Source: Pontixanthobacter sp. CEM42
GTDB lineage: Bacteria; Pseudomonadota; Alphaproteobacteria; Sphingomonadales; Sphingomonadaceae
NCBI RefSeq assembly: GCF_017812015.1
Contig: NZ_JADQTN010000001.1
Coordinates: 970,501 to 1,034,500 of the forward strand
Direction of reading: 5' to 3'
Length of the DNA: 64,000 bases
Shown piece after piece: positions 1 through 64,000 of the stretch (position 1 is the first letter of the stretch; each line of letters starts with the position of its first letter). Below the pieces are notes generated by a model. It did no database searches. It was not told the origin of the DNA and saw nothing but the letters and a program-made list of their open reading frames with translations. The translations under genes were made by a program, and so were the position numbers.

Positions 1-292
1 AGGAACGTCCGATAAGGCGCTGAATTTCCTGTGTTCGTCCGCTTTGTTTGCCGCGTGCTGCTTCGCGGCTGCCGCGTGTGTGGGTGGCGCGTGGCAACAT
101 GGAGTACTCGCCGGTAACCCAACCTTCGCCTTTGCCGCGCAGCCATGGTGGAATCCGTTCTTCAACGCTGGCAGTACACAGTACCCGCGTATCACCGCAG
201 CTGATCAGGCAAGAGCCCTCTGCATGCTTGGTAAAACCGGTTTCGATAGTGATGGGGCGCATTTCGTCGGGCGCACGTCCGGATGGTCGCAT
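1..292 (-). CDS. rph: Ribonuclease PH, N-terminal part (runs off the left edge)
   Basis: RNase PH is the phosphate-dependent 3'-5' exonuclease that trims the 3' ends of tRNA precursors. The 97 residues present begin [20 protein letters not shown] and carry the family N-terminus, including the segments [29 protein letters not shown] and a run ending in R-x-R-E-A-x-x-G-K-x-S-G-R-T-x-E-I-x-R-L-I-G-R-S. This is the substrate and hexamer-interface region of the family. The start ATG at 290-292 is the only plausible one. The catalytic C-terminal half lies outside the window. The gene is divergent from the hrcA block, an arrangement I recall as usual in Sphingomonadales. Confidence 0.95.
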
Positions 293-362
293 GAAATTCT
301 CCTTTGGTGTTGCGGCGGTGCATAGCTAAGTAGCGGTTCTAAACAAGCGGCAAGGCCAACAA

Positions 363-923
363 ATGAAACGTCTCTCCACTCTTGCAAGTGCTTTCATACT
401 GGCACTTGGCTTGGTGTTTGTATCACCTGCTTTTGCAGGCCAAGAAGGCACTTATGAAGGTGAAGTGATGGAGGAACCCGAATGTAGCTTCGTCCGAGCA
501 ATGAACTCACTCAAACTTCAGACCGAGGCGCACGATGCTTTGTGGGGTCTAGGGGAAGCGGCCTGGGCAGTTGATCTTGAAACAGGCATCATTGAGTTCA
601 CGAATGATAAGGGCTGGACGATTACTGCGCCTGTGCAAGTGGTTGGCACCTACAACACGCTGGACAAGACATGGCTGTGGGGATGGGATCATCCGTCAGT
701 ATCAGAACCAGTCGCCCAACATGCCAAGCTTGTGAACGGTTTTGGCAAGAAGCATGCGCTCGAACTGCTAACAACGCGGAAAGTAGAGATCAGCGAAGAT
801 CAGGCGTGGGAATTCACGGCGTTGGCCTCGTACCTTGCAGAGGCACAAGGGGCTTATCGCGGTCCTTTAGGGACGACGCTGGTCTACATGACTTTCGGTG
901 AAGTAAAGATCGTCAAAGAATGA
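363..923 (+). CDS. Exported protein of unknown function, DUF6882-like
   Basis: A 186-residue protein with a clear Sec signal peptide: a basic start (MKR), a hydrophobic core over residues 5-21 and an AFA cleavage site at about residue 25. The mature part is a mixed alpha/beta domain with the string WLWGWDHPS followed by a helix and a C-terminal YRGPLGTTLVYMTFGE segment. This pattern resembles the DUF6882 family, whose role I do not know. Its stop codon overlaps the hrcA start by four bases (ATGA), so it is probably translated together with hrcA from a promoter in the 70-base gap shared with rph. The assignment to DUF6882 is from memory. Confidence 0.75.
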   Translation: MKRLSTLASAFILALGLVFVSPAFAGQEGTYEGEVMEEPECSFVRAMNSLKLQTEAHDALWGLGEAAWAVDLETGIIEFTNDKGWTITAPVQVVGTYNTLDKTWLWGWDHPSVSEPVAQHAKLVNGFGKKHALELLTTRKVEISEDQAWEFTALASYLAEAQGAYRGPLGTTLVYMTFGEVKIVKE

Positions 924-1960
924 ACCCGCCAATTTCCGATCTGACCGACCGCGCGAGGGAGATTTTTCGCCTTGTCGTTGAGGGCTATCTAAATGACGGG
1001 CAGCCAGTCGGGTCAAAGGCGTTGGCAGGCGAGGGCAGCGTCAACCTATCTCCAGCATCGATCCGGTCAGTGCTAGCAGATTTGGAATCGGTGGGATTGC
1101 TTGCCGCGCCGCATACGAGCGCAGGCCGAATGCCTACTGAAACGGGTTTGCGGCTATTCGTAGACGGAATGATGCAGGTCGCAGAGCCAACCAAAGAAGA
1201 GCGCGCAACGATCAAGCAGCGTCTTAATGATCCGGGGCCCATTGAACATGCGCTGGAGGCAACCAGCACTTTATTGTCTGACATTACTGGCGCGGCGGGC
1301 ATGGTCATGGTGCCTCAGCGCGATGTCCGCTTGCGCCAACTCAGCCTTGTTTCTCTGGCACCCAACCGTGCATTAGCAGTGCTTGTCGGCGAGGACGGGC
1401 ATGTCGAGAACCGCGTGGTTGATATGACAAATGGTGCTGATCCCTCGGCGCTTGAGCAGGCCTCCAATTATTTGACCGCGCGAATAGCCGGCAAAACTTT
1501 GCCCGAAGCCATTTCCGAGATTGACCAGGAAATTGCTTCGGGCAAATCGGCGCTTGATCATGCGAGTAGCGATCTTGTCCAGCGCGGCCTTGCAGTATGG
1601 AGCGAGGATACGGAGCAACGTCCGGTGCTGATTGTACGCGGGCAGGCAAACCTGTTGGATGACAGCGCGTTGGAAGATTTGGAGCGGGTACGGTCACTGC
1701 TCGACGATCTTGAGAACAAACAATCGGTCGCGAGCCTATTGGAGGACGCCAAAACGGCGGATTCAACACGCATATTTATTGGCGCGGAGAATCGTCTGTT
1801 CGCTTTATCCGGCTCATCGGTTGTCGCATCGCCCTACCGCGACCGCGAAGGAAAAGTTGTCGGAGTTTTGGGAGTGATTGGCCCCACTCGGTTGAATTAC
1901 GCGCGGGTCGTCCCCATGGTTGATTTCACAGCCCGCTCGCTCGGAAAATTGATCGGATAA
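920..1960 (+). CDS. hrcA: Heat-inducible transcription repressor HrcA
   Basis: HrcA binds the CIRCE inverted repeat and represses class I chaperone genes, usually groESL. The 346 residues show the N-terminal winged helix (LTDRAREIFRLVVEGYLNDG, then PVGSKALA and the S-P-A-S-I-R-x-V-L-A-D-L-E recognition helix), the HTSAGR-type turn (PHTSAGRMPTETGLR), and the long GAF-like effector/dimerisation domain with an inserted segment, ending in GPTRLNYARVVPMVDFTA. Length matches the family. It overlaps the upstream exported gene by 4 bases and lies 9 bases before grpE. I find no CIRCE element in this window, so its targets are probably elsewhere. Confidence 0.97.
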   Translation: MNPPISDLTDRAREIFRLVVEGYLNDGQPVGSKALAGEGSVNLSPASIRSVLADLESVGLLAAPHTSAGRMPTETGLRLFVDGMMQVAEPTKEERATIKQRLNDPGPIEHALEATSTLLSDITGAAGMVMVPQRDVRLRQLSLVSLAPNRALAVLVGEDGHVENRVVDMTNGADPSALEQASNYLTARIAGKTLPEAISEIDQEIASGKSALDHASSDLVQRGLAVWSEDTEQRPVLIVRGQANLLDDSALEDLERVRSLLDDLENKQSVASLLEDAKTADSTRIFIGAENRLFALSGSSVVASPYRDREGKVVGVLGVIGPTRLNYARVVPMVDFTARSLGKLIG

Positions 1961-1969
1961 AGAACTACC

Positions 1970-2575
1970 ATGACTGATGAAAAGAAGCCGGATCCAAAGG
2001 GTGCCGAAGACCAAGATAACGCAGTTGAAGAGGAACTGAAGGGCGTGCCTGAGGAGTTTCTCGATGACGGTGAAGCAGACGACGCAGAGGATGTAGGCGG
2101 TGTAGAGGAAGCTCTCGAAGCGCTTCGCGGTGATCTGGATGCTGCCAAGCAAGAAGTACTCTATGCCCGCGCAGAAACGCAGAATGTCCGCCGCCGGATG
2201 GAAAAGGACGTTGCCGATGCGCGCGCCTATGCTGCAACCGGCTTCGCTCGTGATATTCTCTCAGTGTCCGACAACCTGTCCCGCGCCATTGATTCTGTGC
2301 CGCAAGAGCTCCGTGAGGACGAGAAGTTCAAAGGCCTCGTTGCCGGTATCGAAGCGACGCAGCGGGAACTCGACAAAGTCTTTGGCCAGCACGGCATCAC
2401 TCGTATTCCGGCAATGGGTCTTCCGCTCGATCCCAACCAGCATCAGGCGATGATGGAAGTGCCGAGCGATAAGGACGAACCCGGCACAATCGTGCAAGAA
2501 ATGCAGTCCGGCTTTATGATCAAGGACCGCTTGCTGCGCCCTGCAATGGTGGGTGTGGCGAAGAAACCTGACTAG
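1970..2575 (+). CDS. grpE: Nucleotide exchange factor GrpE
   Basis: GrpE drives ADP release from DnaK in the cytoplasm. The 201-residue protein has a long acidic N-terminus (residues 1-55), the dimerising coiled-coil/long helix with YARAETQNVRRRMEKDV at about residues 63-79, and the C-terminal beta-wing ending in QSGFMIKDRLLRPAMVGVAK, which is the family signature. It follows hrcA with a 9-base gap and forms one operon with it, while dnaK has its own promoter further on. Its 3' end overlaps the convergent 2572-3021 gene by four bases, so the two stop codons share CTAG. Confidence 0.97.
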   Translation: MTDEKKPDPKGAEDQDNAVEEELKGVPEEFLDDGEADDAEDVGGVEEALEALRGDLDAAKQEVLYARAETQNVRRRMEKDVADARAYAATGFARDILSVSDNLSRAIDSVPQELREDEKFKGLVAGIEATQRELDKVFGQHGITRIPAMGLPLDPNQHQAMMEVPSDKDEPGTIVQEMQSGFMIKDRLLRPAMVGVAKKPD

Positions 2576-3021
2576 GCCGCGCCGGGAAAGTTCACGAGCG
2601 AATCATACGCCGCTGCGTCGCCAATGCCGCGAACACGCAGGCCGTTGCGCAGCCAGAAGGCGTGTTTGACGATCTCGGCCTGTTGTTCGATCCCATAGTC
2701 TTCCAAGGCCCATCCAGGCCGTAGGCTATAGTCGTAGGCGGCCCATGGCATGCGGTGGAATACTAACCACCAGCTGCCCTTAACTTGGGACTGCCAGACA
2801 TGGACCATCTCGTGAATGAACAGACCTTGTCGGGTTAGACTTTCAGTGGAAAAATCATCGCAATAGCCATTTCCCGATGGATGGAAGTGAATATGGCCCC
2901 TTGGTGCCATCACGACTTTGCGCGGTTGGAAGGGCATCCATTTCTTGCGGCGGATTTTGACCGTTGAGTAGTCAATTGCCGTGCCAAACACAGACCGCGC
3001 CAACTCCACTTCGCCCGGCAT
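2572..3021 (-). CDS. Small HEMVH putative metallopeptidase-like protein (often annotated vgr-related)
   Basis: A 149-residue protein without signal peptide. The centre holds GLFIHEMVHVWQSQVKGSWW, that is a HExxH motif in a helix, a zinc-binding arrangement typical of zincins. Downstream YGIEQQAEIV offers a Glu in the position expected for a third ligand. Proteins of this type are common in Sphingomonadales and are often called vgr-related; I know no experimental function for them. It may be co-transcribed with the copper chaperone 59 bases upstream. Protease activity is an inference from the motif only. Confidence 0.75.
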   Translation of the reverse strand: MPGEVELARSVFGTAIDYSTVKIRRKKWMPFQPRKVVMAPRGHIHFHPSGNGYCDDFSTESLTRQGLFIHEMVHVWQSQVKGSWWLVFHRMPWAAYDYSLRPGWALEDYGIEQQAEIVKHAFWLRNGLRVRGIGDAAAYDSLVNFPGAA

Positions 3022-3080
3022 TAGCGGGCGTTCACCGCCGACCGGACAGAAGTGATCGTCGGCTGAAGTCGGTGGAAGGC

Positions 3081-3563
3081 TCAGCGGGCATCTCCCGGTG
3101 CGCGGATGTCGGCGTTCACTGTTTGCTTGTCACCCGTGGCGAAGATCAAAGTGACTTCGGTTTTGCCGCCCGCAGACAGTTCTGGAGATACATTCATCGC
3201 CATAACGTGCTTTCCCCCGGCAGCAAAAGAAACTGACGCACCTTTGGCAAGTTCGACTGGCTCAAGCGGTACCATCTTCATCGCATCGCCTTCCTTGATG
3301 TTGTCATGCATCATAGCGCTCTCGGCACCTGCCACATCGACAGCGCTCAGTGTTTGCGGTGTCTCGCCAGCATAGGACAGGTCGAAATAGACTACGCCCG
3401 GATTGGCCGGAACGGCGGGTAGGATCATGCGGGCATTTTCGATGGTCAGACCGGTAATGCCCTCGGGTGCCTCGGCCACCTCCTCAGCGCTCTGATTGTT
3501 GCAGGCAGCCAGACCGAATGTGCTAAGCACCAATGCAGCGCTCGCCAAAATTCTTGAATTCAC
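3081..3563 (-). CDS. Copper chaperone PCu(A)C family lipoprotein
   Basis: PCu(A)C proteins carry Cu(I) in the periplasm, typically towards the CuA site of cytochrome c oxidase. The copper motif is exact: H-x10-M-x21-H-x-M, seen from MMHDNIKEGDAMKM to KHVMAM. The N-terminus from the GTG at 3563 (VNSRILASAALVLSTFGLAA followed by Cys) is a lipoprotein signal with lipobox LAAC, and GGAGA stands in front of that GTG. An in-frame ATG at 3635 would add 24 residues that fit no signal peptide, so the GTG is preferred. The mature protein is about 140 residues, normal for the family. It reads away from dnaK, whose promoter lies in the shared gap. Confidence 0.9.
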   Translation of the reverse strand: MNSRILASAALVLSTFGLAACNNQSAEEVAEAPEGITGLTIENARMILPAVPANPGVVYFDLSYAGETPQTLSAVDVAGAESAMMHDNIKEGDAMKMVPLEPVELAKGASVSFAAGGKHVMAMNVSPELSAGGKTEVTLIFATGDKQTVNADIRAPGDAR

Positions 3564-3625
3564 TTGTGTTTCTCCATCGGGGGCTTGGGGGAGGGGATAT
3601 GTCACAATTCTAGCGCCCACAATCC

Positions 3626-3653
3626 CTTGTGCCAATTAAAACCGCACCTATAT
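3626..3653 (+). promoter_or_regulatory. RpoH (sigma-32 type) promoter for dnaK
   Basis: CTTG at 3626-3629 and CCTATAT at 3647-3653 are separated by 17 bases. This matches the alphaproteobacterial heat-shock sigma factor consensus (CTTG, 17-18 bases, CYTATNT). It sits about 90 bases before the dnaK start and points at it. No CIRCE repeat is present, so dnaK here looks RpoH-driven and not HrcA-repressed. Seen by eye, not scored. Confidence 0.75.
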
Positions 3654-3741
3654 CCGCTTCACAATTGAGCTGCCGAGTTGTTCCGCCAAGCAAGGGGAAC
3701 ACACAGAGCAGCGTCCAACATGAAGAGTAAATGGGGAAACC

Positions 3742-5703
3742 ATGGCTAAAGTAATCGGTATCGACCTCGGCACCACCAATTCGTGTGTCGCTGTAATGGA
3801 CGGCGGCAAACCGAAAGTTATCGAAAATTCGGAAGGCGCGCGCACGACGCCGTCTATCGTTGCGTTCACCAAAGATGATGAGCGTCTGATCGGTCAGCCG
3901 GCCAAGCGCCAGGCAGTGACCAATCCTGACAACACTCTGTTCGCGATTAAGCGCCTTATCGGCCGCCGCTTCGACGATCCGATGACAAAGAAAGATATGG
4001 ACCTGGTTCCATACACTATCGTCAAAGGAAAGAACGGCGATGCTTGGGTGAAAGCTGGCGAAGAAGATTACAGCCCGTCGCAAGTGTCCGCCTTCATCCT
4101 GCAAAAGATGAAAGAAACCGCTGAGAGCTATCTCGGTGAAACTGTTACGCAGGCGGTAATTACCGTTCCTGCATACTTCAACGATGCGCAGCGTCAGGCA
4201 ACTAAGGACGCCGGTCAGATCGCTGGCCTCGAAGTTCTCCGCATCATCAACGAGCCGACTGCGGCAGCGCTCGCTTACGGTATGGATAAGGACGATGGTA
4301 AGACCATCGCCGTCTATGACCTCGGCGGCGGTACGTTCGACGTTTCGGTCCTTGAGATCGGTGACGGCGTATTCGAAGTTAAGTCGACCAATGGTGACAC
4401 GTTCCTCGGCGGTGAAGATTTCGACAATGCTATTGTCGAACACCTCGCCGAAGCCTTCAAGAAGAAGGAGAACATGGACCTTAAGACAGACAAGCTTGCT
4501 CTGCAGCGCTTGAAAGAAGCCGCTGAGAAAGCCAAAATTGAACTGTCGAGCTCGGCCACTACCGAAGTGAACTTGCCGTTCATCACCGCTCGCATGGAAG
4601 GTGGCGCGTCCACTCCATTGCACTTGGTCGAAACCATCAGCCGGTCCGATCTGGAAAAGCTGGTTGGTGATCTGATTAAACGTACGCTGGAGCCCTGTAA
4701 GAAAGCTCTGACCGATGCTGGTGTCGACAAGGGCGGCATCGATGAGGTGATCCTCGTCGGCGGTATGACCCGTATGCCGAAAGTGCGCGAAGTCGTTGAA
4801 GAGTTCTTCGGCAAGAAGCCGCACACTGGCGTGAACCCCGATGAAGTGGTTGCAATGGGTGCTGCTATTCAAGCCGGCGTTCTGCAGGGCGATGTCAAAG
4901 ACGTTCTGCTACTCGACGTGACACCTCTCTCGCTCGGCATTGAAACGCTTGGCGGCGTGTTCACTCGCATGATCGACCGCAACACCACAATCCCGACCAA
5001 GAAATCGCAGACTTACTCGACCGCTGAAGACAATCAGCAGGCCGTGACAATCCGCGTTGGTCAGGGCGAGCGCGAGATGGCGTCTGATAACAAACTGCTG
5101 GGTCAGTTCGACCTTGTTGGCATTCCGGCCGCACCGCGAGGAGTTCCGCAGATCGAAGTGACCTTCGATATCGACGCCAACGGCATCGTGAATGTCTCTG
5201 CTAAAGACAAAGGCACAGGCAAAGAACAGCAGATCCGCATTCAGGCATCTGGTGGTCTTTCCGACTCCGACATCGACCAGATGGTTCAGGATGCCGAGAA
5301 GTTCGCTGACGAAGATAAGAAGCGCCGCGAACAAGCTGAATCGCGTAACCAGGCAGACAGCTTGGTCCACGCAACTGAAAAGCAGCTTGAAGAGCATGGC
5401 GACAAGATCAGCGCTGATCTGAAGTCTGACGTTGAAGCCGCATTGGCTGAAACCAAGACTGCGCTTGAAGGCGATGACCTCGACGCGATCAATGCCAAGT
5501 CACAAGAACTGACCGAAGTCGCAATGAAGATGGGTCAGGAAATCTACCAACAGGAACAGGCAAATGCCGGCCCTGAAGGTGATTCTGGCGCCGGTGGTGC
5601 TGACAGCTCGGCCGAAGATGAAGACGTGGTCGATGCGGAATTCTCCGAAGTTGGCGACGATGCCGATGACGCTGCCGAAGGCGAAGACGAAAAGAAGGGC
5701 TAA
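3742..5703 (+). CDS. dnaK: Molecular chaperone DnaK (Hsp70)
   Basis: The ATP-driven Hsp70 that binds unfolded polypeptides with DnaJ and GrpE. The 653 residues start with the ATPase signature [10 protein letters not shown] and carry the phosphate-binding [14 protein letters not shown] and the [10 protein letters not shown] segment near residues 335-345. The linker [16 protein letters not shown] near residue 390 leads into the substrate-binding domain, a helical lid and an acidic disordered tail ending EGEDEKKG. Full length. The codon bias is strong, which explains the long open frames on its opposite strand. It has its own RpoH-type promoter and is followed by dnaJ after a hairpin. Confidence 0.99.
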
Positions 5704-5723
5704 CGCTCTGATGGAATGCATGA

Positions 5724-5754
5724 CCGCCACCGATGCCAATAGCGTCGGTGGCGG
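5724..5754 (+). other. Strong hairpin between dnaK and dnaJ
   Basis: A perfect 10-bp stem (CCGCCACCGA at 5724-5733, TCGGTGGCGG at 5745-5754) with an 11-base loop. There is no T-run after it, so it is not a classical intrinsic terminator. It more likely protects the dnaK message end or lowers read-through into dnaJ, giving more DnaK than DnaJ. Confidence 0.6.
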
Positions 5755-5775
5755 CACATGTTTGGGATGGACCTG

Positions 5776-6900
5776 ATGTCTTCGACCGATTTTTACGAAC
5801 TTCTTGGCGTTAGCCGCGACGCGGATGATAAGACGATTAAATCGGCTTACCGTAAGCTGGCGATGCAATATCATCCTGATCGCAATCCGGGTGATGCAGA
5901 AGCCGAGGCCAAGTTTAAAGCCGTCGGCGGCGCTTACGAAGCGCTGAAAGACCCGCAAAAACGCGCGGCCTATGATCGCTTTGGTCACGAAGCCTTCGAG
6001 CAGGGCATGGGTGGAAGCGGCGGAGGTCGTGGACCGCAAGGTGACTTTGGCGATATCGGGGATATTTTCGAAACCATCTTCGGTGGTGGATTTGGTGGCG
6101 GCGGTGGCCGTCAGCAGGCACGACGAGGTGCCGATCTGCGCTACGACATGGAAGTCGGCCTAGAAGACGCCTTCCACGGCAAAGACACACAGATTGAAAT
6201 CGAAGTTTCGCAAGGCTGCGAACCATGCGGCGGTTCAGGCGCCGAGCCCGGCACCGGCACCCGCGGGTGCAATCTATGCAACGGTCATGGTAAAGTCCGC
6301 GCGAAGCAAGGTTTCTTCGTGGTCGAGCGGTCGTGCCCAACATGCCATGGACGCGGTGAAGTCATCGAAGAGCCGTGCCGCGAATGCCGCGGCGAGGGCC
6401 GGGTAGACAAAGCTCAAGCGCTCGATGTGGAAATCCCACCTGGCGTTGATACCGGCACTCGCATCCGGCTATCCGGCAAAGGCGAGGCAGGACCACGTGG
6501 AGCCCCTCCGGGTGATCTCTATATCTTCATCCACATCAAAGAGCATCCGGTGTTCGAGCGTGAGGGCACAACGCTTCTCACACGCGTTCCGATCAGCTTT
6601 ACGACCGCTGCTTTGGGTGGCTGCGTAAACATTCCTGACCTCGACGGTAGCACCAACAATGTCGACATCCCTGCCGGCATCCAATCGGGCAAGCAGCTTC
6701 GCGTTCGCGGCGGTGGTATGCCGGTACTGCAGGGTCGTGGGCGCGGGGATCTGATCGTCGAGATTGCAGTCGAAACGCCGACCAAGCTGACCAAAGACCA
6801 GAAAGAAATCCTGGAGCAGTTCCGCGAGACCGAAACGGGTGACGAATGCCCTGAAAGTCGCGGTTTCTTCGACAAGCTAAAAGACGCTTTCGGCGCTTAG
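5776..6900 (+). CDS. dnaJ: Chaperone protein DnaJ (Hsp40)
   Basis: Co-chaperone that delivers substrates and stimulates DnaK ATPase. The J domain follows the start (DFYELLGVSRDADD, then the invariant HPD in YHPDRNPGD), then a Gly-rich linker (GGGFGGGGGRQQ). The zinc region has four CxxCxGxG repeats (CEPCGGSG, CNLCNGHG, CPTCHGRG, CRECRGEG), followed by the C-terminal substrate-binding domains. The start is placed at ATG 5776 (MSSTDFY). ATGs at 5758 and 5767 are possible but crowd the upstream hairpin. The product is 374 residues. The stop overlaps the convergent patatin-like gene by four bases (TTAG). Confidence 0.96.
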   Translation: MSSTDFYELLGVSRDADDKTIKSAYRKLAMQYHPDRNPGDAEAEAKFKAVGGAYEALKDPQKRAAYDRFGHEAFEQGMGGSGGGRGPQGDFGDIGDIFETIFGGGFGGGGGRQQARRGADLRYDMEVGLEDAFHGKDTQIEIEVSQGCEPCGGSGAEPGTGTRGCNLCNGHGKVRAKQGFFVVERSCPTCHGRGEVIEEPCRECRGEGRVDKAQALDVEIPPGVDTGTRIRLSGKGEAGPRGAPPGDLYIFIHIKEHPVFEREGTTLLTRVPISFTTAALGGCVNIPDLDGSTNNVDIPAGIQSGKQLRVRGGGMPVLQGRGRGDLIVEIAVETPTKLTKDQKEILEQFRETETGDECPESRGFFDKLKDAFGA

Positions 6901-9212
6901 CTCAGGCGATCAAGTACCTCTTTACGAATGGTAACCAGCAGGTCGGGATCAGCAGTTAAGCGGTCCTCTTCCTCATCCAGAATAGCTAGGAATGCCTGAC
7001 GTTTGAAACGCGCACAGGCGGCATCGGGCAAGGGATGCTCTAGCGTAGAGCAGACAAGATCGATCATCCGCTCGGCGCCATGTAGGCGGCCCCACAGATA
7101 GTCATTCTCACGGTAAGTCCGGCTGAAGAACGCTCCGAAATTGTAGAATTCGGTCCCGCGCAAGGTGGCCTTTGTACCGCCTTCACGAATGGATTTGGCA
7201 TCATCGGGAGAAATGCGGTCGACCTTGATTGGATCGAATTCCGTCAGACCTTCGGTTCGCATGAGTGGTAGCGTCGCGACATCGTAGAACGGGAAACCGA
7301 GATAGGTCAGCAGCATCCGCCGCCGCAGGTCCTTTGGCATATCCTGCATTGCTGCGGCCAATATGATCTCGGCTTGCTCGTCGACCTCGGGCAGCAAACG
7401 TTTAGCCGCTAAATATTCGAGAACTGCGCCGGGCTGCTGCAAGACATTTGCCGCCAATTCGCCGAACTCAGCATCGGCATCGCCGCGCTTCTCTTGATCA
7501 AAATAGAGCGCGAGGATTTCGTAGATCGATTTGCGAGCGGCTTCTAAAGCATCATCCGGAATATCAGGATCAGCTTCCCAATCGCGTGCAAGCCTCCTTG
7601 CCAACAGCCTCAACCGGCGAATCCTGAAGCCGAGATCATGCGCGCGGAAAAAGGCGATGGCCTCTTTACTCGCACCGCCATCGGGATCGGAGAGCGAACT
7701 CAGTCCCCGTTTCTCTAATTCAGCAAAGAAGCTCGCAGCAATGGGGGTAGCGTCGGGAAGGCCAGATGCTGGTGCCGCTTCGAATGTCAGCTGCGCGAGT
7801 TTATCGACAATGCCTGTAAATTTGGCTTGCGCGTAGGAGCTGAAGGCAAAGCCGGAATATTCTGCTGCCGCCTGCTGCGCTTTATTGCGCCATGCAACGA
7901 GCCGTTTCGGCGTTGGCTTGTTTAGAAAGAGCGTGCGGCCGAAGAGTTTCTCTACGGCGCGTTCGACTTCAGGCCGAAGGCCCGTCACCATACGCCTCAG
8001 CGCTTCAGCCTCGCGCGATTGCTGGTCCAATTGCTCCAGATTGTCTCGGATTGGCTGTTCACGCGGGATCGTGGAAAGCGAACCGAATATCGCGGCGAAG
8101 AACCCGACCGGCTTTTGCTCCTGCTCCGTTTCGGCCCCAAACCGGTCTGGGCGCGGATCGATATAAACAAAGCGCCGGTCAACTTCGCGCTGAGCAGGGC
8201 GACCTTTCAAAGCGTCCATCGCGCCGCCAAACGGGGCGTTGACCAGCACAGAACCATCGATCAACGCAACGTTGGCGACGTCATCCGTACGACTATGAAC
8301 CGGCATAATGCGCTGCAGGAATTGCTCTCTGCCATGCCATTCAATCGAAGTACACTCACAAAGCTGGTCGACTTCGGCAACTTGCAGCGGCGGGAAAGCA
8401 CCGGGGAAACTGGCCGTTGCGCGCGCTGCAAATGTGAGCTCGGCAAGATTTGCAAGATTCGCTCCGGCATTTGCAGGTGTCGCGGAAGAAAAACTGATTG
8501 GCATCCGATGCTCGCTTTCCTCGACAATCTTGGGACTGTTCAGTCTGAGCAACTCCAAATGTCCGTGAAAATCTGTTGCGGTCACAAACAGATCAACCGG
8601 ATGGCTGGGTGGCAGAAGCGGTTGTTCCAGCGGTGCACTCTCCATCGTTGCCAACGCATCGTGCAACAGCTTGGAGAAGCCTGAACCCGAAAAAGGCGGT
8701 TCAAACCAGCGGCCGCGCACGAGGTGCGAGACTTTGCGACGGACCTCGTCGCGCGTTTCCGGCGCTACGCTTTCAGTCACAACATTGCCCGGACGCCGCA
8801 ATATCCATGAGGCGATCGGCTGCGCCCAGAACTTCGCGAACCGCCACATCGGGCGGGCATCTGGATCAACCAGTTGATCGACATCAGCCATATCCAGCCA
8901 CAAATCGGTCAACGGCTCTAACGATTGTCCGGAATGAATGGCCTGTGCCAGAAAGACTGCATTGATCCCGCCTGCGCTAGCACCGGTCAGGATGTCCGGA
9001 AGGACACGAAGACGGAGGCCGTTTTCGTCCTCAACATGCTGGAGCAGATCGCGGTAAACGCCTTGCACGCCTTCAGACCGAGCTTCGCCCGAATGAAACG
9101 CACGGCTCGCCTTGGCTAGCTTCCAGAGCTCCTTTGTGACGCCGTGCATGTAAACGGCAAGGCTCACCCCGCCATAACAAACCAGCGCAATCCGGAGTTC
9201 CTTCTGCCTCAT
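6897..9212 (-). CDS. Patatin-like phospholipase, DUF3376-type
   Basis: A predicted lipid acyl hydrolase of the patatin family. From the ATG at 9212 the protein is 771 residues and begins MRQKELRIALVCYGGVSLAV, which supplies the oxyanion loop. The nucleophile elbow follows in LTGASAGGINAVFLAQAI (G-x-S-x-G), and the second dyad residue is the Asp of LIDGSVLVNAPF. The large C-terminal helical part corresponds to the DUF3376 region of long patatin proteins. No signal peptide, so it is cytoplasmic or peripheral. An ATG at 9257 would add 15 residues and is less likely. It may be transcribed with the DUF1287 gene 63 bases upstream. Confidence 0.9.
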   Translation of the reverse strand: MRQKELRIALVCYGGVSLAVYMHGVTKELWKLAKASRAFHSGEARSEGVQGVYRDLLQHVEDENGLRLRVLPDILTGASAGGINAVFLAQAIHSGQSLEPLTDLWLDMADVDQLVDPDARPMWRFAKFWAQPIASWILRRPGNVVTESVAPETRDEVRRKVSHLVRGRWFEPPFSGSGFSKLLHDALATMESAPLEQPLLPPSHPVDLFVTATDFHGHLELLRLNSPKIVEESEHRMPISFSSATPANAGANLANLAELTFAARATASFPGAFPPLQVAEVDQLCECTSIEWHGREQFLQRIMPVHSRTDDVANVALIDGSVLVNAPFGGAMDALKGRPAQREVDRRFVYIDPRPDRFGAETEQEQKPVGFFAAIFGSLSTIPREQPIRDNLEQLDQQSREAEALRRMVTGLRPEVERAVEKLFGRTLFLNKPTPKRLVAWRNKAQQAAAEYSGFAFSSYAQAKFTGIVDKLAQLTFEAAPASGLPDATPIAASFFAELEKRGLSSLSDPDGGASKEAIAFFRAHDLGFRIRRLRLLARRLARDWEADPDIPDDALEAARKSIYEILALYFDQEKRGDADAEFGELAANVLQQPGAVLEYLAAKRLLPEVDEQAEIILAAAMQDMPKDLRRRMLLTYLGFPFYDVATLPLMRTEGLTEFDPIKVDRISPDDAKSIREGGTKATLRGTEFYNFGAFFSRTYRENDYLWGRLHGAERMIDLVCSTLEHPLPDAACARFKRQAFLAILDEEEDRLTADPDLLVTIRKEVLDRLS

Positions 9213-9275
9213 GGGTTTAGCGTGGCAAATGCGCCCGATAGCAGCAAGCGCAAACACAAATGTTTGATGGATATC

Positions 9276-9917
9276 TCAAACTTGCCAGCGGAAATGGCCG
9301 TCCAACGGGTGCGCAAAGACCACTGCTTCTTCGCGTGCACCGCGCCCAATATTGTGCACTGCCAGCAATGTACCATCACTCTGGCGCGCTGATACGATGC
9401 CGATATGCGGCAATCTGCCGCCAACCTTGCTGGTGAAGATGTCGCCGACCTGCCAGTCATCCGGATCGGTGCTGATGGGTAGGGCAGCTTCGTTGCGCTT
9501 CAGAAAAGTCTGCAGATTGGGGACGCGCCGATGGTCGATATTACGGTCAGTAGAACGAAGCCCCCAATTGTTCGGGTATGCGGAGAAATTCGCTTTCATA
9601 TCTTCGTGGACGAGCTTCTGAAGATCGAGGCCCAATGCGTCACGGTATGCGCGAATGACCACATCGGTGCAGACACCGCGAGAACGCGGCACATCGCCGC
9701 CGGGATACTGTAGACCCGTGTATGAGGGATCGTAAGCTGTGGTCACGCCGATTTGCTCGCGGGCAGAAGCGATCAATCTCGCGGCACGTTCGGTTGGAGT
9801 ATCCTCAGTGCTCTGCGCGATCGCGGTGCTCGCTTTGGAGCAAGATGAGAGGAGCACGCTACTCAGCGCCAATCCGCCAATGAATTCGCGCCGTCGGATT
9901 GTCTGCTGTATAGTCAT
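9276..9917 (-). CDS. Tat-exported DUF1287 family protein
   Basis: A 213-residue protein whose N-terminus (MTIQQTIRRREFIGGLALSS) has a twin-arginine motif, followed by a hydrophobic stretch and SSC, a possible lipobox. The mature part shows the DUF1287 pattern: TTAYDPSYTGLQYPGGDVP, then RGVCTDVVIRAYR with a Cys, and a late PHIGIV segment with a His. This Cys/His layout is like the NlpC/P60 papain-like fold, so a cell-wall amidase role is possible but unproven. The start at 9917 is preferred over 9935 because it puts the Tat motif at the N-terminus. It is divergent from radA across 80 bases. Confidence 0.8.
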   Translation of the reverse strand: MTIQQTIRRREFIGGLALSSVLLSSCSKASTAIAQSTEDTPTERAARLIASAREQIGVTTAYDPSYTGLQYPGGDVPRSRGVCTDVVIRAYRDALGLDLQKLVHEDMKANFSAYPNNWGLRSTDRNIDHRRVPNLQTFLKRNEAALPISTDPDDWQVGDIFTSKVGGRLPHIGIVSARQSDGTLLAVHNIGRGAREEAVVFAHPLDGHFRWQV

Positions 9918-9997
9918 CGGGCAAATATTCTCCATCGCAATGAACGGGCAGTGAATTCCGCGCTTGAGTTCTTATTTTGTTCCAATTATGGAGAGCC

Positions 9998-11362
9998 ATG
10001 GCAAAACCAAAGAAACGCTATGTTTGCGCGGCTTGCGGCTCGGTCTCACATCGTTGGCAGGGCCAATGCCCAGATTGCGGCGAATGGAACACATTAAGCG
10101 AAGATGTTCCGGCCACAGTTTTCTCCCAAAAACATGATCTATCAAGTGGGGGCAGGGCGGTTGAGTTCGTAGAACTGAACGCCCCGGGCGAAGAACTGGT
10201 TCGTCAACCGACAGGTCTCGACGAGTTTGATCGCGCGCTAGGCGGTGGATTGGTGCCCGGTTCGGCGATTTTGATGGGCGGTGACCCCGGCATCGGTAAG
10301 TCGACTCTGCTTCTGCAAGCGGCAGCCAAAATCGCAAAAGACGGACGCTCAACAGTCTATGTCAGCGGTGAGGAAGCGGCCGGGCAAGTCCGCATGCGTG
10401 CCTCGCGGCTCGGCTTGGCTGATGCGCCGATTAAACTCGCTGCAGCTACTTCCGTGCGAGACATTTTGACAACGCTTGGATCGATGGAACCGCCGAAGCT
10501 GCTTGTGATCGATTCGATCCAGACAATGCACTCGGACACTATTGAGGGCGCTCCTGGAACGGTCAGCCAAGTACGCGGCTGCGCGTTCGAGCTGATCCGA
10601 TATGCCAAGGAAAACGGCACGGCGCTGGTATTGGTTGGACACGTGACCAAGGACGGCAATATCGCCGGCCCGCGTGTGCTCGAGCATATGGTTGACGTGG
10701 TGATGAGCTTTGAGGGCGAGCGCAGCCATCAATACCGTATCCTCCGTGCGCTCAAAAATCGCTTTGGTGCTGTCGACGAGATCGGCGTGTTTGCAATGGC
10801 TGGCAAAGGCTTGGAAGAGGTTTCCAACCCATCAATGTTGTTCCTCTCGGGCCGCGATACTCCATTAGCTGGCAGCGCGGTGTTCCCGGCTTTGGAAGGA
10901 ACGCGGCCTGTGCTTATCGAGGTCCAAGCTTTGATCGTCAGGTTGCAGAGCGGCGCGACCCCGCGCCGTGCAGTGGTTGGTTGGGACAATGGCCGGTTAG
11001 CGATGCTCCTTGCTGTTCTCGAATCGCGCTGCGGGCTTAATTTCAGCTCGGCAGAGGTCTATTTGAACGTGGCCGGTGGTTACCGCTTATCAGACCCCGC
11101 TGCTGATCTAGCAGTTGCGGCCGCGCTGGTCTCGGCACTGGCTGACAAGCCGTTGCCGACACAGAGCGTTTGGTTTGGTGAAGTATCTCTCGCGGGAGAG
11201 ATACGCCCCGTGGCACATGCCGGTTTACGGTTGCGCGAAGCAGCAAAACTGGGATTCACGTCGGGCGCGGGCCCGCAAGATGTGGAAAATTCACCTGGTC
11301 TTAACTATCGGGCGGTCAAACAGCTTGCTAACCTCGTTGACCAAGTGGTCGCATCTGAATAA
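9998..11362 (+). CDS. radA: DNA repair protein RadA (Sms)
   Basis: RadA is a DnaB-like ATPase that extends recombination intermediates. The 454-residue product begins MAKPKKRYVCAACGS, with the four-cysteine zinc finger C-x2-C-x-n-C-P-D-C in the first 30 residues. The Walker A site is GGDPGIGKST, the RadA-specific motif is LKNRFGAVDE, and the C-terminal Lon-protease-like domain ends in the AHAGLRLREAAKLGF region. GGAGAG directly precedes the ATG at 9998. It is the first gene of a rightward run with cvpA (14-base gap). Confidence 0.97.
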   Translation: MAKPKKRYVCAACGSVSHRWQGQCPDCGEWNTLSEDVPATVFSQKHDLSSGGRAVEFVELNAPGEELVRQPTGLDEFDRALGGGLVPGSAILMGGDPGIGKSTLLLQAAAKIAKDGRSTVYVSGEEAAGQVRMRASRLGLADAPIKLAAATSVRDILTTLGSMEPPKLLVIDSIQTMHSDTIEGAPGTVSQVRGCAFELIRYAKENGTALVLVGHVTKDGNIAGPRVLEHMVDVVMSFEGERSHQYRILRALKNRFGAVDEIGVFAMAGKGLEEVSNPSMLFLSGRDTPLAGSAVFPALEGTRPVLIEVQALIVRLQSGATPRRAVVGWDNGRLAMLLAVLESRCGLNFSSAEVYLNVAGGYRLSDPAADLAVAAALVSALADKPLPTQSVWFGEVSLAGEIRPVAHAGLRLREAAKLGFTSGAGPQDVENSPGLNYRAVKQLANLVDQVVASE

Positions 11363-11376
11363 TCCTACGGGCCGAT

Positions 11377-11901
11377 ATGACCGGTTTTGATATCATTGTG
11401 CTGATTATCGTCGGGGTCGCGGCGGTTGGTGGCTTTCTGCGCGGGTTAGTGCAGGAAATGCTGTCGCTAGCCGCATGGCTGTTGGCGATTTTTGCCATCC
11501 ATTATCTGCATACGCCGCTCTACCAAGCATTGGGCGAATATCTCGAATATAACACGGCGGTGGCTATTCTGGCCTTCGCCCTGCTGCTGCTTATACCTTA
11601 TGCCGGTATGAAGCTGATCGCGGGGCGGGCTGGTGAAGCGTCCCGGGCGTCGCTTCTCGGACCGATTGACCGGGTGCTAGGTTTTGGCTTTGGTGCGATC
11701 AAAGGTGCACTCATTGTGGTTATCGCATTCTCGGTGCTGGTGCTCGGCTATGACTCGGCATGGGGCGTGGCTGGTCGACCGGGTTGGATAACCACCGCGC
11801 GAACATACCCTGTGGTCAACGCTGGTGCGGATGGTCTGGTTCAAATGATCGAGCAACGGCGCGCCAGCTTGAGCATTCAAGAAGCAGAAGAAACCAATTG
11901 A
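11377..11901 (+). CDS. cvpA: CvpA family membrane protein
   Basis: A 174-residue protein beginning MTGFDIIVLIIVGVAAVGGF, with four predicted transmembrane helices (about residues 2-20, 27-45, 60-82 and 103-125) and the family turn GFLRGLVQEMLSLAAW. CvpA proteins are linked to colicin V production and to envelope integrity; the molecular activity is not settled. It follows radA closely and overlaps the next gene, so it is probably in an operon. Confidence 0.92.
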   Translation: MTGFDIIVLIIVGVAAVGGFLRGLVQEMLSLAAWLLAIFAIHYLHTPLYQALGEYLEYNTAVAILAFALLLLIPYAGMKLIAGRAGEASRASLLGPIDRVLGFGFGAIKGALIVVIAFSVLVLGYDSAWGVAGRPGWITTARTYPVVNAGADGLVQMIEQRRASLSIQEAEETN

Positions 11902-12341
11902 CCGCCAGCCAGGGCGCGGCGCGGCTCTATACCCCTGAAATTCTCGGGTTGGCGGTAGAGCTTGCGGATTATCCGATAACCGAAGAACAGGTTTTGCGGG
12001 CGAATGTCCGGTCGCGGTCGTGTGGTAGCACGTTGGCAATCGCAATCGAACCTCGTGAAGACTCGTCGATCCAGTCCATCGGCTTACAAGTATCTGCGTG
12101 CGCAACTGGGCAAGCTTCAGCAGCTATCTTCGCCAAGGCCGCAAAAGGAACGACCAAAGCCGATCTGCAGCGAGCAATGCGTTCGCTAGAGGTCTGGTTG
12201 GCGAATGGATCGGATTTGTGTGACTGGCCTAGCTTAGCGCTACTTACAGAAGCGAGAGCCTATCCCGCGCGACATGAAGCGATCATGCTCCCGTGGAGAG
12301 CAGCGGTTGCGGCGCTTTCCAAGGGCGAAACAGACGGCTAG
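11898..12341 (+). CDS. NifU/IscU-like iron-sulfur cluster assembly scaffold protein
   Basis: About 147 residues. The reading frame becomes family-like only from LTASQGAARLYTPEILGLAV, where a TTG at 11898 overlaps the cvpA stop (TTGA) and a purine-rich AGAAGAAA stands just upstream. I therefore take this TTG and not the ATG at 11760, which would lie inside cvpA. Scaffold features are the Cys in RSRSCGSTLAIAIE, the VSACATGQASAAIFAKAAKG segment and a third Cys in LCDWPSLALL. The role would be transient [Fe-S] cluster assembly in the cytoplasm. Family membership is likely; function is by homology only. Confidence 0.78.
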   Translation: MTASQGAARLYTPEILGLAVELADYPITEEQVLRANVRSRSCGSTLAIAIEPREDSSIQSIGLQVSACATGQASAAIFAKAAKGTTKADLQRAMRSLEVWLANGSDLCDWPSLALLTEARAYPARHEAIMLPWRAAVAALSKGETDG

Positions 12342-12380
12342 AAGCCGCTCTTCAGGATTCTTGGGGAGGGTCACAGCGCC

Positions 12381-14006
12381 ATGAGCGAAACCGCAGCACC
12401 GACAGTTCACGAGCCGAGTGAGAAAGAAATCAGACTTGTGATCGCCGCATCATCGGCGGGTACGATTTTCGAATGGTATGATTTCTTCATTTATGGTGCG
12501 CTTGCCGGACTAATTGGCGCGGCATTCTTCCCATCGGACAATGCGACCCTGCAGATGCTGCTGGTATGGGCGGGCTTTGCCGTCGGTTTTGGTTTCCGAC
12601 CACTGGGTGCGGTGCTCTTCGGTTACCTCGGCGACAAGCTTGGTAGAAAGTACACTTTCCTCGTAACGGTGACATTGATGGGTATCGCGACGGCGGGCGT
12701 TGGCTTTATTCCGAACGCTGCCTCTATCGGGATTGCCGCGCCCATTATCGTGATCGGTCTGCGTATTCTGCAGGGCCTTGCTTTAGGCGGCGAATATGGC
12801 GGCGCGGCGATTTACGTCGCAGAACATGCTCCACCGGAGAAGCGCGGCTTCTATACCAGTTTCATTCAAGCCAGCGTTGTTGGTGGGTTTGTCCTGAGTA
12901 TTGCCGTCGTTCTAACCTGCCGCGCGCTGATCCCGGCTGAGGAGTTCGCGGCGTGGGGCTGGCGCATTCCATTCCTGCTCTCGATTATCCTGCTGCTGAT
13001 CTCTCTATGGATGCGGCTGAAATTGTCCGAGAGTCCGGTCTTCAAAGCAATGAAGGAATCGGGCGAAATGGCCGCCAATCCGTTCGTCGAGAGCTTCACC
13101 TATCCCGGCAATAAGAAGCGGATTTTTGTAGCTCTGTTTGGCGTAGCGGTCGGTCTCACTGTGATCTGGTACACCGCGTTTTTCTCGACTCTTTCCTTCC
13201 TGAAGGGTCCGATGCGGGTCGATGGGCTGACATCCGAGATCATCATTTTCATTGCCGGTCTGCTGGCGATGAGCTTCTTTGTAATTGTCGGCAAATGGTC
13301 GGACCGGGTCGGGCGTAAGAAACCGATCATCATCGGAAACATCCTCACGCTTGTCCTGCTGTTCCCATGTTTCTGGGCAATCGGTGCATTGGCCAATCCG
13401 TCGCTCAACGCCTCCGCCGCCGCTGCACCAATCGTGGTGAGCGGGCCGGATTGTAGCTACGACCCGTTTGCCGAGAGTCAGGAAACGCAATGCGGCAAAC
13501 TGCTGGAAGATCTGACCGATGCTGGTGTTCCCTATACGTTGAACGAGGGCGGCACACTCTCTTTGGCTGCCGGTGCATCACCAATCGCTCTGGATGGCTA
13601 TGATTGGGACGATGCCACTGCACGTCGTGCTGCTCTAGAGGACGGTCTCGCTAGTTCAGGTTATGACTTTTCGGTGCAGAGCCCGCCATTCATAAATCTA
13701 GCTGGCATTATCGCCGTGCTGCTTGTCCTGGGAGGCTTATCCGCGCTGACCTATGGTTCGGTGGCCGCGTTGCTTTCAGAGATGTTCCCGGCCCGAATTC
13801 GGTATAGTTCGATGTCGATTCCATACCATTTGGGTGCCGGTTACTTTGGCGGGTTCCTGCCACTCATCGCGGGTTACATCATCGCCAAATCGGGTGATGC
13901 CTATGCGGGCCTGTGGTACACGTGGATATTCACCGCAATCGCGCTGATGGTTGCATGGTGGGGTCTGCCCGACGGACCACCGCGCGACTTTGAAGAGAAT
14001 GCCTGA
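12381..14006 (+). CDS. MFS transporter, metabolite:H+ symporter type, with a large insertion
   Basis: A 541-residue major facilitator protein of the MHS (ProP/KgtP-like) group. The N-terminus carries SSAGTIFEWYDFFIYGALAG in the first helix, followed by FRPLGAVLFGYLGDKLGRK (the loop 2-3 signature) and LALGGEYGGAAIYVAE. The second half has GKWSDRVGRKKPI. Residues about 338-437 form a non-membrane segment (ASAAAAPIVVSGPDCSYDPF onward, three Cys) inserted before the last helices; typical members are about 90 residues shorter. The substrate cannot be read from sequence. The 3' end overlaps alr by eight bases. Confidence 0.92.
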   Translation: MSETAAPTVHEPSEKEIRLVIAASSAGTIFEWYDFFIYGALAGLIGAAFFPSDNATLQMLLVWAGFAVGFGFRPLGAVLFGYLGDKLGRKYTFLVTVTLMGIATAGVGFIPNAASIGIAAPIIVIGLRILQGLALGGEYGGAAIYVAEHAPPEKRGFYTSFIQASVVGGFVLSIAVVLTCRALIPAEEFAAWGWRIPFLLSIILLLISLWMRLKLSESPVFKAMKESGEMAANPFVESFTYPGNKKRIFVALFGVAVGLTVIWYTAFFSTLSFLKGPMRVDGLTSEIIIFIAGLLAMSFFVIVGKWSDRVGRKKPIIIGNILTLVLLFPCFWAIGALANPSLNASAAAAPIVVSGPDCSYDPFAESQETQCGKLLEDLTDAGVPYTLNEGGTLSLAAGASPIALDGYDWDDATARRAALEDGLASSGYDFSVQSPPFINLAGIIAVLLVLGGLSALTYGSVAALLSEMFPARIRYSSMSIPYHLGAGYFGGFLPLIAGYIIAKSGDAYAGLWYTWIFTAIALMVAWWGLPDGPPRDFEENA

Positions 14007-15045
14007 CGCGCCTCCGCCAACGCTGCGGCTTCGTATTGATACCGAAGCGCTCGCTAGAAATTGGCGTGCCCTGGATGATATGGCGCGCTCTGCGCGTGCC
14101 GGAGCCGCCGTGAAGGCAAACTGTTATGGGCTTGGCGTAGATATCTGCGTGCCTGTATTGCGCGATGCAGGCTCCAAGCTGTTCTTCGTCGCGCATTGGA
14201 GCGAAGTCGCCGCCGTTGCGCGGCATGTTCCTCCCGAGCAGATAGTAGTTCTGCACGGACCGATCACGAGCGAAGATGCCGCATACGCAAAAGCACTTGG
14301 CGTACTGCCGGTTATCAATTCGATTGCACAGGCTAGGGCGTGGAACGATGCAGGGGGCGAGGCGTGTCATCTAATGATCGACACCGGGATCAACCGGCTT
14401 GGTGTCAGCCCGAGCGATCTTGCTGATCCCGCAATCCAAGCGCTGAGCGTGCAGATACTAATGTCTCACCTCGCCTGTGCCGATGAAGATAGCCCGATGA
14501 ATGAAGCGCAGCGACGCATGGTTGAGGGATGTCGATCTGAGGTTGCGCATTCTCAACTAAGCTTGGCAAACAGTGCAGGCGTTGCATTGGGGTTGGACTA
14601 CCATTTCGACGTCGTGCGACCGGGTCTGTCCCTTTATGGAGGCGTGCCTAGGTCAGAACTGTCTGACGTGATCCGGCAGGTCGCATATCCAGAGGCCGCA
14701 ATAATGCAGGTCCGTGCACTCTCCACCGGTGATCAAGTCGGCTACAATGCGACCTTTACTGCTGATCGCGATATGCGCGTTGGAGTCGTGTCACTCGGAT
14801 ACGCTGACGGCTTCCTACGCAGTTGGGCCGGAAACGGATTTTTGCGCAACGACGGTCGCCAATTACCACTCCTAGGTAAAGTATCGATGGACATGATTGT
14901 CGTCGATCTCACAAATGCACCGGAGCTCGTTGAAGGCGATTGGCTCAATGTGCCTTACAGCCTACCGGAAGCATCGAAAGTCAGCGGTCTATCGCAATAT
15001 GAGCTACTGACCATTTTGGGACAACGCTTCCACAATCAGGGGTAA
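13999..15045 (+). CDS. alr: Alanine racemase
   Basis: PLP-dependent enzyme making D-alanine for peptidoglycan. The start at ATG 13999 (MPDAPPPTLRLRIDTEALA) gives 348 residues. Lys39 in GAAVKANCYGLG is the PLP lysine and Tyr249 in VGYNATF is the second catalytic base. The segments DTGINRLG and LGYADGF are also family-typical. The protein is slightly short (usual length 360-370). It overlaps the MFS gene, so the pair is translationally coupled, though no functional link is evident. Confidence 0.95.
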   Translation: MPDAPPPTLRLRIDTEALARNWRALDDMARSARAGAAVKANCYGLGVDICVPVLRDAGSKLFFVAHWSEVAAVARHVPPEQIVVLHGPITSEDAAYAKALGVLPVINSIAQARAWNDAGGEACHLMIDTGINRLGVSPSDLADPAIQALSVQILMSHLACADEDSPMNEAQRRMVEGCRSEVAHSQLSLANSAGVALGLDYHFDVVRPGLSLYGGVPRSELSDVIRQVAYPEAAIMQVRALSTGDQVGYNATFTADRDMRVGVVSLGYADGFLRSWAGNGFLRNDGRQLPLLGKVSMDMIVVDLTNAPELVEGDWLNVPYSLPEASKVSGLSQYELLTILGQRFHNQG

Positions 15046-15056
15046 GTGTGCCACAT

Positions 15057-15106
15057 ATGTTGCGCTGCACATGCTGCGGGTGCTAACGCAGCATCAACTG
15101 CAACAT
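15057..15106. promoter_or_regulatory. Nested inverted repeat, TGC-rich: candidate PhaR autoregulatory operator
   Basis: In the gap before phaR, ATGCTGCG (15071-15078) pairs with CGCAGCAT (15087-15094), and an outer ATGTTGC (15057-15063) pairs with GCAACAT (15100-15106). The stretch is full of TGC/GCA triplets. PhaR of Paracoccus and Rhodobacter is known to bind TGC-rich inverted sites and to repress its own gene. Assignment as a PhaR operator is inference; it could also be a simple hairpin ending alr. Confidence 0.5.
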
Positions 15107-15119
15107 AAAGGGCTCATCC

Positions 15120-15674
15120 ATGGCCAAGCGCGACGCGCAGACCGGCGACAAGGTCACGATCAAGAAATACGCCAACCGGCGGCTCTATAACACCTCATCA
15201 TCTAGCTACATCACGCTTGAAGACCTCGCGAAAATGACTCGTGACGGAACCGAATTTGAGGTTGTTGATGCTAAGTCCGGCGATGACATTACACATTCGA
15301 TTCTAACGCAAATCATCATGGATGAAGAGGCCAACGGTAAGCAGATGCTCCCGGTCGGCTTTCTGCGCGATCTGATCTCTATGTATGGCAATTCGATGCA
15401 ATCGATGATGCCGCAATATCTTGAAGCGTCGATGGCAAATTTCCGCGCCAACCAGACCAAAATTCAAGAGGCCTTCAAGCAGGGCCTCGGCAATAATCCA
15501 TTCGCCAAGATCCACGAGAATAACATGGCGATGATGCGCGCGGTTGGTGAAGCTATCTTGCCAGGTAACAAGGACAGCGCAGAAGCTACGCCGCCAAGTC
15601 AGGATGATGAAATCGACGCTCTGCGCAAACAAATGGCAGAGATGCAAAAAAAGCTCGACGAAATCGGTAAGTAG
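15120..15674 (+). CDS. phaR: Polyhydroxyalkanoate synthesis regulator PhaR
   Basis: DNA-binding regulator that senses polyhydroxybutyrate and controls phasin genes and itself. The 184-residue protein starts with the PHB/PHA accumulation domain: VTIKKYANRRLYNTSSSSYI, then TLEDLAKMTRDG and EVVDAKSGDDITHSILTQII. Residues 80-184 form the second domain, with Met/Gln-rich helices and a coiled-coil end (LRKQMAEMQKKLDEIGK). AAGGG precedes the ATG. It implies PHB storage, although no synthase gene lies in this window. Confidence 0.95.
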   Translation: MAKRDAQTGDKVTIKKYANRRLYNTSSSSYITLEDLAKMTRDGTEFEVVDAKSGDDITHSILTQIIMDEEANGKQMLPVGFLRDLISMYGNSMQSMMPQYLEASMANFRANQTKIQEAFKQGLGNNPFAKIHENNMAMMRAVGEAILPGNKDSAEATPPSQDDEIDALRKQMAEMQKKLDEIGK

Positions 15675-15720
15675 CCTCCGCTACTTTCGTAACGTCACAT
15701 CAGACAAAGCAGGAATTATT

Positions 15721-17268
15721 GTGTCTAACATCCGCCACGCCTTAACGGTGAAACGCGCTGACGATTTTGCAGCGTGGTATCAAGAAGTCATCTCCGCCGC
15801 CGACATGGCCGAGGAATCGGGCGTACGCGGCTGCATGGTGATCAAGCCGTGGGGCTACGGCATTTGGGAGCGGGTGCAGTATCTGCTTGATCAACGGATC
15901 AAAGATACCGGCCATGACAATTGCTATTTCCCGATATTCATTCCGCTGTCGAATTTCGAGCGTGAAGCTGAGCATGTTGAAGGCTTTGCCAAGGAAATGG
16001 CGGTGGTTACACACCACCGGCTGATAACGAATGGCAAAGGCAGGTTGGTGCCCGATCCTGAAGCGAAGTTGGAAGAACCCTTGGTGGTTCGTCCGACATC
16101 GGAAACGATTATCGGTGACGCGATGGCGCGTTGGATTCAGAGCTGGCGCGATCTGCCGCTCAAGATGAACCAATGGGCCAACGTCGTCCGTTGGGAAATG
16201 CGCACACGGATGTTCCTGCGCACGAGTGAGTTTCTCTGGCAGGAAGGTCACACCGCGCATGACGGAGAGGCCGAAGCCAAAGAGCACACCTTGCGGATGC
16301 TTGAGGTCTATCGCTCTTGCGCTGAAGAAGATCTGGCGATGCCTGTGATCGCCGGTGAGAAGCCCGAAAACGAGCGGTTTCCGGGTGCGGTTGAGACATG
16401 GTCAATTGAAGCGATGATGCAGGATGGCAAGGCTCTGCAAGCTGGAACGTCGCATTATCTCGGCACGAATTTCTCCGAGGCTGCTGGCATCAAGTTCCAG
16501 AACAAAGACGGCGATCAAGAGCTTTGTCATACAACAAGCTGGGGCGTTTCAACTCGTATGATCGGCGGCGTCATCATGACGCATGGCGATGATGACGGCC
16601 TGCGCGTGCCGCCAACGATTGCACCATGGCAGGTTGTGATCCTGCCCATGCTGCGCGGGAAAGATGAAGATGCTGATGCGGCTATCGTCGACTATTGTGA
16701 CAGCTTGAAGGACTTGCTGGAAGGCGCAATCACCTGCGGTGAAAAAGTTCGCGCCATGGTTGATAAGAGCCACGGGAAAGCTGCTGCCAAACGCTGGAAC
16801 TGGGTCCGCAAGGGCGCGCCGATTGTTGTCGAAGTCGGCAGCCGCGACATGGACAATGGTGTGGTCAGCCTACTGCGCCGCGATGCCTTGTGGGCGGAGA
16901 GTGGCAAGCCTGACTTCCACGCACCTTCGAAAGCAGACGCTGCCGAACAAATTCCAGCGATTCTTGAAGAAATTCAGACTAAACTGTTCACTGAAGCCCG
17001 TGATCGGCGCGATGCAAATATCACGCGTGACATTGCGACAATGGATCAGCTGACGGAGTTCTATAACGACAACGCACAATACCCGGGTTGGGTGGAAGTG
17101 CAGTGGTCGAAGCCGACCGGCCCGGCGCTGGAACAAGTGGTCGAGCAGCTAAAAGCGCTCAAACTGACCATTCGCAATGTGCCTATGAACGCTGAGCCGA
17201 ATGACAGTCCGTGCATCTTTACCGGCGAGGTTGCCGTTGAGCGCATCTATGTTGCTCGTGCGTATTAA
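15721..17268 (+). CDS. proS: Prolyl-tRNA synthetase, archaeal/eukaryotic type (ProS type 3)
   Basis: Charges tRNA-Pro with proline. From the GTG at 15721 (AGGA upstream) the product is 515 residues. Class II motifs are seen in PLVVRPTSETIIGDAMARW (motif 2 region) and VVRWEMRTRMFLRTSEFLWQ, and the archaeal-type signatures are WGYGIWERVQYLLDQRI, EGHTAHDGEAEAKEHTLRM and HTTSWGVSTRMIGG. The anticodon-binding domain starts near IAPWQVVILPM, and the C-terminal zinc-like domain ends in VERIYVARAY. There is no editing (INS) domain, unlike long bacterial ProRS. Earlier ATGs in frame fall inside phaR and are rejected. Confidence 0.95.
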   Translation: MSNIRHALTVKRADDFAAWYQEVISAADMAEESGVRGCMVIKPWGYGIWERVQYLLDQRIKDTGHDNCYFPIFIPLSNFEREAEHVEGFAKEMAVVTHHRLITNGKGRLVPDPEAKLEEPLVVRPTSETIIGDAMARWIQSWRDLPLKMNQWANVVRWEMRTRMFLRTSEFLWQEGHTAHDGEAEAKEHTLRMLEVYRSCAEEDLAMPVIAGEKPENERFPGAVETWSIEAMMQDGKALQAGTSHYLGTNFSEAAGIKFQNKDGDQELCHTTSWGVSTRMIGGVIMTHGDDDGLRVPPTIAPWQVVILPMLRGKDEDADAAIVDYCDSLKDLLEGAITCGEKVRAMVDKSHGKAAAKRWNWVRKGAPIVVEVGSRDMDNGVVSLLRRDALWAESGKPDFHAPSKADAAEQIPAILEEIQTKLFTEARDRRDANITRDIATMDQLTEFYNDNAQYPGWVEVQWSKPTGPALEQVVEQLKALKLTIRNVPMNAEPNDSPCIFTGEVAVERIYVARAY

Positions 17269-17286
17269 GGATCAGGAGACCCAGTC

Positions 17287-17877
17287 ATGATTGCCGCCAT
17301 CGGATATAATCTGAAACGCCTGTTTGATTTCAAGGGCCGCGATGGGCGTGGCGTCTTCTGGCGGTATTTTCTGTTTGTTGTCTTCCTCAATATTGCCGTC
17401 ATTATCGGCGCCACGATCCCTGGATTGATGGGAGTGTTTGCCGAAGCTAGCGCGGTGGCCGACCCCAGCAATACGGTAGCAGTCGAAGCCGCAGCTCTTG
17501 ATGCTATGATGGAGCAAGGTCTGCCGGCTACACTGGTACGCACTGGTATCTGGCTCGGCATTCTCAACATTGTCCTGATGGCCGCCGCATTGGTCCGCCG
17601 TGCGCATGATAGCGGCCTGCCAGGGTTGGTTCTTGCGATTCCGCTGGGTCTGCAATTGGTATGGATGTACTTCTCCTACCGTCAACTCGACGGTTTGAGC
17701 GAAACGCTGCGCGATGCTGTCGCAACCACACAGGCCGGCGGCGAGCCGGAAGTACAAGCCGGAATGATTGCGCAAGATTTGATCGGTTGGATGGTTGTTC
17801 TGATTATCGTCGCTATAGGACTGATCAAATCGCAACAAACACCGAACCAATATGCCGACGGACCGACCAACGTTTGA
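17287..17877 (+). CDS. DUF805 family inner-membrane protein
   Basis: A 196-residue membrane protein with the DUF805 opening: an aromatic FDFKGRDGRGVFWRYFLF segment followed by a helix (VVFLNIAVIIGATIPGL). It continues with a periplasmic stretch, then a central helix (IWLGILNIVLMAAALVRRAH) with the RRAHDSGLPG turn, a third helix (LVLAIPLGLQLVWMYF) and a last one at about residues 165-183. The function of DUF805 proteins is not known to me. It lies 18 bases after proS and is probably in the same transcript. Confidence 0.85.
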   Translation: MIAAIGYNLKRLFDFKGRDGRGVFWRYFLFVVFLNIAVIIGATIPGLMGVFAEASAVADPSNTVAVEAAALDAMMEQGLPATLVRTGIWLGILNIVLMAAALVRRAHDSGLPGLVLAIPLGLQLVWMYFSYRQLDGLSETLRDAVATTQAGGEPEVQAGMIAQDLIGWMVVLIIVAIGLIKSQQTPNQYADGPTNV

Positions 17878-17941
17878 CGGCAATCTAGGCTAAGCCGCCT
17901 ATTCGAGTGACACGGGCTTCTACCGCGTCCATAGGCCGCTC

Positions 17942-20233
17942 ATGTCCAAACGACCTACCAAACGTCCACCTCCAGGCTTGCCTACGCGTGAGCAGGTTCT
18001 CGAATTCATCCAATCTGCCGACAGTATTGTCGGGAAACGGGAGATCGGGAAGGCTTTCGGCCTGAAAGGTCAGGAAAAGATCGCCCTCAAGAAGCTGTTG
18101 AAGGACATGGCCGAGGAAGGCCTGATCGACGGCAAGCGGACGGCCTATCACCGGATGGGCGGCGTTCCGAAAGTCACCGTTCTCAAGGTCATGGATATCG
18201 AAGATGGTGAGGCGTTTGCGATCCCCGATGCTTGGGAACCGGATGATGGCGCACCGCCGCCGCGCATTCGAATCATCGAAAAGAAAGGCGGGAAGGTTCG
18301 CCATGCCGCGCTGAAGATCGGCGACCGTATTCTCGCACGCAACGAAGAAGTTGGCGGCGGGTGGCAGGCGCATATCATGAAGAAGCTGCCGGCCCCGACC
18401 GAAGGCTTGATGGGCGTTGTCGAGCTGGACGGTGCCGGAAAGGGCTGGCTTGCTCCCGTCGATAAGCGCGTGCGCGATTCATCACCAATTGCTGACCTTG
18501 GCGGTGCTGAAGAGGGCCAACTCGTGATGGCTGAACCTGCTGGACGTAGTCCGCGGGCGGGGGTCAAAGTTGTCGAAGTGCTGGGTGATCCGCTCGCTCC
18601 GAAAAGCTTCAGCCTGATCGCAATTTCCAAGCACGGTATCCCCAATATTTTCCCGGAGTCGACGCTGGCGGAAGCCGAACTTGCGGCCAAACTGCCTTTG
18701 AGCGACGAGAAGCGCGAGGACTTACGTCACTTGCCGATTGTCGCCATCGATCCATCCGATGCGCGTGACCATGATGATGCCATCTGGGCCGAACCTGATG
18801 GCGAGGGGGGCTTCAAAGCAGTCATCGCGATTGCCGATGTAAGCTTCTACGTTCGTCCCGGCGGAGCGTTAGACCGCGAAGCACGCAAACGCGGCAACTC
18901 GGTGTATTTCCCCGACCGCGTTGTCCCGATGCTGCCCGAAATTCTCAGCGCAGATGTATGCTCGCTGCGGCAAGGCGAGGGCCGCGCCGCAATGGCATGC
19001 CACGTCACCATTTCGTCAACGGGCAAGATCACTTCCACTCGCTTCACTCGCGCTATCGTGAAGATCGACGAGGTTATCGCCTATGAAGAAGCGCAGCGTC
19101 GGATTGACGACAAACACGCGTCCGAAAATCTGCAAAACCTGTGGGCCTGCTGGAAGGTGCTCGATGCTGCTCAGACTGCTCGCGACCCGCTGGAGCTTGA
19201 TCTGCCAGAGCGCCGCGTAATGCTCGATGATCAGGGCAAAATTGCCGAGATCGCGGTCCGTGAACGGCTTGATGCGCACCGCGTCGTCGAAGAATTCATG
19301 ATCACCGCCAATGTCGCGGCCGCCAAAGCGTTGGAGAAGAAGACAGCACCCGTCGTCTACCGTGTTCACGAAACTCCTGGGCGGGAGAAGCTGGTCGCGC
19401 TGAAGGACTACCTCGAGACCTTCGGCAAGAAGCTCGCTCTCGGGCAAGTGATCACGCCAAGCCTGTTCAACCGGATGCTGAAAGATGTCACCGAAGAGTC
19501 CGAAAAAGCGCAAGTGATGGAGGCCGTCCTCCGCACGCAGACGCAGGCCTATTACGGTCCAGCCAATATGGGGCATTTTGGCCTGTCGTTGGCGTCCTAT
19601 GCGCACTTCACCTCACCAATCCGCCGCTATGCCGATTTGCTGGTGCACCGCGCTCTGGTGGATTCGTATCAGCTTGAGCAACCCAAGCCCAAAGCCGACT
19701 TGCCGCCACAGTCCGGACTGTCCGACAAGGACCGAGAAGATCTTGGCCAAATCTCGGATGCGATCAGCAAAACCGAACGCCGCGCAATGGAAGCCGAACG
19801 CGATACGATTGATCGCTATGTCGCGGCATGGCTCTCGGGCCGTGTTGGTGAGACTTTTAAAACGCGCATCACCGGCGTGCAGTCCTTCGGCTTCTTCGCA
19901 ACAATCGAAGGACTCGGTGGAGACGGATTGGTGCCTGTCTCAACACTAGGCTCCGACTATTTCCGCTACGATGAAACGGCACAGTCGCTTGTCGGTGAGC
20001 GTAGCGGTGTCAGCTATTCGTCTGGCGACCGGCTGGAGTTGCGGCTTGGTGAAGCAAACGCTCTAACCGGTGCGCTCAAATTTGTGCCGTTAGACTCTGA
20101 CGGAAACCCGATTGAACCGCGCGGCAACCGCTCTGCATTCCACCACAAAGGTAAACCGAAGCACAAAAAATATACGAAGGGTAAGCGCGGCAGGCCGGGC
20201 AATATCCGTCACCAAGGCAAGAAAAAGCGCTAA
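17942..20233 (+). CDS. rnr: Ribonuclease R
   Basis: Processive 3'-5' exoribonuclease able to degrade structured RNA. The 763 residues hold an N-terminal helix-turn-helix (LPTREQVLEFIQ to KKLLKDMAEEGLIDG), cold-shock domains (about residues 70-230), and the RNB catalytic domain with metal-binding aspartates in VAIDPSDARDHDDAIW. The typical TSPIRRYADLLVHR string is followed by an S1 domain (KTRITGVQSFGFFATIEGLG) and a very basic tail rich in Lys and Arg. Full length. The stop overlaps the convergent universal stress gene by four bases (CTAA). Confidence 0.97.
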   Translation: MSKRPTKRPPPGLPTREQVLEFIQSADSIVGKREIGKAFGLKGQEKIALKKLLKDMAEEGLIDGKRTAYHRMGGVPKVTVLKVMDIEDGEAFAIPDAWEPDDGAPPPRIRIIEKKGGKVRHAALKIGDRILARNEEVGGGWQAHIMKKLPAPTEGLMGVVELDGAGKGWLAPVDKRVRDSSPIADLGGAEEGQLVMAEPAGRSPRAGVKVVEVLGDPLAPKSFSLIAISKHGIPNIFPESTLAEAELAAKLPLSDEKREDLRHLPIVAIDPSDARDHDDAIWAEPDGEGGFKAVIAIADVSFYVRPGGALDREARKRGNSVYFPDRVVPMLPEILSADVCSLRQGEGRAAMACHVTISSTGKITSTRFTRAIVKIDEVIAYEEAQRRIDDKHASENLQNLWACWKVLDAAQTARDPLELDLPERRVMLDDQGKIAEIAVRERLDAHRVVEEFMITANVAAAKALEKKTAPVVYRVHETPGREKLVALKDYLETFGKKLALGQVITPSLFNRMLKDVTEESEKAQVMEAVLRTQTQAYYGPANMGHFGLSLASYAHFTSPIRRYADLLVHRALVDSYQLEQPKPKADLPPQSGLSDKDREDLGQISDAISKTERRAMEAERDTIDRYVAAWLSGRVGETFKTRITGVQSFGFFATIEGLGGDGLVPVSTLGSDYFRYDETAQSLVGERSGVSYSSGDRLELRLGEANALTGALKFVPLDSDGNPIEPRGNRSAFHHKGKPKHKKYTKGKRGRPGNIRHQGKKKR

Positions 20234-20685
20234 GCCGTCAGACGGTCGATCTCTTCATTCGAGAAGCTGCCGGGAACGATATAGAGTGGGCAGGGCAGCG
20301 CTCCGGAATGTGCGGAGAAGTGTGCGATCAGCGGGCCGGGTTGCCCCTCTGCGGCTGCACCCAGCACCAGGGCCGCCACTTCGGGGTGTTCGCCGAGATA
20401 TTCCTTGATTACAGCCTGACCTTCGCCGGTTTTAACCGAGATCGTCGGCATTTTCCCGCTTTCAGAAAACAGATTACCGGCGGCGCTGCTCGCCAGCACC
20501 TCCGCTCTGTCGCGGGCTTCTTCCTCGATGGTCGCTTGCACAGCGCCGAATGCGTTGAAATTCTGTTTTGCGACCAATGCGAGAATATGCACGCCGCCGC
20601 CTGTGGCCAATGCCCGCCGTGACGCGAAACGCAGTGCTTTGCGCGCTTCGTCGGTCTCGTCCATGATTACCAGATAGGTCCGCAC
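20230..20685 (-). CDS. Universal stress protein, UspA family
   Basis: From the GTG at 20685 (AAGGGAA upstream) the product is 151 residues beginning VRTYLVIMDETDEARKALRF, followed by the alpha/beta Usp fold. The C-terminal nucleotide-binding region is present but atypical (VAALVLGAAAEGQPG in place of the usual G-x2-G-x9-G-S). The open frame extends upstream to 20964, but those 93 residues are unlike the family and cross the promoter region of the divergent pdhC. Likely a cytoplasmic stress-response factor. Confidence 0.85.
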   Translation of the reverse strand: MRTYLVIMDETDEARKALRFASRRALATGGGVHILALVAKQNFNAFGAVQATIEEEARDRAEVLASSAAGNLFSESGKMPTISVKTGEGQAVIKEYLGEHPEVAALVLGAAAEGQPGPLIAHFSAHSGALPCPLYIVPGSFSNEEIDRLTA

Positions 20686-20830
20686 CCGAATTCCCTTACG
20701 ACAACCAATATGGTCGGCCATTTGCGCGTAGCTATATCTAGTGAAAACGTATTCGGCGCAAGAACCTTGCCCGGAACGCGCAAATTGGCCAGAGAGACTG
20801 CGTAGGCCAAAACAGGATTTCCGGACCGAT

Positions 20831-22114
20831 ATGCCAACCCCGATTAAGATGCCCGCTCTCTCGCCAACTATGGAAGAGGGTACTCTCGCCAAATGGCTCG
20901 TCAAAGTGGGCGACACCGTCAATTCCGGCGATATCATGGCCGAAATTGAGACCGATAAAGCCACGATGGAATTCGAAGCCGTCGACGAGGGCGTAATTGT
21001 CGCAATCGAAGTCGAAGAAGGAACTGAGGGCGTTCAGGTCGGCACTGTAATTGCCACACTAGCTGGCGAAGACGAGGATCCGGAGGAGGCTGCAGTAGCG
21101 CCCAAGGAAGCAGCACCAGCGCCTGAACCAGCTGAAGAAGAGGCTGCCGCACCGGCTCCAGCTCCCACGCCAACGCCCGCTCCGGCAGCAGCGAAACCTG
21201 CTGCACCGGCCGGCGACCGCGTGATTGCTTCACCGCTAGCGAAACGGATTGCCGAGCAAAAAGGCGTCGATCTCGCCTCAATCACCGGTAGCGGTCCCAA
21301 TGGCCGGATCGTCAAAGCCGATGTTGAAGACGCTAAGCCAGGCACAGCAGCGCCCGCGGCTTCGTCTGCGTCCACAAGTGCTGCGACAGCACCCGCTGCT
21401 CCATCTGATCTGCCAGACTTCGGCATCCCGCATGAGGACGAGAAGCTCAACAATGTCCGCAAGGTCATTGCGCGCCGCCTGACCGAAGCGAAACAGACCA
21501 TTCCTCATATTTACCTGACGGTTGATGTGCAGCTCGATAAGTTGCTCAAACTGCGCGCGGAACTCAATGCGTCGCTGGAGCCGCAAGGTATCAAGCTATC
21601 AGTCAACGATTTGCTGATCAAAGCGCTAGCTAAAGCATTGATCCAAGTGCCAAAATGTAATGTCAGCTTTGGCGGTGACGTGTTGCGCACATTCTCCAGA
21701 GCCGACATTTCCGTAGCCGTTGCTGCACCAAGTGGATTGATAACGCCGATCATTGTCGATGCAGGCGACAAGACCGTTTCAGCGATTTCCACCGAGATGA
21801 AAGAGCTTGCCGGCAAAGCCCGCGACGGCAAATTGCAGCCGCACGAATATCAGGGCGGAACGGCCAGCCTTTCGAACCTCGGCATGTTCGGGATCAAGCA
21901 ATTCGACGCAGTGATTAACCCGCCACAGGCGATGATACTGGCGGTTGGTGCCGGCGAGAAACGCCCGCATGTGGTCGATGGCGCACTTTCTGTTGCCACG
22001 GTAATGAGCGCAACAGGCAGCTTCGATCACCGCGCAATCGACGGCGCAGACGGCGCGCAGTTTATGCAGGCCTTCCAAACACTGGTGGAGAATCCGCTAG
22101 GATTGCTGGCGTAA
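20831..22114 (+). CDS. pdhC: Pyruvate dehydrogenase E2, dihydrolipoamide acetyltransferase
   Basis: Transfers the acetyl group from lipoate to CoA in the pyruvate dehydrogenase core. The start at ATG 20831 ([19 protein letters not shown]) gives 427 residues. The lipoyl lysine is in [17 protein letters not shown] (about residue 42), and a long Ala/Pro linker follows (about residues 85-130). The E3-binding domain ends in [14 protein letters not shown], and the catalytic domain has the active-site [15 protein letters not shown]3 (lpdA) follows two genes later; E1 is not in the window. Confidence 0.96.
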
Positions 22115-22118
22115 GAGC

Positions 22119-22529
22119 ATGAACACGCTTGCATTTGTTCTCTCGACTACGCTGATTGCCGCCACGACAACGAGTGATGGTATCGAGGATGAAGGCCGAG
22201 TGCCGTACGTAGGCATGGAAGGTCCTGAAACGGACGCCTGCCCAGGGATCGGCCGGATTGCCCGCTTTGCCCCAAAGAAGGGCGATTTCATGCGGGTCTA
22301 TCTCGATGCGCATGAAGGAGGGAAGCACAAATATGAGCTTCCGTTAGGATCGCTGGTCTGGCTGTGCGAGGCTGACGAGGGCTGGCAAGGGGTGGTCTAT
22401 CCGTCGGGTGACAAGCAAGAATTGGGCGACTGCCGCGTCAGCAGCAGCGTTTCCAAACCCGAACCCTATAGTGGCCCCTGTCAATATGGCTGGGTCGAAG
22501 CAAAATATATCGAGTTAGTAGCGGGTTAA
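22119..22529 (+). CDS. Exported SH3-like protein within the pdh cluster
   Basis: A 136-residue protein starting MNTLAFVLSTTLIAATTTS, a short signal-peptide-like N-terminus. The rest reads like a bacterial SH3 domain (DFMRVYLDAHEGGKHKYELP then GSLVWLCEADEGWQGVVY), with four Cys that could form disulfides. It sits 4 bases after pdhC and 35 before lpdA. A link to pyruvate dehydrogenase is not obvious because this protein seems periplasmic. SH3-like is an inference from pattern. Confidence 0.7.
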   Translation: MNTLAFVLSTTLIAATTTSDGIEDEGRVPYVGMEGPETDACPGIGRIARFAPKKGDFMRVYLDAHEGGKHKYELPLGSLVWLCEADEGWQGVVYPSGDKQELGDCRVSSSVSKPEPYSGPCQYGWVEAKYIELVAG

Positions 22530-22564
22530 GACCCACAACTCACAGAAACTTTGGTGGAATAATT

Positions 22565-23974
22565 ATGGCTTCCTCTTACGATGTTATCGTCCTTGGTTCC
22601 GGCCCTGGTGGCTATGTCGCGGCAATCCGCTGCGCGCAATTGGGGTTGAAGACCGCGATTGTAGAGCGCGAGAATCTTGGCGGAATTTGCCTCAATTGGG
22701 GCTGTATTCCAACCAAAGCGCTGCTGCGGTCCGCCGAAATCTTCCACTATATGCAGAATGCGGGCGATTACGGCCTGAAAGCGCAGAGCATCGAGGCTGA
22801 CCTCGACGCTGTTGTGAAGCGTAGCCGCGGCGTCGCGAAACAGCTTAGCAGCGGTATCGCGCATTTGATGAAGAAGAACAAAATCACCGTCCATATGGGC
22901 GAGGGGGCCCTAACCGGTCCAACCTCACTGACGGTGAAGGGCGAGAAAGGTGAGGAGAAACTCACCGCCAAGCATGTCATCGTCGCTACCGGCGCGCGGG
23001 CGCGCGATCTCCCATTCGCGCCGGCAGATGGAAAGCGCGTTTGGACATACCGGACCGCGATGACACCACCCGAAATGCCGAAGAAACTTCTGGTCATTGG
23101 TTCCGGCGCGATTGGTATCGAATTTGCAAGCTTTTACAATGATATGGGCAGTGATGTTACAGTGGTTGAGATGCTCGATCGGCTGGTTCCTGTAGAGGAT
23201 GCAGAAGTGTCTGCCTTCCTTGAGAAGTCGCTCAAGAAACAAGGCATGAATATCCTGACCGGCACCGGCCTCGAAGATCTGAAAGTGACGGCAAAAGGTG
23301 TGACTGCGAAGATCAAAGGAAAAGACGGCAAGGTCACCACCGATGAGTTCACCCACGCGATCATCGCCATCGGTATCCAGCCCAATACAGAAAATATCGG
23401 GCTGGATAAACTGACCGAGATGGATCGCGGATTTATCCAGATCGATCCATTCGGCCGGACCAAGTCAAAGGGCCTTTGGGCGATTGGCGATTGCACGCCT
23501 GGCCCGTGGCTCGCGCACAAGGCCAGCCATGAAGGCGTGACCGCCGCCGAAGCAATTGCTCAGGAAATGGGCAACAAAGACGCGCATCCGCATGCGCTGG
23601 ATCGCAACAACATCCCCGGTTGCACCTATTGCCACCCACAGATAGCCAGCGTCGGCATGACCGAAGCGAAAGCGAAAGAAGCAGGCTACGAGGTCAAAGT
23701 CGGCAACTTCCCCTTCATCGGCAACGGCAAGGCGATTGCGCTGGGTGAAGCGGAAGGCTTTATCAAAACCGTATTCGACGCGAAAACCGGCGAATTGCTT
23801 GGCGCACATATGATCGGCGCGGAAGTGACCGAACTGATTCAGGGCTATACCGTCGGCAAGCAGCTCGAAACCACCGAGGCTGAGCTGATGCAAACCGTGT
23901 TCCCGCATCCAACCCTGAGCGAAATGATGCACGAAAGTGTGCTTGGCGCGTACGGCAAAGCTTTGCACATCTGA
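22565..23974 (+). CDS. lpdA: Dihydrolipoamide dehydrogenase (E3)
   Basis: FAD enzyme that reoxidises dihydrolipoamide with NAD+. The 469 residues start with the FAD site YDVIVLGSGPGGYVAAIRCA, then the redox-active disulfide GGICLNWGCIPTKALL. The second Rossmann motif is VIGSGAIGIEFASFY and the FAD O3 site is GLWAIGDCT. The dimerisation domain has the catalytic His-Glu in VFPHPTLSEMMHE. Full length. It serves PDH here (E2 upstream) and probably other 2-oxoacid dehydrogenases. Confidence 0.97.
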   Translation: MASSYDVIVLGSGPGGYVAAIRCAQLGLKTAIVERENLGGICLNWGCIPTKALLRSAEIFHYMQNAGDYGLKAQSIEADLDAVVKRSRGVAKQLSSGIAHLMKKNKITVHMGEGALTGPTSLTVKGEKGEEKLTAKHVIVATGARARDLPFAPADGKRVWTYRTAMTPPEMPKKLLVIGSGAIGIEFASFYNDMGSDVTVVEMLDRLVPVEDAEVSAFLEKSLKKQGMNILTGTGLEDLKVTAKGVTAKIKGKDGKVTTDEFTHAIIAIGIQPNTENIGLDKLTEMDRGFIQIDPFGRTKSKGLWAIGDCTPGPWLAHKASHEGVTAAEAIAQEMGNKDAHPHALDRNNIPGCTYCHPQIASVGMTEAKAKEAGYEVKVGNFPFIGNGKAIALGEAEGFIKTVFDAKTGELLGAHMIGAEVTELIQGYTVGKQLETTEAELMQTVFPHPTLSEMMHESVLGAYGKALHI

Positions 23975-23997
23975 CTATATAGGGCAGGGATGATGAT

Positions 23998-25851
23998 ATG
24001 ACATCGTTCCTGATCTTGGCCCTTCTGCTCCTCGTCGCGGGGATTATCGCCGTGCCACTCGCAAGCCGGTTCGGCCTTGGTTCGGTTCTCGGATATTTGC
24101 TCGCGGGAATGGCAATCAGCCCTTTGCTCGCGCTTCTCGACGTTGATGTGGAAGCGATGCAGATTTTCGCCGAGTTTGGCGTCGTGATGATGCTATTTAT
24201 CGTGGGCCTTGAGCTTGAGCCCAAACGTCTTTGGGAAATGCGCGGTAAATTGTTGGGCCTTGGAGGTGGGCAAGTCTTGCTCACTACCTTGGCGATTACT
24301 GGGATCGGGCTGCTTAATTCCAACCCATGGCAAACCGCGCTGGCAATCGGAATGGTGCTGGCACTATCATCGACCGCGATTATTATCCAATCGCTGACCG
24401 AGAAAAAGCTTCTCAAATCAGAAGGTGGGGAGGCGAGCTTCTCCGTCTTGCTAGTGCAGGATGTCGCGGTCATTCCAATCCTTGCGCTGCTTCCGTTGCT
24501 AGCAATGCCTGAGCTTTATGACATCAGTGGTTCCCATGGAGGCGAGGGAGGACATGGCGGCTTAGACCTGACCGCAGGCTTGCCTATATGGCTCGCCGCA
24601 TTGGCCCGGATTGGTGCCGTCGCGGCGGTCGTGGCAATCGGCATTTACGCCATCAGACCGCTGTTCCGGTACATTGCTGCAGCAAATTTGCGCGAACTGT
24701 TCACCGCGGCAGCGCTTGCTGTTGTGATCGGCATAGCCGTGTTGATGTCGCTTGTCGGATTGTCGCCAGCGCTTGGCGCTTTCGTGGCAGGTGTTGTTCT
24801 CGCTACTAGCGAATACCGCCACGAGCTTGAGAGCGACATAAACCCGTTCAAAGGGCTGCTGCTGGGTCTATTCTTTATTACCGTCGGCGCCGGTATCGAC
24901 TTCGTCCTTGCATCCGAGATGTGGCGCGATGTCGTGTTCTGGGCGGTCGTAACAATCGTGGCGAAATTCCTCGTTCTGCTAGGCGTCGGCTGGTTCTACG
25001 GTTTGAGAAAGCAGGCGCTTTGGCTCTTCTGTCTCAGTCTGCCTCAAGCGGGCGAGTTTGCCTTTGTCTTGATTGCGTTCGCGGTTGCCAATGCTGTGTT
25101 CGATACGGCATTGGCTGATTTGCTTCTGTTGATCGTCGCACTGACGATGCTTATCACGCCGCTACTTTTCATCCTGTATGAGAAAGTGATCGCACCGCAC
25201 TACAGCGGAAATGATCAGCAAGACGCCGACCATATCGATGAGGAAAACCCCGTCATTATCGCCGGTAGCGGCCGCGTTGGCGGTGTCGTCAACCGTATGC
25301 TGCAGGCCGCTGGCTTCAGCACGACCGTCATTGACTACAGCTCGCGTCAGTTAGAAATCGGACGCAAGTTCGGCTTTCGCAGCTATTTCGGCGATGCGAC
25401 GCGGCCAGACCTTCTCCATGCAGCCGGCATCGAAAAAGCGAAGCTGTTGGTCGTTGCTCTCGACGAACGCGAGCAGATCGACACACTGGTAAAATACGCC
25501 GTCAAACACTTCCCGGACCTGCACGTCACCGCGCGCGCTGTTGACCGCAATCACGTCTATGAACTGTGGGCCTATGGCTGCCGCGATATCATTCGCGAGA
25601 CCTATGACAGCACGCTACGCATGGGGCGTTCAGCTTACGAGGCGCTGGGAATGGATCGTCAGCAAGCCGAAGCAGCCAAGGACGCATTCGAAGAAATGGA
25701 CCGTAGAGCGATGTTTGAAGTCGCGGAGTTGTATGACATGGACGTGCCGTTCGACGAGAACGAACCGCTGATTGCAAAGGTCAAAGAGCTCCGCGCTGAG
25801 TGGGATCCGATCCTGCGCGAACAAATGGACGATATTCTGAAAAGAGGCTGA
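23998..25851 (+). CDS. CPA2-family K+/Na+:H+ antiporter with TrkA-N domain (KefB/KefC-like)
   Basis: A 617-residue membrane protein. Residues 1-390 form about 12 hydrophobic helices with CPA2 landmarks (ADFGVVMMLF-like EFGVVMMLFIVGLE, ALSSTAIIIQSLTEKKL, GLSPALGAFVAGVVLA, SLPQAGEFAFVL). Residues about 415-530 form a cytosolic NAD-binding domain with GSGRVGGVVNRMLQAAG. This is the KefB/KefC/YbaL layout, so it probably exchanges K+ or Na+ for protons under ligand control. A His/Gly-rich loop (GSHGGEGGHGG) near residue 180 is unusual. It follows lpdA by 23 bases. Confidence 0.92.
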   Translation: MTSFLILALLLLVAGIIAVPLASRFGLGSVLGYLLAGMAISPLLALLDVDVEAMQIFAEFGVVMMLFIVGLELEPKRLWEMRGKLLGLGGGQVLLTTLAITGIGLLNSNPWQTALAIGMVLALSSTAIIIQSLTEKKLLKSEGGEASFSVLLVQDVAVIPILALLPLLAMPELYDISGSHGGEGGHGGLDLTAGLPIWLAALARIGAVAAVVAIGIYAIRPLFRYIAAANLRELFTAAALAVVIGIAVLMSLVGLSPALGAFVAGVVLATSEYRHELESDINPFKGLLLGLFFITVGAGIDFVLASEMWRDVVFWAVVTIVAKFLVLLGVGWFYGLRKQALWLFCLSLPQAGEFAFVLIAFAVANAVFDTALADLLLLIVALTMLITPLLFILYEKVIAPHYSGNDQQDADHIDEENPVIIAGSGRVGGVVNRMLQAAGFSTTVIDYSSRQLEIGRKFGFRSYFGDATRPDLLHAAGIEKAKLLVVALDEREQIDTLVKYAVKHFPDLHVTARAVDRNHVYELWAYGCRDIIRETYDSTLRMGRSAYEALGMDRQQAEAAKDAFEEMDRRAMFEVAELYDMDVPFDENEPLIAKVKELRAEWDPILREQMDDILKRG

Positions 25852-25856
25852 CGAAG

Positions 25857-26774
25857 ATGGGTAAGGGGACGCACAGCTACGTTGCCGATGCGCGCAATGA
25901 CAACGTGATTATCGACGTGAACGGGGAGCATTTCGCGCGGCCTGATGCGAAGGTGTCCGTCTTCGATAGCGGGTTCATGCTGGGTGACGGCGTTTGGGAA
26001 GGACTGCGCGTTCACGAAGGGCGTATTGCGTTTCTGAGCCGGCATCTGGAACGACTTTATCGTGGTGCGAAAGCTATCGCGATGGATATCGGTATTTCTC
26101 AAGAGCAGATGATTGATCGGCTTTACGGAGTACTTGAAGCCAACGGTATGAATAGTGACGGCGTTCATATCCGTCTGATGGTGACGCGCGGTATTCGCTC
26201 GACACCTTACCAGGACCCGCGTGTTGTGATTTCGCCTGCGACCATTGTGATCATCCCTGAATGGAAGGATCCCGTTCCAGAAACCGCCACTAACATGCTG
26301 AACTTGTTTACGGTTCATGTTCGGCGTGGCTATCCTGATGTGCAGGATCCGAAGCTCAACAGCCATAGCAAACTCAATTGCATTACCGCCTGCATTCAAG
26401 CCACCCAAGCAGGCGCTGACGAAGCATTGATGCTCGATCCGCATGGCTTTGTGGCAACGTGCAATTCGACGCATTTCTTCATCGTCAAGAATGGCGAGGT
26501 TTGGACATCCAGCGGTGACTATTGCCTCGACGGCATTACACGCGGGATGGTGATCGAAATCGCCCGCGACGCAGACATTCCGGTGTACGAGCGGAACTTC
26601 TCTCTGATTGACGTCTATGGTGCGGACGAGGCGTTCACCACGGGAACCTTCGCGGGGCTTGCGCCGGTTGGCACCGTTGATGGCCGTGAAATCGGCATTG
26701 AACGTGGCCCGATGGTGGAGCGTTTGCAGAAGCTCTATCTTGAACGCCTTCACTCCGATGTGAGCGGCGCATGA
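25857..26774 (+). CDS. Class IV aminotransferase (BCAT / D-amino-acid transaminase-like)
   Basis: A PLP enzyme of 305 residues starting MGKGTHSYVADARNDNVIID. Fold-type IV signatures are FDSGFMLGDGVWEGLRVHEG and FLSRHLERLYRGAKAI. The PLP lysine lies in NSHSKLNCITACIQ, and TGTFAGLAPVGTVDGR closes the active site. The substrate (branched-chain or D-amino acid) cannot be decided from sequence. The start at 25857 is chosen over 25800, which lies within the antiporter gene. Its end overlaps the following sulfotransferase-like gene by four bases (ATGA). Confidence 0.9.
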   Translation: MGKGTHSYVADARNDNVIIDVNGEHFARPDAKVSVFDSGFMLGDGVWEGLRVHEGRIAFLSRHLERLYRGAKAIAMDIGISQEQMIDRLYGVLEANGMNSDGVHIRLMVTRGIRSTPYQDPRVVISPATIVIIPEWKDPVPETATNMLNLFTVHVRRGYPDVQDPKLNSHSKLNCITACIQATQAGADEALMLDPHGFVATCNSTHFFIVKNGEVWTSSGDYCLDGITRGMVIEIARDADIPVYERNFSLIDVYGADEAFTTGTFAGLAPVGTVDGREIGIERGPMVERLQKLYLERLHSDVSGA

Positions 26775-27493
26775 CAACCCGGATCGCGATGTGGTCCGGA
26801 CCACGTAATATCTCAACTGCTATGATGCGCAGTTTCGGTGCGCGCAGCGATTGCGCGGTCAGCGATGAGCCGTTTTATGGGGCTTTCCTGAAGGACAGCG
26901 GTGAACCGCATCCTATGGCGCGTGAAACCATCGATTCGATGGACTGCAACTGGCAATCAGTGCTTGCGACTTTGTCCGGTGCTCCATCTGGCGGCGAACC
27001 GATTTGGTATCAAAAGCATATGCCCCACCATATGGTGGGGCCCGTCGGGATCGAAGATATGCTTGACCACCGCCACGTCTTCCTGATCCGCGCGCCGGAA
27101 CGTGTCGTCGCCAGCTATCAGGCAAAAAACGAGCTGCGCCGCCCAGAAGTGCTCGGTTTCTCCGATATTCGCCGATATGTTGCTTTTGAGACCGAACGAA
27201 GCGGGAGCACACCCGCAATTTTCGATGCCGACAGGTTCATGGCTGCCCCTGTGGCGATGTTACAGAAGCTGTGCGCCGCACTCGATATTGAATGGACGGA
27301 GCAAATGCTAAGCTGGGAAAAGGGGCCGCATCCGGATGACGGTATCTGGGGCGAGCATTGGTATGAGAAGGTCAACGCCTCGACCGGCTTCGGTCCGTCA
27401 CCCGGGTCGCTGCCTGAATTGACTGGTGACTATGCCGCAACGGCGGACGCGTGCCGTGATGACTATGAGGCTTTGCTCAAAAACGCATTGTAG
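26771..27493 (+). CDS. Sulfotransferase-like P-loop protein coupled to the aminotransferase
   Basis: A 240-residue cytoplasmic protein. It opens with TTRIAMWSGPRNISTAMMRS, which has the PAPS 5'-phosphosulfate loop shape (P-R-x-x-S-T). The later segment HRHVFLIRAPERVVASYQAK corresponds to the 3'-phosphate binding R-x-P-x-x-x-x-x-S-x region. The gene overlaps the aminotransferase by 4 bases. Plants have a single protein that joins these two domains, as I recall from the branched-chain-aminotransferase-like proteins of Arabidopsis, so the pair may act on one pathway. The acceptor substrate is unknown. Confidence 0.8.
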   Translation: MTTRIAMWSGPRNISTAMMRSFGARSDCAVSDEPFYGAFLKDSGEPHPMARETIDSMDCNWQSVLATLSGAPSGGEPIWYQKHMPHHMVGPVGIEDMLDHRHVFLIRAPERVVASYQAKNELRRPEVLGFSDIRRYVAFETERSGSTPAIFDADRFMAAPVAMLQKLCAALDIEWTEQMLSWEKGPHPDDGIWGEHWYEKVNASTGFGPSPGSLPELTGDYAATADACRDDYEALLKNAL

Positions 27494-27497
27494 AAAG

Positions 27498-27587
27498 TGG
27501 CGGGCAGTAAGGGATTCGAACCCTTGGAGGGCTTGCACCCTCGCTAGTTTTCAAGACTAGTGCATTCGACCACTCTGCCAACTGCCC
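27498..27587 (-). tRNA. tRNA-Ser (anticodon UGA)
   Basis: A complete class II tRNA on the minus strand. The acceptor arms GGGCAGT and ACTGCCC close the molecule, with discriminator G and an encoded CCA (27498-27500). The anticodon stem CTAGT/ACTAG encloses the loop CTTGAAA, so the anticodon is UGA (serine). There is a long variable arm (GAGGG...CCCTC) as expected for tRNA-Ser, and the T arm contains GGTTCGAATCC. It converges on the sulfotransferase-like gene with a 4-base gap. Confidence 0.97.
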
Positions 27588-27738
27588 GACAGCGCATTAG
27601 GTGCGGTTTTTTCGCAGGTAAAGAGGCAAATTCCGCGAGACGCATGATCCAGCGATAAAAAGCGCGTTACGAGGACTTTTTCACATCCGCTTATCGATAT
27701 GCACTTGCGATTAAGGTTAAATGTGACACGACTAGGTC

Positions 27739-28758
27739 ATGAAAATTCGCGTTACACTGCTTGCCGCCGCCGCTCTTGCGATGATGTCGCCTACTGTACC
27801 GGCCGCCTCACAAGATCTCTCATTCGATGCATATCTGCAGCTCATGATGGCCAAAGCCCGTGCCGAGGGTGTGACCGAGCGCACGATAACTCGGATGACA
27901 TCAGGGCTGACACCGAACCAACGGGTTATCCGGCTGGATCGGGGGCAGCCCGGAACACCAACGCGCACAGGCTATCCCGCGCTTGCCCCTTATATTAGCA
28001 CCCACGTAAACCCAACCCGCATACGCCGAGGAAAAGAGATGCACTCCGCAACGCGCGGTTTACATTCCGGCATCGAGCAACGCTTCGGCGTTCCGTCCGA
28101 GATATTGATGGCGATTTGGGGTCACGAAACGAACTACGGCAGCTTTAAAGGCAATTTTGACCTCTCGCGCTCTCTTGCAACGCTAGCTTGGGAAGGGCGC
28201 CGCCGTGATCTCTTTGAGAGTGAATGGATCGCGCTTCTGAAAGTCGCCGACAGAGGCTACTCACGATCACAGCTGGTGGGTAGTTGGGCGGGCGCCTTCG
28301 GCAATCCGCAATTCCTGCCCAGCGTCTATCTGCGCCTGGCGACCGACGGTGATGGCGATGGCCGCGCGGACATCTTCAATAATCGTGCAGACACGCTCGC
28401 CTCGATCGCGCGCTATTTCAACGATTCGGGCTGGAGAACGGGCCAGCCTTGGGGCGTTCGCGCGTCTGTTCCAGCGAATCTCAACCGAACTGCAATCGAA
28501 AACAAGATTATCTCGCCAGTCTGTTCGCGCGTTCATGAGCGTCATAGCCAATGGAAAACAGTCGCAGAATGGCGGAAATTGGGTGTTCAGCCGCAGAAAT
28601 ACCTGGCAGATGACGTCATGGCGTCATTCTTCCAACCCGACGGACCAGGAAAACCTGCATGGCTCTTAACCGCAAATTATAGGGTTATCCTCGAATATAA
28701 CTGCTCGAATTACTACGCAATGAGTGTGGGATTGCTTGCAGATGAGATTGCCAACTGA
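27739..28758 (+). CDS. Lytic murein transglycosylase, MltB-like
   Basis: Cleaves peptidoglycan glycan strands to give anhydro-muropeptides. The 339-residue protein has a signal peptide (MKIRVTLLAAAALAMMSPTV, cleavage near ASQ). The catalytic Glu is residue 130 in LMAIWGHETNYGSFKG. The family strings SLATLAWEGRRRDLFESEW, GSWAGAFGNPQFLPSVY and ADIFNNRADTLASIARYF follow. No lipobox is seen, so it is periplasmic and soluble. The RlpA-like gene downstream overlaps its end; this and the D,D-carboxypeptidase make a small cell-wall cluster. Confidence 0.93.
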   Translation: MKIRVTLLAAAALAMMSPTVPAASQDLSFDAYLQLMMAKARAEGVTERTITRMTSGLTPNQRVIRLDRGQPGTPTRTGYPALAPYISTHVNPTRIRRGKEMHSATRGLHSGIEQRFGVPSEILMAIWGHETNYGSFKGNFDLSRSLATLAWEGRRRDLFESEWIALLKVADRGYSRSQLVGSWAGAFGNPQFLPSVYLRLATDGDGDGRADIFNNRADTLASIARYFNDSGWRTGQPWGVRASVPANLNRTAIENKIISPVCSRVHERHSQWKTVAEWRKLGVQPQKYLADDVMASFFQPDGPGKPAWLLTANYRVILEYNCSNYYAMSVGLLADEIAN

Positions 28759-29941
28759 CGTCCGAACCCGTGCCCTGAAGCGCTTTTGCGTCTTGGGCCT
28801 GACCGTAATGCTGGCGGCCTGTGGCCGATTTAGTGGAGGTGATCTGCCTCCGTTGGCGACGAATGCAGATCGTCCGGTCGTTGCAGCTGCAACCGGCCCG
28901 CAAGACGACTATCCATTGGTTGTTGGTGAGCCATATCAAGTGGACGGTCAGCTCTACACGCCTCTGGACACGATGAATTTCGACGAAGTGGGCTATGCCG
29001 TGCTCGATCGCGATGGCGGCAATTCCGTGTCGATCGCGCACAAAACGCTGCCATTGCCGAGCTATGTCGAGGTGACATCGCTGGAAACTGGCAAGACAAT
29101 TTTGGCAAGAGCCGAGCGTCGCGGACCGATGAGCAACAGCCATGTCGCAGCACTCTCTCCGGGAGCATTGACGCAACTGGGCATCCAAAGCGGCGCTTCA
29201 ATCCGAGTGCGACGGACCAATCCACCCGAATCAGATCGTGCAAAGCTGCGCATGGGGCAGACTGTCGATTCCCGAATGAATACGCCGAAATCGCTCTTGG
29301 CGGTTCTGAAACGGAAATTGCCAGAGACTGGCTCGGCGAATCTGGCCGTTTCCCAACCGAACGCTGCGCCGTCAGTGGTAGCGGCGACTTCGAAAGAATT
29401 GCCGGCAGTAGCTAGCGCGCCTACCCGAACAACGCCCGTCTCCCGTGTAGCATCAACCTCGGTTCCGAAAGCAACGGCTGCGTCTTTTGCTCAGGCCTTC
29501 ACGGAAGAGCGTAAGGCAGTGACAGCATATCCGCTTGCGCCACTATCGCGGACACCGCGCTTCGCTACGTCGGCCGGAACACCAGTAACGGTTCCGCGAG
29601 CTGTCGCGCGAACTCCGGTACGCAGCGCACAGGCTATGACACCAAATCGCCCTGTCGTTGCGCCGCTGGAGACGCGCGTAGCACCGAAACGACCAACACC
29701 TGTCGTGGCCGCTCGATCTGCACCTGCAACTGACGGGGCATTCGTGGTCCAAGCCGCCGCATTTTCCAGCGAGGCAAACGCCAAACGCGCCGCGAACTCG
29801 ATCAACGGCTTTATCCAGAAGTCGGGCAGGTTCTATCGCGTCCGCACCGGCCCGTTCACCAACCGTGGACAGGCAGAGGCAGCGCTCGCAAAGGTCCGCG
29901 CAGCGGGCTATAGCGATGCGCGAGTGTTTACTGCGGGATAG
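28742..29941 (+). CDS. RlpA-like lipoprotein with SPOR domain
   Basis: A 399-residue envelope protein. The N-terminus contains FCVLGLTVMLAACGR, a lipobox ending in Cys. Residues about 60-160 are the RlpA double-psi beta-barrel, recognisable from SIAHKTLPLPSYVEVTSLE and RRGPMSNSHVAALSPGAL. A low-complexity Ala/Pro/Thr/Arg linker follows (about residues 190-320) and the C-terminal 75 residues form a SPOR domain (FVVQAAAFSSEANAKRAANS) that binds denuded glycan at septa. The Asp of the usual N-D-R-G-P motif is replaced (ERRGP), so lytic activity is doubtful. The start could be 28724. Confidence 0.87.
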   Translation: MRLPTDVRTRALKRFCVLGLTVMLAACGRFSGGDLPPLATNADRPVVAAATGPQDDYPLVVGEPYQVDGQLYTPLDTMNFDEVGYAVLDRDGGNSVSIAHKTLPLPSYVEVTSLETGKTILARAERRGPMSNSHVAALSPGALTQLGIQSGASIRVRRTNPPESDRAKLRMGQTVDSRMNTPKSLLAVLKRKLPETGSANLAVSQPNAAPSVVAATSKELPAVASAPTRTTPVSRVASTSVPKATAASFAQAFTEERKAVTAYPLAPLSRTPRFATSAGTPVTVPRAVARTPVRSAQAMTPNRPVVAPLETRVAPKRPTPVVAARSAPATDGAFVVQAAAFSSEANAKRAANSINGFIQKSGRFYRVRTGPFTNRGQAEAALAKVRAAGYSDARVFTAG

Positions 29942-29949
29942 ACTGCCGG

Positions 29950-29968
29950 CTCCCGCCCGGTGCGGGAG
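29950..29968 (+). other. Hairpin covering the ribosome-binding region of the carboxypeptidase gene
   Basis: CTCCCGC (29950-29956) pairs with GCGGGAG (29962-29968) around a five-base loop. The 3' arm contains GGGAG, the likely ribosome-binding site two bases before the ATG at 29971. The structure would hide that site unless opened by ribosomes finishing the upstream gene (stop at 29941). No T-run follows. Confidence 0.5.
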
Positions 29969-29970
29969 TG

Positions 29971-31125
29971 ATGGTGAAACGGTTTCTAGCCAATGTTGCA
30001 GCCTGTGCGGTGCTCGTTTCGACGGCGTCAAGCGCGTGCGAGACCGAAGCTGAAACCATCACATATGATGCGCCCGTCTCACTGCTAGTCGATCTGCAAT
30101 CGGGACAGACTTTACACGCCGATAACGCCGATCGCCGCTTTATTCCCGCCTCTATCACAAAAGTGATGAGTATCTTTGTCGCGTTTGAAATGCTGGAAGC
30201 CGACGATATTCGCAGCGACCAGACGTTTGTGATGAGCGAGAGTGTGGCTGACGATTGGTACCGTACCGGTTCTACTATGTTCCTTGAACCCGGCGAAAAA
30301 GTGTCAGTCGACCTGCTCCTACGCGGAATGGCATCAGTGTCGGCGAATGATGCGAGCGCGGTGCTAGCTGAAGGTGCGGCTGGGTCCATCGACAATTGGG
30401 TCGAACGGATGAATTCAGCCGCGCGTGATCTTGGCATGGCGCAAAGCCATTTCGGTACTCCCAATGGCTGGCCGGACGAGGGGAAGACATTCACCACAGC
30501 CAATGATCTGGCCAAGCTTGCGCGGGCGCTGGTGAGTCGCCACCCTCAGCTCTACGCCCAATATTTCGGCAAAGAGGGCATGCGCCATAATGGTTTCGCC
30601 CAAGCCAATCATGATCCGATTTCCGGCGTTGTGCCCGGAGCAGACGGGATCAAAACGGGCTATACAGGTCAAGCGGGCCACGGCTTTCTCGGAAGTGCCG
30701 AGCGCGATGGAACGCGACTGATAATGGTTTTGGGTGCGGTCACGACTGAGCAGCAACGTGCGCAAATGGCGCGTGATCTGATCAATTGGGGCTTTGACGG
30801 CTTTGATCGGCGAACGTTGTTTGAATCCGGTGCGCAGATAGGCTCGCTGCGCGTGCAAAATGGTGAGCGAAGCAGCATCAAGGTGGAAGTGGCGAACCGG
30901 ATCAATCTGGCAGTACCAACTGGCACAAACGAGCTTGCGTCAATCACCATTCATTACGAAGGACCGTTGCAGGCCCCGATAGTGGCAGGAGAAACCGTGG
31001 CGCATTTGCAGATCGATATTGCCGGATCACCGAGCGCTCGCGTTCCGCTGAGCGCGTCCGAGGATGTTGCCGAAGCAGGCACATTCCAAAGGATCGCCAA
31101 TGCATTTGAGAGTTGGTTCGGATAA
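29971..31125 (+). CDS. D-alanyl-D-alanine carboxypeptidase (PBP5/DacC type)
   Basis: Removes the terminal D-Ala from peptidoglycan stem peptides. The 384-residue protein begins with a signal peptide (VKRFLANVAACAVLVSTASS). All three active-site motifs are present: S61-I-T-K64 in PASITKVMS, S124-A-N126 in ASVSANDASA, and K228-T-G in DGIKTGYTGQAGHGF. A beta-rich C-terminal domain and a terminal amphipathic helix (TFQRIANAFESWFG) allow membrane attachment, as in PBP5. The stop overlaps the tmk start (TAATG). Confidence 0.95.
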   Translation: MVKRFLANVAACAVLVSTASSACETEAETITYDAPVSLLVDLQSGQTLHADNADRRFIPASITKVMSIFVAFEMLEADDIRSDQTFVMSESVADDWYRTGSTMFLEPGEKVSVDLLLRGMASVSANDASAVLAEGAAGSIDNWVERMNSAARDLGMAQSHFGTPNGWPDEGKTFTTANDLAKLARALVSRHPQLYAQYFGKEGMRHNGFAQANHDPISGVVPGADGIKTGYTGQAGHGFLGSAERDGTRLIMVLGAVTTEQQRAQMARDLINWGFDGFDRRTLFESGAQIGSLRVQNGERSSIKVEVANRINLAVPTGTNELASITIHYEGPLQAPIVAGETVAHLQIDIAGSPSARVPLSASEDVAEAGTFQRIANAFESWFG

Positions 31126-31760
31126 TGGTTGGTAAGTTTATCGCATTTGAAGGCGGGGAGGGGACGGGCAAGTCCACACAAGCCCGCCTGCTGGTAGAGT
31201 ATCTGCAAAGCCAGCATATCGCCGCCGCACTCACCCGCGAGCCGGGTGGAACCGAGGGTGCCGAGGCTATTCGCGGTCTTTTGCTTGATCCACCGGGCGA
31301 TGGCTGGGGAGCACGCGCAGAGGCCTTGCTGTTTGCCGCCGCACGGTCAGACCATGTCGAGAAGCTGATCAAACCGCGTATCGCACGGGATGAATGGGTG
31401 ATCTGTGATCGTTACCTAGACTCGAGCAGAGCATACCAAGGCGGGGCAGGGGGCGTAGGTGACGATGCTGTTCTCTCGCTGCACGAAGTAGGCAGCAGCG
31501 GTTTACGGCCTGACCTGACGATATTAATCAACGTCCCGCCAGAAACGGTCGCAGAACGCCTTGCGGAGCGCGACGGCGACACCAGCGACGCAATTGGCGG
31601 GCGTAGCGCCGAATATCACGCTGCTGTCGGTACGACATTCCTTGATTTGGCCAAGGGCGAACCGGAACGATTCCGCGTGATTGACGGTGATGGCACCACC
31701 GCCGACGTACACGAGCGAGTGTTGTCCGTTCTTGAGCCGCTTTTGGGCAAGCAAGCATGA
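31125..31760 (+). CDS. tmk: Thymidylate kinase
   Basis: Phosphorylates dTMP to dTDP. The product is 211 residues from the ATG at 31125, which overlaps the previous stop. The P-loop is FEGGEGTGKSTQARLL, the dTMP-binding DR motif is VICDRYLDSSRAYQGGAGG, and the LID region is NVPPETVAERLAERDGD. The P-loop of the form EGGEGTGKS with Arg-poor LID is usual for bacterial enzymes. It overlaps holB by four bases, an arrangement widespread in bacteria. Confidence 0.97.
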   Translation: MVGKFIAFEGGEGTGKSTQARLLVEYLQSQHIAAALTREPGGTEGAEAIRGLLLDPPGDGWGARAEALLFAAARSDHVEKLIKPRIARDEWVICDRYLDSSRAYQGGAGGVGDDAVLSLHEVGSSGLRPDLTILINVPPETVAERLAERDGDTSDAIGGRSAEYHAAVGTTFLDLAKGEPERFRVIDGDGTTADVHERVLSVLEPLLGKQA

Positions 31761-32719
31761 CAATGCTTGGCCACGAAATACCTTGGCGGCAATGGCGCGA
31801 CGCTTTGGTCGGCGACCGGATGCACCATGCGTGGATGCTCGCAGGAAAGCGTGGGCTGGGAAAAATGCACTTCGCTATGGCCGCGGCGCGCGAGTTAGTT
31901 GCGGAGGAAGGCGTTCCGCAACCTGATGGACAACATCCTGATATCATTGTCCTCGAGCGTCTTCCCAAAGATGACAAAGAAGACAAAAAGCGCGCCGACG
32001 GCAAGCCATACGAAACAAAGCGCAATATCGCGGTCAGCCAGATTCGCGCAATGCAGCAGCGTCTGAATACCCGGCCAACGTTGGGCTCGCGTCGTGCGAT
32101 CATCATCGATCCATCCGATGATTTGGAGAAGGGGGCATCCAATGCTCTTCTCAAAAGCCTCGAAGAACCGCCAATTGGCACATTCTTCCTGTTGGTTACT
32201 CATCAACCCGCGCGCTTGCTGCCTACTATCCGTTCACGCTGTCGGATTGTGCGTTTTCCAACGATTGCAGATGAAGATATGGCTAGGTTGCTTTCCGCAC
32301 AGGCACCGGACACGGAACCAGCCACCCAACAGGCTGCAATTGTCGCAGCCAATGGCTCGCCCGGTGCAGCATTGGATTTTGTCGAGCGTGATCTCGGCCC
32401 GTTGTTCAAACTGATGCAGGATATTATCACGAACGGCGATCCCGATTTCATGCTGCGAGGGCGACTTGCGGATACTATCGGTGCACGGCCCAATCGCGAG
32501 CGTATTCAGGCGACGCTGGACCTCGCACGCTCGGTTGTTTCGGGTGCCGTCGATCAGGCTTCGTCGGCAGACTATCCCGCAATCGTCGAGGCTCATGCCG
32601 AACTGGTCACACTGACCAGCCAAGCGCCAACCTACAATTTTGACGCGGGCTTACTCGTCGCCGAAATTGGCACCTTGCTTGCCTCTGCCGCGCCGAATAG
32701 GGAGCGAGCCAATGTCTGA
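31757..32719 (+). CDS. holB: DNA polymerase III subunit delta'
   Basis: Clamp-loader subunit. The 320 residues show the AAA+ fold with a Walker A-like LAGKRGLGKMHFAMAAARE, RTVRQIR-type segment ISQIRAMQQRLNTRPTLGSR, the sensor stretch ASNALLKSLEEPPIGTFFLL and THQPARLLPTIRSRC with the SRC motif. There is no clear zinc-binding cysteine cluster. Start ATG 31757 overlaps the tmk stop, and the end overlaps metG by eight bases. Confidence 0.95.
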   Translation: MTMLGHEIPWRQWRDALVGDRMHHAWMLAGKRGLGKMHFAMAAARELVAEEGVPQPDGQHPDIIVLERLPKDDKEDKKRADGKPYETKRNIAVSQIRAMQQRLNTRPTLGSRRAIIIDPSDDLEKGASNALLKSLEEPPIGTFFLLVTHQPARLLPTIRSRCRIVRFPTIADEDMARLLSAQAPDTEPATQQAAIVAANGSPGAALDFVERDLGPLFKLMQDIITNGDPDFMLRGRLADTIGARPNRERIQATLDLARSVVSGAVDQASSADYPAIVEAHAELVTLTSQAPTYNFDAGLLVAEIGTLLASAAPNRERANV

Positions 32720-34274
32720 ACCCTATTATATCACCACCGCCATTTCCTATCCGAATGGACGCCCGCACATCGGCCACGCCTATGAGGCGATTGCCGCTGA
32801 CGTCATCGCGCGGTTCCAGCGCGCGCAAGGCCGCGATGTGCGTTTCCAGACCGGAACCGACGAGCATGGGTTGAAAATGGCGCGCAAAGCGGAGGAGCAG
32901 GGTAAGACCGCACGCGAGTTGGCCGACGAAATGTCCGGCTATTTCCAAGAGATGTGCGAGACGTTGAATGTCAGTCATGACCGTTTCATTCGCACTGTCG
33001 AGGATGATCACCACACCGCTAGCCAGGCAATCTGGAAAGCGATGGAGGCCAAAGGCGATCTGTACTTGGACCGCTATGAAGGCTGGTACTCGGTCCGCGA
33101 TGAGGCCTATTACGACGAGAAAGAGTTGATTGAAGGCGAGGGCAATGAGAGGCTTTCGCCGCAAGGCACGCCTGTTGAATGGACGGTCGAAGAAAGCTGG
33201 TTCTTCCGTCTTTCCAAATATCAGGACGCGTTGCTGAAACTGTTCGAAGAAACGCCCGAGTTTCTGCAGCCCGACAGCCGCCGCAACGAAATGATCGCAT
33301 TTGTCGAAGGTGGACTGCGTGATCTATCCATTTCGCGCACCAGCTTCGATTGGGGCGTAAAAGTACCCGGTGCTGATGGGCATGTCATGTATGTTTGGGT
33401 CGATGCGCTGACCAACTATCTGACTGGCCTTGGCTATCCTGATACGCACGGCGATATGGGCAAGTTCTGGCCGGCCGATCTGCATTTGATCGGCAAGGAT
33501 ATTGTCCGGTTCCACACGATCTATTGGCCTGCATTCCTGATGAGCGCGGATTTGCCGCTGCCTAAGCATGTATTCGGGCACGGTTTTCTTCTCAATCGCG
33601 GCGTGAAAGAGTCCAAAACGCTTGGCAATGTGACCGATCCGATTGCGCTGGCCGAGCAATTTGGGGTCGATAATCTACGCTATTTCCTGATGCGTGAAGT
33701 CGCCTTCGGTCAGGACGGCAGCTACTCGCCTGAAGCCATCGTCACACGCTGCAATGCAGAACTCGCAAACAGCTTTGGTAATCTGGCACAGCGAACTTTG
33801 TCCATGATTTTCAAGAATATGGATGGCTCTCTTTCAATTGATTTTGCCTCGTCCACCGCCGATGCCGAGCTCGAAAATCTTGTGAACGCTGCGTGCGCGG
33901 ATTTACAGATCAAGTTTGCGGACCTCGCGTTCAGCGATGGCCTGGATGCATGGATGAAAGGCGTTTTTGCCTGCAATCAGTACGTCGACGATCAAGCGCC
34001 GTGGACATTGCGGAAAACTGATCCCGAGCGGATGAAGGCTGTGTTGCTGACACTGTTCAAGCAAGTTCGCACGCTGGCCATTGCGGTGCGTCCGGTCGTA
34101 CCTGTCGCCAGCGATAAACTGCTCGATCAATTGGGCATTCCCGCCAACGAGCGCGACTATGCCAATCTGACCGATACGGACTGGTTCGATCGCCGTGTGG
34201 CGACTGGCGTGCCATTGAAAAAGCCTGAAGGGGTGTTCCCTCGCCTTGATATGCCAGCAGCGGAGGCCGCCTAG
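32712..34274 (+). CDS. metG: Methionyl-tRNA synthetase
   Basis: The 520-residue class I synthetase starts MSEPYYITTAISYPNGRPHI, with HIGH in HIGHAYEA. The KMSKS loop is the variant KESKT in NRGVKESKTLGNVTDP. The Met pocket VMYVWVDALTNYLTGLGYP and the anticodon domain (WTLRKTDPERM) are present. It lacks the C-terminal EMAP-like tRNA-binding domain, which is usual for the shorter bacterial form. The zinc-knuckle region is reduced (no C-x2-C pair seen). It is translationally coupled to holB before and tatD after. Confidence 0.96.
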   Translation: MSEPYYITTAISYPNGRPHIGHAYEAIAADVIARFQRAQGRDVRFQTGTDEHGLKMARKAEEQGKTARELADEMSGYFQEMCETLNVSHDRFIRTVEDDHHTASQAIWKAMEAKGDLYLDRYEGWYSVRDEAYYDEKELIEGEGNERLSPQGTPVEWTVEESWFFRLSKYQDALLKLFEETPEFLQPDSRRNEMIAFVEGGLRDLSISRTSFDWGVKVPGADGHVMYVWVDALTNYLTGLGYPDTHGDMGKFWPADLHLIGKDIVRFHTIYWPAFLMSADLPLPKHVFGHGFLLNRGVKESKTLGNVTDPIALAEQFGVDNLRYFLMREVAFGQDGSYSPEAIVTRCNAELANSFGNLAQRTLSMIFKNMDGSLSIDFASSTADAELENLVNAACADLQIKFADLAFSDGLDAWMKGVFACNQYVDDQAPWTLRKTDPERMKAVLLTLFKQVRTLAIAVRPVVPVASDKLLDQLGIPANERDYANLTDTDWFDRRVATGVPLKKPEGVFPRLDMPAAEAA

Positions 34275-35050
34275 TGTTGATCGATAGTCATTGCCACCTC
34301 GAATATGACGGTTTGATCGAGGAACAGGGCGAAGTGCTCAAGCGCGCTCGCAGCGCTGGTGTGCAGGGATTTCTCAATATCTCGACTAAGCAAAGCGAAT
34401 GGGACCAAGTTGTTGGCACCGCAGCGCGTGAAAAAGACGTTTGGGCCAGCGTTGGTATCCACCCGCATCATGCAGATGATCACGCCGAGCTGGATATTGA
34501 TGCGTTGCGAACAGCTGTGACGCATCCGCGCGTCATTGCGATCGGTGAAACTGGTCTCGACTATTATTACGATAAGTCGGACCGGAAAATTCAGCAGGAT
34601 CTTTTCCGCCTGCATATCACGGTCGCGCGCGAGACGGGTCTGCCCGTGATTATCCATACACGCGACGCCGAGGATGATACCGCCGCGATCCTGGAAGACG
34701 AGTTGGGGAGGGGGGCCTTCCCGGCCCTGATCCACTGCTTCACGGCGTCATCCGAGTTTGGCCGCAAGGTGCTCGATCTTGGTCTGACAATCTCGCTATC
34801 GGGTATTGTGACTTTCAAGAATGCCAAGGAACTGCAGGAAATCGCAGCAGAATTGCCTGAAGGCCGGATATTGGTCGAAACGGACAGTCCATTCCTTGCG
34901 CCGGTTCCGCATCGCGGAAAGACCTGCGAGCCGGCATTCGTCCGTAACACAGCAGAATTCGTGTCAGAGCTTCGCGGCGTCACTGTTGAAGAGCTCGCGG
35001 CAACCACGACGTCAAACTTCTTCAAGCTATTTTCCAAGGCTGCAGCATGA
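34274..35050 (+). CDS. tatD: TatD family deoxyribonuclease
   Basis: Metal-dependent nuclease of the TatD/YcfH group, linked to DNA repair or turnover. The GTG start at 34274 overlaps the metG stop. The 258 residues contain the metal ligands in IDSHCHLEYDG, GIHPHHADDH, AIGETGLDYYYDKSD, VIIHTRDAEDD, LIHCFTAS and LVETDSPFLAPVPHRGK. All expected motifs are intact. The metG-tatD-MBL order is common in alphaproteobacteria. Confidence 0.95.
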   Translation: MLIDSHCHLEYDGLIEEQGEVLKRARSAGVQGFLNISTKQSEWDQVVGTAAREKDVWASVGIHPHHADDHAELDIDALRTAVTHPRVIAIGETGLDYYYDKSDRKIQQDLFRLHITVARETGLPVIIHTRDAEDDTAAILEDELGRGAFPALIHCFTASSEFGRKVLDLGLTISLSGIVTFKNAKELQEIAAELPEGRILVETDSPFLAPVPHRGKTCEPAFVRNTAEFVSELRGVTVEELAATTTSNFFKLFSKAAA

Positions 35051-35814
35051 AAGTCATTATGCTGGGTTCCGGAACATCAACCGGTGTTCCGCGGATCGGC
35101 GATGATTGGGGCGATTGTGACCCGAACGAGCCAAAGAACCGGCGTACCCGCGTCTCCATCCTCGTAGAGAATGATTCTGGAAGTCGTTTAGTTATCGATA
35201 CTTCCACCGATATGCGGCAGCAGTTTCTAGCCAATAGAATCGACCGCATCGATGGCGTTTTTTGGACTCACGACCATGCAGATCACTGCCACGGGATCGA
35301 TGATCTACGCGTGCTCCGATACGGCCGAAAAGACGCAATACCCGGTTATGGTTCGCCCGAGACCGTCCGGCGATTACGCCAGCGGTTTGACTATGTTTTC
35401 GCTGGCCAGCACGGCTATCCAACCATTGTGAAGCTAGACACGCTAGACCGGATGCGGATGTGCGCCGGCTTTGGCGTCGAATGGTGCCAGATGCCGCATG
35501 GTCCCACGGAATCCACAGCGTTCCGTTTCGACGCTGACGGCAAAAGCATATGCTATGCCACTGATTTTAGCGCTATTACTGACGAGATGGTCGATTTGCT
35601 GGATGGAACCGACATTCTGGTAACGGATTGCCTCAGGCGCGATCCGCATCCTACTCACGCAAATCTTGCGATGGCAATTGAGCTTGGAAGACGTACCAAC
35701 GCCGGAACGACCGTACTGAGCCATCTGGACAAGTCGATGGATTATGCGAGCTTGGTTGCTGAAGTGCCGGAGAATGTGATTGTGGGCTACGATGGGCTCG
35801 AGATTGTCGCTTGA
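35047..35814 (+). CDS. MBL-fold metallohydrolase, PhnP-like
   Basis: A 255-residue metallo-beta-lactamase-fold hydrolase. It opens with MLGSGTSTGVPRIGDDWGDC, a PhnP-type N-terminus. The zinc motif is WTHDHADHCHGIDDL (H-x-H-x-D-H), with later ligands in CQMPHGPTES, ICYATDFSAI and VLSHLDKSMDY. PhnP itself cleaves cyclic phosphodiesters, but the substrate of these tatD-linked copies is not established. It overlaps tatD by four bases and is the last gene of the conserved run. Confidence 0.92.
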   Translation: MKVIMLGSGTSTGVPRIGDDWGDCDPNEPKNRRTRVSILVENDSGSRLVIDTSTDMRQQFLANRIDRIDGVFWTHDHADHCHGIDDLRVLRYGRKDAIPGYGSPETVRRLRQRFDYVFAGQHGYPTIVKLDTLDRMRMCAGFGVEWCQMPHGPTESTAFRFDADGKSICYATDFSAITDEMVDLLDGTDILVTDCLRRDPHPTHANLAMAIELGRRTNAGTTVLSHLDKSMDYASLVAEVPENVIVGYDGLEIVA

Positions 35815-36139
35815 GGGCACTCACGATTAGCCAGAGTGCATGATCTATATTTAACATAATATATATTATCATTCTGACTTGATCGACGAACGATACTCAC
35901 CGATCGAGCCGCCTACCCAAAAATCGAAGTTGCGCGCGTCACTCGGCTCGCTCGGAACCATGCATCAGTTCGCTATCCTGCAGGCCGAGAGAAGCACCAG
36001 CAGCGATCATCGATCCCTAGGTCAAGAGATCGGCCTCAATCTCACGCACAACCATGCTGCCAATTCAGGTTGATTCCTGCCTAATCTAATGTACCAAAGT
36101 GTCTGACCAATCATCATCTTGTTGCGAAAGGCATCTGAT
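35815..36139. other. AT-rich spacer of about 325 bp with a 14-bp palindrome
   Basis: The stretch contains ATAATATATATTAT (35856-35869), a perfect palindrome in an AT-rich run just after the MBL gene. It could be a protein-binding site or a weak boundary. A 64-codon frame at 35879 has no initiation ATG and no family features. No RNA gene was seen. The promoter of the alginate lyase must lie here. Confidence 0.55.
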
Positions 36140-37639
36140 TTGGGTGACATCAAAGTCTCATGGCCAAAGCCAAAATTCGCCGGGAGTTCTGCTCTTGTTG
36201 CAGCCCTTTTGCTGACCGGTTGCGGTGGTGGAGGAGGCGGCGGCTCTACTTCGACGCCCATTTCGACTCCATCACCCTCACCTACTCCTACGCCCACCCC
36301 TACCCCAACACAGTCATGTAGCGGACTGAACCTGCTCGAAATCGCGCAGGCGAGTTCGGATCAAGCTAGCGGTGGTCTGGTCGCGGCGAACACTATCGAT
36401 GATAATCTCGATGACGCGTCGAGATGGAGTGCACCGGGTATTCCTGCCGCGCTAACGCTTGATTTGGGACAGCAACACCTCCTCCGCGAAGTCGGGATCG
36501 CTTGGCATCTGGGCGATCAACGCACGTCATCCTTTACGCTGGAAGTGTCTAACGACGGGACAAACTTCATTTCTCTTCAGGGTGTTACTCAATCAGCCGG
36601 CAATACACTGAGTTACGAACGTTATGATGTAGCGGATACATCCGCACGATTTGTGCGCATTTCGGGCACTGGCACATCTGACGGGAACCCATTTGGCATT
36701 GTCGAGGCGGCTCTATTTGGTTGCTCGGAAAACGCAGTCGCTGTGACCGTTACGCCCGTTGATACTAGTGCTTTCGGACTCAACCCCAACGTCGCGCCGG
36801 GACAGAACTTTGAGCTGATCGACTGGGCGCTCGATACACCGGCCGTAGATCCGTCGGATGGCTTTGCCCAGCGCACCCAAGACGTTGATTTAGCAAATTT
36901 TTCAGACCAGTACTTCTTTACCGCATCGGATGGCGGGATGGTATTCCGTTCCACCATTGACGGGGCGACAACGTCCGCGAATTCGACCTTTACCCGATCG
37001 GAACTGCGCGAGATGCTGCGGCGCGGAAATCGTAGCATCAGCACTCAAGGCGTAAATCAAAACAATTGGTTGCTGGGCTATCAGCCTGACCCGGGAGTAA
37101 CAGTTGGCGGGCGCGGCGGTGTCCTCAAGGGAACGCTGGCGATCAACCACGTCTCCACCACCGGCAGCAATTCGCATATTGGCCGGATGGTGTTCGGGCA
37201 AATTCACGCATCAAGCGATGAGCCGATCCGGCTGTATTATAAGAAATTCCCGGGGAACGTTCGCGGTTATGTCTATTTCGCGCATGAAATCCGCGGCGCC
37301 GATGACATTTATTTCATGGTGGTCGGGCCCGAGATCACAGACCGTGATCGCTCGCCTGTTGAACAAGCCGATCCGTTGAACGGGATCGCCTTGAACGAGG
37401 TGTTTTCCTATGAAATCATCAATGCTGGCGCGCGGATTGATGTGATCATCCGGCGTGGAGATCAGGACGGAGAGATAATCGGGCACAATTTTGTCGATAT
37501 GACCGTTGAAAATAGCGGCTACGATACAACCGATGAATGGAACTATTTCAAGGCGGGTGTCTACACGCAGAACAACACTGGCGATGCCGCCGATTTTGAT
37601 CAGGCGACGTTCTATCGGCTGAGCAACACCCACAACTAG
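36140..37639 (+). CDS. Alginate lyase lipoprotein: discoidin-like domain plus PL7 catalytic domain
   Basis: Predicted surface or periplasmic enzyme cutting alginate by beta-elimination. The N-terminus has a hydrophobic helix ending LLLTGC (lipobox), a seven-Gly run and a Ser/Thr/Pro linker with repeated TP. Residues about 65-195 look like an F5/8 type C (discoidin, CBM32-like) domain. Residues about 210-499 carry the PL7 motifs RSELREML, VFGQIHA and YFKAGVYTQNN with the Arg, Gln-His and Tyr catalytic set. No ATG fits: TTG 36140 has AAAGG eight bases upstream, while TTG 36119 is the longest option. It suggests use of brown-algal polysaccharide. Confidence 0.88.
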   Translation: MGDIKVSWPKPKFAGSSALVAALLLTGCGGGGGGGSTSTPISTPSPSPTPTPTPTPTQSCSGLNLLEIAQASSDQASGGLVAANTIDDNLDDASRWSAPGIPAALTLDLGQQHLLREVGIAWHLGDQRTSSFTLEVSNDGTNFISLQGVTQSAGNTLSYERYDVADTSARFVRISGTGTSDGNPFGIVEAALFGCSENAVAVTVTPVDTSAFGLNPNVAPGQNFELIDWALDTPAVDPSDGFAQRTQDVDLANFSDQYFFTASDGGMVFRSTIDGATTSANSTFTRSELREMLRRGNRSISTQGVNQNNWLLGYQPDPGVTVGGRGGVLKGTLAINHVSTTGSNSHIGRMVFGQIHASSDEPIRLYYKKFPGNVRGYVYFAHEIRGADDIYFMVVGPEITDRDRSPVEQADPLNGIALNEVFSYEIINAGARIDVIIRRGDQDGEIIGHNFVDMTVENSGYDTTDEWNYFKAGVYTQNNTGDAADFDQATFYRLSNTHN

Positions 37640-37795
37640 GCCAGGATTGCCAAATAGCCGATTGGTATGACAAAATAACCACATTGGCATTCCTAATGGC
37701 CGACATAGTGGCTTGCTATTTCTAGTGGGCGCAATAAGGTGTCTCATCTTCAGATTTGCCGCGAAGGCGAACTGTATCAAGTGGGGAGATACCAA

Positions 37796-40700
37796 ATGCC
37801 TTTGAACACGACTGCGCCGACGGCGAATTCCGAACCGGCTATGACCAAACAATCAGCTGGCTTCTCTCGCCTGCTCCGCGGTGCATCGGTCTCAAGCATT
37901 GCCTTTGCAAGTCTGTTTGCGGCACCTGTGCAAGCCCAAATCGTTATCGTCGATGACACACCGGTGGATAACCCTGGTGGGCAGACCGTTACATCTGCGG
38001 CGGGCGTTACCCAGACGGTCAACAGCGGCGATAACATCGAGTTGGAGAACAATACCAACGACGATACTATGATCACCTTGGCAGGTACGCACGTTAACAA
38101 TGATGGCGACGATGAAGATGTCGTGATTTTCGTCGATAACTCCGAAGATGATGTGATCATCAATATCGCCGCCACCGGCGTGCTGCAGGGCCTAGACGGC
38201 GTTATCTTTTACGAAGGCGACGGAGCGGTTATTACCAATGCCGGACTCATCGAAGGTACTGGCGAAGCGACTGAAGCGGTTGTCTATTTTGACCGGGACG
38301 CAGACGGTGTGGTCAATTCGCTGTCCAATAGTGGAACGATCACGTCCGTTGGCGGTGCGACGGTTGGCATCGACACTTTGCTTGGTACTGACCCCTCATC
38401 GGGCACCGTGGGCGATGAAGAAGGCATTGCCCGTTTCACACTGTCTAACACCGGAGTCATTTCAAACACTGGCACCGATAGCGACGCCGATGCGATCCAC
38501 TTTAACGGTGATCCCGGAACAACTGGCGGCGAAGCACGCGGCTGCTTGGAGGATAACGGTAACCGTATCCTGTGTCAGGTCGAAGTCGACATCACCAATA
38601 GCGGCACCATTTCCGCCGCGCGTGACAACAGTTCAAATGCAGCAATTCGGGTCGAAGAAGACGCGGTAATCAGCGGTACCATTCTAAACCAGGCCGGCGG
38701 TATGATCACCGGTGGTAGCAACGCCATCAACATTAACGGCGCTCATGCCGATCATAACCTTACGATTACCAATGCCGGTACAATCACCGGCACGTCCAGC
38801 AGCGGAATCCTGATTTCGGGCGCTGGTGTCACAGTCGAAAACCAAGCAGGTGGCACAATCACCGGGGGTGATGAAGGAATTCTGATTCAGGGTACTACTA
38901 TCACCATCGATATCGGCCCTTCGAACCTTGATGACGTGGCCGTGGCTGCAACGGGCACTGTCGTCACCAACGCCGGTACGATCAGCGGTGGTGAGGACGC
39001 CATTTCCATTGGCGCCAATGCGAAGGACACGACGGTAACGAATACTGGAGCCATCACCGGTGACCGAGGTTTCGATTCTGCGTCGGGCGGCACCGTGACC
39101 AACAATGGCACCATTACCGGAACGGGCAGCGAAGCGATCCGCTTCACCGGCGATGAGAACGCGACAGTAACACTCGGCGCTAGCAGCACGACCGAGGGCG
39201 CAGGCGATGCAGTGTTGTTTGAAGGCACCGGCCTAAACACACTGAACATCGAAGCTGGTGCGGCAATCACCGGCATTCTCGATGGCAGCTCTGGCACGGC
39301 AGATCGTCTTAACCTGTCTGGCATGGGAGACGGGGGCACTCTGCAAGTTCAAGATTTTGAATCGCTGACCGCAGACGGTGGCGCATTTACGCTGAGCGCG
39401 AGCACGACTGGATTTGAGCAGGGGATCACCGTCAACGCCGGTATTTTGACCTTGCTCGGTGTCACATCAGGTGATGCCGAGGTCAATGATGGTGGAACCT
39501 TCGCCGGCACGGGCACGGTGGGGGGTACACTCACAGTAGCGGACGGCGGCACGTTAGAAGTCGGTGATGACGGAGTTGGCACTCTCACAACCGGCGGCTT
39601 AGCGCTGTCTTCCGACTCTACGCTCAATGTAGATCTCGGTGCCCCGGACACTCCGGGTGCTAGCGATAGGCTTCAAGTAAACGGTGATCTAACGTTGGAC
39701 GGCACGCTCAACGCGTCGGATGCAGGCGGCTTTGGTGTCGGCGTTTACCGGATTATCGACTATACTGGCGGCCTCACCGACAATGGCCTTGAAGTCGGTA
39801 CATTGCCAATGGGCTTCGGCAACGACCAAGCCGAAGTACAGACCTCGATCGGCAGCCAAGTAAACTTGGTAATCTCGGAAGCGGTCGGCCCTATCCCCGA
39901 TGTTCAATTCTGGGATGGCAGCGATACGGCAGCAGATTCGGCGATCGATGGCGGCGATGGCAGCTGGGATCTGACAACGACCAATTGGACCAATGCGGCG
40001 GGTGATGAGAACGCAACTTGGAACAATAACTTCGCCGTATTTGGCGGGACCGCAGGCACTGTCACAGTTGATGGAGCGATTACCTTCACCGGTCTGCAGT
40101 TCATGACCGACGGCTACACGCTCGCTGACGGAACCGGAGCACTTACAATCACCGATGCAGCGACCAATGTGCGTGTCGATCCAGGCGTAACCGCGACAAT
40201 CGCGGCGGCTATTACCGGCACGGGTGCCATCAATCAACTCGATAGCGGCACGTTGGTTCTGTCGGGTGTGAACACCTACACTGGCAACACGGCAGTCGGT
40301 GGAACGCTGGTACTCGATGGCAGTATCGTGGGCGACGCCAGCGTGGCGGCCGGCGGTACTCTGTCGGGTTCCGGTACTGCGGCGGGTGAAGTCACTGTCG
40401 CGGATGGCGGAACGATTGCACCGGGTGGTGATGGCACCGTAGGCACTCTCACGACCGGCAATCTGGTACTGTCTTCACTGTCGACGCTTGAATATGACAT
40501 GGGCGCACCTGATACGCCCGGCTCAAGCGACCGCTTGCAAGTCAACGGTGATCTAACGCTCGATGGCTCGCTGACGGCGAACGACGTTGGCGGATTCGGT
40601 ATCGGCGTATACCGCCTTATCGATTATACTGGCGGTCTGACTGACAACGGCTTGGTTGTAGGCGCCCTGCCCATGGGCTTCGACACCGCAGCCGGTACGG

Positions 40701-42649
40701 TGCAGACTTCGGTTGGCGGTCAGGTGAACCTGATCGTAGCGGCGAACATTCCAGACATTCAGTTCTGGGACGGCGCCGACACCATGGCTGACGAAAACAT
40801 CGACGGCGGCAGCGGCAGTTGGAACCTTACGGACACCAACTGGACCAATGCTGAAGGTGACGCAAACGCAGCTTGGAATAGCAAGTTCGCGGTCTTTGCA
40901 GGCTCTGCTGGTACTGTGACCATTGACGACGCAATTACCTTCACGGGCCTGCAATTCATGACCGATGGCTACACCATCGCATCGGGTAGCGGCGCACTGA
41001 CCATTACAGACGCGCAAACGACGGTTCGGGTAGATCCGAACGTTACTGCAACCATCTCAGCACCGATTGGCGGCACTGGTGGTATCAACAAGCTCGATAG
41101 CGGCACGCTGATCCTAAACGGCGACCACACCTATACTGGTGATACAATCGTCGATGGCGGCCTGTTTGTCGTCAATGGCAGCATCGCCTCTACCGTGTCC
41201 GTCAATGATGGCGGACAGCTTGGCGGTTCCGGTCAAGTCGGCGGCCTTACGGTTACCGGCACAATCACACCGGGCAATAGCATCGGCACTCTGAACATCG
41301 CCGGTGACATCGGCTTTGCTGTAGGTTCGCAATATGATGTTGAAGTTCTGCCTGATGGTACATCTGATCTGATCGCAGCTACCGGCGTGGCGACAATCAA
41401 TGGCGGTATCGTCAACGTCCTGGCGGGTGGCACACTCTACAACATCTCTACCGACTACACGATCCTGACCGCCGGTGGCGGAGTGAACGGTACGTTTGAT
41501 AGCGTGAATAGCAACCTTGCCTTCCTGACACCAACGCTTAGCTACGATGCCAATTCAGTTATGCTGAACCTGACGCGTAACGATGTGGCATTCGCGGCAG
41601 TCGGTCAAACGGCTAACCAAGTAGCAGTCGGCGGCGCGATCCAAAGCCAAGGCAACAGCGTTCTAGGCAATCAGATCGTCAATCTGGATGCTGCAACTGC
41701 ACGCGGAGCATTTGATCAGCTTTCGGGTGAAATTCATCCGACGGTCCGTACCGTGATGACAGAAGACAATCGTCTGGTTCGCAACGCTGTGCTTGACCAT
41801 CTGACAGAGAACACCGGCGGTAGCATCTGGGGTGATGCCTGGGGTGTCCGCGGTGATAGTGACGGCGATGCCAACGCTGCAGGCCTGTCACGTGACGGCT
41901 TCGGTTTGTTGTTCGGTGCAGATGTATCGGTGGGCGAAGGCAGCAGCCTTGGTCTGGCAGCGGGTTATACCGAAACGGACATTGATCTGGATGAGCGCGC
42001 CGGCTCCGGCACGAACAACCTTGGTGCCGGAACAGTCGAAACGTTCAACGTGTTGGCTTATCTCGGCGTAGATCTTGGCGGCGTAAACCTTCGCGCAGGG
42101 GGTGGTTATGGATTTAGCGAAGCAACAACCAACCGGTCGGTCGCCTTCAATACCTTCACTGACACGCTCACTGCGAACTATGACGGTTCGGTTCTGTTCG
42201 GTTTCGCAGAGCTTGGTCACCGGGTTGATCTCGGTTCCGGCTATGCAGAACCATATGTCGGTGCAGCATTCATCGAAGCTGAAACCGATGTCGTTGCTGA
42301 AAATGGCGGCACGGCAGCACTCCGCTTGGATGGCGCGCTCGAGAACTCGCTGGTTTCAACGGTCGGCGTTCGCTTCGGCACCTCGGAAGAGTCCTCGTTC
42401 CGCCTTCGCGGCAAGGCAGGCTGGCAGCATGGATTTGGCGAGCTGACATCCAGCTCGACAGCGCGCTTTGGAACCGGATCGGCCTTCACAGTGGCCGGTG
42501 CGCCGCAATCGGGCGATGCCGGCTTCGTTCAGGTTGAGGGTGTGTTCAAACTCTCCGAGAATAGTTCAATCGGCGTATCCTATGACGGGATCTTCGGCGA
42601 TGCGTCGCAAGATCACGCAGCAATGGCACGAATCACCATCGGTTTTTGA
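37796..42649 (+). CDS. Autotransporter with beta-barrel domain and duplicated passenger module
   Basis: A 1617-residue type V secretion protein. ATG 37796 has GGGGAGA before it; a GTG at 37739 is less likely. The signal peptide is long, with a basic stretch and a hydrophobic core ([18 protein letters not shown]). The passenger consists of Gly/Thr/Asn-rich parallel beta-helix repeats (many TNAGTITG-like turns), followed by two long duplicated modules and PATR-like strings ([17 protein letters not shown]). The last 270 residues form the translocator barrel, from [14 protein letters not shown] to the terminal aromatic ITIGF. No enzymatic motif is seen in the passenger, so an adhesin or surface-layer role is likely. 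Confidence 0.93.
39530..41245 (+). repeat. Two tandem passenger modules of 287 and 285 codons
   Basis: Module A (39530-40390) and module B (40391-41245) encode parallel sequences. Shared landmarks are [44 protein letters not shown] and [13 protein letters not shown]. The proteins are alike over their whole length while the DNA has many silent differences, so the duplication is not recent. Confidence 0.85.
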
Positions 42650-42706
42650 TGGTTTCGCAATGGCGCAATGTCGCAGTGATATGTAGAGGCTGAGCCTACA
42701 AAATTT

Positions 42707-42742
42707 GAGCCCCGTCATCGCGAAACTGCGGCGGCGGGGCTC
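42707..42742 (+). terminator. Bidirectional hairpin terminator
   Basis: GAGCCCCG (42707-42714) pairs with CGGGGCTC (42735-42742). On the plus strand it is followed by TTACATTT, and on the minus strand by AAATTTT. It lies between the convergent autotransporter and metallopeptidase genes and can serve both. Confidence 0.75.
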
Positions 42743-42777
42743 TTACATTTCATCGTGTGAACACGTGCGTTTACAGC

Positions 42778-44697
42778 TTACAGCATACACATACGTCGTT
42801 GGTAATTGCTGCGGACCGTGAACTCATCATCTTTGATCGTCCAGAACGCCTTTCCGGCTGAGCTTTCTGCATATTGGCGTGACCAAGCCAGATGCGCATC
42901 GTCGTAACGGCGGCGACATCGGGCGGTTAGGTGCCCTTCACTGTCGAAGACGAGAGTAACGCCGTCAATCGCCAGCGGCCCAAACCGGGATGACAGCCCG
43001 TCCAACGGTTCGCGAAGCAACTCTATCGATGTTCCGAACTGAGTCATTCCTGATGGGCCTGGTCTCGCGAAACTGCGAAGCGAGATCAGCGTGATCTTCG
43101 AATTCTTCGCATCCTTGCCAAAAATCGCATCCAGCCAGTGCGCCGCGCGGAGCTCTTCCACCACTTCCCGGATCTGTTCGGTCGCCGGACCCAGTGCTAG
43201 CGGCTTACCCGGACTTGAACGGAAACGCGTTTCACCGAAACTCAGCGCGCTCAGAGTAAGCTTTTCGCTCGGCTCAATCTCTACTTCGGCAACAAGCGAT
43301 TCCTCAGAGTAATATTCGCTGCTCGGCGCGAAGATGCCACTTTCGCGGAACGCGTCGATCCAAGCTCTACGGACACCGCTATCGTCGTTTGGCACCAGTT
43401 CACGATCAGCCGCGAGAACACTTTGCAGGACGTCAAAGAATTCGATGCCAACCGGCGGGGAATAGTCCAACGCGCGAATGAGCATCATCTGGAACATCTG
43501 CGCGGTCTTCCGCACCTGGCGGCTCATTGCCTTCAGCAACGACTCCGGCAAGTTCCCTTCAGGCAACATTCCTGTGCCATTGCTCGCAAGGCTAATGACG
43601 TTCGCTATCCGGCCTTTCGCCACGTTTAGAAACGCACGATAAATAGCCTGTACAAGCACTTCGCTCCGTCCATGCGGATCAGCAGGCGCGGTGTCATATG
43701 TGTCAGTGCCCACAATATCGCGAACGGTCGGTCCATGGCCCGCAGTTTCGGCAAAACTACGCGCGAGCGTGTTGAGCATGTTTGACCCGGATATCTCTCC
43801 CTTTTCATTACGCAACTCACCAATCACCAGATCCGGATAGGAAAAGCGCTGCAACACCGCAACAATATCACAAAACGCCTCGTGAAAAGCGGCAACGTCC
43901 ATATTGACCGGTAGCATCAAGTTTGGCCGAACACTGTCGAGCAGCGCGTGGCAGAGTTCGTGTACCACGACATCGTGTGACAGCCCGGTAAAGACAATTG
44001 ACCCCTGCGAATAGCCATGTGCATCGCTGCGGCTCTCATAGAGGCCGAAATTGAGTGTATTTACCCGGCGATCATACCATGCCTGCGCTTCCATGCTGGA
44101 CCACGGATTGAGCGTCAGTACTCCCGGGCGGCCGCCATCTGTCCGGTCGAGGCCCGTGATGATCTCCCGTCCGAGCGCTCGTTCGAAATTGCTCTTCACG
44201 GTAGTCACCACGCCAAAGACCATCTGAGCTACGAATTTAGGTTCCGCAAACGATGGTGGGTACCCGCCATCGACCAGAACATGCCGGTTCTCGAAGTCGA
44301 TTGAGGCAAAACCGCGTTGCAGATTACGGAAGGTCTCAACATGTGCGCCCTGCTCTTCATTCTCAGGAGTTTTGAGCCAATCGCTATAAGTACTCAGTTC
44401 GTCACCGCTGTCTGGTGGATCAACCTGATCTGACATCCAAGCGCTATAGGGTGAATGGAGTTGCAATCTGCTCGCGCGGAGCATCACACAATCGCCTGGC
44501 TCCCCTTCACCGCTTCCTAACCGTGCATAATCCAACGTTTCGAAAGCGAGTTCCAACGGGACTATTCCGCCATCTCGCATTGCATCACCAGGCGCACTAG
44601 CGAAGATCGAGAATCGCCGCAGACCGGTATCATTTACTTCCGGAGGCAGACTATCGGCGGTCTCGCCGATAGCGCGCGGTGAGATAACAATGCTCAT
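42778..44697 (-). CDS. Predicted gluzincin zinc metallopeptidase (HELCH-x22-E)
   Basis: A 639-residue protein with no signal peptide. The zinc site is clear: H246-E-L-C-H250 in VVVHELCHALLDSVRP and Glu273 in FHEAFCDIVAVLQ, a thermolysin-like H-E-x-x-H...E layout. The N-terminal 200 residues and the part after residue 430 match no family I know. It is the last gene of the four-gene minus-strand cluster and overlaps the caspase-fusion gene by four bases (ATGA), so the two are translationally coupled. Cytoplasmic location and substrate are unknown. A processing or execution protease partner of the caspase-like protein is the simplest reading. Confidence 0.8.
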   Translation of the reverse strand: MSIVISPRAIGETADSLPPEVNDTGLRRFSIFASAPGDAMRDGGIVPLELAFETLDYARLGSGEGEPGDCVMLRASRLQLHSPYSAWMSDQVDPPDSGDELSTYSDWLKTPENEEQGAHVETFRNLQRGFASIDFENRHVLVDGGYPPSFAEPKFVAQMVFGVVTTVKSNFERALGREIITGLDRTDGGRPGVLTLNPWSSMEAQAWYDRRVNTLNFGLYESRSDAHGYSQGSIVFTGLSHDVVVHELCHALLDSVRPNLMLPVNMDVAAFHEAFCDIVAVLQRFSYPDLVIGELRNEKGEISGSNMLNTLARSFAETAGHGPTVRDIVGTDTYDTAPADPHGRSEVLVQAIYRAFLNVAKGRIANVISLASNGTGMLPEGNLPESLLKAMSRQVRKTAQMFQMMLIRALDYSPPVGIEFFDVLQSVLAADRELVPNDDSGVRRAWIDAFRESGIFAPSSEYYSEESLVAEVEIEPSEKLTLSALSFGETRFRSSPGKPLALGPATEQIREVVEELRAAHWLDAIFGKDAKNSKITLISLRSFARPGPSGMTQFGTSIELLREPLDGLSSRFGPLAIDGVTLVFDSEGHLTARCRRRYDDAHLAWSRQYAESSAGKAFWTIKDDEFTVRSNYQRRMCML

Positions 44698-47183
44698 ACT
44701 AACGGCTCGAAAATGCCGCCGCTCCGAAGATGAGCTGGTCCTTCCAGATCAGGAATCTGCTTGCCACCCGCCATTTCCGTTCTGACGGCTTCTATCAGTT
44801 GTTGCGCTGACATAGTTTGCCCTGCACCCTTGAGGATCCGCGTTGCCGCCTTGGTAAAGTCTCCCATACCACCGCTTTCATATGCAAACTTATCAGGCTC
44901 GCAGGCGACGAATGTCAGGTCGGTCAATTGTTCATTATACGTCGCACCAGTCGAGGCCCGCTTTATGCCTTTGGCGGCTAGCTGCGCCAACGCTGCACCT
45001 TCTTGTGCATGCGTGAGCGGTGCAAAGCGCACGCGCTGGCCCGGTGGTGAGGCCATGCGACTGGACCGTCCCGAAGAACAAAAGTCATGGAATCGGATGA
45101 CACGCACGCCCGCAGGCACCGCAAGCAATTGTGCCCATTCATCATCGATAATCAGACCGCCGCGATCAGCATCGATCCCTATCAACGCCTCATCATGCAT
45201 GTCTGCGCGCTCGTCGTCACGGAGTTCATCGCCATCCTGATCGCGTATTTGGGTTCCATGCGAAGAAATCTGCAAGGCGATGACATCGCCGGGACGCGCC
45301 GCTCCGGTCAATCGGCGGATTTCGTCGCGCATCCGATCGGCGGTACAGTCGGCTGCAACGCTGGCTTGGAAACCTACTGCTTCGAATACCCGCTTCCATT
45401 CTTCTGCATCATTGATGCAACCGTGCAGCAACGGCTGTCCGCGGAACGCATTATTGCCGATGCACAGCGCTATCTTCTTCCGTCCAGCGGGTGTTGCTGG
45501 TTGCAGAACTGCGCCGCCGCCAGACGCGTCGGGTGGCGGAGGTGGAAGCGCAGGACCGGCAAGAGGTGCAGAAGGAGAAGATAACGCACCGCCCGGTACG
45601 AAATCGGCGTGTAGATGATACGGAATGCCATAGAAGCTCGGTGGCCGGACTGGCTCGGGCGGTGCGGCGCGAGAGCGTTCGGTCGGGAAGCCTGCGGGCA
45701 GCGGTAGATCGTCAGATAGATCCAGCACACGCCTCATCACCGATTCCATTGTCGCTGGATCATTGTCGAACCCGCCATGGGTTGGGGAGCACGAACGGCT
45801 TCTAGGAGAACCGGCTCCATCGACAGTCGGTGACCACACTACTTCCTTCATGTACTTGCGGAAAATCGCAGTATCCTCCCGACTTTCTTGGAGTCCGGAA
45901 ATTTGAGGGTCTTTCCCTTCCTCAAATGCGTTTCGGACAAGGTAGAGGAGTGATTTGCGATAAACCCCGCCGACATTGTCGGCCAGTTCTGCCTTGCGTG
46001 TCATCGTGTACAGCGTGACTTGCGGTTTGCGAGTATCAAGTACGTCCACCAGCGTCTTTTCAAAATCAGTCTGATTCAGCGCGGGCGCCAAGAGGTGAAG
46101 CTGGTCAAACTTCACGCCATTTGCCGACTTTAGACGCGGCAGGAAATGCGCATGGAAGATCGCACCGGCACTGTGGCCGACCGCCACCGCACGCAATGTC
46201 TTATTGCCAGACTCATCGCTATCGACTTGGCGGAGCAACTTGCGGGTAAACAGTTCAGCACCCCCGCCCCTGCTGGCACACCGCTGCGCATTGCGCTTCA
46301 TTTCGCTCCACAGGACACGGCCGATCTTTCGTGTGGTTTTCTCGACTATTCTATCGGTCCAGTCAGTGATCCCGCGTGCTTGGGCCTGAACGCGGCGCTC
46401 GCCAGCAATCACATGCCACAAGGCATCAAGCGCGCCGGTCTCCCATACGAAGTAGAGCGGATAAACACCGTTATCGAGCCACCATCTGTGATAGTCCCAA
46501 GCGCTGGACAGACCGACCTCTTCACTGTTGAGCCCGCCATGGGCGTGCATCATCAGTGTCCGGTTCCCTTCAACGCAGTTTTTAACGATGCCATCAACTA
46601 CGCGATCGAGATCGCTCTCCGTCATCCGCATCATGCCGCTATCAGATAGCTGGCCGTGGTTCATGTTGATCACATGGGGTTGGAGTTTTTCGAGCTGCTC
46701 AGGGCTTCCCGTGAATGCAGGCGGAAGCGTGTTTACCCTCGATGAGCGCTTGACCGGGCGAGTTACAATAACCGGTAAGGGCGCAACGGCATTGCGGGTG
46801 GCAGACTGGCCAGTACTCGCCAGATCACACCATTCCTTCAGCGTATCGCGCAGGTCTTCTTTCGGCTCAGCCAAGCTGTGCATTTCTCCGCTCGTTCCGA
46901 GACGAAAAGCAACCTCGGCCTCGATGAACTTGGCCAGCCTGGATTTCTTTGGATCGAGACCCTCTACGCAAACCGCAATCTGAAAGAGCCGTTCCCCTTT
47001 CCCCTTTCCTTCTTTCAGCCTGATGCAGCCTGGCTCAACACCGTCGGGGCCGATGACAAGGTTAGCCGTAGGATCGCCGCTCGTGGTGCGCGCGCTCGCC
47101 TCTGCCAAAGTGCGAGCAAACTCCTGCGTCTGATTGCCGAATTGGCGATAGACGAACTCCAATTGAGTAATGTCCTGAGTCAT
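44694..47183 (-). CDS. Fusion of a GHSAG alpha/beta-hydrolase-like domain and a caspase-like (peptidase C14) domain
   Basis: An 829-residue cytoplasmic protein. The N-terminal half (about residues 150-400) has an alpha/beta-hydrolase look: HAHGGLNSEEVGLSS, then Ser338 in AVAVGHSAGAIFHAHF and the strand FDQLHLLAPALN. A Pro-rich linker (PPPPPDASGGG) near residue 555 separates it from the C-terminal caspase fold: KKIALCIGNNAF, GCINDAEEWKRVFEAVGF, the dyad His642 in LQISSHGTQIRDQDGDE and Cys702 in FHDFCSSGRSSR. Metacaspases cleave after Arg or Lys and often need calcium. It lies 43 bases after the large membrane-protein gene and overlaps the metallopeptidase gene. Confidence 0.85.
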   Translation of the reverse strand: MTQDITQLEFVYRQFGNQTQEFARTLAEASARTTSGDPTANLVIGPDGVEPGCIRLKEGKGKGERLFQIAVCVEGLDPKKSRLAKFIEAEVAFRLGTSGEMHSLAEPKEDLRDTLKEWCDLASTGQSATRNAVAPLPVIVTRPVKRSSRVNTLPPAFTGSPEQLEKLQPHVINMNHGQLSDSGMMRMTESDLDRVVDGIVKNCVEGNRTLMMHAHGGLNSEEVGLSSAWDYHRWWLDNGVYPLYFVWETGALDALWHVIAGERRVQAQARGITDWTDRIVEKTTRKIGRVLWSEMKRNAQRCASRGGGAELFTRKLLRQVDSDESGNKTLRAVAVGHSAGAIFHAHFLPRLKSANGVKFDQLHLLAPALNQTDFEKTLVDVLDTRKPQVTLYTMTRKAELADNVGGVYRKSLLYLVRNAFEEGKDPQISGLQESREDTAIFRKYMKEVVWSPTVDGAGSPRSRSCSPTHGGFDNDPATMESVMRRVLDLSDDLPLPAGFPTERSRAAPPEPVRPPSFYGIPYHLHADFVPGGALSSPSAPLAGPALPPPPPDASGGGAVLQPATPAGRKKIALCIGNNAFRGQPLLHGCINDAEEWKRVFEAVGFQASVAADCTADRMRDEIRRLTGAARPGDVIALQISSHGTQIRDQDGDELRDDERADMHDEALIGIDADRGGLIIDDEWAQLLAVPAGVRVIRFHDFCSSGRSSRMASPPGQRVRFAPLTHAQEGAALAQLAAKGIKRASTGATYNEQLTDLTFVACEPDKFAYESGGMGDFTKAATRILKGAGQTMSAQQLIEAVRTEMAGGKQIPDLEGPAHLRSGGIFEPLV

Positions 47184-47226
47184 TCTGCTTCTCCTGCGTT
47201 CGGAAACTTATGATGCCATTGCGCAC

Positions 47227-50200
47227 TCATGAGGGGGCCACACTGCGCGATTTGCTCGCCTGTGAGGCAAATACCGGGATAGCTGCGGCGATGGCCGGGA
47301 TCAGGGATATAACCGACCCGACCGTACCCTGATCGAGGAAAGCGAGCGCACCTGCCGCCACGACCACGAACACCAGCATCGGCAGGCGCAATTGCGACCA
47401 TGGCGATGCTTGCTCCACCATCTGACGGTACGCGTGGAATGTCTCCGGATTCTCATTTGTCCGCACCCAGAAAGCAAAGCTTTCATTCATAAGCATCGGG
47501 TTCGGATCACGCTTGATCAACTCACGGTTAATCAGGCTGTTTATAGTCCTAAAATCGGTCGTTTTGACGAAACGGTTGTTCGCCAGATGATACATTAGGA
47601 TCTGCTCTTCACGGGTCGAGCCAATCCACTTCATTTGGTAATAGTCGCTGAGCACATTCGCGAGATATTCGATCACCTGCTCGTGTAATGGTTGATCATC
47701 TGCGGCGTAGGTGCGGTAGGCCAAAGCAGGATTATGCCCATGCTTGGGTGCGCCGGGTTCATCACCTGATTTAACCTCCAGTTCTTCAAGAAAAGACTCG
47801 CGCTGCTTGCGTACGAGATCGTTGGGGATCGCCTCGAATTCCGTCCTGATCAGTTCCCTGAGCCACCGCGGGTCCGGCGTATCCTTATCGCTGGCTCCCG
47901 GCACACTCGACTGCCTCAATTCCCAATAGGAATCCCAACGGACAGTAACAAACTGCGCGAGCAGCAACGCCCAGTGACGCGCCTCATCGATGCTATCGAT
48001 GTCCTGCTGCAAGGTGTCACCGACATGCGTAAGTCGTTCCAACTCACGGACCTGTTGCAAGCGCTCGATCGGTAACATTTCGGAAAAGAAATGAACCTGA
48101 ACGCCTTCGACACCGAGCAGCCGCTCCAGGAAATCAAGCGCATCGCGCCGAAGGCTTGGCACTCCGATAATCCGCATCAAGCCGACTACAATCCAAGGGC
48201 GGTTGCGTGTCCGGATTGATGCCAGCTGAGATTCTGCATCGTCAACGCGCGCTAGGTCCACGTAATTATATCCGCCGATCCCCTCCAACGTGCCCTTGAG
48301 TTGTTCGAACTTATCGAACGGGTAGTTCACATAGAGCCGTAGAGGCGGTGGCCCACCAGGACGAACATCGGACATCTTGTCGATATCTGATCGATCGAAT
48401 TCGGGCCGAGGATGGAGCGAGCGGAATTCGAACAGGCCCATCCCGAAAAGAGCGCGACACAAATAGGCATATCCTAGGAGCCCCATTAGGCCGAAGACGA
48501 TAAACGGCGCGACTTGCAGAGACACACGCAGGGCAGAATCGAAAACCTTCTGCGTCGCAGCAGCTCGTTTATCGATGTCCGTTCCCGTGCCGACTCCGTC
48601 AATTTTGTCGATGTCTGCAATTCGGCCCTCGAGCACCTCCGCCGTGATATCTCGTTTCTCGCTAGGTCCGCCGTGCGCGGAGTATCCGGTGTCGGACTCG
48701 CTGAGTAAGGCGTTCACCCGGGGCTGATCCAGCGCCAGGATTGCGCGTCCGACAGCGCGTTGAAGCAATTGGCGGGAGTTGGTCGCTTCCGGAACGAGGG
48801 CCCGTGCAGTCGCATCACCTTCACCCTGAGCAGGCGTTACGCCGAAATGGGAATGTCTACTGATCCGCTTGAGCGCTCTGTCGATGCCGCCGGAACCAAG
48901 GCCGGAGGCAAACCGCACGCACTCTGCGCTGGCAGCGCTTGCGCCTGGCATTTCGCCTGCGATCCTGCTGCATTGATCCTCAAAGACATCTTTGCGACGT
49001 TCGGTTACTTGCGAAACGGCAACAACGTCCTGCGCAAGAAACTCTTCGAAAATAACGGTGGAAGCCGTGCGATATGCGAGAATTGACGGGATCACTGTGA
49101 CCAGTGTGACAATAAGCCCCTGAGTTACGGTCTGTCGGAAGATTGACGGTTTCAGGCCCACATTTTTGGAGAACCACCATTTCATTGGCTTGCTCACGCG
49201 TGCGAGACCAGCACGTTCGAACCATGCGGAATTAAGCAACGCGATCAACAATCCGGCGCCGACAAGGGTAAGCACCAGATAGAGAATCTTACTGTGCGTT
49301 TGAGCGAATCCAAGTGAAGAGAAAGCAAGGGCAGAGAATATCAAATACCCTGCGATCGAAACCATCGTGAGGCGGCGTAAAATCCGCTCCTTCCGCGCAG
49401 CGCGCCGCTCAGCTTCAGGATCGCTTCCAACTTCCGCCGCAACGCAATCTTCGCTACCCTGCCCATCTGCCAGGTCATCTTTCTGCGACTCCGGATTTTG
49501 CGGAGTGTTGGCAAGTGCCAACTGAATACCCAACGTCGCGCAGATCATCGCAAAGATTTGCCAGAAGGACGAATCGCCGCGGAGCAACGTGACCTGGAGC
49601 AGCGAGACGAAAACGAGCAAGATGCAGACCGCCAGCACATCCAGCTGGCCGATACGGCCAACTCGACCGTTCATCTTTGCAAATTGTATCCGGCGCACGT
49701 CAGGCCAGAATATCGCAACCAATCGTTGCCGATCGATCATCCCAAGGGCGATGGCAAATACGGCGGTTACAAAGCCAATCAACAGGATCAGACCGACAGA
49801 CAACGCGGCAGGTGTGATAGCCAATCGCTCCGCCATTTCAGCCGGGTACCATACGACAATGGCCCAGTTACCGCGGCATGATGGCGCCGCGCTCAGCCGA
49901 ACTTCACGCCCGGTGTACCGCATGGTGAAAGCCTTGCTTGCAGCGGGCGACATCACCTCTCTGGTTTCGTTGCTCACCTGTTGCGGTTTTGAGCAAGTAC
50001 GCATGGTCTCATCGAGCACGCGGCGCAGGAGTGGGACATCATCCACCCGTTCTCCCCAGCGTTCCGAGCCAGCTCGGCTTGGATCACTATGCTGCAGAAC
50101 TTCAAGCGTCTCCGTATCGAGCACGGCGAAGGAGTACCCTTCGGGCAATGGTACATCACGCGAGAAAAATGGCTGGCGGTTGGCCAAAACATACTGGACG

Positions 50201-51939
50201 TCAGGGTTCGAGGTGCCGGGCGATGGCCGCCATAGGCCTGGGTCAAACGATCCCCTTCTTCGCCAGTCGTTCTCCGCACCATCCCCGTCGCCGCCGGTGG
50301 CCACGGTCGAGCCGACTTGTAGCATGGAAATGAGAGTGGAGTTTCCCTCCACCAGAGACGGAACTACCGAGGCTACGTAATTTTCCACCCCACGATCGCC
50401 ACCTGGTATTTCGAGGAATGTTCGCTCGGCAGCTCGGCGGAAATAGCGGCGACTTGCCACCCCTTTGCTGGGCGGGTTCGTGATCAGATAGTTGAACAAG
50501 GGTGTCCAGCACGCCTCAGGCTCACAGTTCTCTGGGGCGGGTCTCAGGACATTCGTCGCATCTCCATAAAGATACAGCAATGCACCTTGATCGGAGACCG
50601 CAAAAACGTTCTCCATGCCCTTTGAAACTTGCACATCGCGCAGCGTTTTGGGTTCACCACCGCTGTCGATAGTGCCCGAACTGCCGTTCTTTACCAGGTC
50701 AATCAGCGTCGAGTTCGTCTCGCTGATCTCACGATCAGAATCCGCCGCCAACTGCGTTGCTAGCCCTTGGGCATCACTGTCAAAATTCTGGCGTAACTCC
50801 AACCACTGCGCCCATACGATCGAGATGACGAAAGTAGTCGCAATAGCGAGCGGTACTGAAGCAATTATCGCCGCGACATCGGGCCAGTTCATGCTCGACC
50901 TTTTGTCGATCAGCCAGAGTTTGCCAATGGGGACAAGTAAGAGCAATAATACGATCGCGGCTACAAAGCTCGCCCTCGTCAAAGGTGAAAGGCTTGAGAT
51001 GTCGGACATCAAACCCCGATCACGAACAATCCCCACCAGATAACATTCACGGGGTGGGCAAACCTGACCTTCTGACTTGAAACCCGTTCGTCCTACCAAC
51101 AACGCTCGGCGGATGTTGAGGGGAATTGCATGGACCACGACCTCTGCGCCGCCCATGTTGACCTTGACTGGCCCGCCTAGCGACAAAGTCTCAGGTTGAA
51201 TCTCACGTTGCTTTCCTTTGGCGTCTTCGTCGATCAGGATAGTCTGAGGTTGCGGATCCCAACCGATCGGTTCGCCGGATTCCAAAATCGACTGCAAATT
51301 TGCCGGCCATGCCGCGTCCCCGCGTAGCGAGATCGCAAAGTCCCAGTCGCGCGTGATGATCGCAATATCGGTAACTGCCAATGTGTCAGCGTTGCCGCTG
51401 AGCCGTTCATTGATCTTTTCAAACTGATCTTTGCCGTCTGCATCGGCATCGTTGGGATTGCGTGAGGGCCCGTCCGCCTCAGTTGACAAGACAGTCCGAC
51501 GATCCCGCGCCTGTTGTCCTTCGAAGGTCAGTTTTACGTTCTTGAGAGAGCACTTTTGTGCGTCAGCAGACGTCGATTTCTTAGCTTTGGTGGCTCCTGC
51601 TTCGGCATCCTCCCCGATTTGGGACACAGCCGCTACTACCGTTCCCTCGACCCGTTCGTCACTAAGTTCAGTCGTCTCCGTTGTCGCACTTTGCTGCGTA
51701 ACTTCTGAGCATGCTTTGGCGCGGGATACATCGCTGATATCGCGCAGCGCGTGCTCGATGCGCTTCAATTCCCCGTATGCAACATCTCTGCGGACCGATG
51801 TCTCACGATCTCGCGCCTCGACTACAATTAGGAAGAATGCGAGGCCGAGAAATGTCATGACGGTCAGAAATGCACCGAGCACACGTAAAGCGCGTGGCAT
51901 GGGCCCGCCCTTTGCACTGCTCTGCTTCTTTTCCGTCAT
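47227..51939 (-). CDS. Very large multi-pass membrane protein, putative sensor/platform
   Basis: A 1570-residue protein I cannot place in a named family. A first helix near residues 17-41 is followed by an extracytoplasmic domain (to about 315) and two helices (about 320-380). A second extracytoplasmic domain of some 330 residues has Cys pairs and Cache-like positioning. A cluster of six or seven helices follows (about 715-980), then another extracytoplasmic loop and a helix near 1170. The cytosolic part (about 1200-1510) starts LRLYVNYPFDKFEQLKGTLE and ends in a winged-helix-like LINRELIKRDPNPMLMNESF. Two C-terminal helices close the protein. The start has no competitor. A sensor passing signals to the coupled hydrolase/caspase is an inference. 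Confidence 0.8.
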   Translation of the reverse strand: MTEKKQSSAKGGPMPRALRVLGAFLTVMTFLGLAFFLIVVEARDRETSVRRDVAYGELKRIEHALRDISDVSRAKACSEVTQQSATTETTELSDERVEGTVVAAVSQIGEDAEAGATKAKKSTSADAQKCSLKNVKLTFEGQQARDRRTVLSTEADGPSRNPNDADADGKDQFEKINERLSGNADTLAVTDIAIITRDWDFAISLRGDAAWPANLQSILESGEPIGWDPQPQTILIDEDAKGKQREIQPETLSLGGPVKVNMGGAEVVVHAIPLNIRRALLVGRTGFKSEGQVCPPRECYLVGIVRDRGLMSDISSLSPLTRASFVAAIVLLLLLVPIGKLWLIDKRSSMNWPDVAAIIASVPLAIATTFVISIVWAQWLELRQNFDSDAQGLATQLAADSDREISETNSTLIDLVKNGSSGTIDSGGEPKTLRDVQVSKGMENVFAVSDQGALLYLYGDATNVLRPAPENCEPEACWTPLFNYLITNPPSKGVASRRYFRRAAERTFLEIPGGDRGVENYVASVVPSLVEGNSTLISMLQVGSTVATGGDGDGAENDWRRRGSFDPGLWRPSPGTSNPDVQYVLANRQPFFSRDVPLPEGYSFAVLDTETLEVLQHSDPSRAGSERWGERVDDVPLLRRVLDETMRTCSKPQQVSNETREVMSPAASKAFTMRYTGREVRLSAAPSCRGNWAIVVWYPAEMAERLAITPAALSVGLILLIGFVTAVFAIALGMIDRQRLVAIFWPDVRRIQFAKMNGRVGRIGQLDVLAVCILLVFVSLLQVTLLRGDSSFWQIFAMICATLGIQLALANTPQNPESQKDDLADGQGSEDCVAAEVGSDPEAERRAARKERILRRLTMVSIAGYLIFSALAFSSLGFAQTHSKILYLVLTLVGAGLLIALLNSAWFERAGLARVSKPMKWWFSKNVGLKPSIFRQTVTQGLIVTLVTVIPSILAYRTASTVIFEEFLAQDVVAVSQVTERRKDVFEDQCSRIAGEMPGASAASAECVRFASGLGSGGIDRALKRISRHSHFGVTPAQGEGDATARALVPEATNSRQLLQRAVGRAILALDQPRVNALLSESDTGYSAHGGPSEKRDITAEVLEGRIADIDKIDGVGTGTDIDKRAAATQKVFDSALRVSLQVAPFIVFGLMGLLGYAYLCRALFGMGLFEFRSLHPRPEFDRSDIDKMSDVRPGGPPPLRLYVNYPFDKFEQLKGTLEGIGGYNYVDLARVDDAESQLASIRTRNRPWIVVGLMRIIGVPSLRRDALDFLERLLGVEGVQVHFFSEMLPIERLQQVRELERLTHVGDTLQQDIDSIDEARHWALLLAQFVTVRWDSYWELRQSSVPGASDKDTPDPRWLRELIRTEFEAIPNDLVRKQRESFLEELEVKSGDEPGAPKHGHNPALAYRTYAADDQPLHEQVIEYLANVLSDYYQMKWIGSTREEQILMYHLANNRFVKTTDFRTINSLINRELIKRDPNPMLMNESFAFWVRTNENPETFHAYRQMVEQASPWSQLRLPMLVFVVVAAGALAFLDQGTVGSVISLIPAIAAAIPVFASQASKSRSVAPS

Positions 51940-52040
51940 GCTTAGCCCCCGGATGGTTCTCCCATTGCGACCCGAAGCCGGCTCATGTCAGCCAGCACAC
52001 TGTTTGAGCGTGATTTTGCTCACAGTACCTTTTTCATGGA

Positions 52041-55000
52041 TTAGCCGTCGGCTCCCTCTAGCTTCTCAAACATCTCTGGCAGCAGAGTATTCCGATACAA
52101 TGCTTCGAAATCCTCCGATGTGATTGCGTTGCCTTGCCCCCTGCGGCTGAGCAATCGGAAGAACGAACCCCATTGCTTCTCCGTCAGGCTATCGAGCGCA
52201 TCCTTCTCTTTCAAAAGGGCCATGAATTGCGCCTCTGGGATCAGTCCGCCATCATGTTGCACGGCGAGTTCTTCCAGCGCATGCACATACTCTGCCAGTT
52301 GCTTCTCATCGACCATTCCATTTTGATCATAGATCATCGTCCGCTTCTTCGGGCGACGCTTGGCCATTTCCGACATCGGGATGCCTTTGCCTAGAAGAAG
52401 GTTCTTGAGCCCGCCAAACTTAAAGGTCGAACCTATCGCAAGGTACAGCGCACGCAGGCCGCTAGCTTCGAATATCTTCCAAGCCTTGTGGTTCTCTGAG
52501 AACCCAACGCGCGAAATGTCTTTGCCGAGATTGAACGGTAGAACATGTGCTTCCATATCCGTCAGGCGCAGCTTCACACCCTTTCTGTCCTCATCACCTC
52601 TGTATTTCTTCAATCGATTGACTTCATCCTGGTTCAGCATCCAGCCACTGGCGAAGTCCGGGTATGCTGGCGAACGATAACCTGGCCACGGATATTTCTT
52701 CTCCGACCAAATCGCATTTGCCGCCTCGATAAATTCTTTGCGCGATACGCCATCAGGATCGTCCGCTAGAACATCGCGGCCAAATATGCGGTTGTTATTC
52801 TCCGTATCAGCCAGAACAACTTCGTCAGTCAGATCGACGATATATACCGTTCCGGCGTGCTCTAATCGGATCATCCGGTTTGCGACGTCATCGGCAAAAT
52901 GCTCAGGTTTCCAAGCATCGCCAAGGCCCATGTCGCGAATATTCTGATCGCCCCACTCGATAATACCGTTGGCCTCAAGCGGATGCTCCTCGGGATTGTC
53001 GCGCGCATTGGTCCCCGCATATTCATAGGTGTTGACCGTCTGACGGTTCTCTAACCATTCCCTGAGTTCGGGGCAGTGAAGGTAGAGCAGCTTCTCTTTG
53101 TCGACTGCTTCCACCACATTAATTGCCGTCCAACTGACCTCATCGGGGCGCCATTTCTCGGTAAGATACGGGTTCTTCCGAATGCGACTTGTCGCCTCCT
53201 GAACAAAGGTCTGGAAACCTTCGTTGGTGATCGCCAGTCCTTCCGGTCGGTGCTCGTTCAGAGTCAAACCGATGACCGCGTCCAGCGTGTCGATACCGCC
53301 GGGATAAAGCGCCTCGAGCTTTCCAATTGTTTCCTGCGACGCACTACTCGACGGGTCTAGAAACAAGTGCTCCCACTTCTCGCTCGGCGGAATGTTGTGT
53401 GCCTTCTGGTAATCGGTCCAAGAAGGTGTGCCGCGCTGCCTATCCTTCCGGATTTCCTGCTCGAGCATGTCCATCACGCCCTCTTCAGTCGCCATGTTTT
53501 TGAAAAAGTCGGCTGTATTTCCTGCAACCGGAGCACCAAGCCGTGTGTGCATCATGTAATAATACACCGCACCCAGACCTTTTTTGCGGATGAACTCATG
53601 CCCATCCAACTCGCGAAGATTCATCATGTTTTCTTTGTGGGTGTTGTCGCCAACCGGCTCACCGATTGGCGGGCACTTTAACTCATCAACCCAAATCTGA
53701 TGCCCGAAGCGATAGGCTTTGGAGAAAAAGTTGCCCTTGATCTCTGGCTTGTCCTTATCGACTTTCCCTGCAGCGATGCCGTGGGCAATCGGGTCTCTTC
53801 CCTGCTCGGGACGATAAATCTTCTTCTCGAAATGCGGTAGTTTACGCTCCGCGCGGCCAAACAAATTTGCGTTCAGACCATTCACCACGGCCTCATTCGC
53901 GAACAGCGTATGCGTCCAAGTACCAGTGTGAATTTTGACGTAGGTCATTGTCACGACACGGCGGGCAATCTGGAAAATTTGATTGTCAGACCAGTGACCG
54001 TAACGCTCCTTCAGAATGCCTGCCGCCCAATTGTGGTGACGGGCGTAAAGTGTGTGCTCCGCTTCGAGTGGAGCGGTCATGTTACGGCCAAAGCCCGTCA
54101 CAATCTGACCAATTTTTTGCCCGTCCTTTCCGCTTTCGACGTCCCTGACCGGCAGATACAGGCCGCCATTGCCCTCTTTGTCCATGCCCTCGAGGAATAT
54201 CTTGCCGCCCGGCACTTGCGTACCATCGTCGAACGACCGAATTGCGGCGAGCGTTTCAATGTCGCTGCCATAGATGTGGCTCATGTCCCACCAGACGGTG
54301 GTGCCATGCATTCCCTCGCCATCATCACGCAAAGCGTTCGGAGCATCTGAGCGGCTCCATTTATGCGTTACACCTAACTCAGCCAGCTCGCTGTCTGGAT
54401 CGATCTCAATCGCATGTTTCAACGCATTGTCAGGTGCTGTCTGTGCGACATCATGGACCAACTGCTGCAAATGCGCCGCAGCGTGAAAGCTTGCGGTTAA
54501 TGCCTCCTTGGTTTCACCATTACGATAACCGAATACTTTGGCGACCTCCGCTTCACTCGGCAGGTTCGGATTGTTCGACTGGTCCTGCGGGCGGTAATTG
54601 ACTGGCATTCCGTGATCGACGAACTCTTGTCCGACGCGGCCTTCTCCCGGGCCAAATCGCGTGTCTAGATGCGCACCATCGGGCGTGAAGCCCGAATCCG
54701 CCCATTTTGGTGTTTGCCCCTTTTTGAGTTGCCCAACGATATCATGGCGCTCACCATCTGGATCACGCTCTCTTTTCGCCATCCAGTTTCGTCCGTCTGA
54801 CAATGCTGCAAGCTGTAATATGCCGATGCGATGCTGGGTCCAACGCCCGGGATTGCCCGGTGTAGCCCCTCTGTTGGCCAAACTACCGATTGGCCCCAAC
54901 GCAAGCGAGACCAACGAGTCTTTGAAGTTGCGAAGATGGTCACGCAAAGACTTGCTAGGAACAATATCTCCCGGCCGCTGAAAATCGTTGCAGAGCACCC

Positions 55001-55409
55001 AGCTTGCCGGGTTCGTCTTATATGCCTCTGCCGGATCAAGTGTCAGATATTCTTTGGTTAGACCGTTGAGGCGAAGCGTGGCCGCACCATTTTTCGCGCT
55101 GATCCGGTCTGCCTTGATTTGATCCTGCCAAGATTTCGCGAATTTATGGTCAGGTTCTTTGTCGATAGCGCGTTGAAGCCAATCGGCAGAATCGCCAAAC
55201 TCTCCGGTGTTGCGCGAAGCATGTGCTGCAAGAGCATAATCCGCTGCGGTTGCAGTCCCGTGCTCGTGCCGCTCGTTATAGCGATCGAGGGCGGCGGAGA
55301 AATTCCCGGCGTTGATCTGATCCAACGGATCAGCAGAATTAAGGTCAGGTTGTTGATTGTGAGCTTGAGAGAACGGGCAGCCCCTCGTTTCAATATTCAC
55401 GTCCGACAT
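52041..55409 (-). CDS. Animal-type haem peroxidase (peroxidase/cyclooxygenase superfamily) with TPR-like start and EF-hand-like end
   Basis: A 1122-residue protein without signal peptide. Residues about 30-95 look like one or two TPR hairpins. The catalytic core shows His319 in LQQLVHDVAQTAP (candidate distal haem ligand), VWWDMSHIYGSD, the signature LYARHHNWAAGILKERYG, KIHTGTWTHTLFANEAV, and the proximal His570 in FSKAYRFGHQIWVDEL (the F-R-x-G-H motif). The KIHT segment is strikingly like plant alpha-dioxygenases, so a fatty-acid oxygenase is possible. Residues about 1030-1110 resemble a degenerate EF-hand pair (YDQNGMVDEKQLAEYV). GGAGGT precedes the ATG. First gene of the cluster. Confidence 0.88.
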   Translation of the reverse strand: MSDVNIETRGCPFSQAHNQQPDLNSADPLDQINAGNFSAALDRYNERHEHGTATAADYALAAHASRNTGEFGDSADWLQRAIDKEPDHKFAKSWQDQIKADRISAKNGAATLRLNGLTKEYLTLDPAEAYKTNPASWVLCNDFQRPGDIVPSKSLRDHLRNFKDSLVSLALGPIGSLANRGATPGNPGRWTQHRIGILQLAALSDGRNWMAKRERDPDGERHDIVGQLKKGQTPKWADSGFTPDGAHLDTRFGPGEGRVGQEFVDHGMPVNYRPQDQSNNPNLPSEAEVAKVFGYRNGETKEALTASFHAAAHLQQLVHDVAQTAPDNALKHAIEIDPDSELAELGVTHKWSRSDAPNALRDDGEGMHGTTVWWDMSHIYGSDIETLAAIRSFDDGTQVPGGKIFLEGMDKEGNGGLYLPVRDVESGKDGQKIGQIVTGFGRNMTAPLEAEHTLYARHHNWAAGILKERYGHWSDNQIFQIARRVVTMTYVKIHTGTWTHTLFANEAVVNGLNANLFGRAERKLPHFEKKIYRPEQGRDPIAHGIAAGKVDKDKPEIKGNFFSKAYRFGHQIWVDELKCPPIGEPVGDNTHKENMMNLRELDGHEFIRKKGLGAVYYYMMHTRLGAPVAGNTADFFKNMATEEGVMDMLEQEIRKDRQRGTPSWTDYQKAHNIPPSEKWEHLFLDPSSSASQETIGKLEALYPGGIDTLDAVIGLTLNEHRPEGLAITNEGFQTFVQEATSRIRKNPYLTEKWRPDEVSWTAINVVEAVDKEKLLYLHCPELREWLENRQTVNTYEYAGTNARDNPEEHPLEANGIIEWGDQNIRDMGLGDAWKPEHFADDVANRMIRLEHAGTVYIVDLTDEVVLADTENNNRIFGRDVLADDPDGVSRKEFIEAANAIWSEKKYPWPGYRSPAYPDFASGWMLNQDEVNRLKKYRGDEDRKGVKLRLTDMEAHVLPFNLGKDISRVGFSENHKAWKIFEASGLRALYLAIGSTFKFGGLKNLLLGKGIPMSEMAKRRPKKRTMIYDQNGMVDEKQLAEYVHALEELAVQHDGGLIPEAQFMALLKEKDALDSLTEKQWGSFFRLLSRRGQGNAITSEDFEALYRNTLLPEMFEKLEGADG

Positions 55410-55734
55410 CTGATGACCACCTCCGCTGTGTTTCGCTGCGACCAGAGTAGAGCTTCTTGCGCAACTCTTTCACGACGCGATTGTAACACAAAACTACAGC
55501 AATCCAATCTGTGCTTCATTTTCTACTGAGTAAAGCGGATTCTTATCAATTCCCCCAAATACATCGATGAACCCATGCGGTGTTAACAGTTCGTGATCGC
55601 CGATTAATGTTACTTATTAATCTCAGGCGCTAATCACAGCGAAGATTCCAATCATATTCAACATCGCTTGATTTATATATCTAGGTTATCTGTGTTACTT
55701 CGAATATTCATTTCTGTGTTGGGAGGCTTCATAA
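55410..55734. promoter_or_regulatory. Divergent control region of the peroxidase cluster and the catalase-like gene
   Basis: A 325-base AT-rich gap between two divergent genes, so both promoters should be here. It holds the inverted repeat GATTAAT-N7-ATTAATC at 55602-55622, a plausible dimeric-regulator site near its middle. No RNA gene or small coding frame is evident. No regulator gene is present nearby. Confidence 0.55.
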
Positions 55735-56910
55735 ATGCTGCGTGCAGTACATCGATTGCTCGAGTTTGGGTTGCAGCTAGAACGCCGTTTCGAGCCCTTC
55801 TTCCGGCCGGTCCTAGACCGTTTGCTGCGGATGCCGCTGACTCGGTTCTTCAACTGGACAATTAACATTACGCGCAGCCGGGATGTTCCAGGTATCGCTG
55901 AAGAGCGTGTAGCGGATGATGAAGAGCAAAGCCTCGATACGATCATCGCGGAAATGTCTCGGCATCTGGATATCGATTTCACGCCCGGCAATTATGAGAG
56001 AGCCGGAAACACCAAAACGCACGGTGTTGTGCGTGCCGTTTTCGAAGTTAACCCAAACCTGCCGGAAAATTTACGGCGCGGGATCTTTGCGGAAGAGCGT
56101 AACTTTCCAGCTTGGCTCCGTTTTTCCAATCCTGGCCCGCATGTGACACCGGATATCGAAGATGTTGGCTTCGGGAGTATCGGGGTGAAGCTGATGGATG
56201 TCCCCGGCGAAAAGCTGATGGATGACGAGAAATTTACACAGGACTTCACCGCGATCTCGACGATCACTTTCGTCACACCGGACACGCGCGAAAATGCGAG
56301 ACTGCAATATTGGAGCCGTCGCCATCTGCCGATCTGGTATTTCATCAATCTTCGGCACTCGCACATCCGCGATTTCATCATGCAGGCCCTGTGGAACAGG
56401 ACCCTCTCAAGCCCGTTTGCTACCGAATATTTCAGCTGTGTTCCCTATCTCCTGGGGCCGGATCAAGCGATGCAGTACAGCTTCCATCCGTTGAGCGACG
56501 TGCCGACCAATATTCCAGGCCTACCCGCCAATCCTCCGGAGAATTACCTGCGCGACAATATGGCCAAGGCGCTGAGCGAGGGGGATGTGAAGTTCGAGAT
56601 GCGTGTGATTTTGCAAAAGGATCCGTTCCTAATGCCGGTCGAACAGAATGCGGTGCTGTGGGACGAGCGTTTGTCACCCCGCATCCCGGTCGCAACTATC
56701 ACTATTCCGAAGCAAGAATTCCAGTCAGAGGCACAGTTTAAATTTGCGCGTCAACTAACGATCAATCCGTGGCATTGCCTGCCCGAGCACAGACCGCTTG
56801 GCAACCAAAGCCGCGCGCGCAAACGCATGTATCATACAATGTCGCGCTATCGGCAAATGAAGAACAGTGAAACGCATATTGAGCCAACCGGAAGTGAGAT
56901 CTTCGAATAG
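55735..56910 (+). CDS. Catalase-like haem protein
   Basis: A 391-residue protein of the catalase superfamily, shorter than true catalases (about 480 or more). The distal His96 lies in NTKTHGVVRAVFEV, followed by FPAWLRFSNPGPH and FGSIGVKLMDVPG. The proximal ligand is Tyr366 in R362-K-R-M-Y366 (RARKRMYHTMSRYR), the R-x-x-x-Y motif. Such small members include fatty-acid hydroperoxide-metabolising enzymes (allene oxide synthase type) as well as weak catalases or peroxidases, so the activity is open. GGGAGG precedes the ATG. It has no signal peptide and is divergent from the haem peroxidase cluster. Confidence 0.88.
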   Translation: MLRAVHRLLEFGLQLERRFEPFFRPVLDRLLRMPLTRFFNWTINITRSRDVPGIAEERVADDEEQSLDTIIAEMSRHLDIDFTPGNYERAGNTKTHGVVRAVFEVNPNLPENLRRGIFAEERNFPAWLRFSNPGPHVTPDIEDVGFGSIGVKLMDVPGEKLMDDEKFTQDFTAISTITFVTPDTRENARLQYWSRRHLPIWYFINLRHSHIRDFIMQALWNRTLSSPFATEYFSCVPYLLGPDQAMQYSFHPLSDVPTNIPGLPANPPENYLRDNMAKALSEGDVKFEMRVILQKDPFLMPVEQNAVLWDERLSPRIPVATITIPKQEFQSEAQFKFARQLTINPWHCLPEHRPLGNQSRARKRMYHTMSRYRQMKNSETHIEPTGSEIFE

Positions 56911-56938
56911 AGCGGTTGCTAGCATCCAGTACGGATAA

Positions 56939-58351
56939 TTACTTCAGAATCTCGCGCAATCCATTGAGCCCAGGCAGGAAAAAATACGCACCGCCCCGCA
57001 CATTTACAAATTGAGGAATTTGATCGATCCTCCGCGGGACGCGGTCCTCATCAAAATAGCTGAACTGATCGCAGTCATGCCCCCTCGCCTCCCTGTCCCG
57101 GTCGCCAAGAATCGGATCTTGTTCACCCGCGAGCCCGGCAAAAGCAGGACTCGCAATCCAAGCGCCCTGCACAAATTCAAATTGGCGAGCGAGACTCGCA
57201 TTGAGGCAGAGGAAATGCAGCCCCGCCTCCATTTGCTCGGCACCGGGTTGCATTGCCTGTTCGTACGGCATTGTTTTGCCGTAGGGACGCCCCCGGCGTA
57301 AAATCCGGTGAAACCTACTCGACGCGACAGCATCATGCTTCGCGGTTCCTCCAAGTCCGAGAGATCCGATAAGGTTGCCGAGAAAGTCGATATTACCACC
57401 GGGATGATCGCCAAGCCTCGGATTTACGCGCCGTATGTGGCTCCCGATTGGGCAGACCACCCCGTCAACATCGCCACTGAAGTCAAAGGCGTTGCGGCCT
57501 CGTGAGCCTTCCATTTTGGCCAATCCAGATAGTGGTTGCCCATCGATGGTTCGCCCCACCATTGTCTCAGCGAGCGTTTTCGCTTCTTCCGGTCCCGTCT
57601 CGTCGCGAAGCCATTGCCAAAAGCCCGTTACATCCTGCGCAAGCTGGCGGTAGACGAGGTAGCTACCATTGCGGCCAATATCCCCATCGCGCGGATAGTC
57701 GGCAACGAACCCATATTCATTGCTATGGCCGAGTAACACTTCGCCAGCGGCCATACGATTGCGATAGTCGCGATCTTTCGCTCCTCCCGGCTGCAGGGCG
57801 CCATCCCAGTCCATTTTAGGTTGTGAAATGCCATCCTGAAAGCCGAATGGTTCCCGCCCGTCCATATCGCTGCTGGGCTGGCACCGCAGAAGAATGCAAC
57901 CATTTGCCTGTATTTCGGCTCGTAGCGTCTCTTCGATCGCCTGAATTTTCTCAGGCCGCGCAAATGCGAGCAGCAGAACATGCGGCTCCTGATCCCCAGC
58001 GCCCCAATCCCAATGTTCCGGAGCATTGGTACCTACGTCACCCAAGCGCCTTGAACGGCTCTCGTTATGCACCATTCCATCGACGAATTCGGGCGAAAAA
58101 TGTTCAAGTGCATCCGCGTTCAGACCTAGCTGAGCAAGCCCGGCCGCCGTGAACGCAATTTGCAGAGCTTGGTTCTGTTTGCTTTCGCGGCAATCCTGAA
58201 CGCTCGTAAAATGAAGCGAGCTCAACCATTGCTTGGCCGCATTGCTGTCTTCGATGCGCAGCAAAATATATCGCGCAGCTTTGAGCGAACCGTAGCCGGT
58301 ACGGACGAGCCCTTGAATATCGGCTGCTTCGTCTTTCGCGCGCTCTGTCAT
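56939..58351 (-). CDS. DyP-type haem peroxidase
   Basis: A 470-residue dye-decolourising-type peroxidase. The catalytic GxxDG is FGFQDGISQP, the proximal haem His is in VCPIGSHIRRVNPR, and the distal Arg region is FHRILRRGRPYG. There is no Tat signal and no encapsulin-targeting tail that I can see, so it is cytoplasmic. The start overlaps the stop of the 423-residue gene by four bases, so the two are coupled. It converges on the catalase-like gene with a 28-base gap. The substrate is unknown; the pairing with a membrane-associated protein suggests a lipid or membrane-near oxidant. Confidence 0.93.
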   Translation of the reverse strand: MTERAKDEAADIQGLVRTGYGSLKAARYILLRIEDSNAAKQWLSSLHFTSVQDCRESKQNQALQIAFTAAGLAQLGLNADALEHFSPEFVDGMVHNESRSRRLGDVGTNAPEHWDWGAGDQEPHVLLLAFARPEKIQAIEETLRAEIQANGCILLRCQPSSDMDGREPFGFQDGISQPKMDWDGALQPGGAKDRDYRNRMAAGEVLLGHSNEYGFVADYPRDGDIGRNGSYLVYRQLAQDVTGFWQWLRDETGPEEAKTLAETMVGRTIDGQPLSGLAKMEGSRGRNAFDFSGDVDGVVCPIGSHIRRVNPRLGDHPGGNIDFLGNLIGSLGLGGTAKHDAVASSRFHRILRRGRPYGKTMPYEQAMQPGAEQMEAGLHFLCLNASLARQFEFVQGAWIASPAFAGLAGEQDPILGDRDREARGHDCDQFSYFDEDRVPRRIDQIPQFVNVRGGAYFFLPGLNGLREILK

Positions 58352-59619
58352 ATTTCAGCGATCCAGCGCCGCAAGGCGGTGCCCTTGAGCGGCTTTTCCA
58401 GTCCAGCGCGGATGCGCGCATTCCGCGCCAGATCGTAAGTCGATAGATTGGGAAAGGCTTTGTACCAGACTTGAGTCGGTACCTGATGATGCGCGAGATA
58501 ACGCTTGAAATCTTCCTCGTGCCGCGCGCCTTCGAACAAGGCCCAGCGGGTTCTCGGATATCCCAAAGCGCTTGTGAAAGACAGATTCAGGCCAAAGGCG
58601 ACTTTGTTGATGAAGTCGTCATTGTAAGCTTCGCGACTGCCATCATAAACGCTCGCAAAGAAGAGCCTTCTATTGCTGTCCAGAAAGACCCAATTGGCGA
58701 AATGGATGGTGTTCACCCGCGCCAAACGGCCCTTGCTGTAAATATGGCGCGCGCCCCAATTAATGACCCACAACGCCACTTTGCTAAACATGAAATAAAA
58801 TGGCCCGGGCTTGCGCGACCCGACGGCGCTGTAAGGGTTGGTAATGTCATGGTCCTCCAGCGCCATCAGCGCATTATTGCGCTCCCGATCAATTTTGTGT
58901 GCAAGGACGGGGTCACTCGTCTCCCGCAGTCGAAGGATAATCAGGAAGGGAAGTAATAGGACAAGCAAGATGGGCGCAAGCAGCAAAGCCGCGACTGGGA
59001 GTGATAGGAAGCTCAGGCAATTTGCCACTCTCTCGGTTATGCTTGGCCTAGGGATAGGCGTGAGAGGAACGCTTCGACCGACCTCTCGCAATCGCTGGTT
59101 AAGTTCACCCAAGCTCGCTTCTCTGTTTGCGAGTTGCGTCTTGAGCAGTGCGTGGTGCAAGGCTGCTTCCTCGCGAATTTGTACCATGCTGCGACCGGGC
59201 CAATTGCGATAGCTCGCATCCGGTTTGAGGCGATGCTCGCTCATCCACTGGCCGATCGGGATTTCAGGATCAAAGCCGATACAATTGCAAAAAAGGGATG
59301 CGAGGCCCTTTGACGCTGACCGCTCCATATCAGTGATAAGACGATCGGCAGAGCCATCACATACCGCAAGGAAGATCAACCAGTCCGGCTCATGAACCGG
59401 ATAGGATCGCGCATGTTCAATCCTGTCCCCAAGCGAAGGATCCTCAATCATCACAAAGCGCGCAGTATGCAGCGCATCGAACTTCCCAAAGGGCAGTACG
59501 CTATTGTCGGGATCAGCTAGGCCGATATCCGCATTCATCGTTGCCAAACGCTCTCGCAATTGCTCGCGATGCTGCGGCGCGATTGGCGCGCCTACGATCA
59601 AGAACTGCTGCCTAGGCAC
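58348..59619 (-). CDS. Membrane-associated protein with an internal duplication, coupled to DyP peroxidase
   Basis: A 423-residue protein of unknown function. One strong hydrophobic stretch (residues 203-231, LSLPVAALLLAPILLVLLLP) divides two similar halves. Residues 50-116 start LHTARFVMIED and contain LIFLAVCDGSADRLITDME; residues 305-353 start IHFANWVFLDS and contain LFFASVYDGSREAYNDDF. The shared pattern (H-x-A-x-x-V...L-x-F...DGS...D) looks like a duplicated ferredoxin-like (alpha-beta barrel) unit, the fold class also used by DyP. The duplication is my reading, not a known annotation. It lies 25 bases after the 145-residue gene. Confidence 0.72.
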   Translation of the reverse strand: MPRQQFLIVGAPIAPQHREQLRERLATMNADIGLADPDNSVLPFGKFDALHTARFVMIEDPSLGDRIEHARSYPVHEPDWLIFLAVCDGSADRLITDMERSASKGLASLFCNCIGFDPEIPIGQWMSEHRLKPDASYRNWPGRSMVQIREEAALHHALLKTQLANREASLGELNQRLREVGRSVPLTPIPRPSITERVANCLSFLSLPVAALLLAPILLVLLLPFLIILRLRETSDPVLAHKIDRERNNALMALEDHDITNPYSAVGSRKPGPFYFMFSKVALWVINWGARHIYSKGRLARVNTIHFANWVFLDSNRRLFFASVYDGSREAYNDDFINKVAFGLNLSFTSALGYPRTRWALFEGARHEEDFKRYLAHHQVPTQVWYKAFPNLSTYDLARNARIRAGLEKPLKGTALRRWIAEI

Positions 59620-59644
59620 CGATTAAGTGTCGCGCATCGTTGAT

Positions 59645-60082
59645 CTATTGATCAAATTTGAGCGCAAAATCGATCAAGCGCGTGTCATTCCAATAGACTT
59701 TGCCCAGATAGAAGTTCGGAGCGATCAAACGGATCTCATCGCGCACTCTGGAGGCCAGAATTGACGTATCCGAGTAGTCAAGAACGATGCATTCTTTCTG
59801 ATCAAGCCAGCTCGGCTCTTTGTATACTTTCGCGACAATAGCGCGGATCCCAAATGGCAAAATCTCGTTGCGGAGCAGGCCCTTCTCGGCATCGAATATT
59901 TTTCCCTGCCATGCAAAGATGCTAATAATTTTAGCAATCTCGTCGCTGAAGCTTGTGCCAGGGGCGATGATCGCAGTACCGTCAGCCTCGCCATCCGGTA
60001 TCGGCCCTGCCTCGCTCTCCTTGAACAAAGTATCGAGTTCGTCCTGAGACATTTTCAGAAGGTCGTGAGTGTCATACGCCAT
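59645..60082 (-). CDS. Small conserved-looking protein at the head of the DyP cluster
   Basis: A 145-residue cytoplasmic protein preceded by TAGGAGGAAGATTATAAC, a strong ribosome-binding site. The sequence has an acidic N-terminus (KMSQDELDTLFKESEAGPIP) and a compact C-terminal domain with KECIVLDYSDTSILASRVRD and APNFYLGKVYWNDTRLIDFA. It has no Cys pair or metal motif. I do not recognise a function, although similar proteins occur near haem peroxidases as far as I recall. It is the first gene of a three-gene transcript with the 423-residue protein and DyP. Confidence 0.7.
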   Translation of the reverse strand: MAYDTHDLLKMSQDELDTLFKESEAGPIPDGEADGTAIIAPGTSFSDEIAKIISIFAWQGKIFDAEKGLLRNEILPFGIRAIVAKVYKEPSWLDQKECIVLDYSDTSILASRVRDEIRLIAPNFYLGKVYWNDTRLIDFALKFDQ

Positions 60083-60335
60083 GTTATAATCTTCCTCCTA
60101 GGTAGATCATATCATAGACAAATAAATTGTTGAAGAGTGTTGCACAGGCATCGAATAATAAATGAATAGACTCATTAGTTCGGACATGCCTTTCTAATAG
60201 AGTTAATATTGCAACCCCAGCGCACGCTCAGCACTTGCGATGCGCAACTTTGAGGCTGGCCTTTCCCCTGATCCCTCTTGTGAGTCCGAGCTGAAAACTG
60301 CAGGGAGAGCTCTAAACCAGCACTGACACCGGAAC

Positions 60336-61085
60336 ATGACCGAGCAACTCTCCCGCCTCCTCCAGATAATGGCCACATTGCGCGATCCGGATGGCGGATG
60401 CGAATGGGATTTGGCGCAAGACTTCAAGAGCATCGCGCCTTACACGATCGAAGAAGCCTATGAGGTGGCCGATGCAATTGAGCGCGGCGAAATGGATGAT
60501 CTGCGTGACGAACTTGGCGATTTGCTGCTGCAGGTCGTATTTCATGCGCGGATGGCTGAGGAAGCAGATATGTTCAGGTTCGAAGATGTCGCCCGATCAA
60601 TCTCTGACAAGATGGAAGCTCGCCACCCACATATCTTTGGCGGCGAAGGTGGCCAAATGGGCGAGCGCCGATGGGAGGCGCTCAAAGAAGTCGAGCGAAC
60701 GAAGAAAGGCGCGACCAGCGCTATGGACGGTGTGGCGAAAGCACTGCCCGCCCTGCTCCGCGCGGAAAAGCTCCAGAAACGTGCTGCACGAACCGGTTTT
60801 GACTGGCCCGATACCGAAGGGCCTGCCGCCAAAGTCGCTGAAGAAACCGAGGAGCTCACAGAAGCACCGACCAACAAAAAGTTGGAGGAGGCCGGCGATC
60901 TTCTCTTCGCGGCTGTGAATCTTGTTCGGGCCTATGGAATTGCACCCGAGGACGCGTTGAGGGAGGCGAATTTAAAGTTCGAGCGGCGCTTTCGCTCGAT
61001 GGAAGAGAGGGCTGCTGGCTCATTCAATGAATTATCGCTGGATGAGCAAGAGGCACTTTGGCAGGATGTTAAAAAAGCCGAGTAA
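60336..61085 (+). CDS. mazG: Nucleoside triphosphate pyrophosphohydrolase MazG
   Basis: Hydrolyses (d)NTPs to NMP and pyrophosphate, including house-cleaning of damaged nucleotides. The 249 residues contain two MazG domains. The first has CEWDLAQDFKSIAPYTIEEA with the E-x-x-E-x-x-D metal site in EAYEVADAIERGEMDDLRDE, then DLLLQVVFHARMAEE. The second has EETEELTEAPTNKKLEEAGD. GGAACATG places the start at 60336. The gene ends 10 bases from the convergent hflX stop. It appears to restart the conserved chromosomal order after the accessory region. Confidence 0.96.
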   Translation: MTEQLSRLLQIMATLRDPDGGCEWDLAQDFKSIAPYTIEEAYEVADAIERGEMDDLRDELGDLLLQVVFHARMAEEADMFRFEDVARSISDKMEARHPHIFGGEGGQMGERRWEALKEVERTKKGATSAMDGVAKALPALLRAEKLQKRAARTGFDWPDTEGPAAKVAEETEELTEAPTNKKLEEAGDLLFAAVNLVRAYGIAPEDALREANLKFERRFRSMEERAAGSFNELSLDEQEALWQDVKKAE

Positions 61086-61095
61086 GGCGCTGTGA

Positions 61096-62397
61096 TCAAA
61101 GGCTTTCGAAGCGCCCGAACTCTTTCGATGTAAGCTTCACGTCAATCGCACGAAGCGGGCCATCTTCACCCTCGCCCGCATCCTCTTCGTGCAGCACATT
61201 ACCGTGTGCGTGCAGCCATGCGATCTTCTGTCCTTCTGCAGCCGGGAGCACCAGATGGTACTCACGTGCTCCGGCGGTCAGCAGGTCGTCGATTTCTGTC
61301 ACGAATGCTTCGAGACCCGCGCCCGATATTGCCGAAAGTGGAATGACCAGCTCGTCTTTGGCCGCCACGTCCGACAACTCGGCGCGCTTCTCGTCATCGA
61401 GCAGATCCCATTTGTTCCATGCCTCGACAATTGGGATTTGGGATACACCATCCTCGCCGTCAATCACGCCGAGGTCGGTCAGCACACCAAGCACTTGGTT
61501 CTTTTGCGCAGCAGCAGACGGGTTCGCCATATTGCGGACGTGCACAATTACGTCAGCAGCGGTGACTTCTTCTAATGTCGCACGAAATGCCGCGACGAGC
61601 TGTGTTGGGAGATCGGAGATAAAGCCCACCGTATCCGACAGAATTGCCTTCTCTACACCGGGCAGCCGCACAGCGCGCATCGTTGGATCAAGCGTAGCGA
61701 ACAGCAGATCTTCGGCCATCACTTCCGCGCCAGTGAGCCGATTGAACAGCGTTGATTTTCCTGCGTTAGTATAGCCAACAAGTGCAATAATCGGCCAGGG
61801 CGCCCTTCCCCGCCGTTCACGGTGTAGAGCGCGCGTTTTGCGCACTTGTTCCAGTTCCTTGCGCAACCGGCCCATACGCTGGCGGATCATCCGCCTATCG
61901 GCCTCAATCTGCGTTTCACCGGGCCCGCCGAGGAAACCAAAGCCACCACGCTGTCTTTCCAAGTGAGTCCAACTGCGCACAAGGCGGCTTTGTTGGTAAT
62001 CCAAATGGGCCAGCTCAACCTGCAAACGCCCTTCAGCCGTCGCCGCACGCTCGCCAAATATCTCTAGGATTAGACCCGTACGGTCGATCACTTTGCGTTT
62101 GAGGCGATCTTCAAGGTTCCGCTGCTGGATCGGCGACAATGCACCATCGACAACAACCAGCTCTGCTTCCTCAAATTCGCAAGCGGCCTGAATATTGTCC
62201 ACTTGCCCGGAGCCGAACAAAGTATTTGGTTTTACATCACGCACCGGGATGATCTGTGACGTCACGACTTCAATGCCGATAGCCAGCGCCAGGCCGCACG
62301 CTTCCTCAAGCCGCGCCTCGGCGTCGAGATCGTAGCTTTGCGACCGGATGTCCGGGCACACAACGATAGCCCGCGCACCGCGCGAGACTTCGCCCAT
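61096..62397 (-). CDS. hflX: GTPase HflX
   Basis: Ribosome-splitting GTPase active under heat stress. The N-terminal nucleotide-binding HflX domain ends in GGPGETQIEADRR, followed by the G domain with G1 ALVGYTNAGKSTLFN, G3 SDTVGFISDLP (Switch II) and NKWD as NKWDLLDDEKRAEL. The protein is 433 residues from ATG 62397. A TTG at 62436 would add 13 residues and overlap hfq, so the start is uncertain. It lies just after hfq on the same strand, an order widespread in proteobacteria. Confidence 0.95.
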   Translation of the reverse strand: MGEVSRGARAIVVCPDIRSQSYDLDAEARLEEACGLALAIGIEVVTSQIIPVRDVKPNTLFGSGQVDNIQAACEFEEAELVVVDGALSPIQQRNLEDRLKRKVIDRTGLILEIFGERAATAEGRLQVELAHLDYQQSRLVRSWTHLERQRGGFGFLGGPGETQIEADRRMIRQRMGRLRKELEQVRKTRALHRERRGRAPWPIIALVGYTNAGKSTLFNRLTGAEVMAEDLLFATLDPTMRAVRLPGVEKAILSDTVGFISDLPTQLVAAFRATLEEVTAADVIVHVRNMANPSAAAQKNQVLGVLTDLGVIDGEDGVSQIPIVEAWNKWDLLDDEKRAELSDVAAKDELVIPLSAISGAGLEAFVTEIDDLLTAGAREYHLVLPAAEGQKIAWLHAHGNVLHEEDAGEGEDGPLRAIDVKLTSKEFGRFESL

Positions 62398-62414
62398 CAG
62401 ATCATCGTCAAAAC

Positions 62415-62969
62415 TCAGTCGTCTTCGCCTTCCCAATCGCCTGAAAGGTCGACTGGTTTATCGGGCTGGATCGTCGACACAGCGTGCTTGTAAGCAAGTT
62501 GAACAAAGCCATCGCGCTCCAGCAGCATGCAGAACAGATCGTATGCCGCTATCGAACCTTGCAGCATTACGCCGTTCACCAAGAACATCGTCACTTGCGC
62601 GTCTTCATCGCGAACACTGCTCAGGAATACATCCTGCAACAACCGCTGCTTGCGGTTGCTTTCGGTGCTCGAGAACTGGCTCGCATCCATTGGCTGACCG
62701 GGCATGATGGTCGAGATCGCATGTTTGTAGACAAGCTGGGTCTGGCCATCACGGCGCAGCAGGATCGAGAAATTGTCAAACCATGTCACGATACCCTGCA
62801 GCTTCACGCCTTTCACAAGGAACATTGTGACAGGAATCTTGTTCTTCCGAAGCAGGTTCAGGAATGCATCCTGCAAATTCGCCTGATTTGCAGCCTTCGA
62901 TGATTTCGCAGTCTCTGGTTCCGCTTTTTTCGCTGAAACACGCGCAGAAAGGGTGCGTCCTTCGGACAT
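62415..62969 (-). CDS. hfq: RNA chaperone Hfq with two tandem Sm domains
   Basis: Helps small RNAs pair with mRNAs. The protein is 184 residues, about twice the usual Hfq core, because two Sm domains are fused. Domain 1 (residues 32-88) has [26 protein letters not shown] and YKHAIS; domain 2 (residues 111-167) has [26 protein letters not shown] and YKHAVS. Both keep the L-Q-D and Y-K-H residues that bind U-rich RNA, but the basic rim of domain 1 becomes acidic (VRDEDAQ) in domain 2. The start at 62969 has GGAGATAAGA upstream. A double Hfq has been noted before in Novosphingobium. Confidence 0.95.
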
Positions 62970-63120
62970 TCTTATCTCCATTATTGGCGCATGGACTATA
63001 CCCTGCGCAATCTAGCGCATGGAAAACTGGGGGCCACACGCGCCGACCTTCAATTGCAAGCTATGATCTCGGACGCAGATTTACAATTGGAAAAACACGC
63101 CGGTTCTATGACAAAAGATG

Positions 63121-64000
63121 TCAGCTAGCGTCATTATTCTTTCGATCACCCATACCGAGCAGTTTCAGCTTCCGGTGCAAAGCCGAACGCTCCATCCCGA
63201 TGAAGCTGGCCGTTTTAGAAATATTCCCCGAGAAACGCCGTATCTGAATGCTCAGATATTCACGCTCAAACGTCTCCCGCGCCTCCCGCAACGGCACGCC
63301 CATCAAAGCAGCGATGCCGCCGCCTCCACCCAGTTTCCCCCCGGTGACTTCGCTGGGTAGCATAGAAGGTTCAACGGTTTGCAATTCATCGCGCGGTGTC
63401 AGAATAATCGTCCGCTCAACGACATTGCGCAATTGACGGACATTGCCCGGCCAATCATAGGATTGCAGCGCAGCGAGCGCCTCCTCCGAAATGCCCGGCG
63501 CAGGTATACCCTGCTCTGCTGCATGGCGGGTGAAGAAATGCTCCGCCAACGCCGGGATGTCGTCACGCCGTTCTGAGAGCGACGGGATCGTGACCGGAAC
63601 CACGTTGAGGCGATAGAAAAGGTCCTCGCGGAAGCGCTTTTCCTCCATTTCAAGCTCGAGATCCTTGGCGGTCGAAGACACCACACGAACATCAACACCA
63701 ACCTGACGCGAACCGCCCACACGAACAAAACTCTGTTCGGTGAGCACGCGCAGAATACGGGCCTGCGTCGATAGCGGCATATCCGCCACCTCATCGAGAT
63801 ACAGCGTGCCTCCGTCCGCCAGTTCTAGCAGCCCTGGACGGATCATCTTGCCATTGGATTCTTCACCGAACAGTTCCTGCTCGAACCGCTCCGGCGTAAT
63901 CCTTGCTGAGTTGACGATTACAAATGCGTTTTCGGCGCGCGCGCTCCAGCTATGAAGCAACCGAGCGGCCACCTCCTTACCTGCGCCTGCAGGGCCAGTA
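63121..64000 (-). CDS. ntrX: NtrX response regulator, C-terminal part (runs off the right edge)
   Basis: Transcription regulator of the NtrY-NtrX two-component system. The 292 residues seen start in the Walker A (TGPAGAGKEV), continue through ELFGEESNGK, GGTLYLDEVADMP (Walker B), FREDLFYRLNVVPV and DWPGNVRQLRNVVERTI, and end in a Fis-type helix-turn-helix (RRFSGNISKTASFIGMERSA). The GAFTGA loop that contacts sigma-54 is absent: the segment between ELFG and the Walker B strand reads EESNGKMIRPGLLELAD. The receiver domain lies outside. Next to hfq, as usual in alphaproteobacteria. Confidence 0.93.
   Translation of the reverse strand, partial: TGPAGAGKEVAARLLHSWSARAENAFVIVNSARITPERFEQELFGEESNGKMIRPGLLELADGGTLYLDEVADMPLSTQARILRVLTEQSFVRVGGSRQVGVDVRVVSSTAKDLELEMEEKRFREDLFYRLNVVPVTIPSLSERRDDIPALAEHFFTRHAAEQGIPAPGISEEALAALQSYDWPGNVRQLRNVVERTIILTPRDELQTVEPSMLPSEVTGGKLGGGGGIAALMGVPLREARETFEREYLSIQIRRFSGNISKTASFIGMERSALHRKLKLLGMGDRKNNDAS

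Follow-up and report, generated by a model that had tools for sequence, protein, structure and literature searches.

MBL pro-nucleases are activated by trypsin-like or caspase proteases, as set out in PMC12799240. Among haem enzymes, cyclooxygenases and related dioxygenases retain Tyr385 and His388 according to PMC13049297; PMC4420034, which deals with the peroxidase-cyclooxygenase superfamily, states that for bacterial cyclooxygenases there are so far putative sequences only. The block that we compare with these systems here comprises eight open reading frames, labelled A–H, at positions 42778–60082 of the window, by which we mean the whole 64,000-nt stretch of Pontixanthobacter sp. CEM42. 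Our best reading is that the block belongs to a conflict-type island of shuffled content, the haem module of which would oxidise a lipid or other small molecule. The fuller proposition, that two conserved modules of different origin were joined in a lineage-specific island beside a dif-like site, we regard as evenly balanced.

All eight frames are open throughout at the coordinates given below, and the genes, places, overlaps and gaps described in an earlier note on this DNA were all reproduced. A and B overlap by four bases, with gaps of 43 bases between B and C and 101 between C and D; F and G likewise overlap by four bases, and G and H are 25 apart. E and F are convergent, while D and E diverge from a gap of 325 bases (55410–55734) that could hold a shared control region. 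A sigma-70-like site (TCAACA-16-TATGAT; 60106–60133, minus strand) lies upstream of H; the region contains eight such sites compared with 10.9 in shuffled sequence, so their number is no more than expected by chance.

Comparison with congeners places the block in a 24.4 kb island (35875–60322), in which A–H are accompanied by genes for an alginate lyase and for an autotransporter and which is not present in any of the four congeners tested. In these four genomes an MBL-fold gene and mazG adjoin, with 236–246 bases between them; in the window the two genes (35047–35814 and 60336–61085) are separated by 24.5 kb, and homology to the congeners picks up again on the mazG side at about 60323. The left island edge is marked, shortly after the MBL-fold gene, by an AT-rich, partly palindromic 27-base site (35848–35874, plus strand), which we take to resemble chromosomal dif sites. 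The congeners carry it just before mazG, with 96–100% identity in all four. Cumulative GC skew reaches its maximum at 36–44 kb of the window, which fits the expectation for a terminus, and the island was probably inserted at a chromosome-terminus site. An Xer-integrated mobile element with dif-like sites at both ends was ruled out, since within three mismatches the window contains a single copy, at 35850, and no second one. D was absent from all 59 other relatives searched, and this, together with the absence of the island from congeners, identifies the block as a lineage-specific acquisition in accessory DNA.

A terminus island of this kind could also be a mere landing zone, with H-G-F-E, D, C and B-A as separate cargo that became neighbours by chance and have separate functions, the haem genes in detoxifying peroxide or xenobiotics and the rest in protein turnover. 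The alginate lyase and autotransporter that share the island are consistent with this explanation, while the tight gaps and four-base overlaps inside the clusters argue against it. Weighing these with the evidence from other loci described below, we consider chance assembly unlikely, though it keeps appreciable weight.

The best-defined part of the block is the set of genes H, G, F and E. F (56939–58351, minus strand) is by its active-site residues a DyP-type peroxidase, as had been proposed: D173, H305, R352 and R353, within a conserved GFQDG and proximal-His motif, are invariant in all four rows aligned, the window included. Its family profiles are divided, with Dyp_perox_C at 25.0 bits above its cut-off of 20, and DyP_N at 26.2 and TIGR01413 at 91.5 below theirs of 27.5 and 100.5. 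These residues presumably fill the GxxDG, proximal His and distal Arg roles of DyP peroxidases. G (58348–59619, minus strand) is an unnamed protein with one hydrophobic segment (197–235), no Pfam match at E 0.1 and a conserved C-terminal domain, which a tblastn search of plasmids located either on one polypeptide with DyP or next to it. Its N-terminal half is weakly like ferredoxin-like dimeric barrels by Foldseek (model pLDDT 48.8): 4zos and dimeric barrels of ABM-like type matched best, the haem-bound IsdI was among the first ten, and none reached E ≤ 0.001. Among 378 genomes from the phylum, the G profile matched 23, counting the own genome, in a version that contained one non-G row (the S. 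fredii L007 gene after the catalase-like gene); the later version used for locus scans lacked that row. F was present in the same fetched stretch (2.0–4.6 kb) as G in every one of the 23 genomes, comprising 24 loci (L150–L173), where the two are fused, adjacent or, in seven cases with a weak G, 0.65–1.1 kb apart. The pairing extends to viral contigs, where all four confirmed F relatives have G just upstream; P450 and glutaminase genes follow in L234, and virion genes are near in both L234 and L235. In genome G114 the G-F fusion also carries a P450.

H (59645–60082, minus strand; 145 aa) is an unnamed protein, 48–68% identical to proteins of three distant loci. It had no Pfam match at E 0.1, four H members together had none at E up to 5, and its predicted structure has a pLDDT of 35. 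G and F were found to accompany H at four loci, namely those of the window, G293, G129 and Streptomyces (L058). Two other proteobacteria, G293 and G129, carry H-G-F-E in tandem on one strand, with a GMC oxidoreductase beside H in each and hydrolase genes adjoining in G129. In the Streptomyces locus H and G form one reading frame, followed by F, one small gene and then a D-like peroxidase, a proximity that speaks against D and the haem genes being neighbours by chance. E-G-F without H is present in L005, L161 and L162; from the stretches fetched around the weak H-like loci L196–L198, G, F and E are all missing. H is rare, limited to the own genome and two weak matches among 230 genomes of its class and to G129 alone among 114 genomes of the class of G129. 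Patatin, esterase, hydrolase and oleate-hydratase genes are neighbours of the haem genes elsewhere. We conclude that the haem module is very probably a functional unit; no description or name for it was found in the part of the literature covered. Judged by its neighbours only, a lipid or other hydrophobic molecule near the membrane is a plausible substrate, at somewhat less than an even chance. Together, H, G, F and E make up a defined set that ties two unnamed families to a peroxidase.

E (55735–56910, plus strand) had been called catalase-like, and its fold bears this out: in an hmmsearch against the PDB the E profile matched 3e4w (1.7e-22), catalase (5.4e-13) and coral allene oxide synthase (8e-6), while a single-sequence phmmer search yielded nothing relevant and Pfam gave no match at E 0.1. 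The proximal Tyr (Tyr366 in the window) is present in all 25 rows with letters at that position. The distal-His column, placed by alignment with catalases, reads His in 18 of 26 rows, Asn in three, Gln in three and Phe in one, with one gap; we take these positions to have the roles of the distal His and proximal Tyr of catalases. The Asn rows are the window, G129 and G293 (rows L181 and L183), which are the three loci found to have both H and E. The window protein therefore lacks the distal His expected of a catalase or a catalase-related allene oxide synthase, and judged from its sequence it is probably no catalase of the usual kind. That a naturally occurring protein of catalase fold carries Asn where the distal His would be expected, in each of the three loci found with H and E, is of interest in itself. 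Of the 'three haem peroxide enzymes' claimed for the locus, E is one for which the Asn leaves that designation unproved.

D (52041–55409, minus strand; 1122 aa) belongs to the peroxidase-cyclooxygenase superfamily (An_peroxidase, PF03098; E 1e-45, 156.8 bits, cut-off 25). Its designation as an animal-type haem peroxidase was thus upheld, although it is nearest to plant alpha-dioxygenase, its best PDB match, aligning with 4hhr over residues 270–791. The proximal His of the window protein lies in the motif Y-R-F-G-H, so that the Tyr is four residues before it; in 80 of 85 D rows the Tyr is three residues before, the departures being the window, L028, L002 and L076, with one row without letters there. 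The window D thus departs from the spacing of cyclooxygenases and alpha-dioxygenases, in which the catalytic Tyr is three before the proximal His, and on this ground we set aside the reading of D as either of these enzymes in its plain form. The spacing places the window D in a small subgroup, and from its sequence it may act as a peroxidase and not as a dioxygenase. Only one close ortholog was found among the 80 D loci kept, in Methylocystis (L028; 41% over residues 6–1117). None of A–C or E–H lies within 10 kb of it, which led us to reject one conserved 17-kb system and is in line with separate cargo. Its neighbours are a ferritin-like-domain protein with a weak LodA_C match, a radical SAM protein and a hydrolase-like/S8 fusion, the hydrolase matches of which fall just under the cut-off and which is unmatched by the B profile.

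D and E are nevertheless linked elsewhere, being fused in 12 of the 80 D loci, adjacent in two (L030 and L060) and 3.4 kb apart in one (L033). Unlike the window D, the D of the E-D fusions is of the common Tyr-spacing subtype. These fusions bear on an oxylipin-type pathway, proposed by analogy with cyclooxygenase or lipoxygenase acting with the catalase-related enzymes of corals, plants and fungi: a hydrolase would release a fatty acid, D would oxygenate it, and E and F would rearrange the hydroperoxide. The alpha-dioxygenase as best match of D, the coral allene oxide synthase among the matches of E, the patatin, esterase, hydrolase and oleate-hydratase neighbours and the P450 fusion all lend some colour to this idea, which was one of two put forward in the earlier note. 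The Tyr spacing of the window D and the missing distal His of the window E tell against it in this genome, and we think it rather improbable here. If conversion of lipid hydroperoxides by the locus were true, it would show how bacteria build up oxylipin-like cascades.

The remaining genes have a different character. A (42778–44697, minus strand; 639 aa) is a zinc metallopeptidase of M4-like gluzincin type: the HELCH motif (HExxH; H246, E247 and H250) and the downstream Glu (E273) are invariant in nine of nine aligned rows, window included, in agreement with the earlier description of a HELCH metallopeptidase. A had no match in a Pfam scan at E 0.1, its profile had none in the PDB, and a distant relative on a viral contig (L204) scored 22.1 bits with Peptidase_M4 (cut-off 22.4). 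Relatives were found in 11 of 378 genomes, five of them strong besides the own genome. Annotation shows them joined with S8 peptidases into single proteins in L015, L016 and L019, and in G114 and G229 A and a PF00082 match share one open frame; S8 peptidases number one to four per genome in eight genomes searched. The gene next after the A relative is of MBL fold in L017, L019 and L024 by annotation and in L174 by Pfam, and in other A loci the following gene is an unnamed or unscored one. SIR2 and TIR genes lie within the 25 kb around A of L019, no more than about 10 kb from it; neither is found in the 25 kb around A of L018.

B (44694–47183, minus strand) fuses a hydrolase-like domain (GHSAG, S338) to a metacaspase-like domain (DxCxSG). 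The caspase half is clear, with a Peptidase_C14 match (E 9.6e-27, 94.6 bits) and SSHG and DFCSSG lining up with the His/Cys dyad of metacaspase-1. The metacaspase-1 chain 4f6p itself reads Ala at the Cys position. The hydrolase half of the proposed fusion stands less firmly, on a GHSAG motif conserved in four of four rows, its alpha/beta hydrolase Pfam match (13 bits) falling below the 25-bit cut-off. Hydrolase-like and caspase domains occur together also in L014, L185 and L186, and on a plasmid of the cyanobacterium Kovacikia an amidase-hydrolase-caspase protein is followed by an A relative. Among six other B-like loci fetched, A was within the stretch only in L014; none lay beside B-like genes in the fetched stretches of L022, L026, L185, L186 and L187, of which that of L185 covers 11 kb only and two carry a caspase. 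B relatives were confirmed in none of 44 viral-contig stretches. C (47227–51939, minus strand) is, as described before, a multi-pass membrane protein, with 1570 residues, 12 hydrophobic segments separated by long stretches, and a C-terminal domain. It had no full-length relative in 398 genomes or in plasmids, its C-terminal part being matched weakly in G375 and G404; a Pfam scan gave one match, far below the cut-off. From its topology we infer that C may be a sensor. Its orphan status is in keeping with separate cargo.

The case for a connection between the two modules comes from proximity in a few other alphaproteobacterial genomes, some of them rhizobial. A lies 1.3 kb from the G-F fusion in G114 and G229, both of one genus, and in R. 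ruizarguesonis A and G-F are separated by 6.9 kb, observations that count against chance neighbours. In Phyllobacterium A is 8.3 kb from an E-D fusion. Leaving out the own genome, A and G co-occur in three of the five strong-A genomes (hypergeometric P 0.0016) and in three of all ten A genomes (P 0.016), values that ignore relatedness, with the 'strong' cut-off fixed after the hits were seen and two of the three genomes being congeners. In G352 the two co-occur in the genome but far apart. Among plasmid G-F loci, that of R. ruizarguesonis included, five of the ten opened are near CHAT, trypsin-like, S8, nuclease or phospholipase D genes, although these ten, from 45 matches, are no random draw. 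In all five protease-positive loci the flanks are at least 10 kb and the protease is less than 7 kb from G-F; the other five have no annotated protease in flanks of 6–8 kb. Both full modules together were seen in no other locus, as separate cargo would predict, and the order D-C-B-A was not found again (80 D loci kept; C without a full-length relative). It is possible, though on balance doubtful, that the haem module acts jointly with A, B and C in this cell.

The earlier note had presented the 17 kb as a candidate new system, a claim that would fall if the genes occurred independently with no conserved neighbourhood. Such neighbourhoods exist for H-G-F-E (two other genomes), G-F (23 of 23 genomes) and B-A (Kovacikia), and A recurs near G-F or E-D; the claim thus survives for these sub-blocks and not for the whole.

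Its second idea was a stress- or phage-triggered protease response in which the membrane protein C would sense and the caspase and zinc protease execute. An anti-phage or abortive-infection system of this kind, in which the haem enzymes would in addition make toxic oxidants, draws on the same neighbourhoods: A relatives fused to S8 peptidases, beside MBL-fold genes or near SIR2/TIR, G-F on rhizobial plasmids near protease, nuclease or phospholipase genes in half of the loci opened, and G-F on phage contigs. The neighbour evidence consists of annotations, however, phage carriage is equally compatible with lysogen cargo, and PADLOC-DB 2.0.0 yielded no model above noise for A–G, the caspase model alone appearing at E 0.026. 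A defence role of this kind seems improbable to us; were it true, haem oxidants would join the known bacterial effectors.

Under our preferred reading of a shuffled conflict-type island, the first module would be the H-G-F-E haem-enzyme cassette, here perhaps joined by D. A locus-specific oxidase or oxygenase (GMC oxidase, P450, or an alpha-dioxygenase-like or D-like peroxidase) would supply peroxide or an oxygenated lipid, which F and E, the latter with a catalase fold but probably no catalase, would convert near the membrane. G might anchor the haem set there, and H could be an accessory or binding protein. The second module would be A-B, with C as a neighbour, a protease-hydrolase set of the type found near conflict or defence genes, in which C would sense damage or invasion and B and A would cut proteins, perhaps lipids. 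Most speculative, and in our view quite unlikely, is that H-G-F-E, supplied by a locus-specific oxidase, lies at the heart of a bacterial system not described before, an oxidative effector or a source of lipid mediators, which the assembly of islands couples to caspase and zinc-protease executioners. If so, a catalase fold minus its distal His would carry out new hydroperoxide chemistry, and the locus would be a bacterial counterpart of eicosanoid-type signalling tied to cell-death proteases.

Among known systems, D shares with the alpha-dioxygenase branch its PF03098 match and the alignment with 4hhr; that branch reads Tyr-Arg-Met/Leu-His where D reads Tyr-Arg-Phe-Gly-His, and D has long N- and C-terminal extensions. 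E shares profile matches and the proximal Tyr with the catalase superfamily (3e4w-type proteins, catalases and coral allene oxide synthase), and differs in the Asn that it and the E of two other H loci have for the distal His. The canu caspase–nuclease and nuclease–protease pairs of PMC12799240 likewise have a caspase-family protease in the locus, and the A relatives with an MBL-fold gene directly after them (L017, L019, L024 and L174) have a similar layout. Compared with these pairs, A–H are without an MBL nuclease, and A belongs to the zinc peptidases instead of the trypsin-like proteases. Membership of canu was rejected, as A–H contain no Lactamase_B match and the MBL gene at 35047 is outside the island. 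F has the conserved core of DyP-type peroxidases and is set apart by its constant pairing or fusion with G and, in G114, also with a P450. This last arrangement resembles the fungal DOX-P450 fusions of PMC13049297 in that haem enzymes are fused or paired with a P450, the partner of the P450 here being DyP and G rather than a dioxygenase.

Loci L003 and L174 each encode a protein combining P450, G (the unnamed constant neighbour of F) and F (the DyP-type peroxidase), with the gene for a protein bearing a cyclase domain immediately upstream, which suggests coupling to cyclic-nucleotide signalling. A G-F gene pair is also present on each of four viral contigs, L232, L233, L234 (635-6180) and L235; in L234 it is followed by P450 and glutaminase genes, and tail or internal-virion genes lie close to it in L234 and L235. 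The pair is an unusual kind of phage cargo.

The GC skew of the window switches sign close to a dif-like site (35848-35874) whose place before mazG is conserved in all four congeners tested, so the replication terminus probably lies within the window. The island holding A-H also carries an autotransporter gene (37739-42649), which adjoins the alginate lyase and contains an internal 262-base repeat (70%). Elsewhere in the window, at 62415-62981, the Hfq gene encodes two Hfq domains in one protein.

Among relatives of the catalase-fold protein E, one frame of L097 (13464-16472) joins the E domain to a region judged LodA-like by eye. In a Streptomyces peroxidase that resembles the peroxidase-cyclooxygenase protein D (L058, 9608-11467), the distal-His position is Arg (LQFMIRDW), as it is in some mycobacterial rows of the D alignment.

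Weak relatives of the zinc metallopeptidase A are encoded on 28 viral contigs (L204-L231; best-segment identity 24-45%), and the single one scanned matched Peptidase_M4 just below the cut-off. In Methylocystis (L028, 16910-19399), an S8 peptidase is fused with a hydrolase-like domain, 2.5 kb away from the sole close D ortholog. This fusion resembles B of the window, a hydrolase-like domain fused to a metacaspase-like domain, in layout, but the protease is different.
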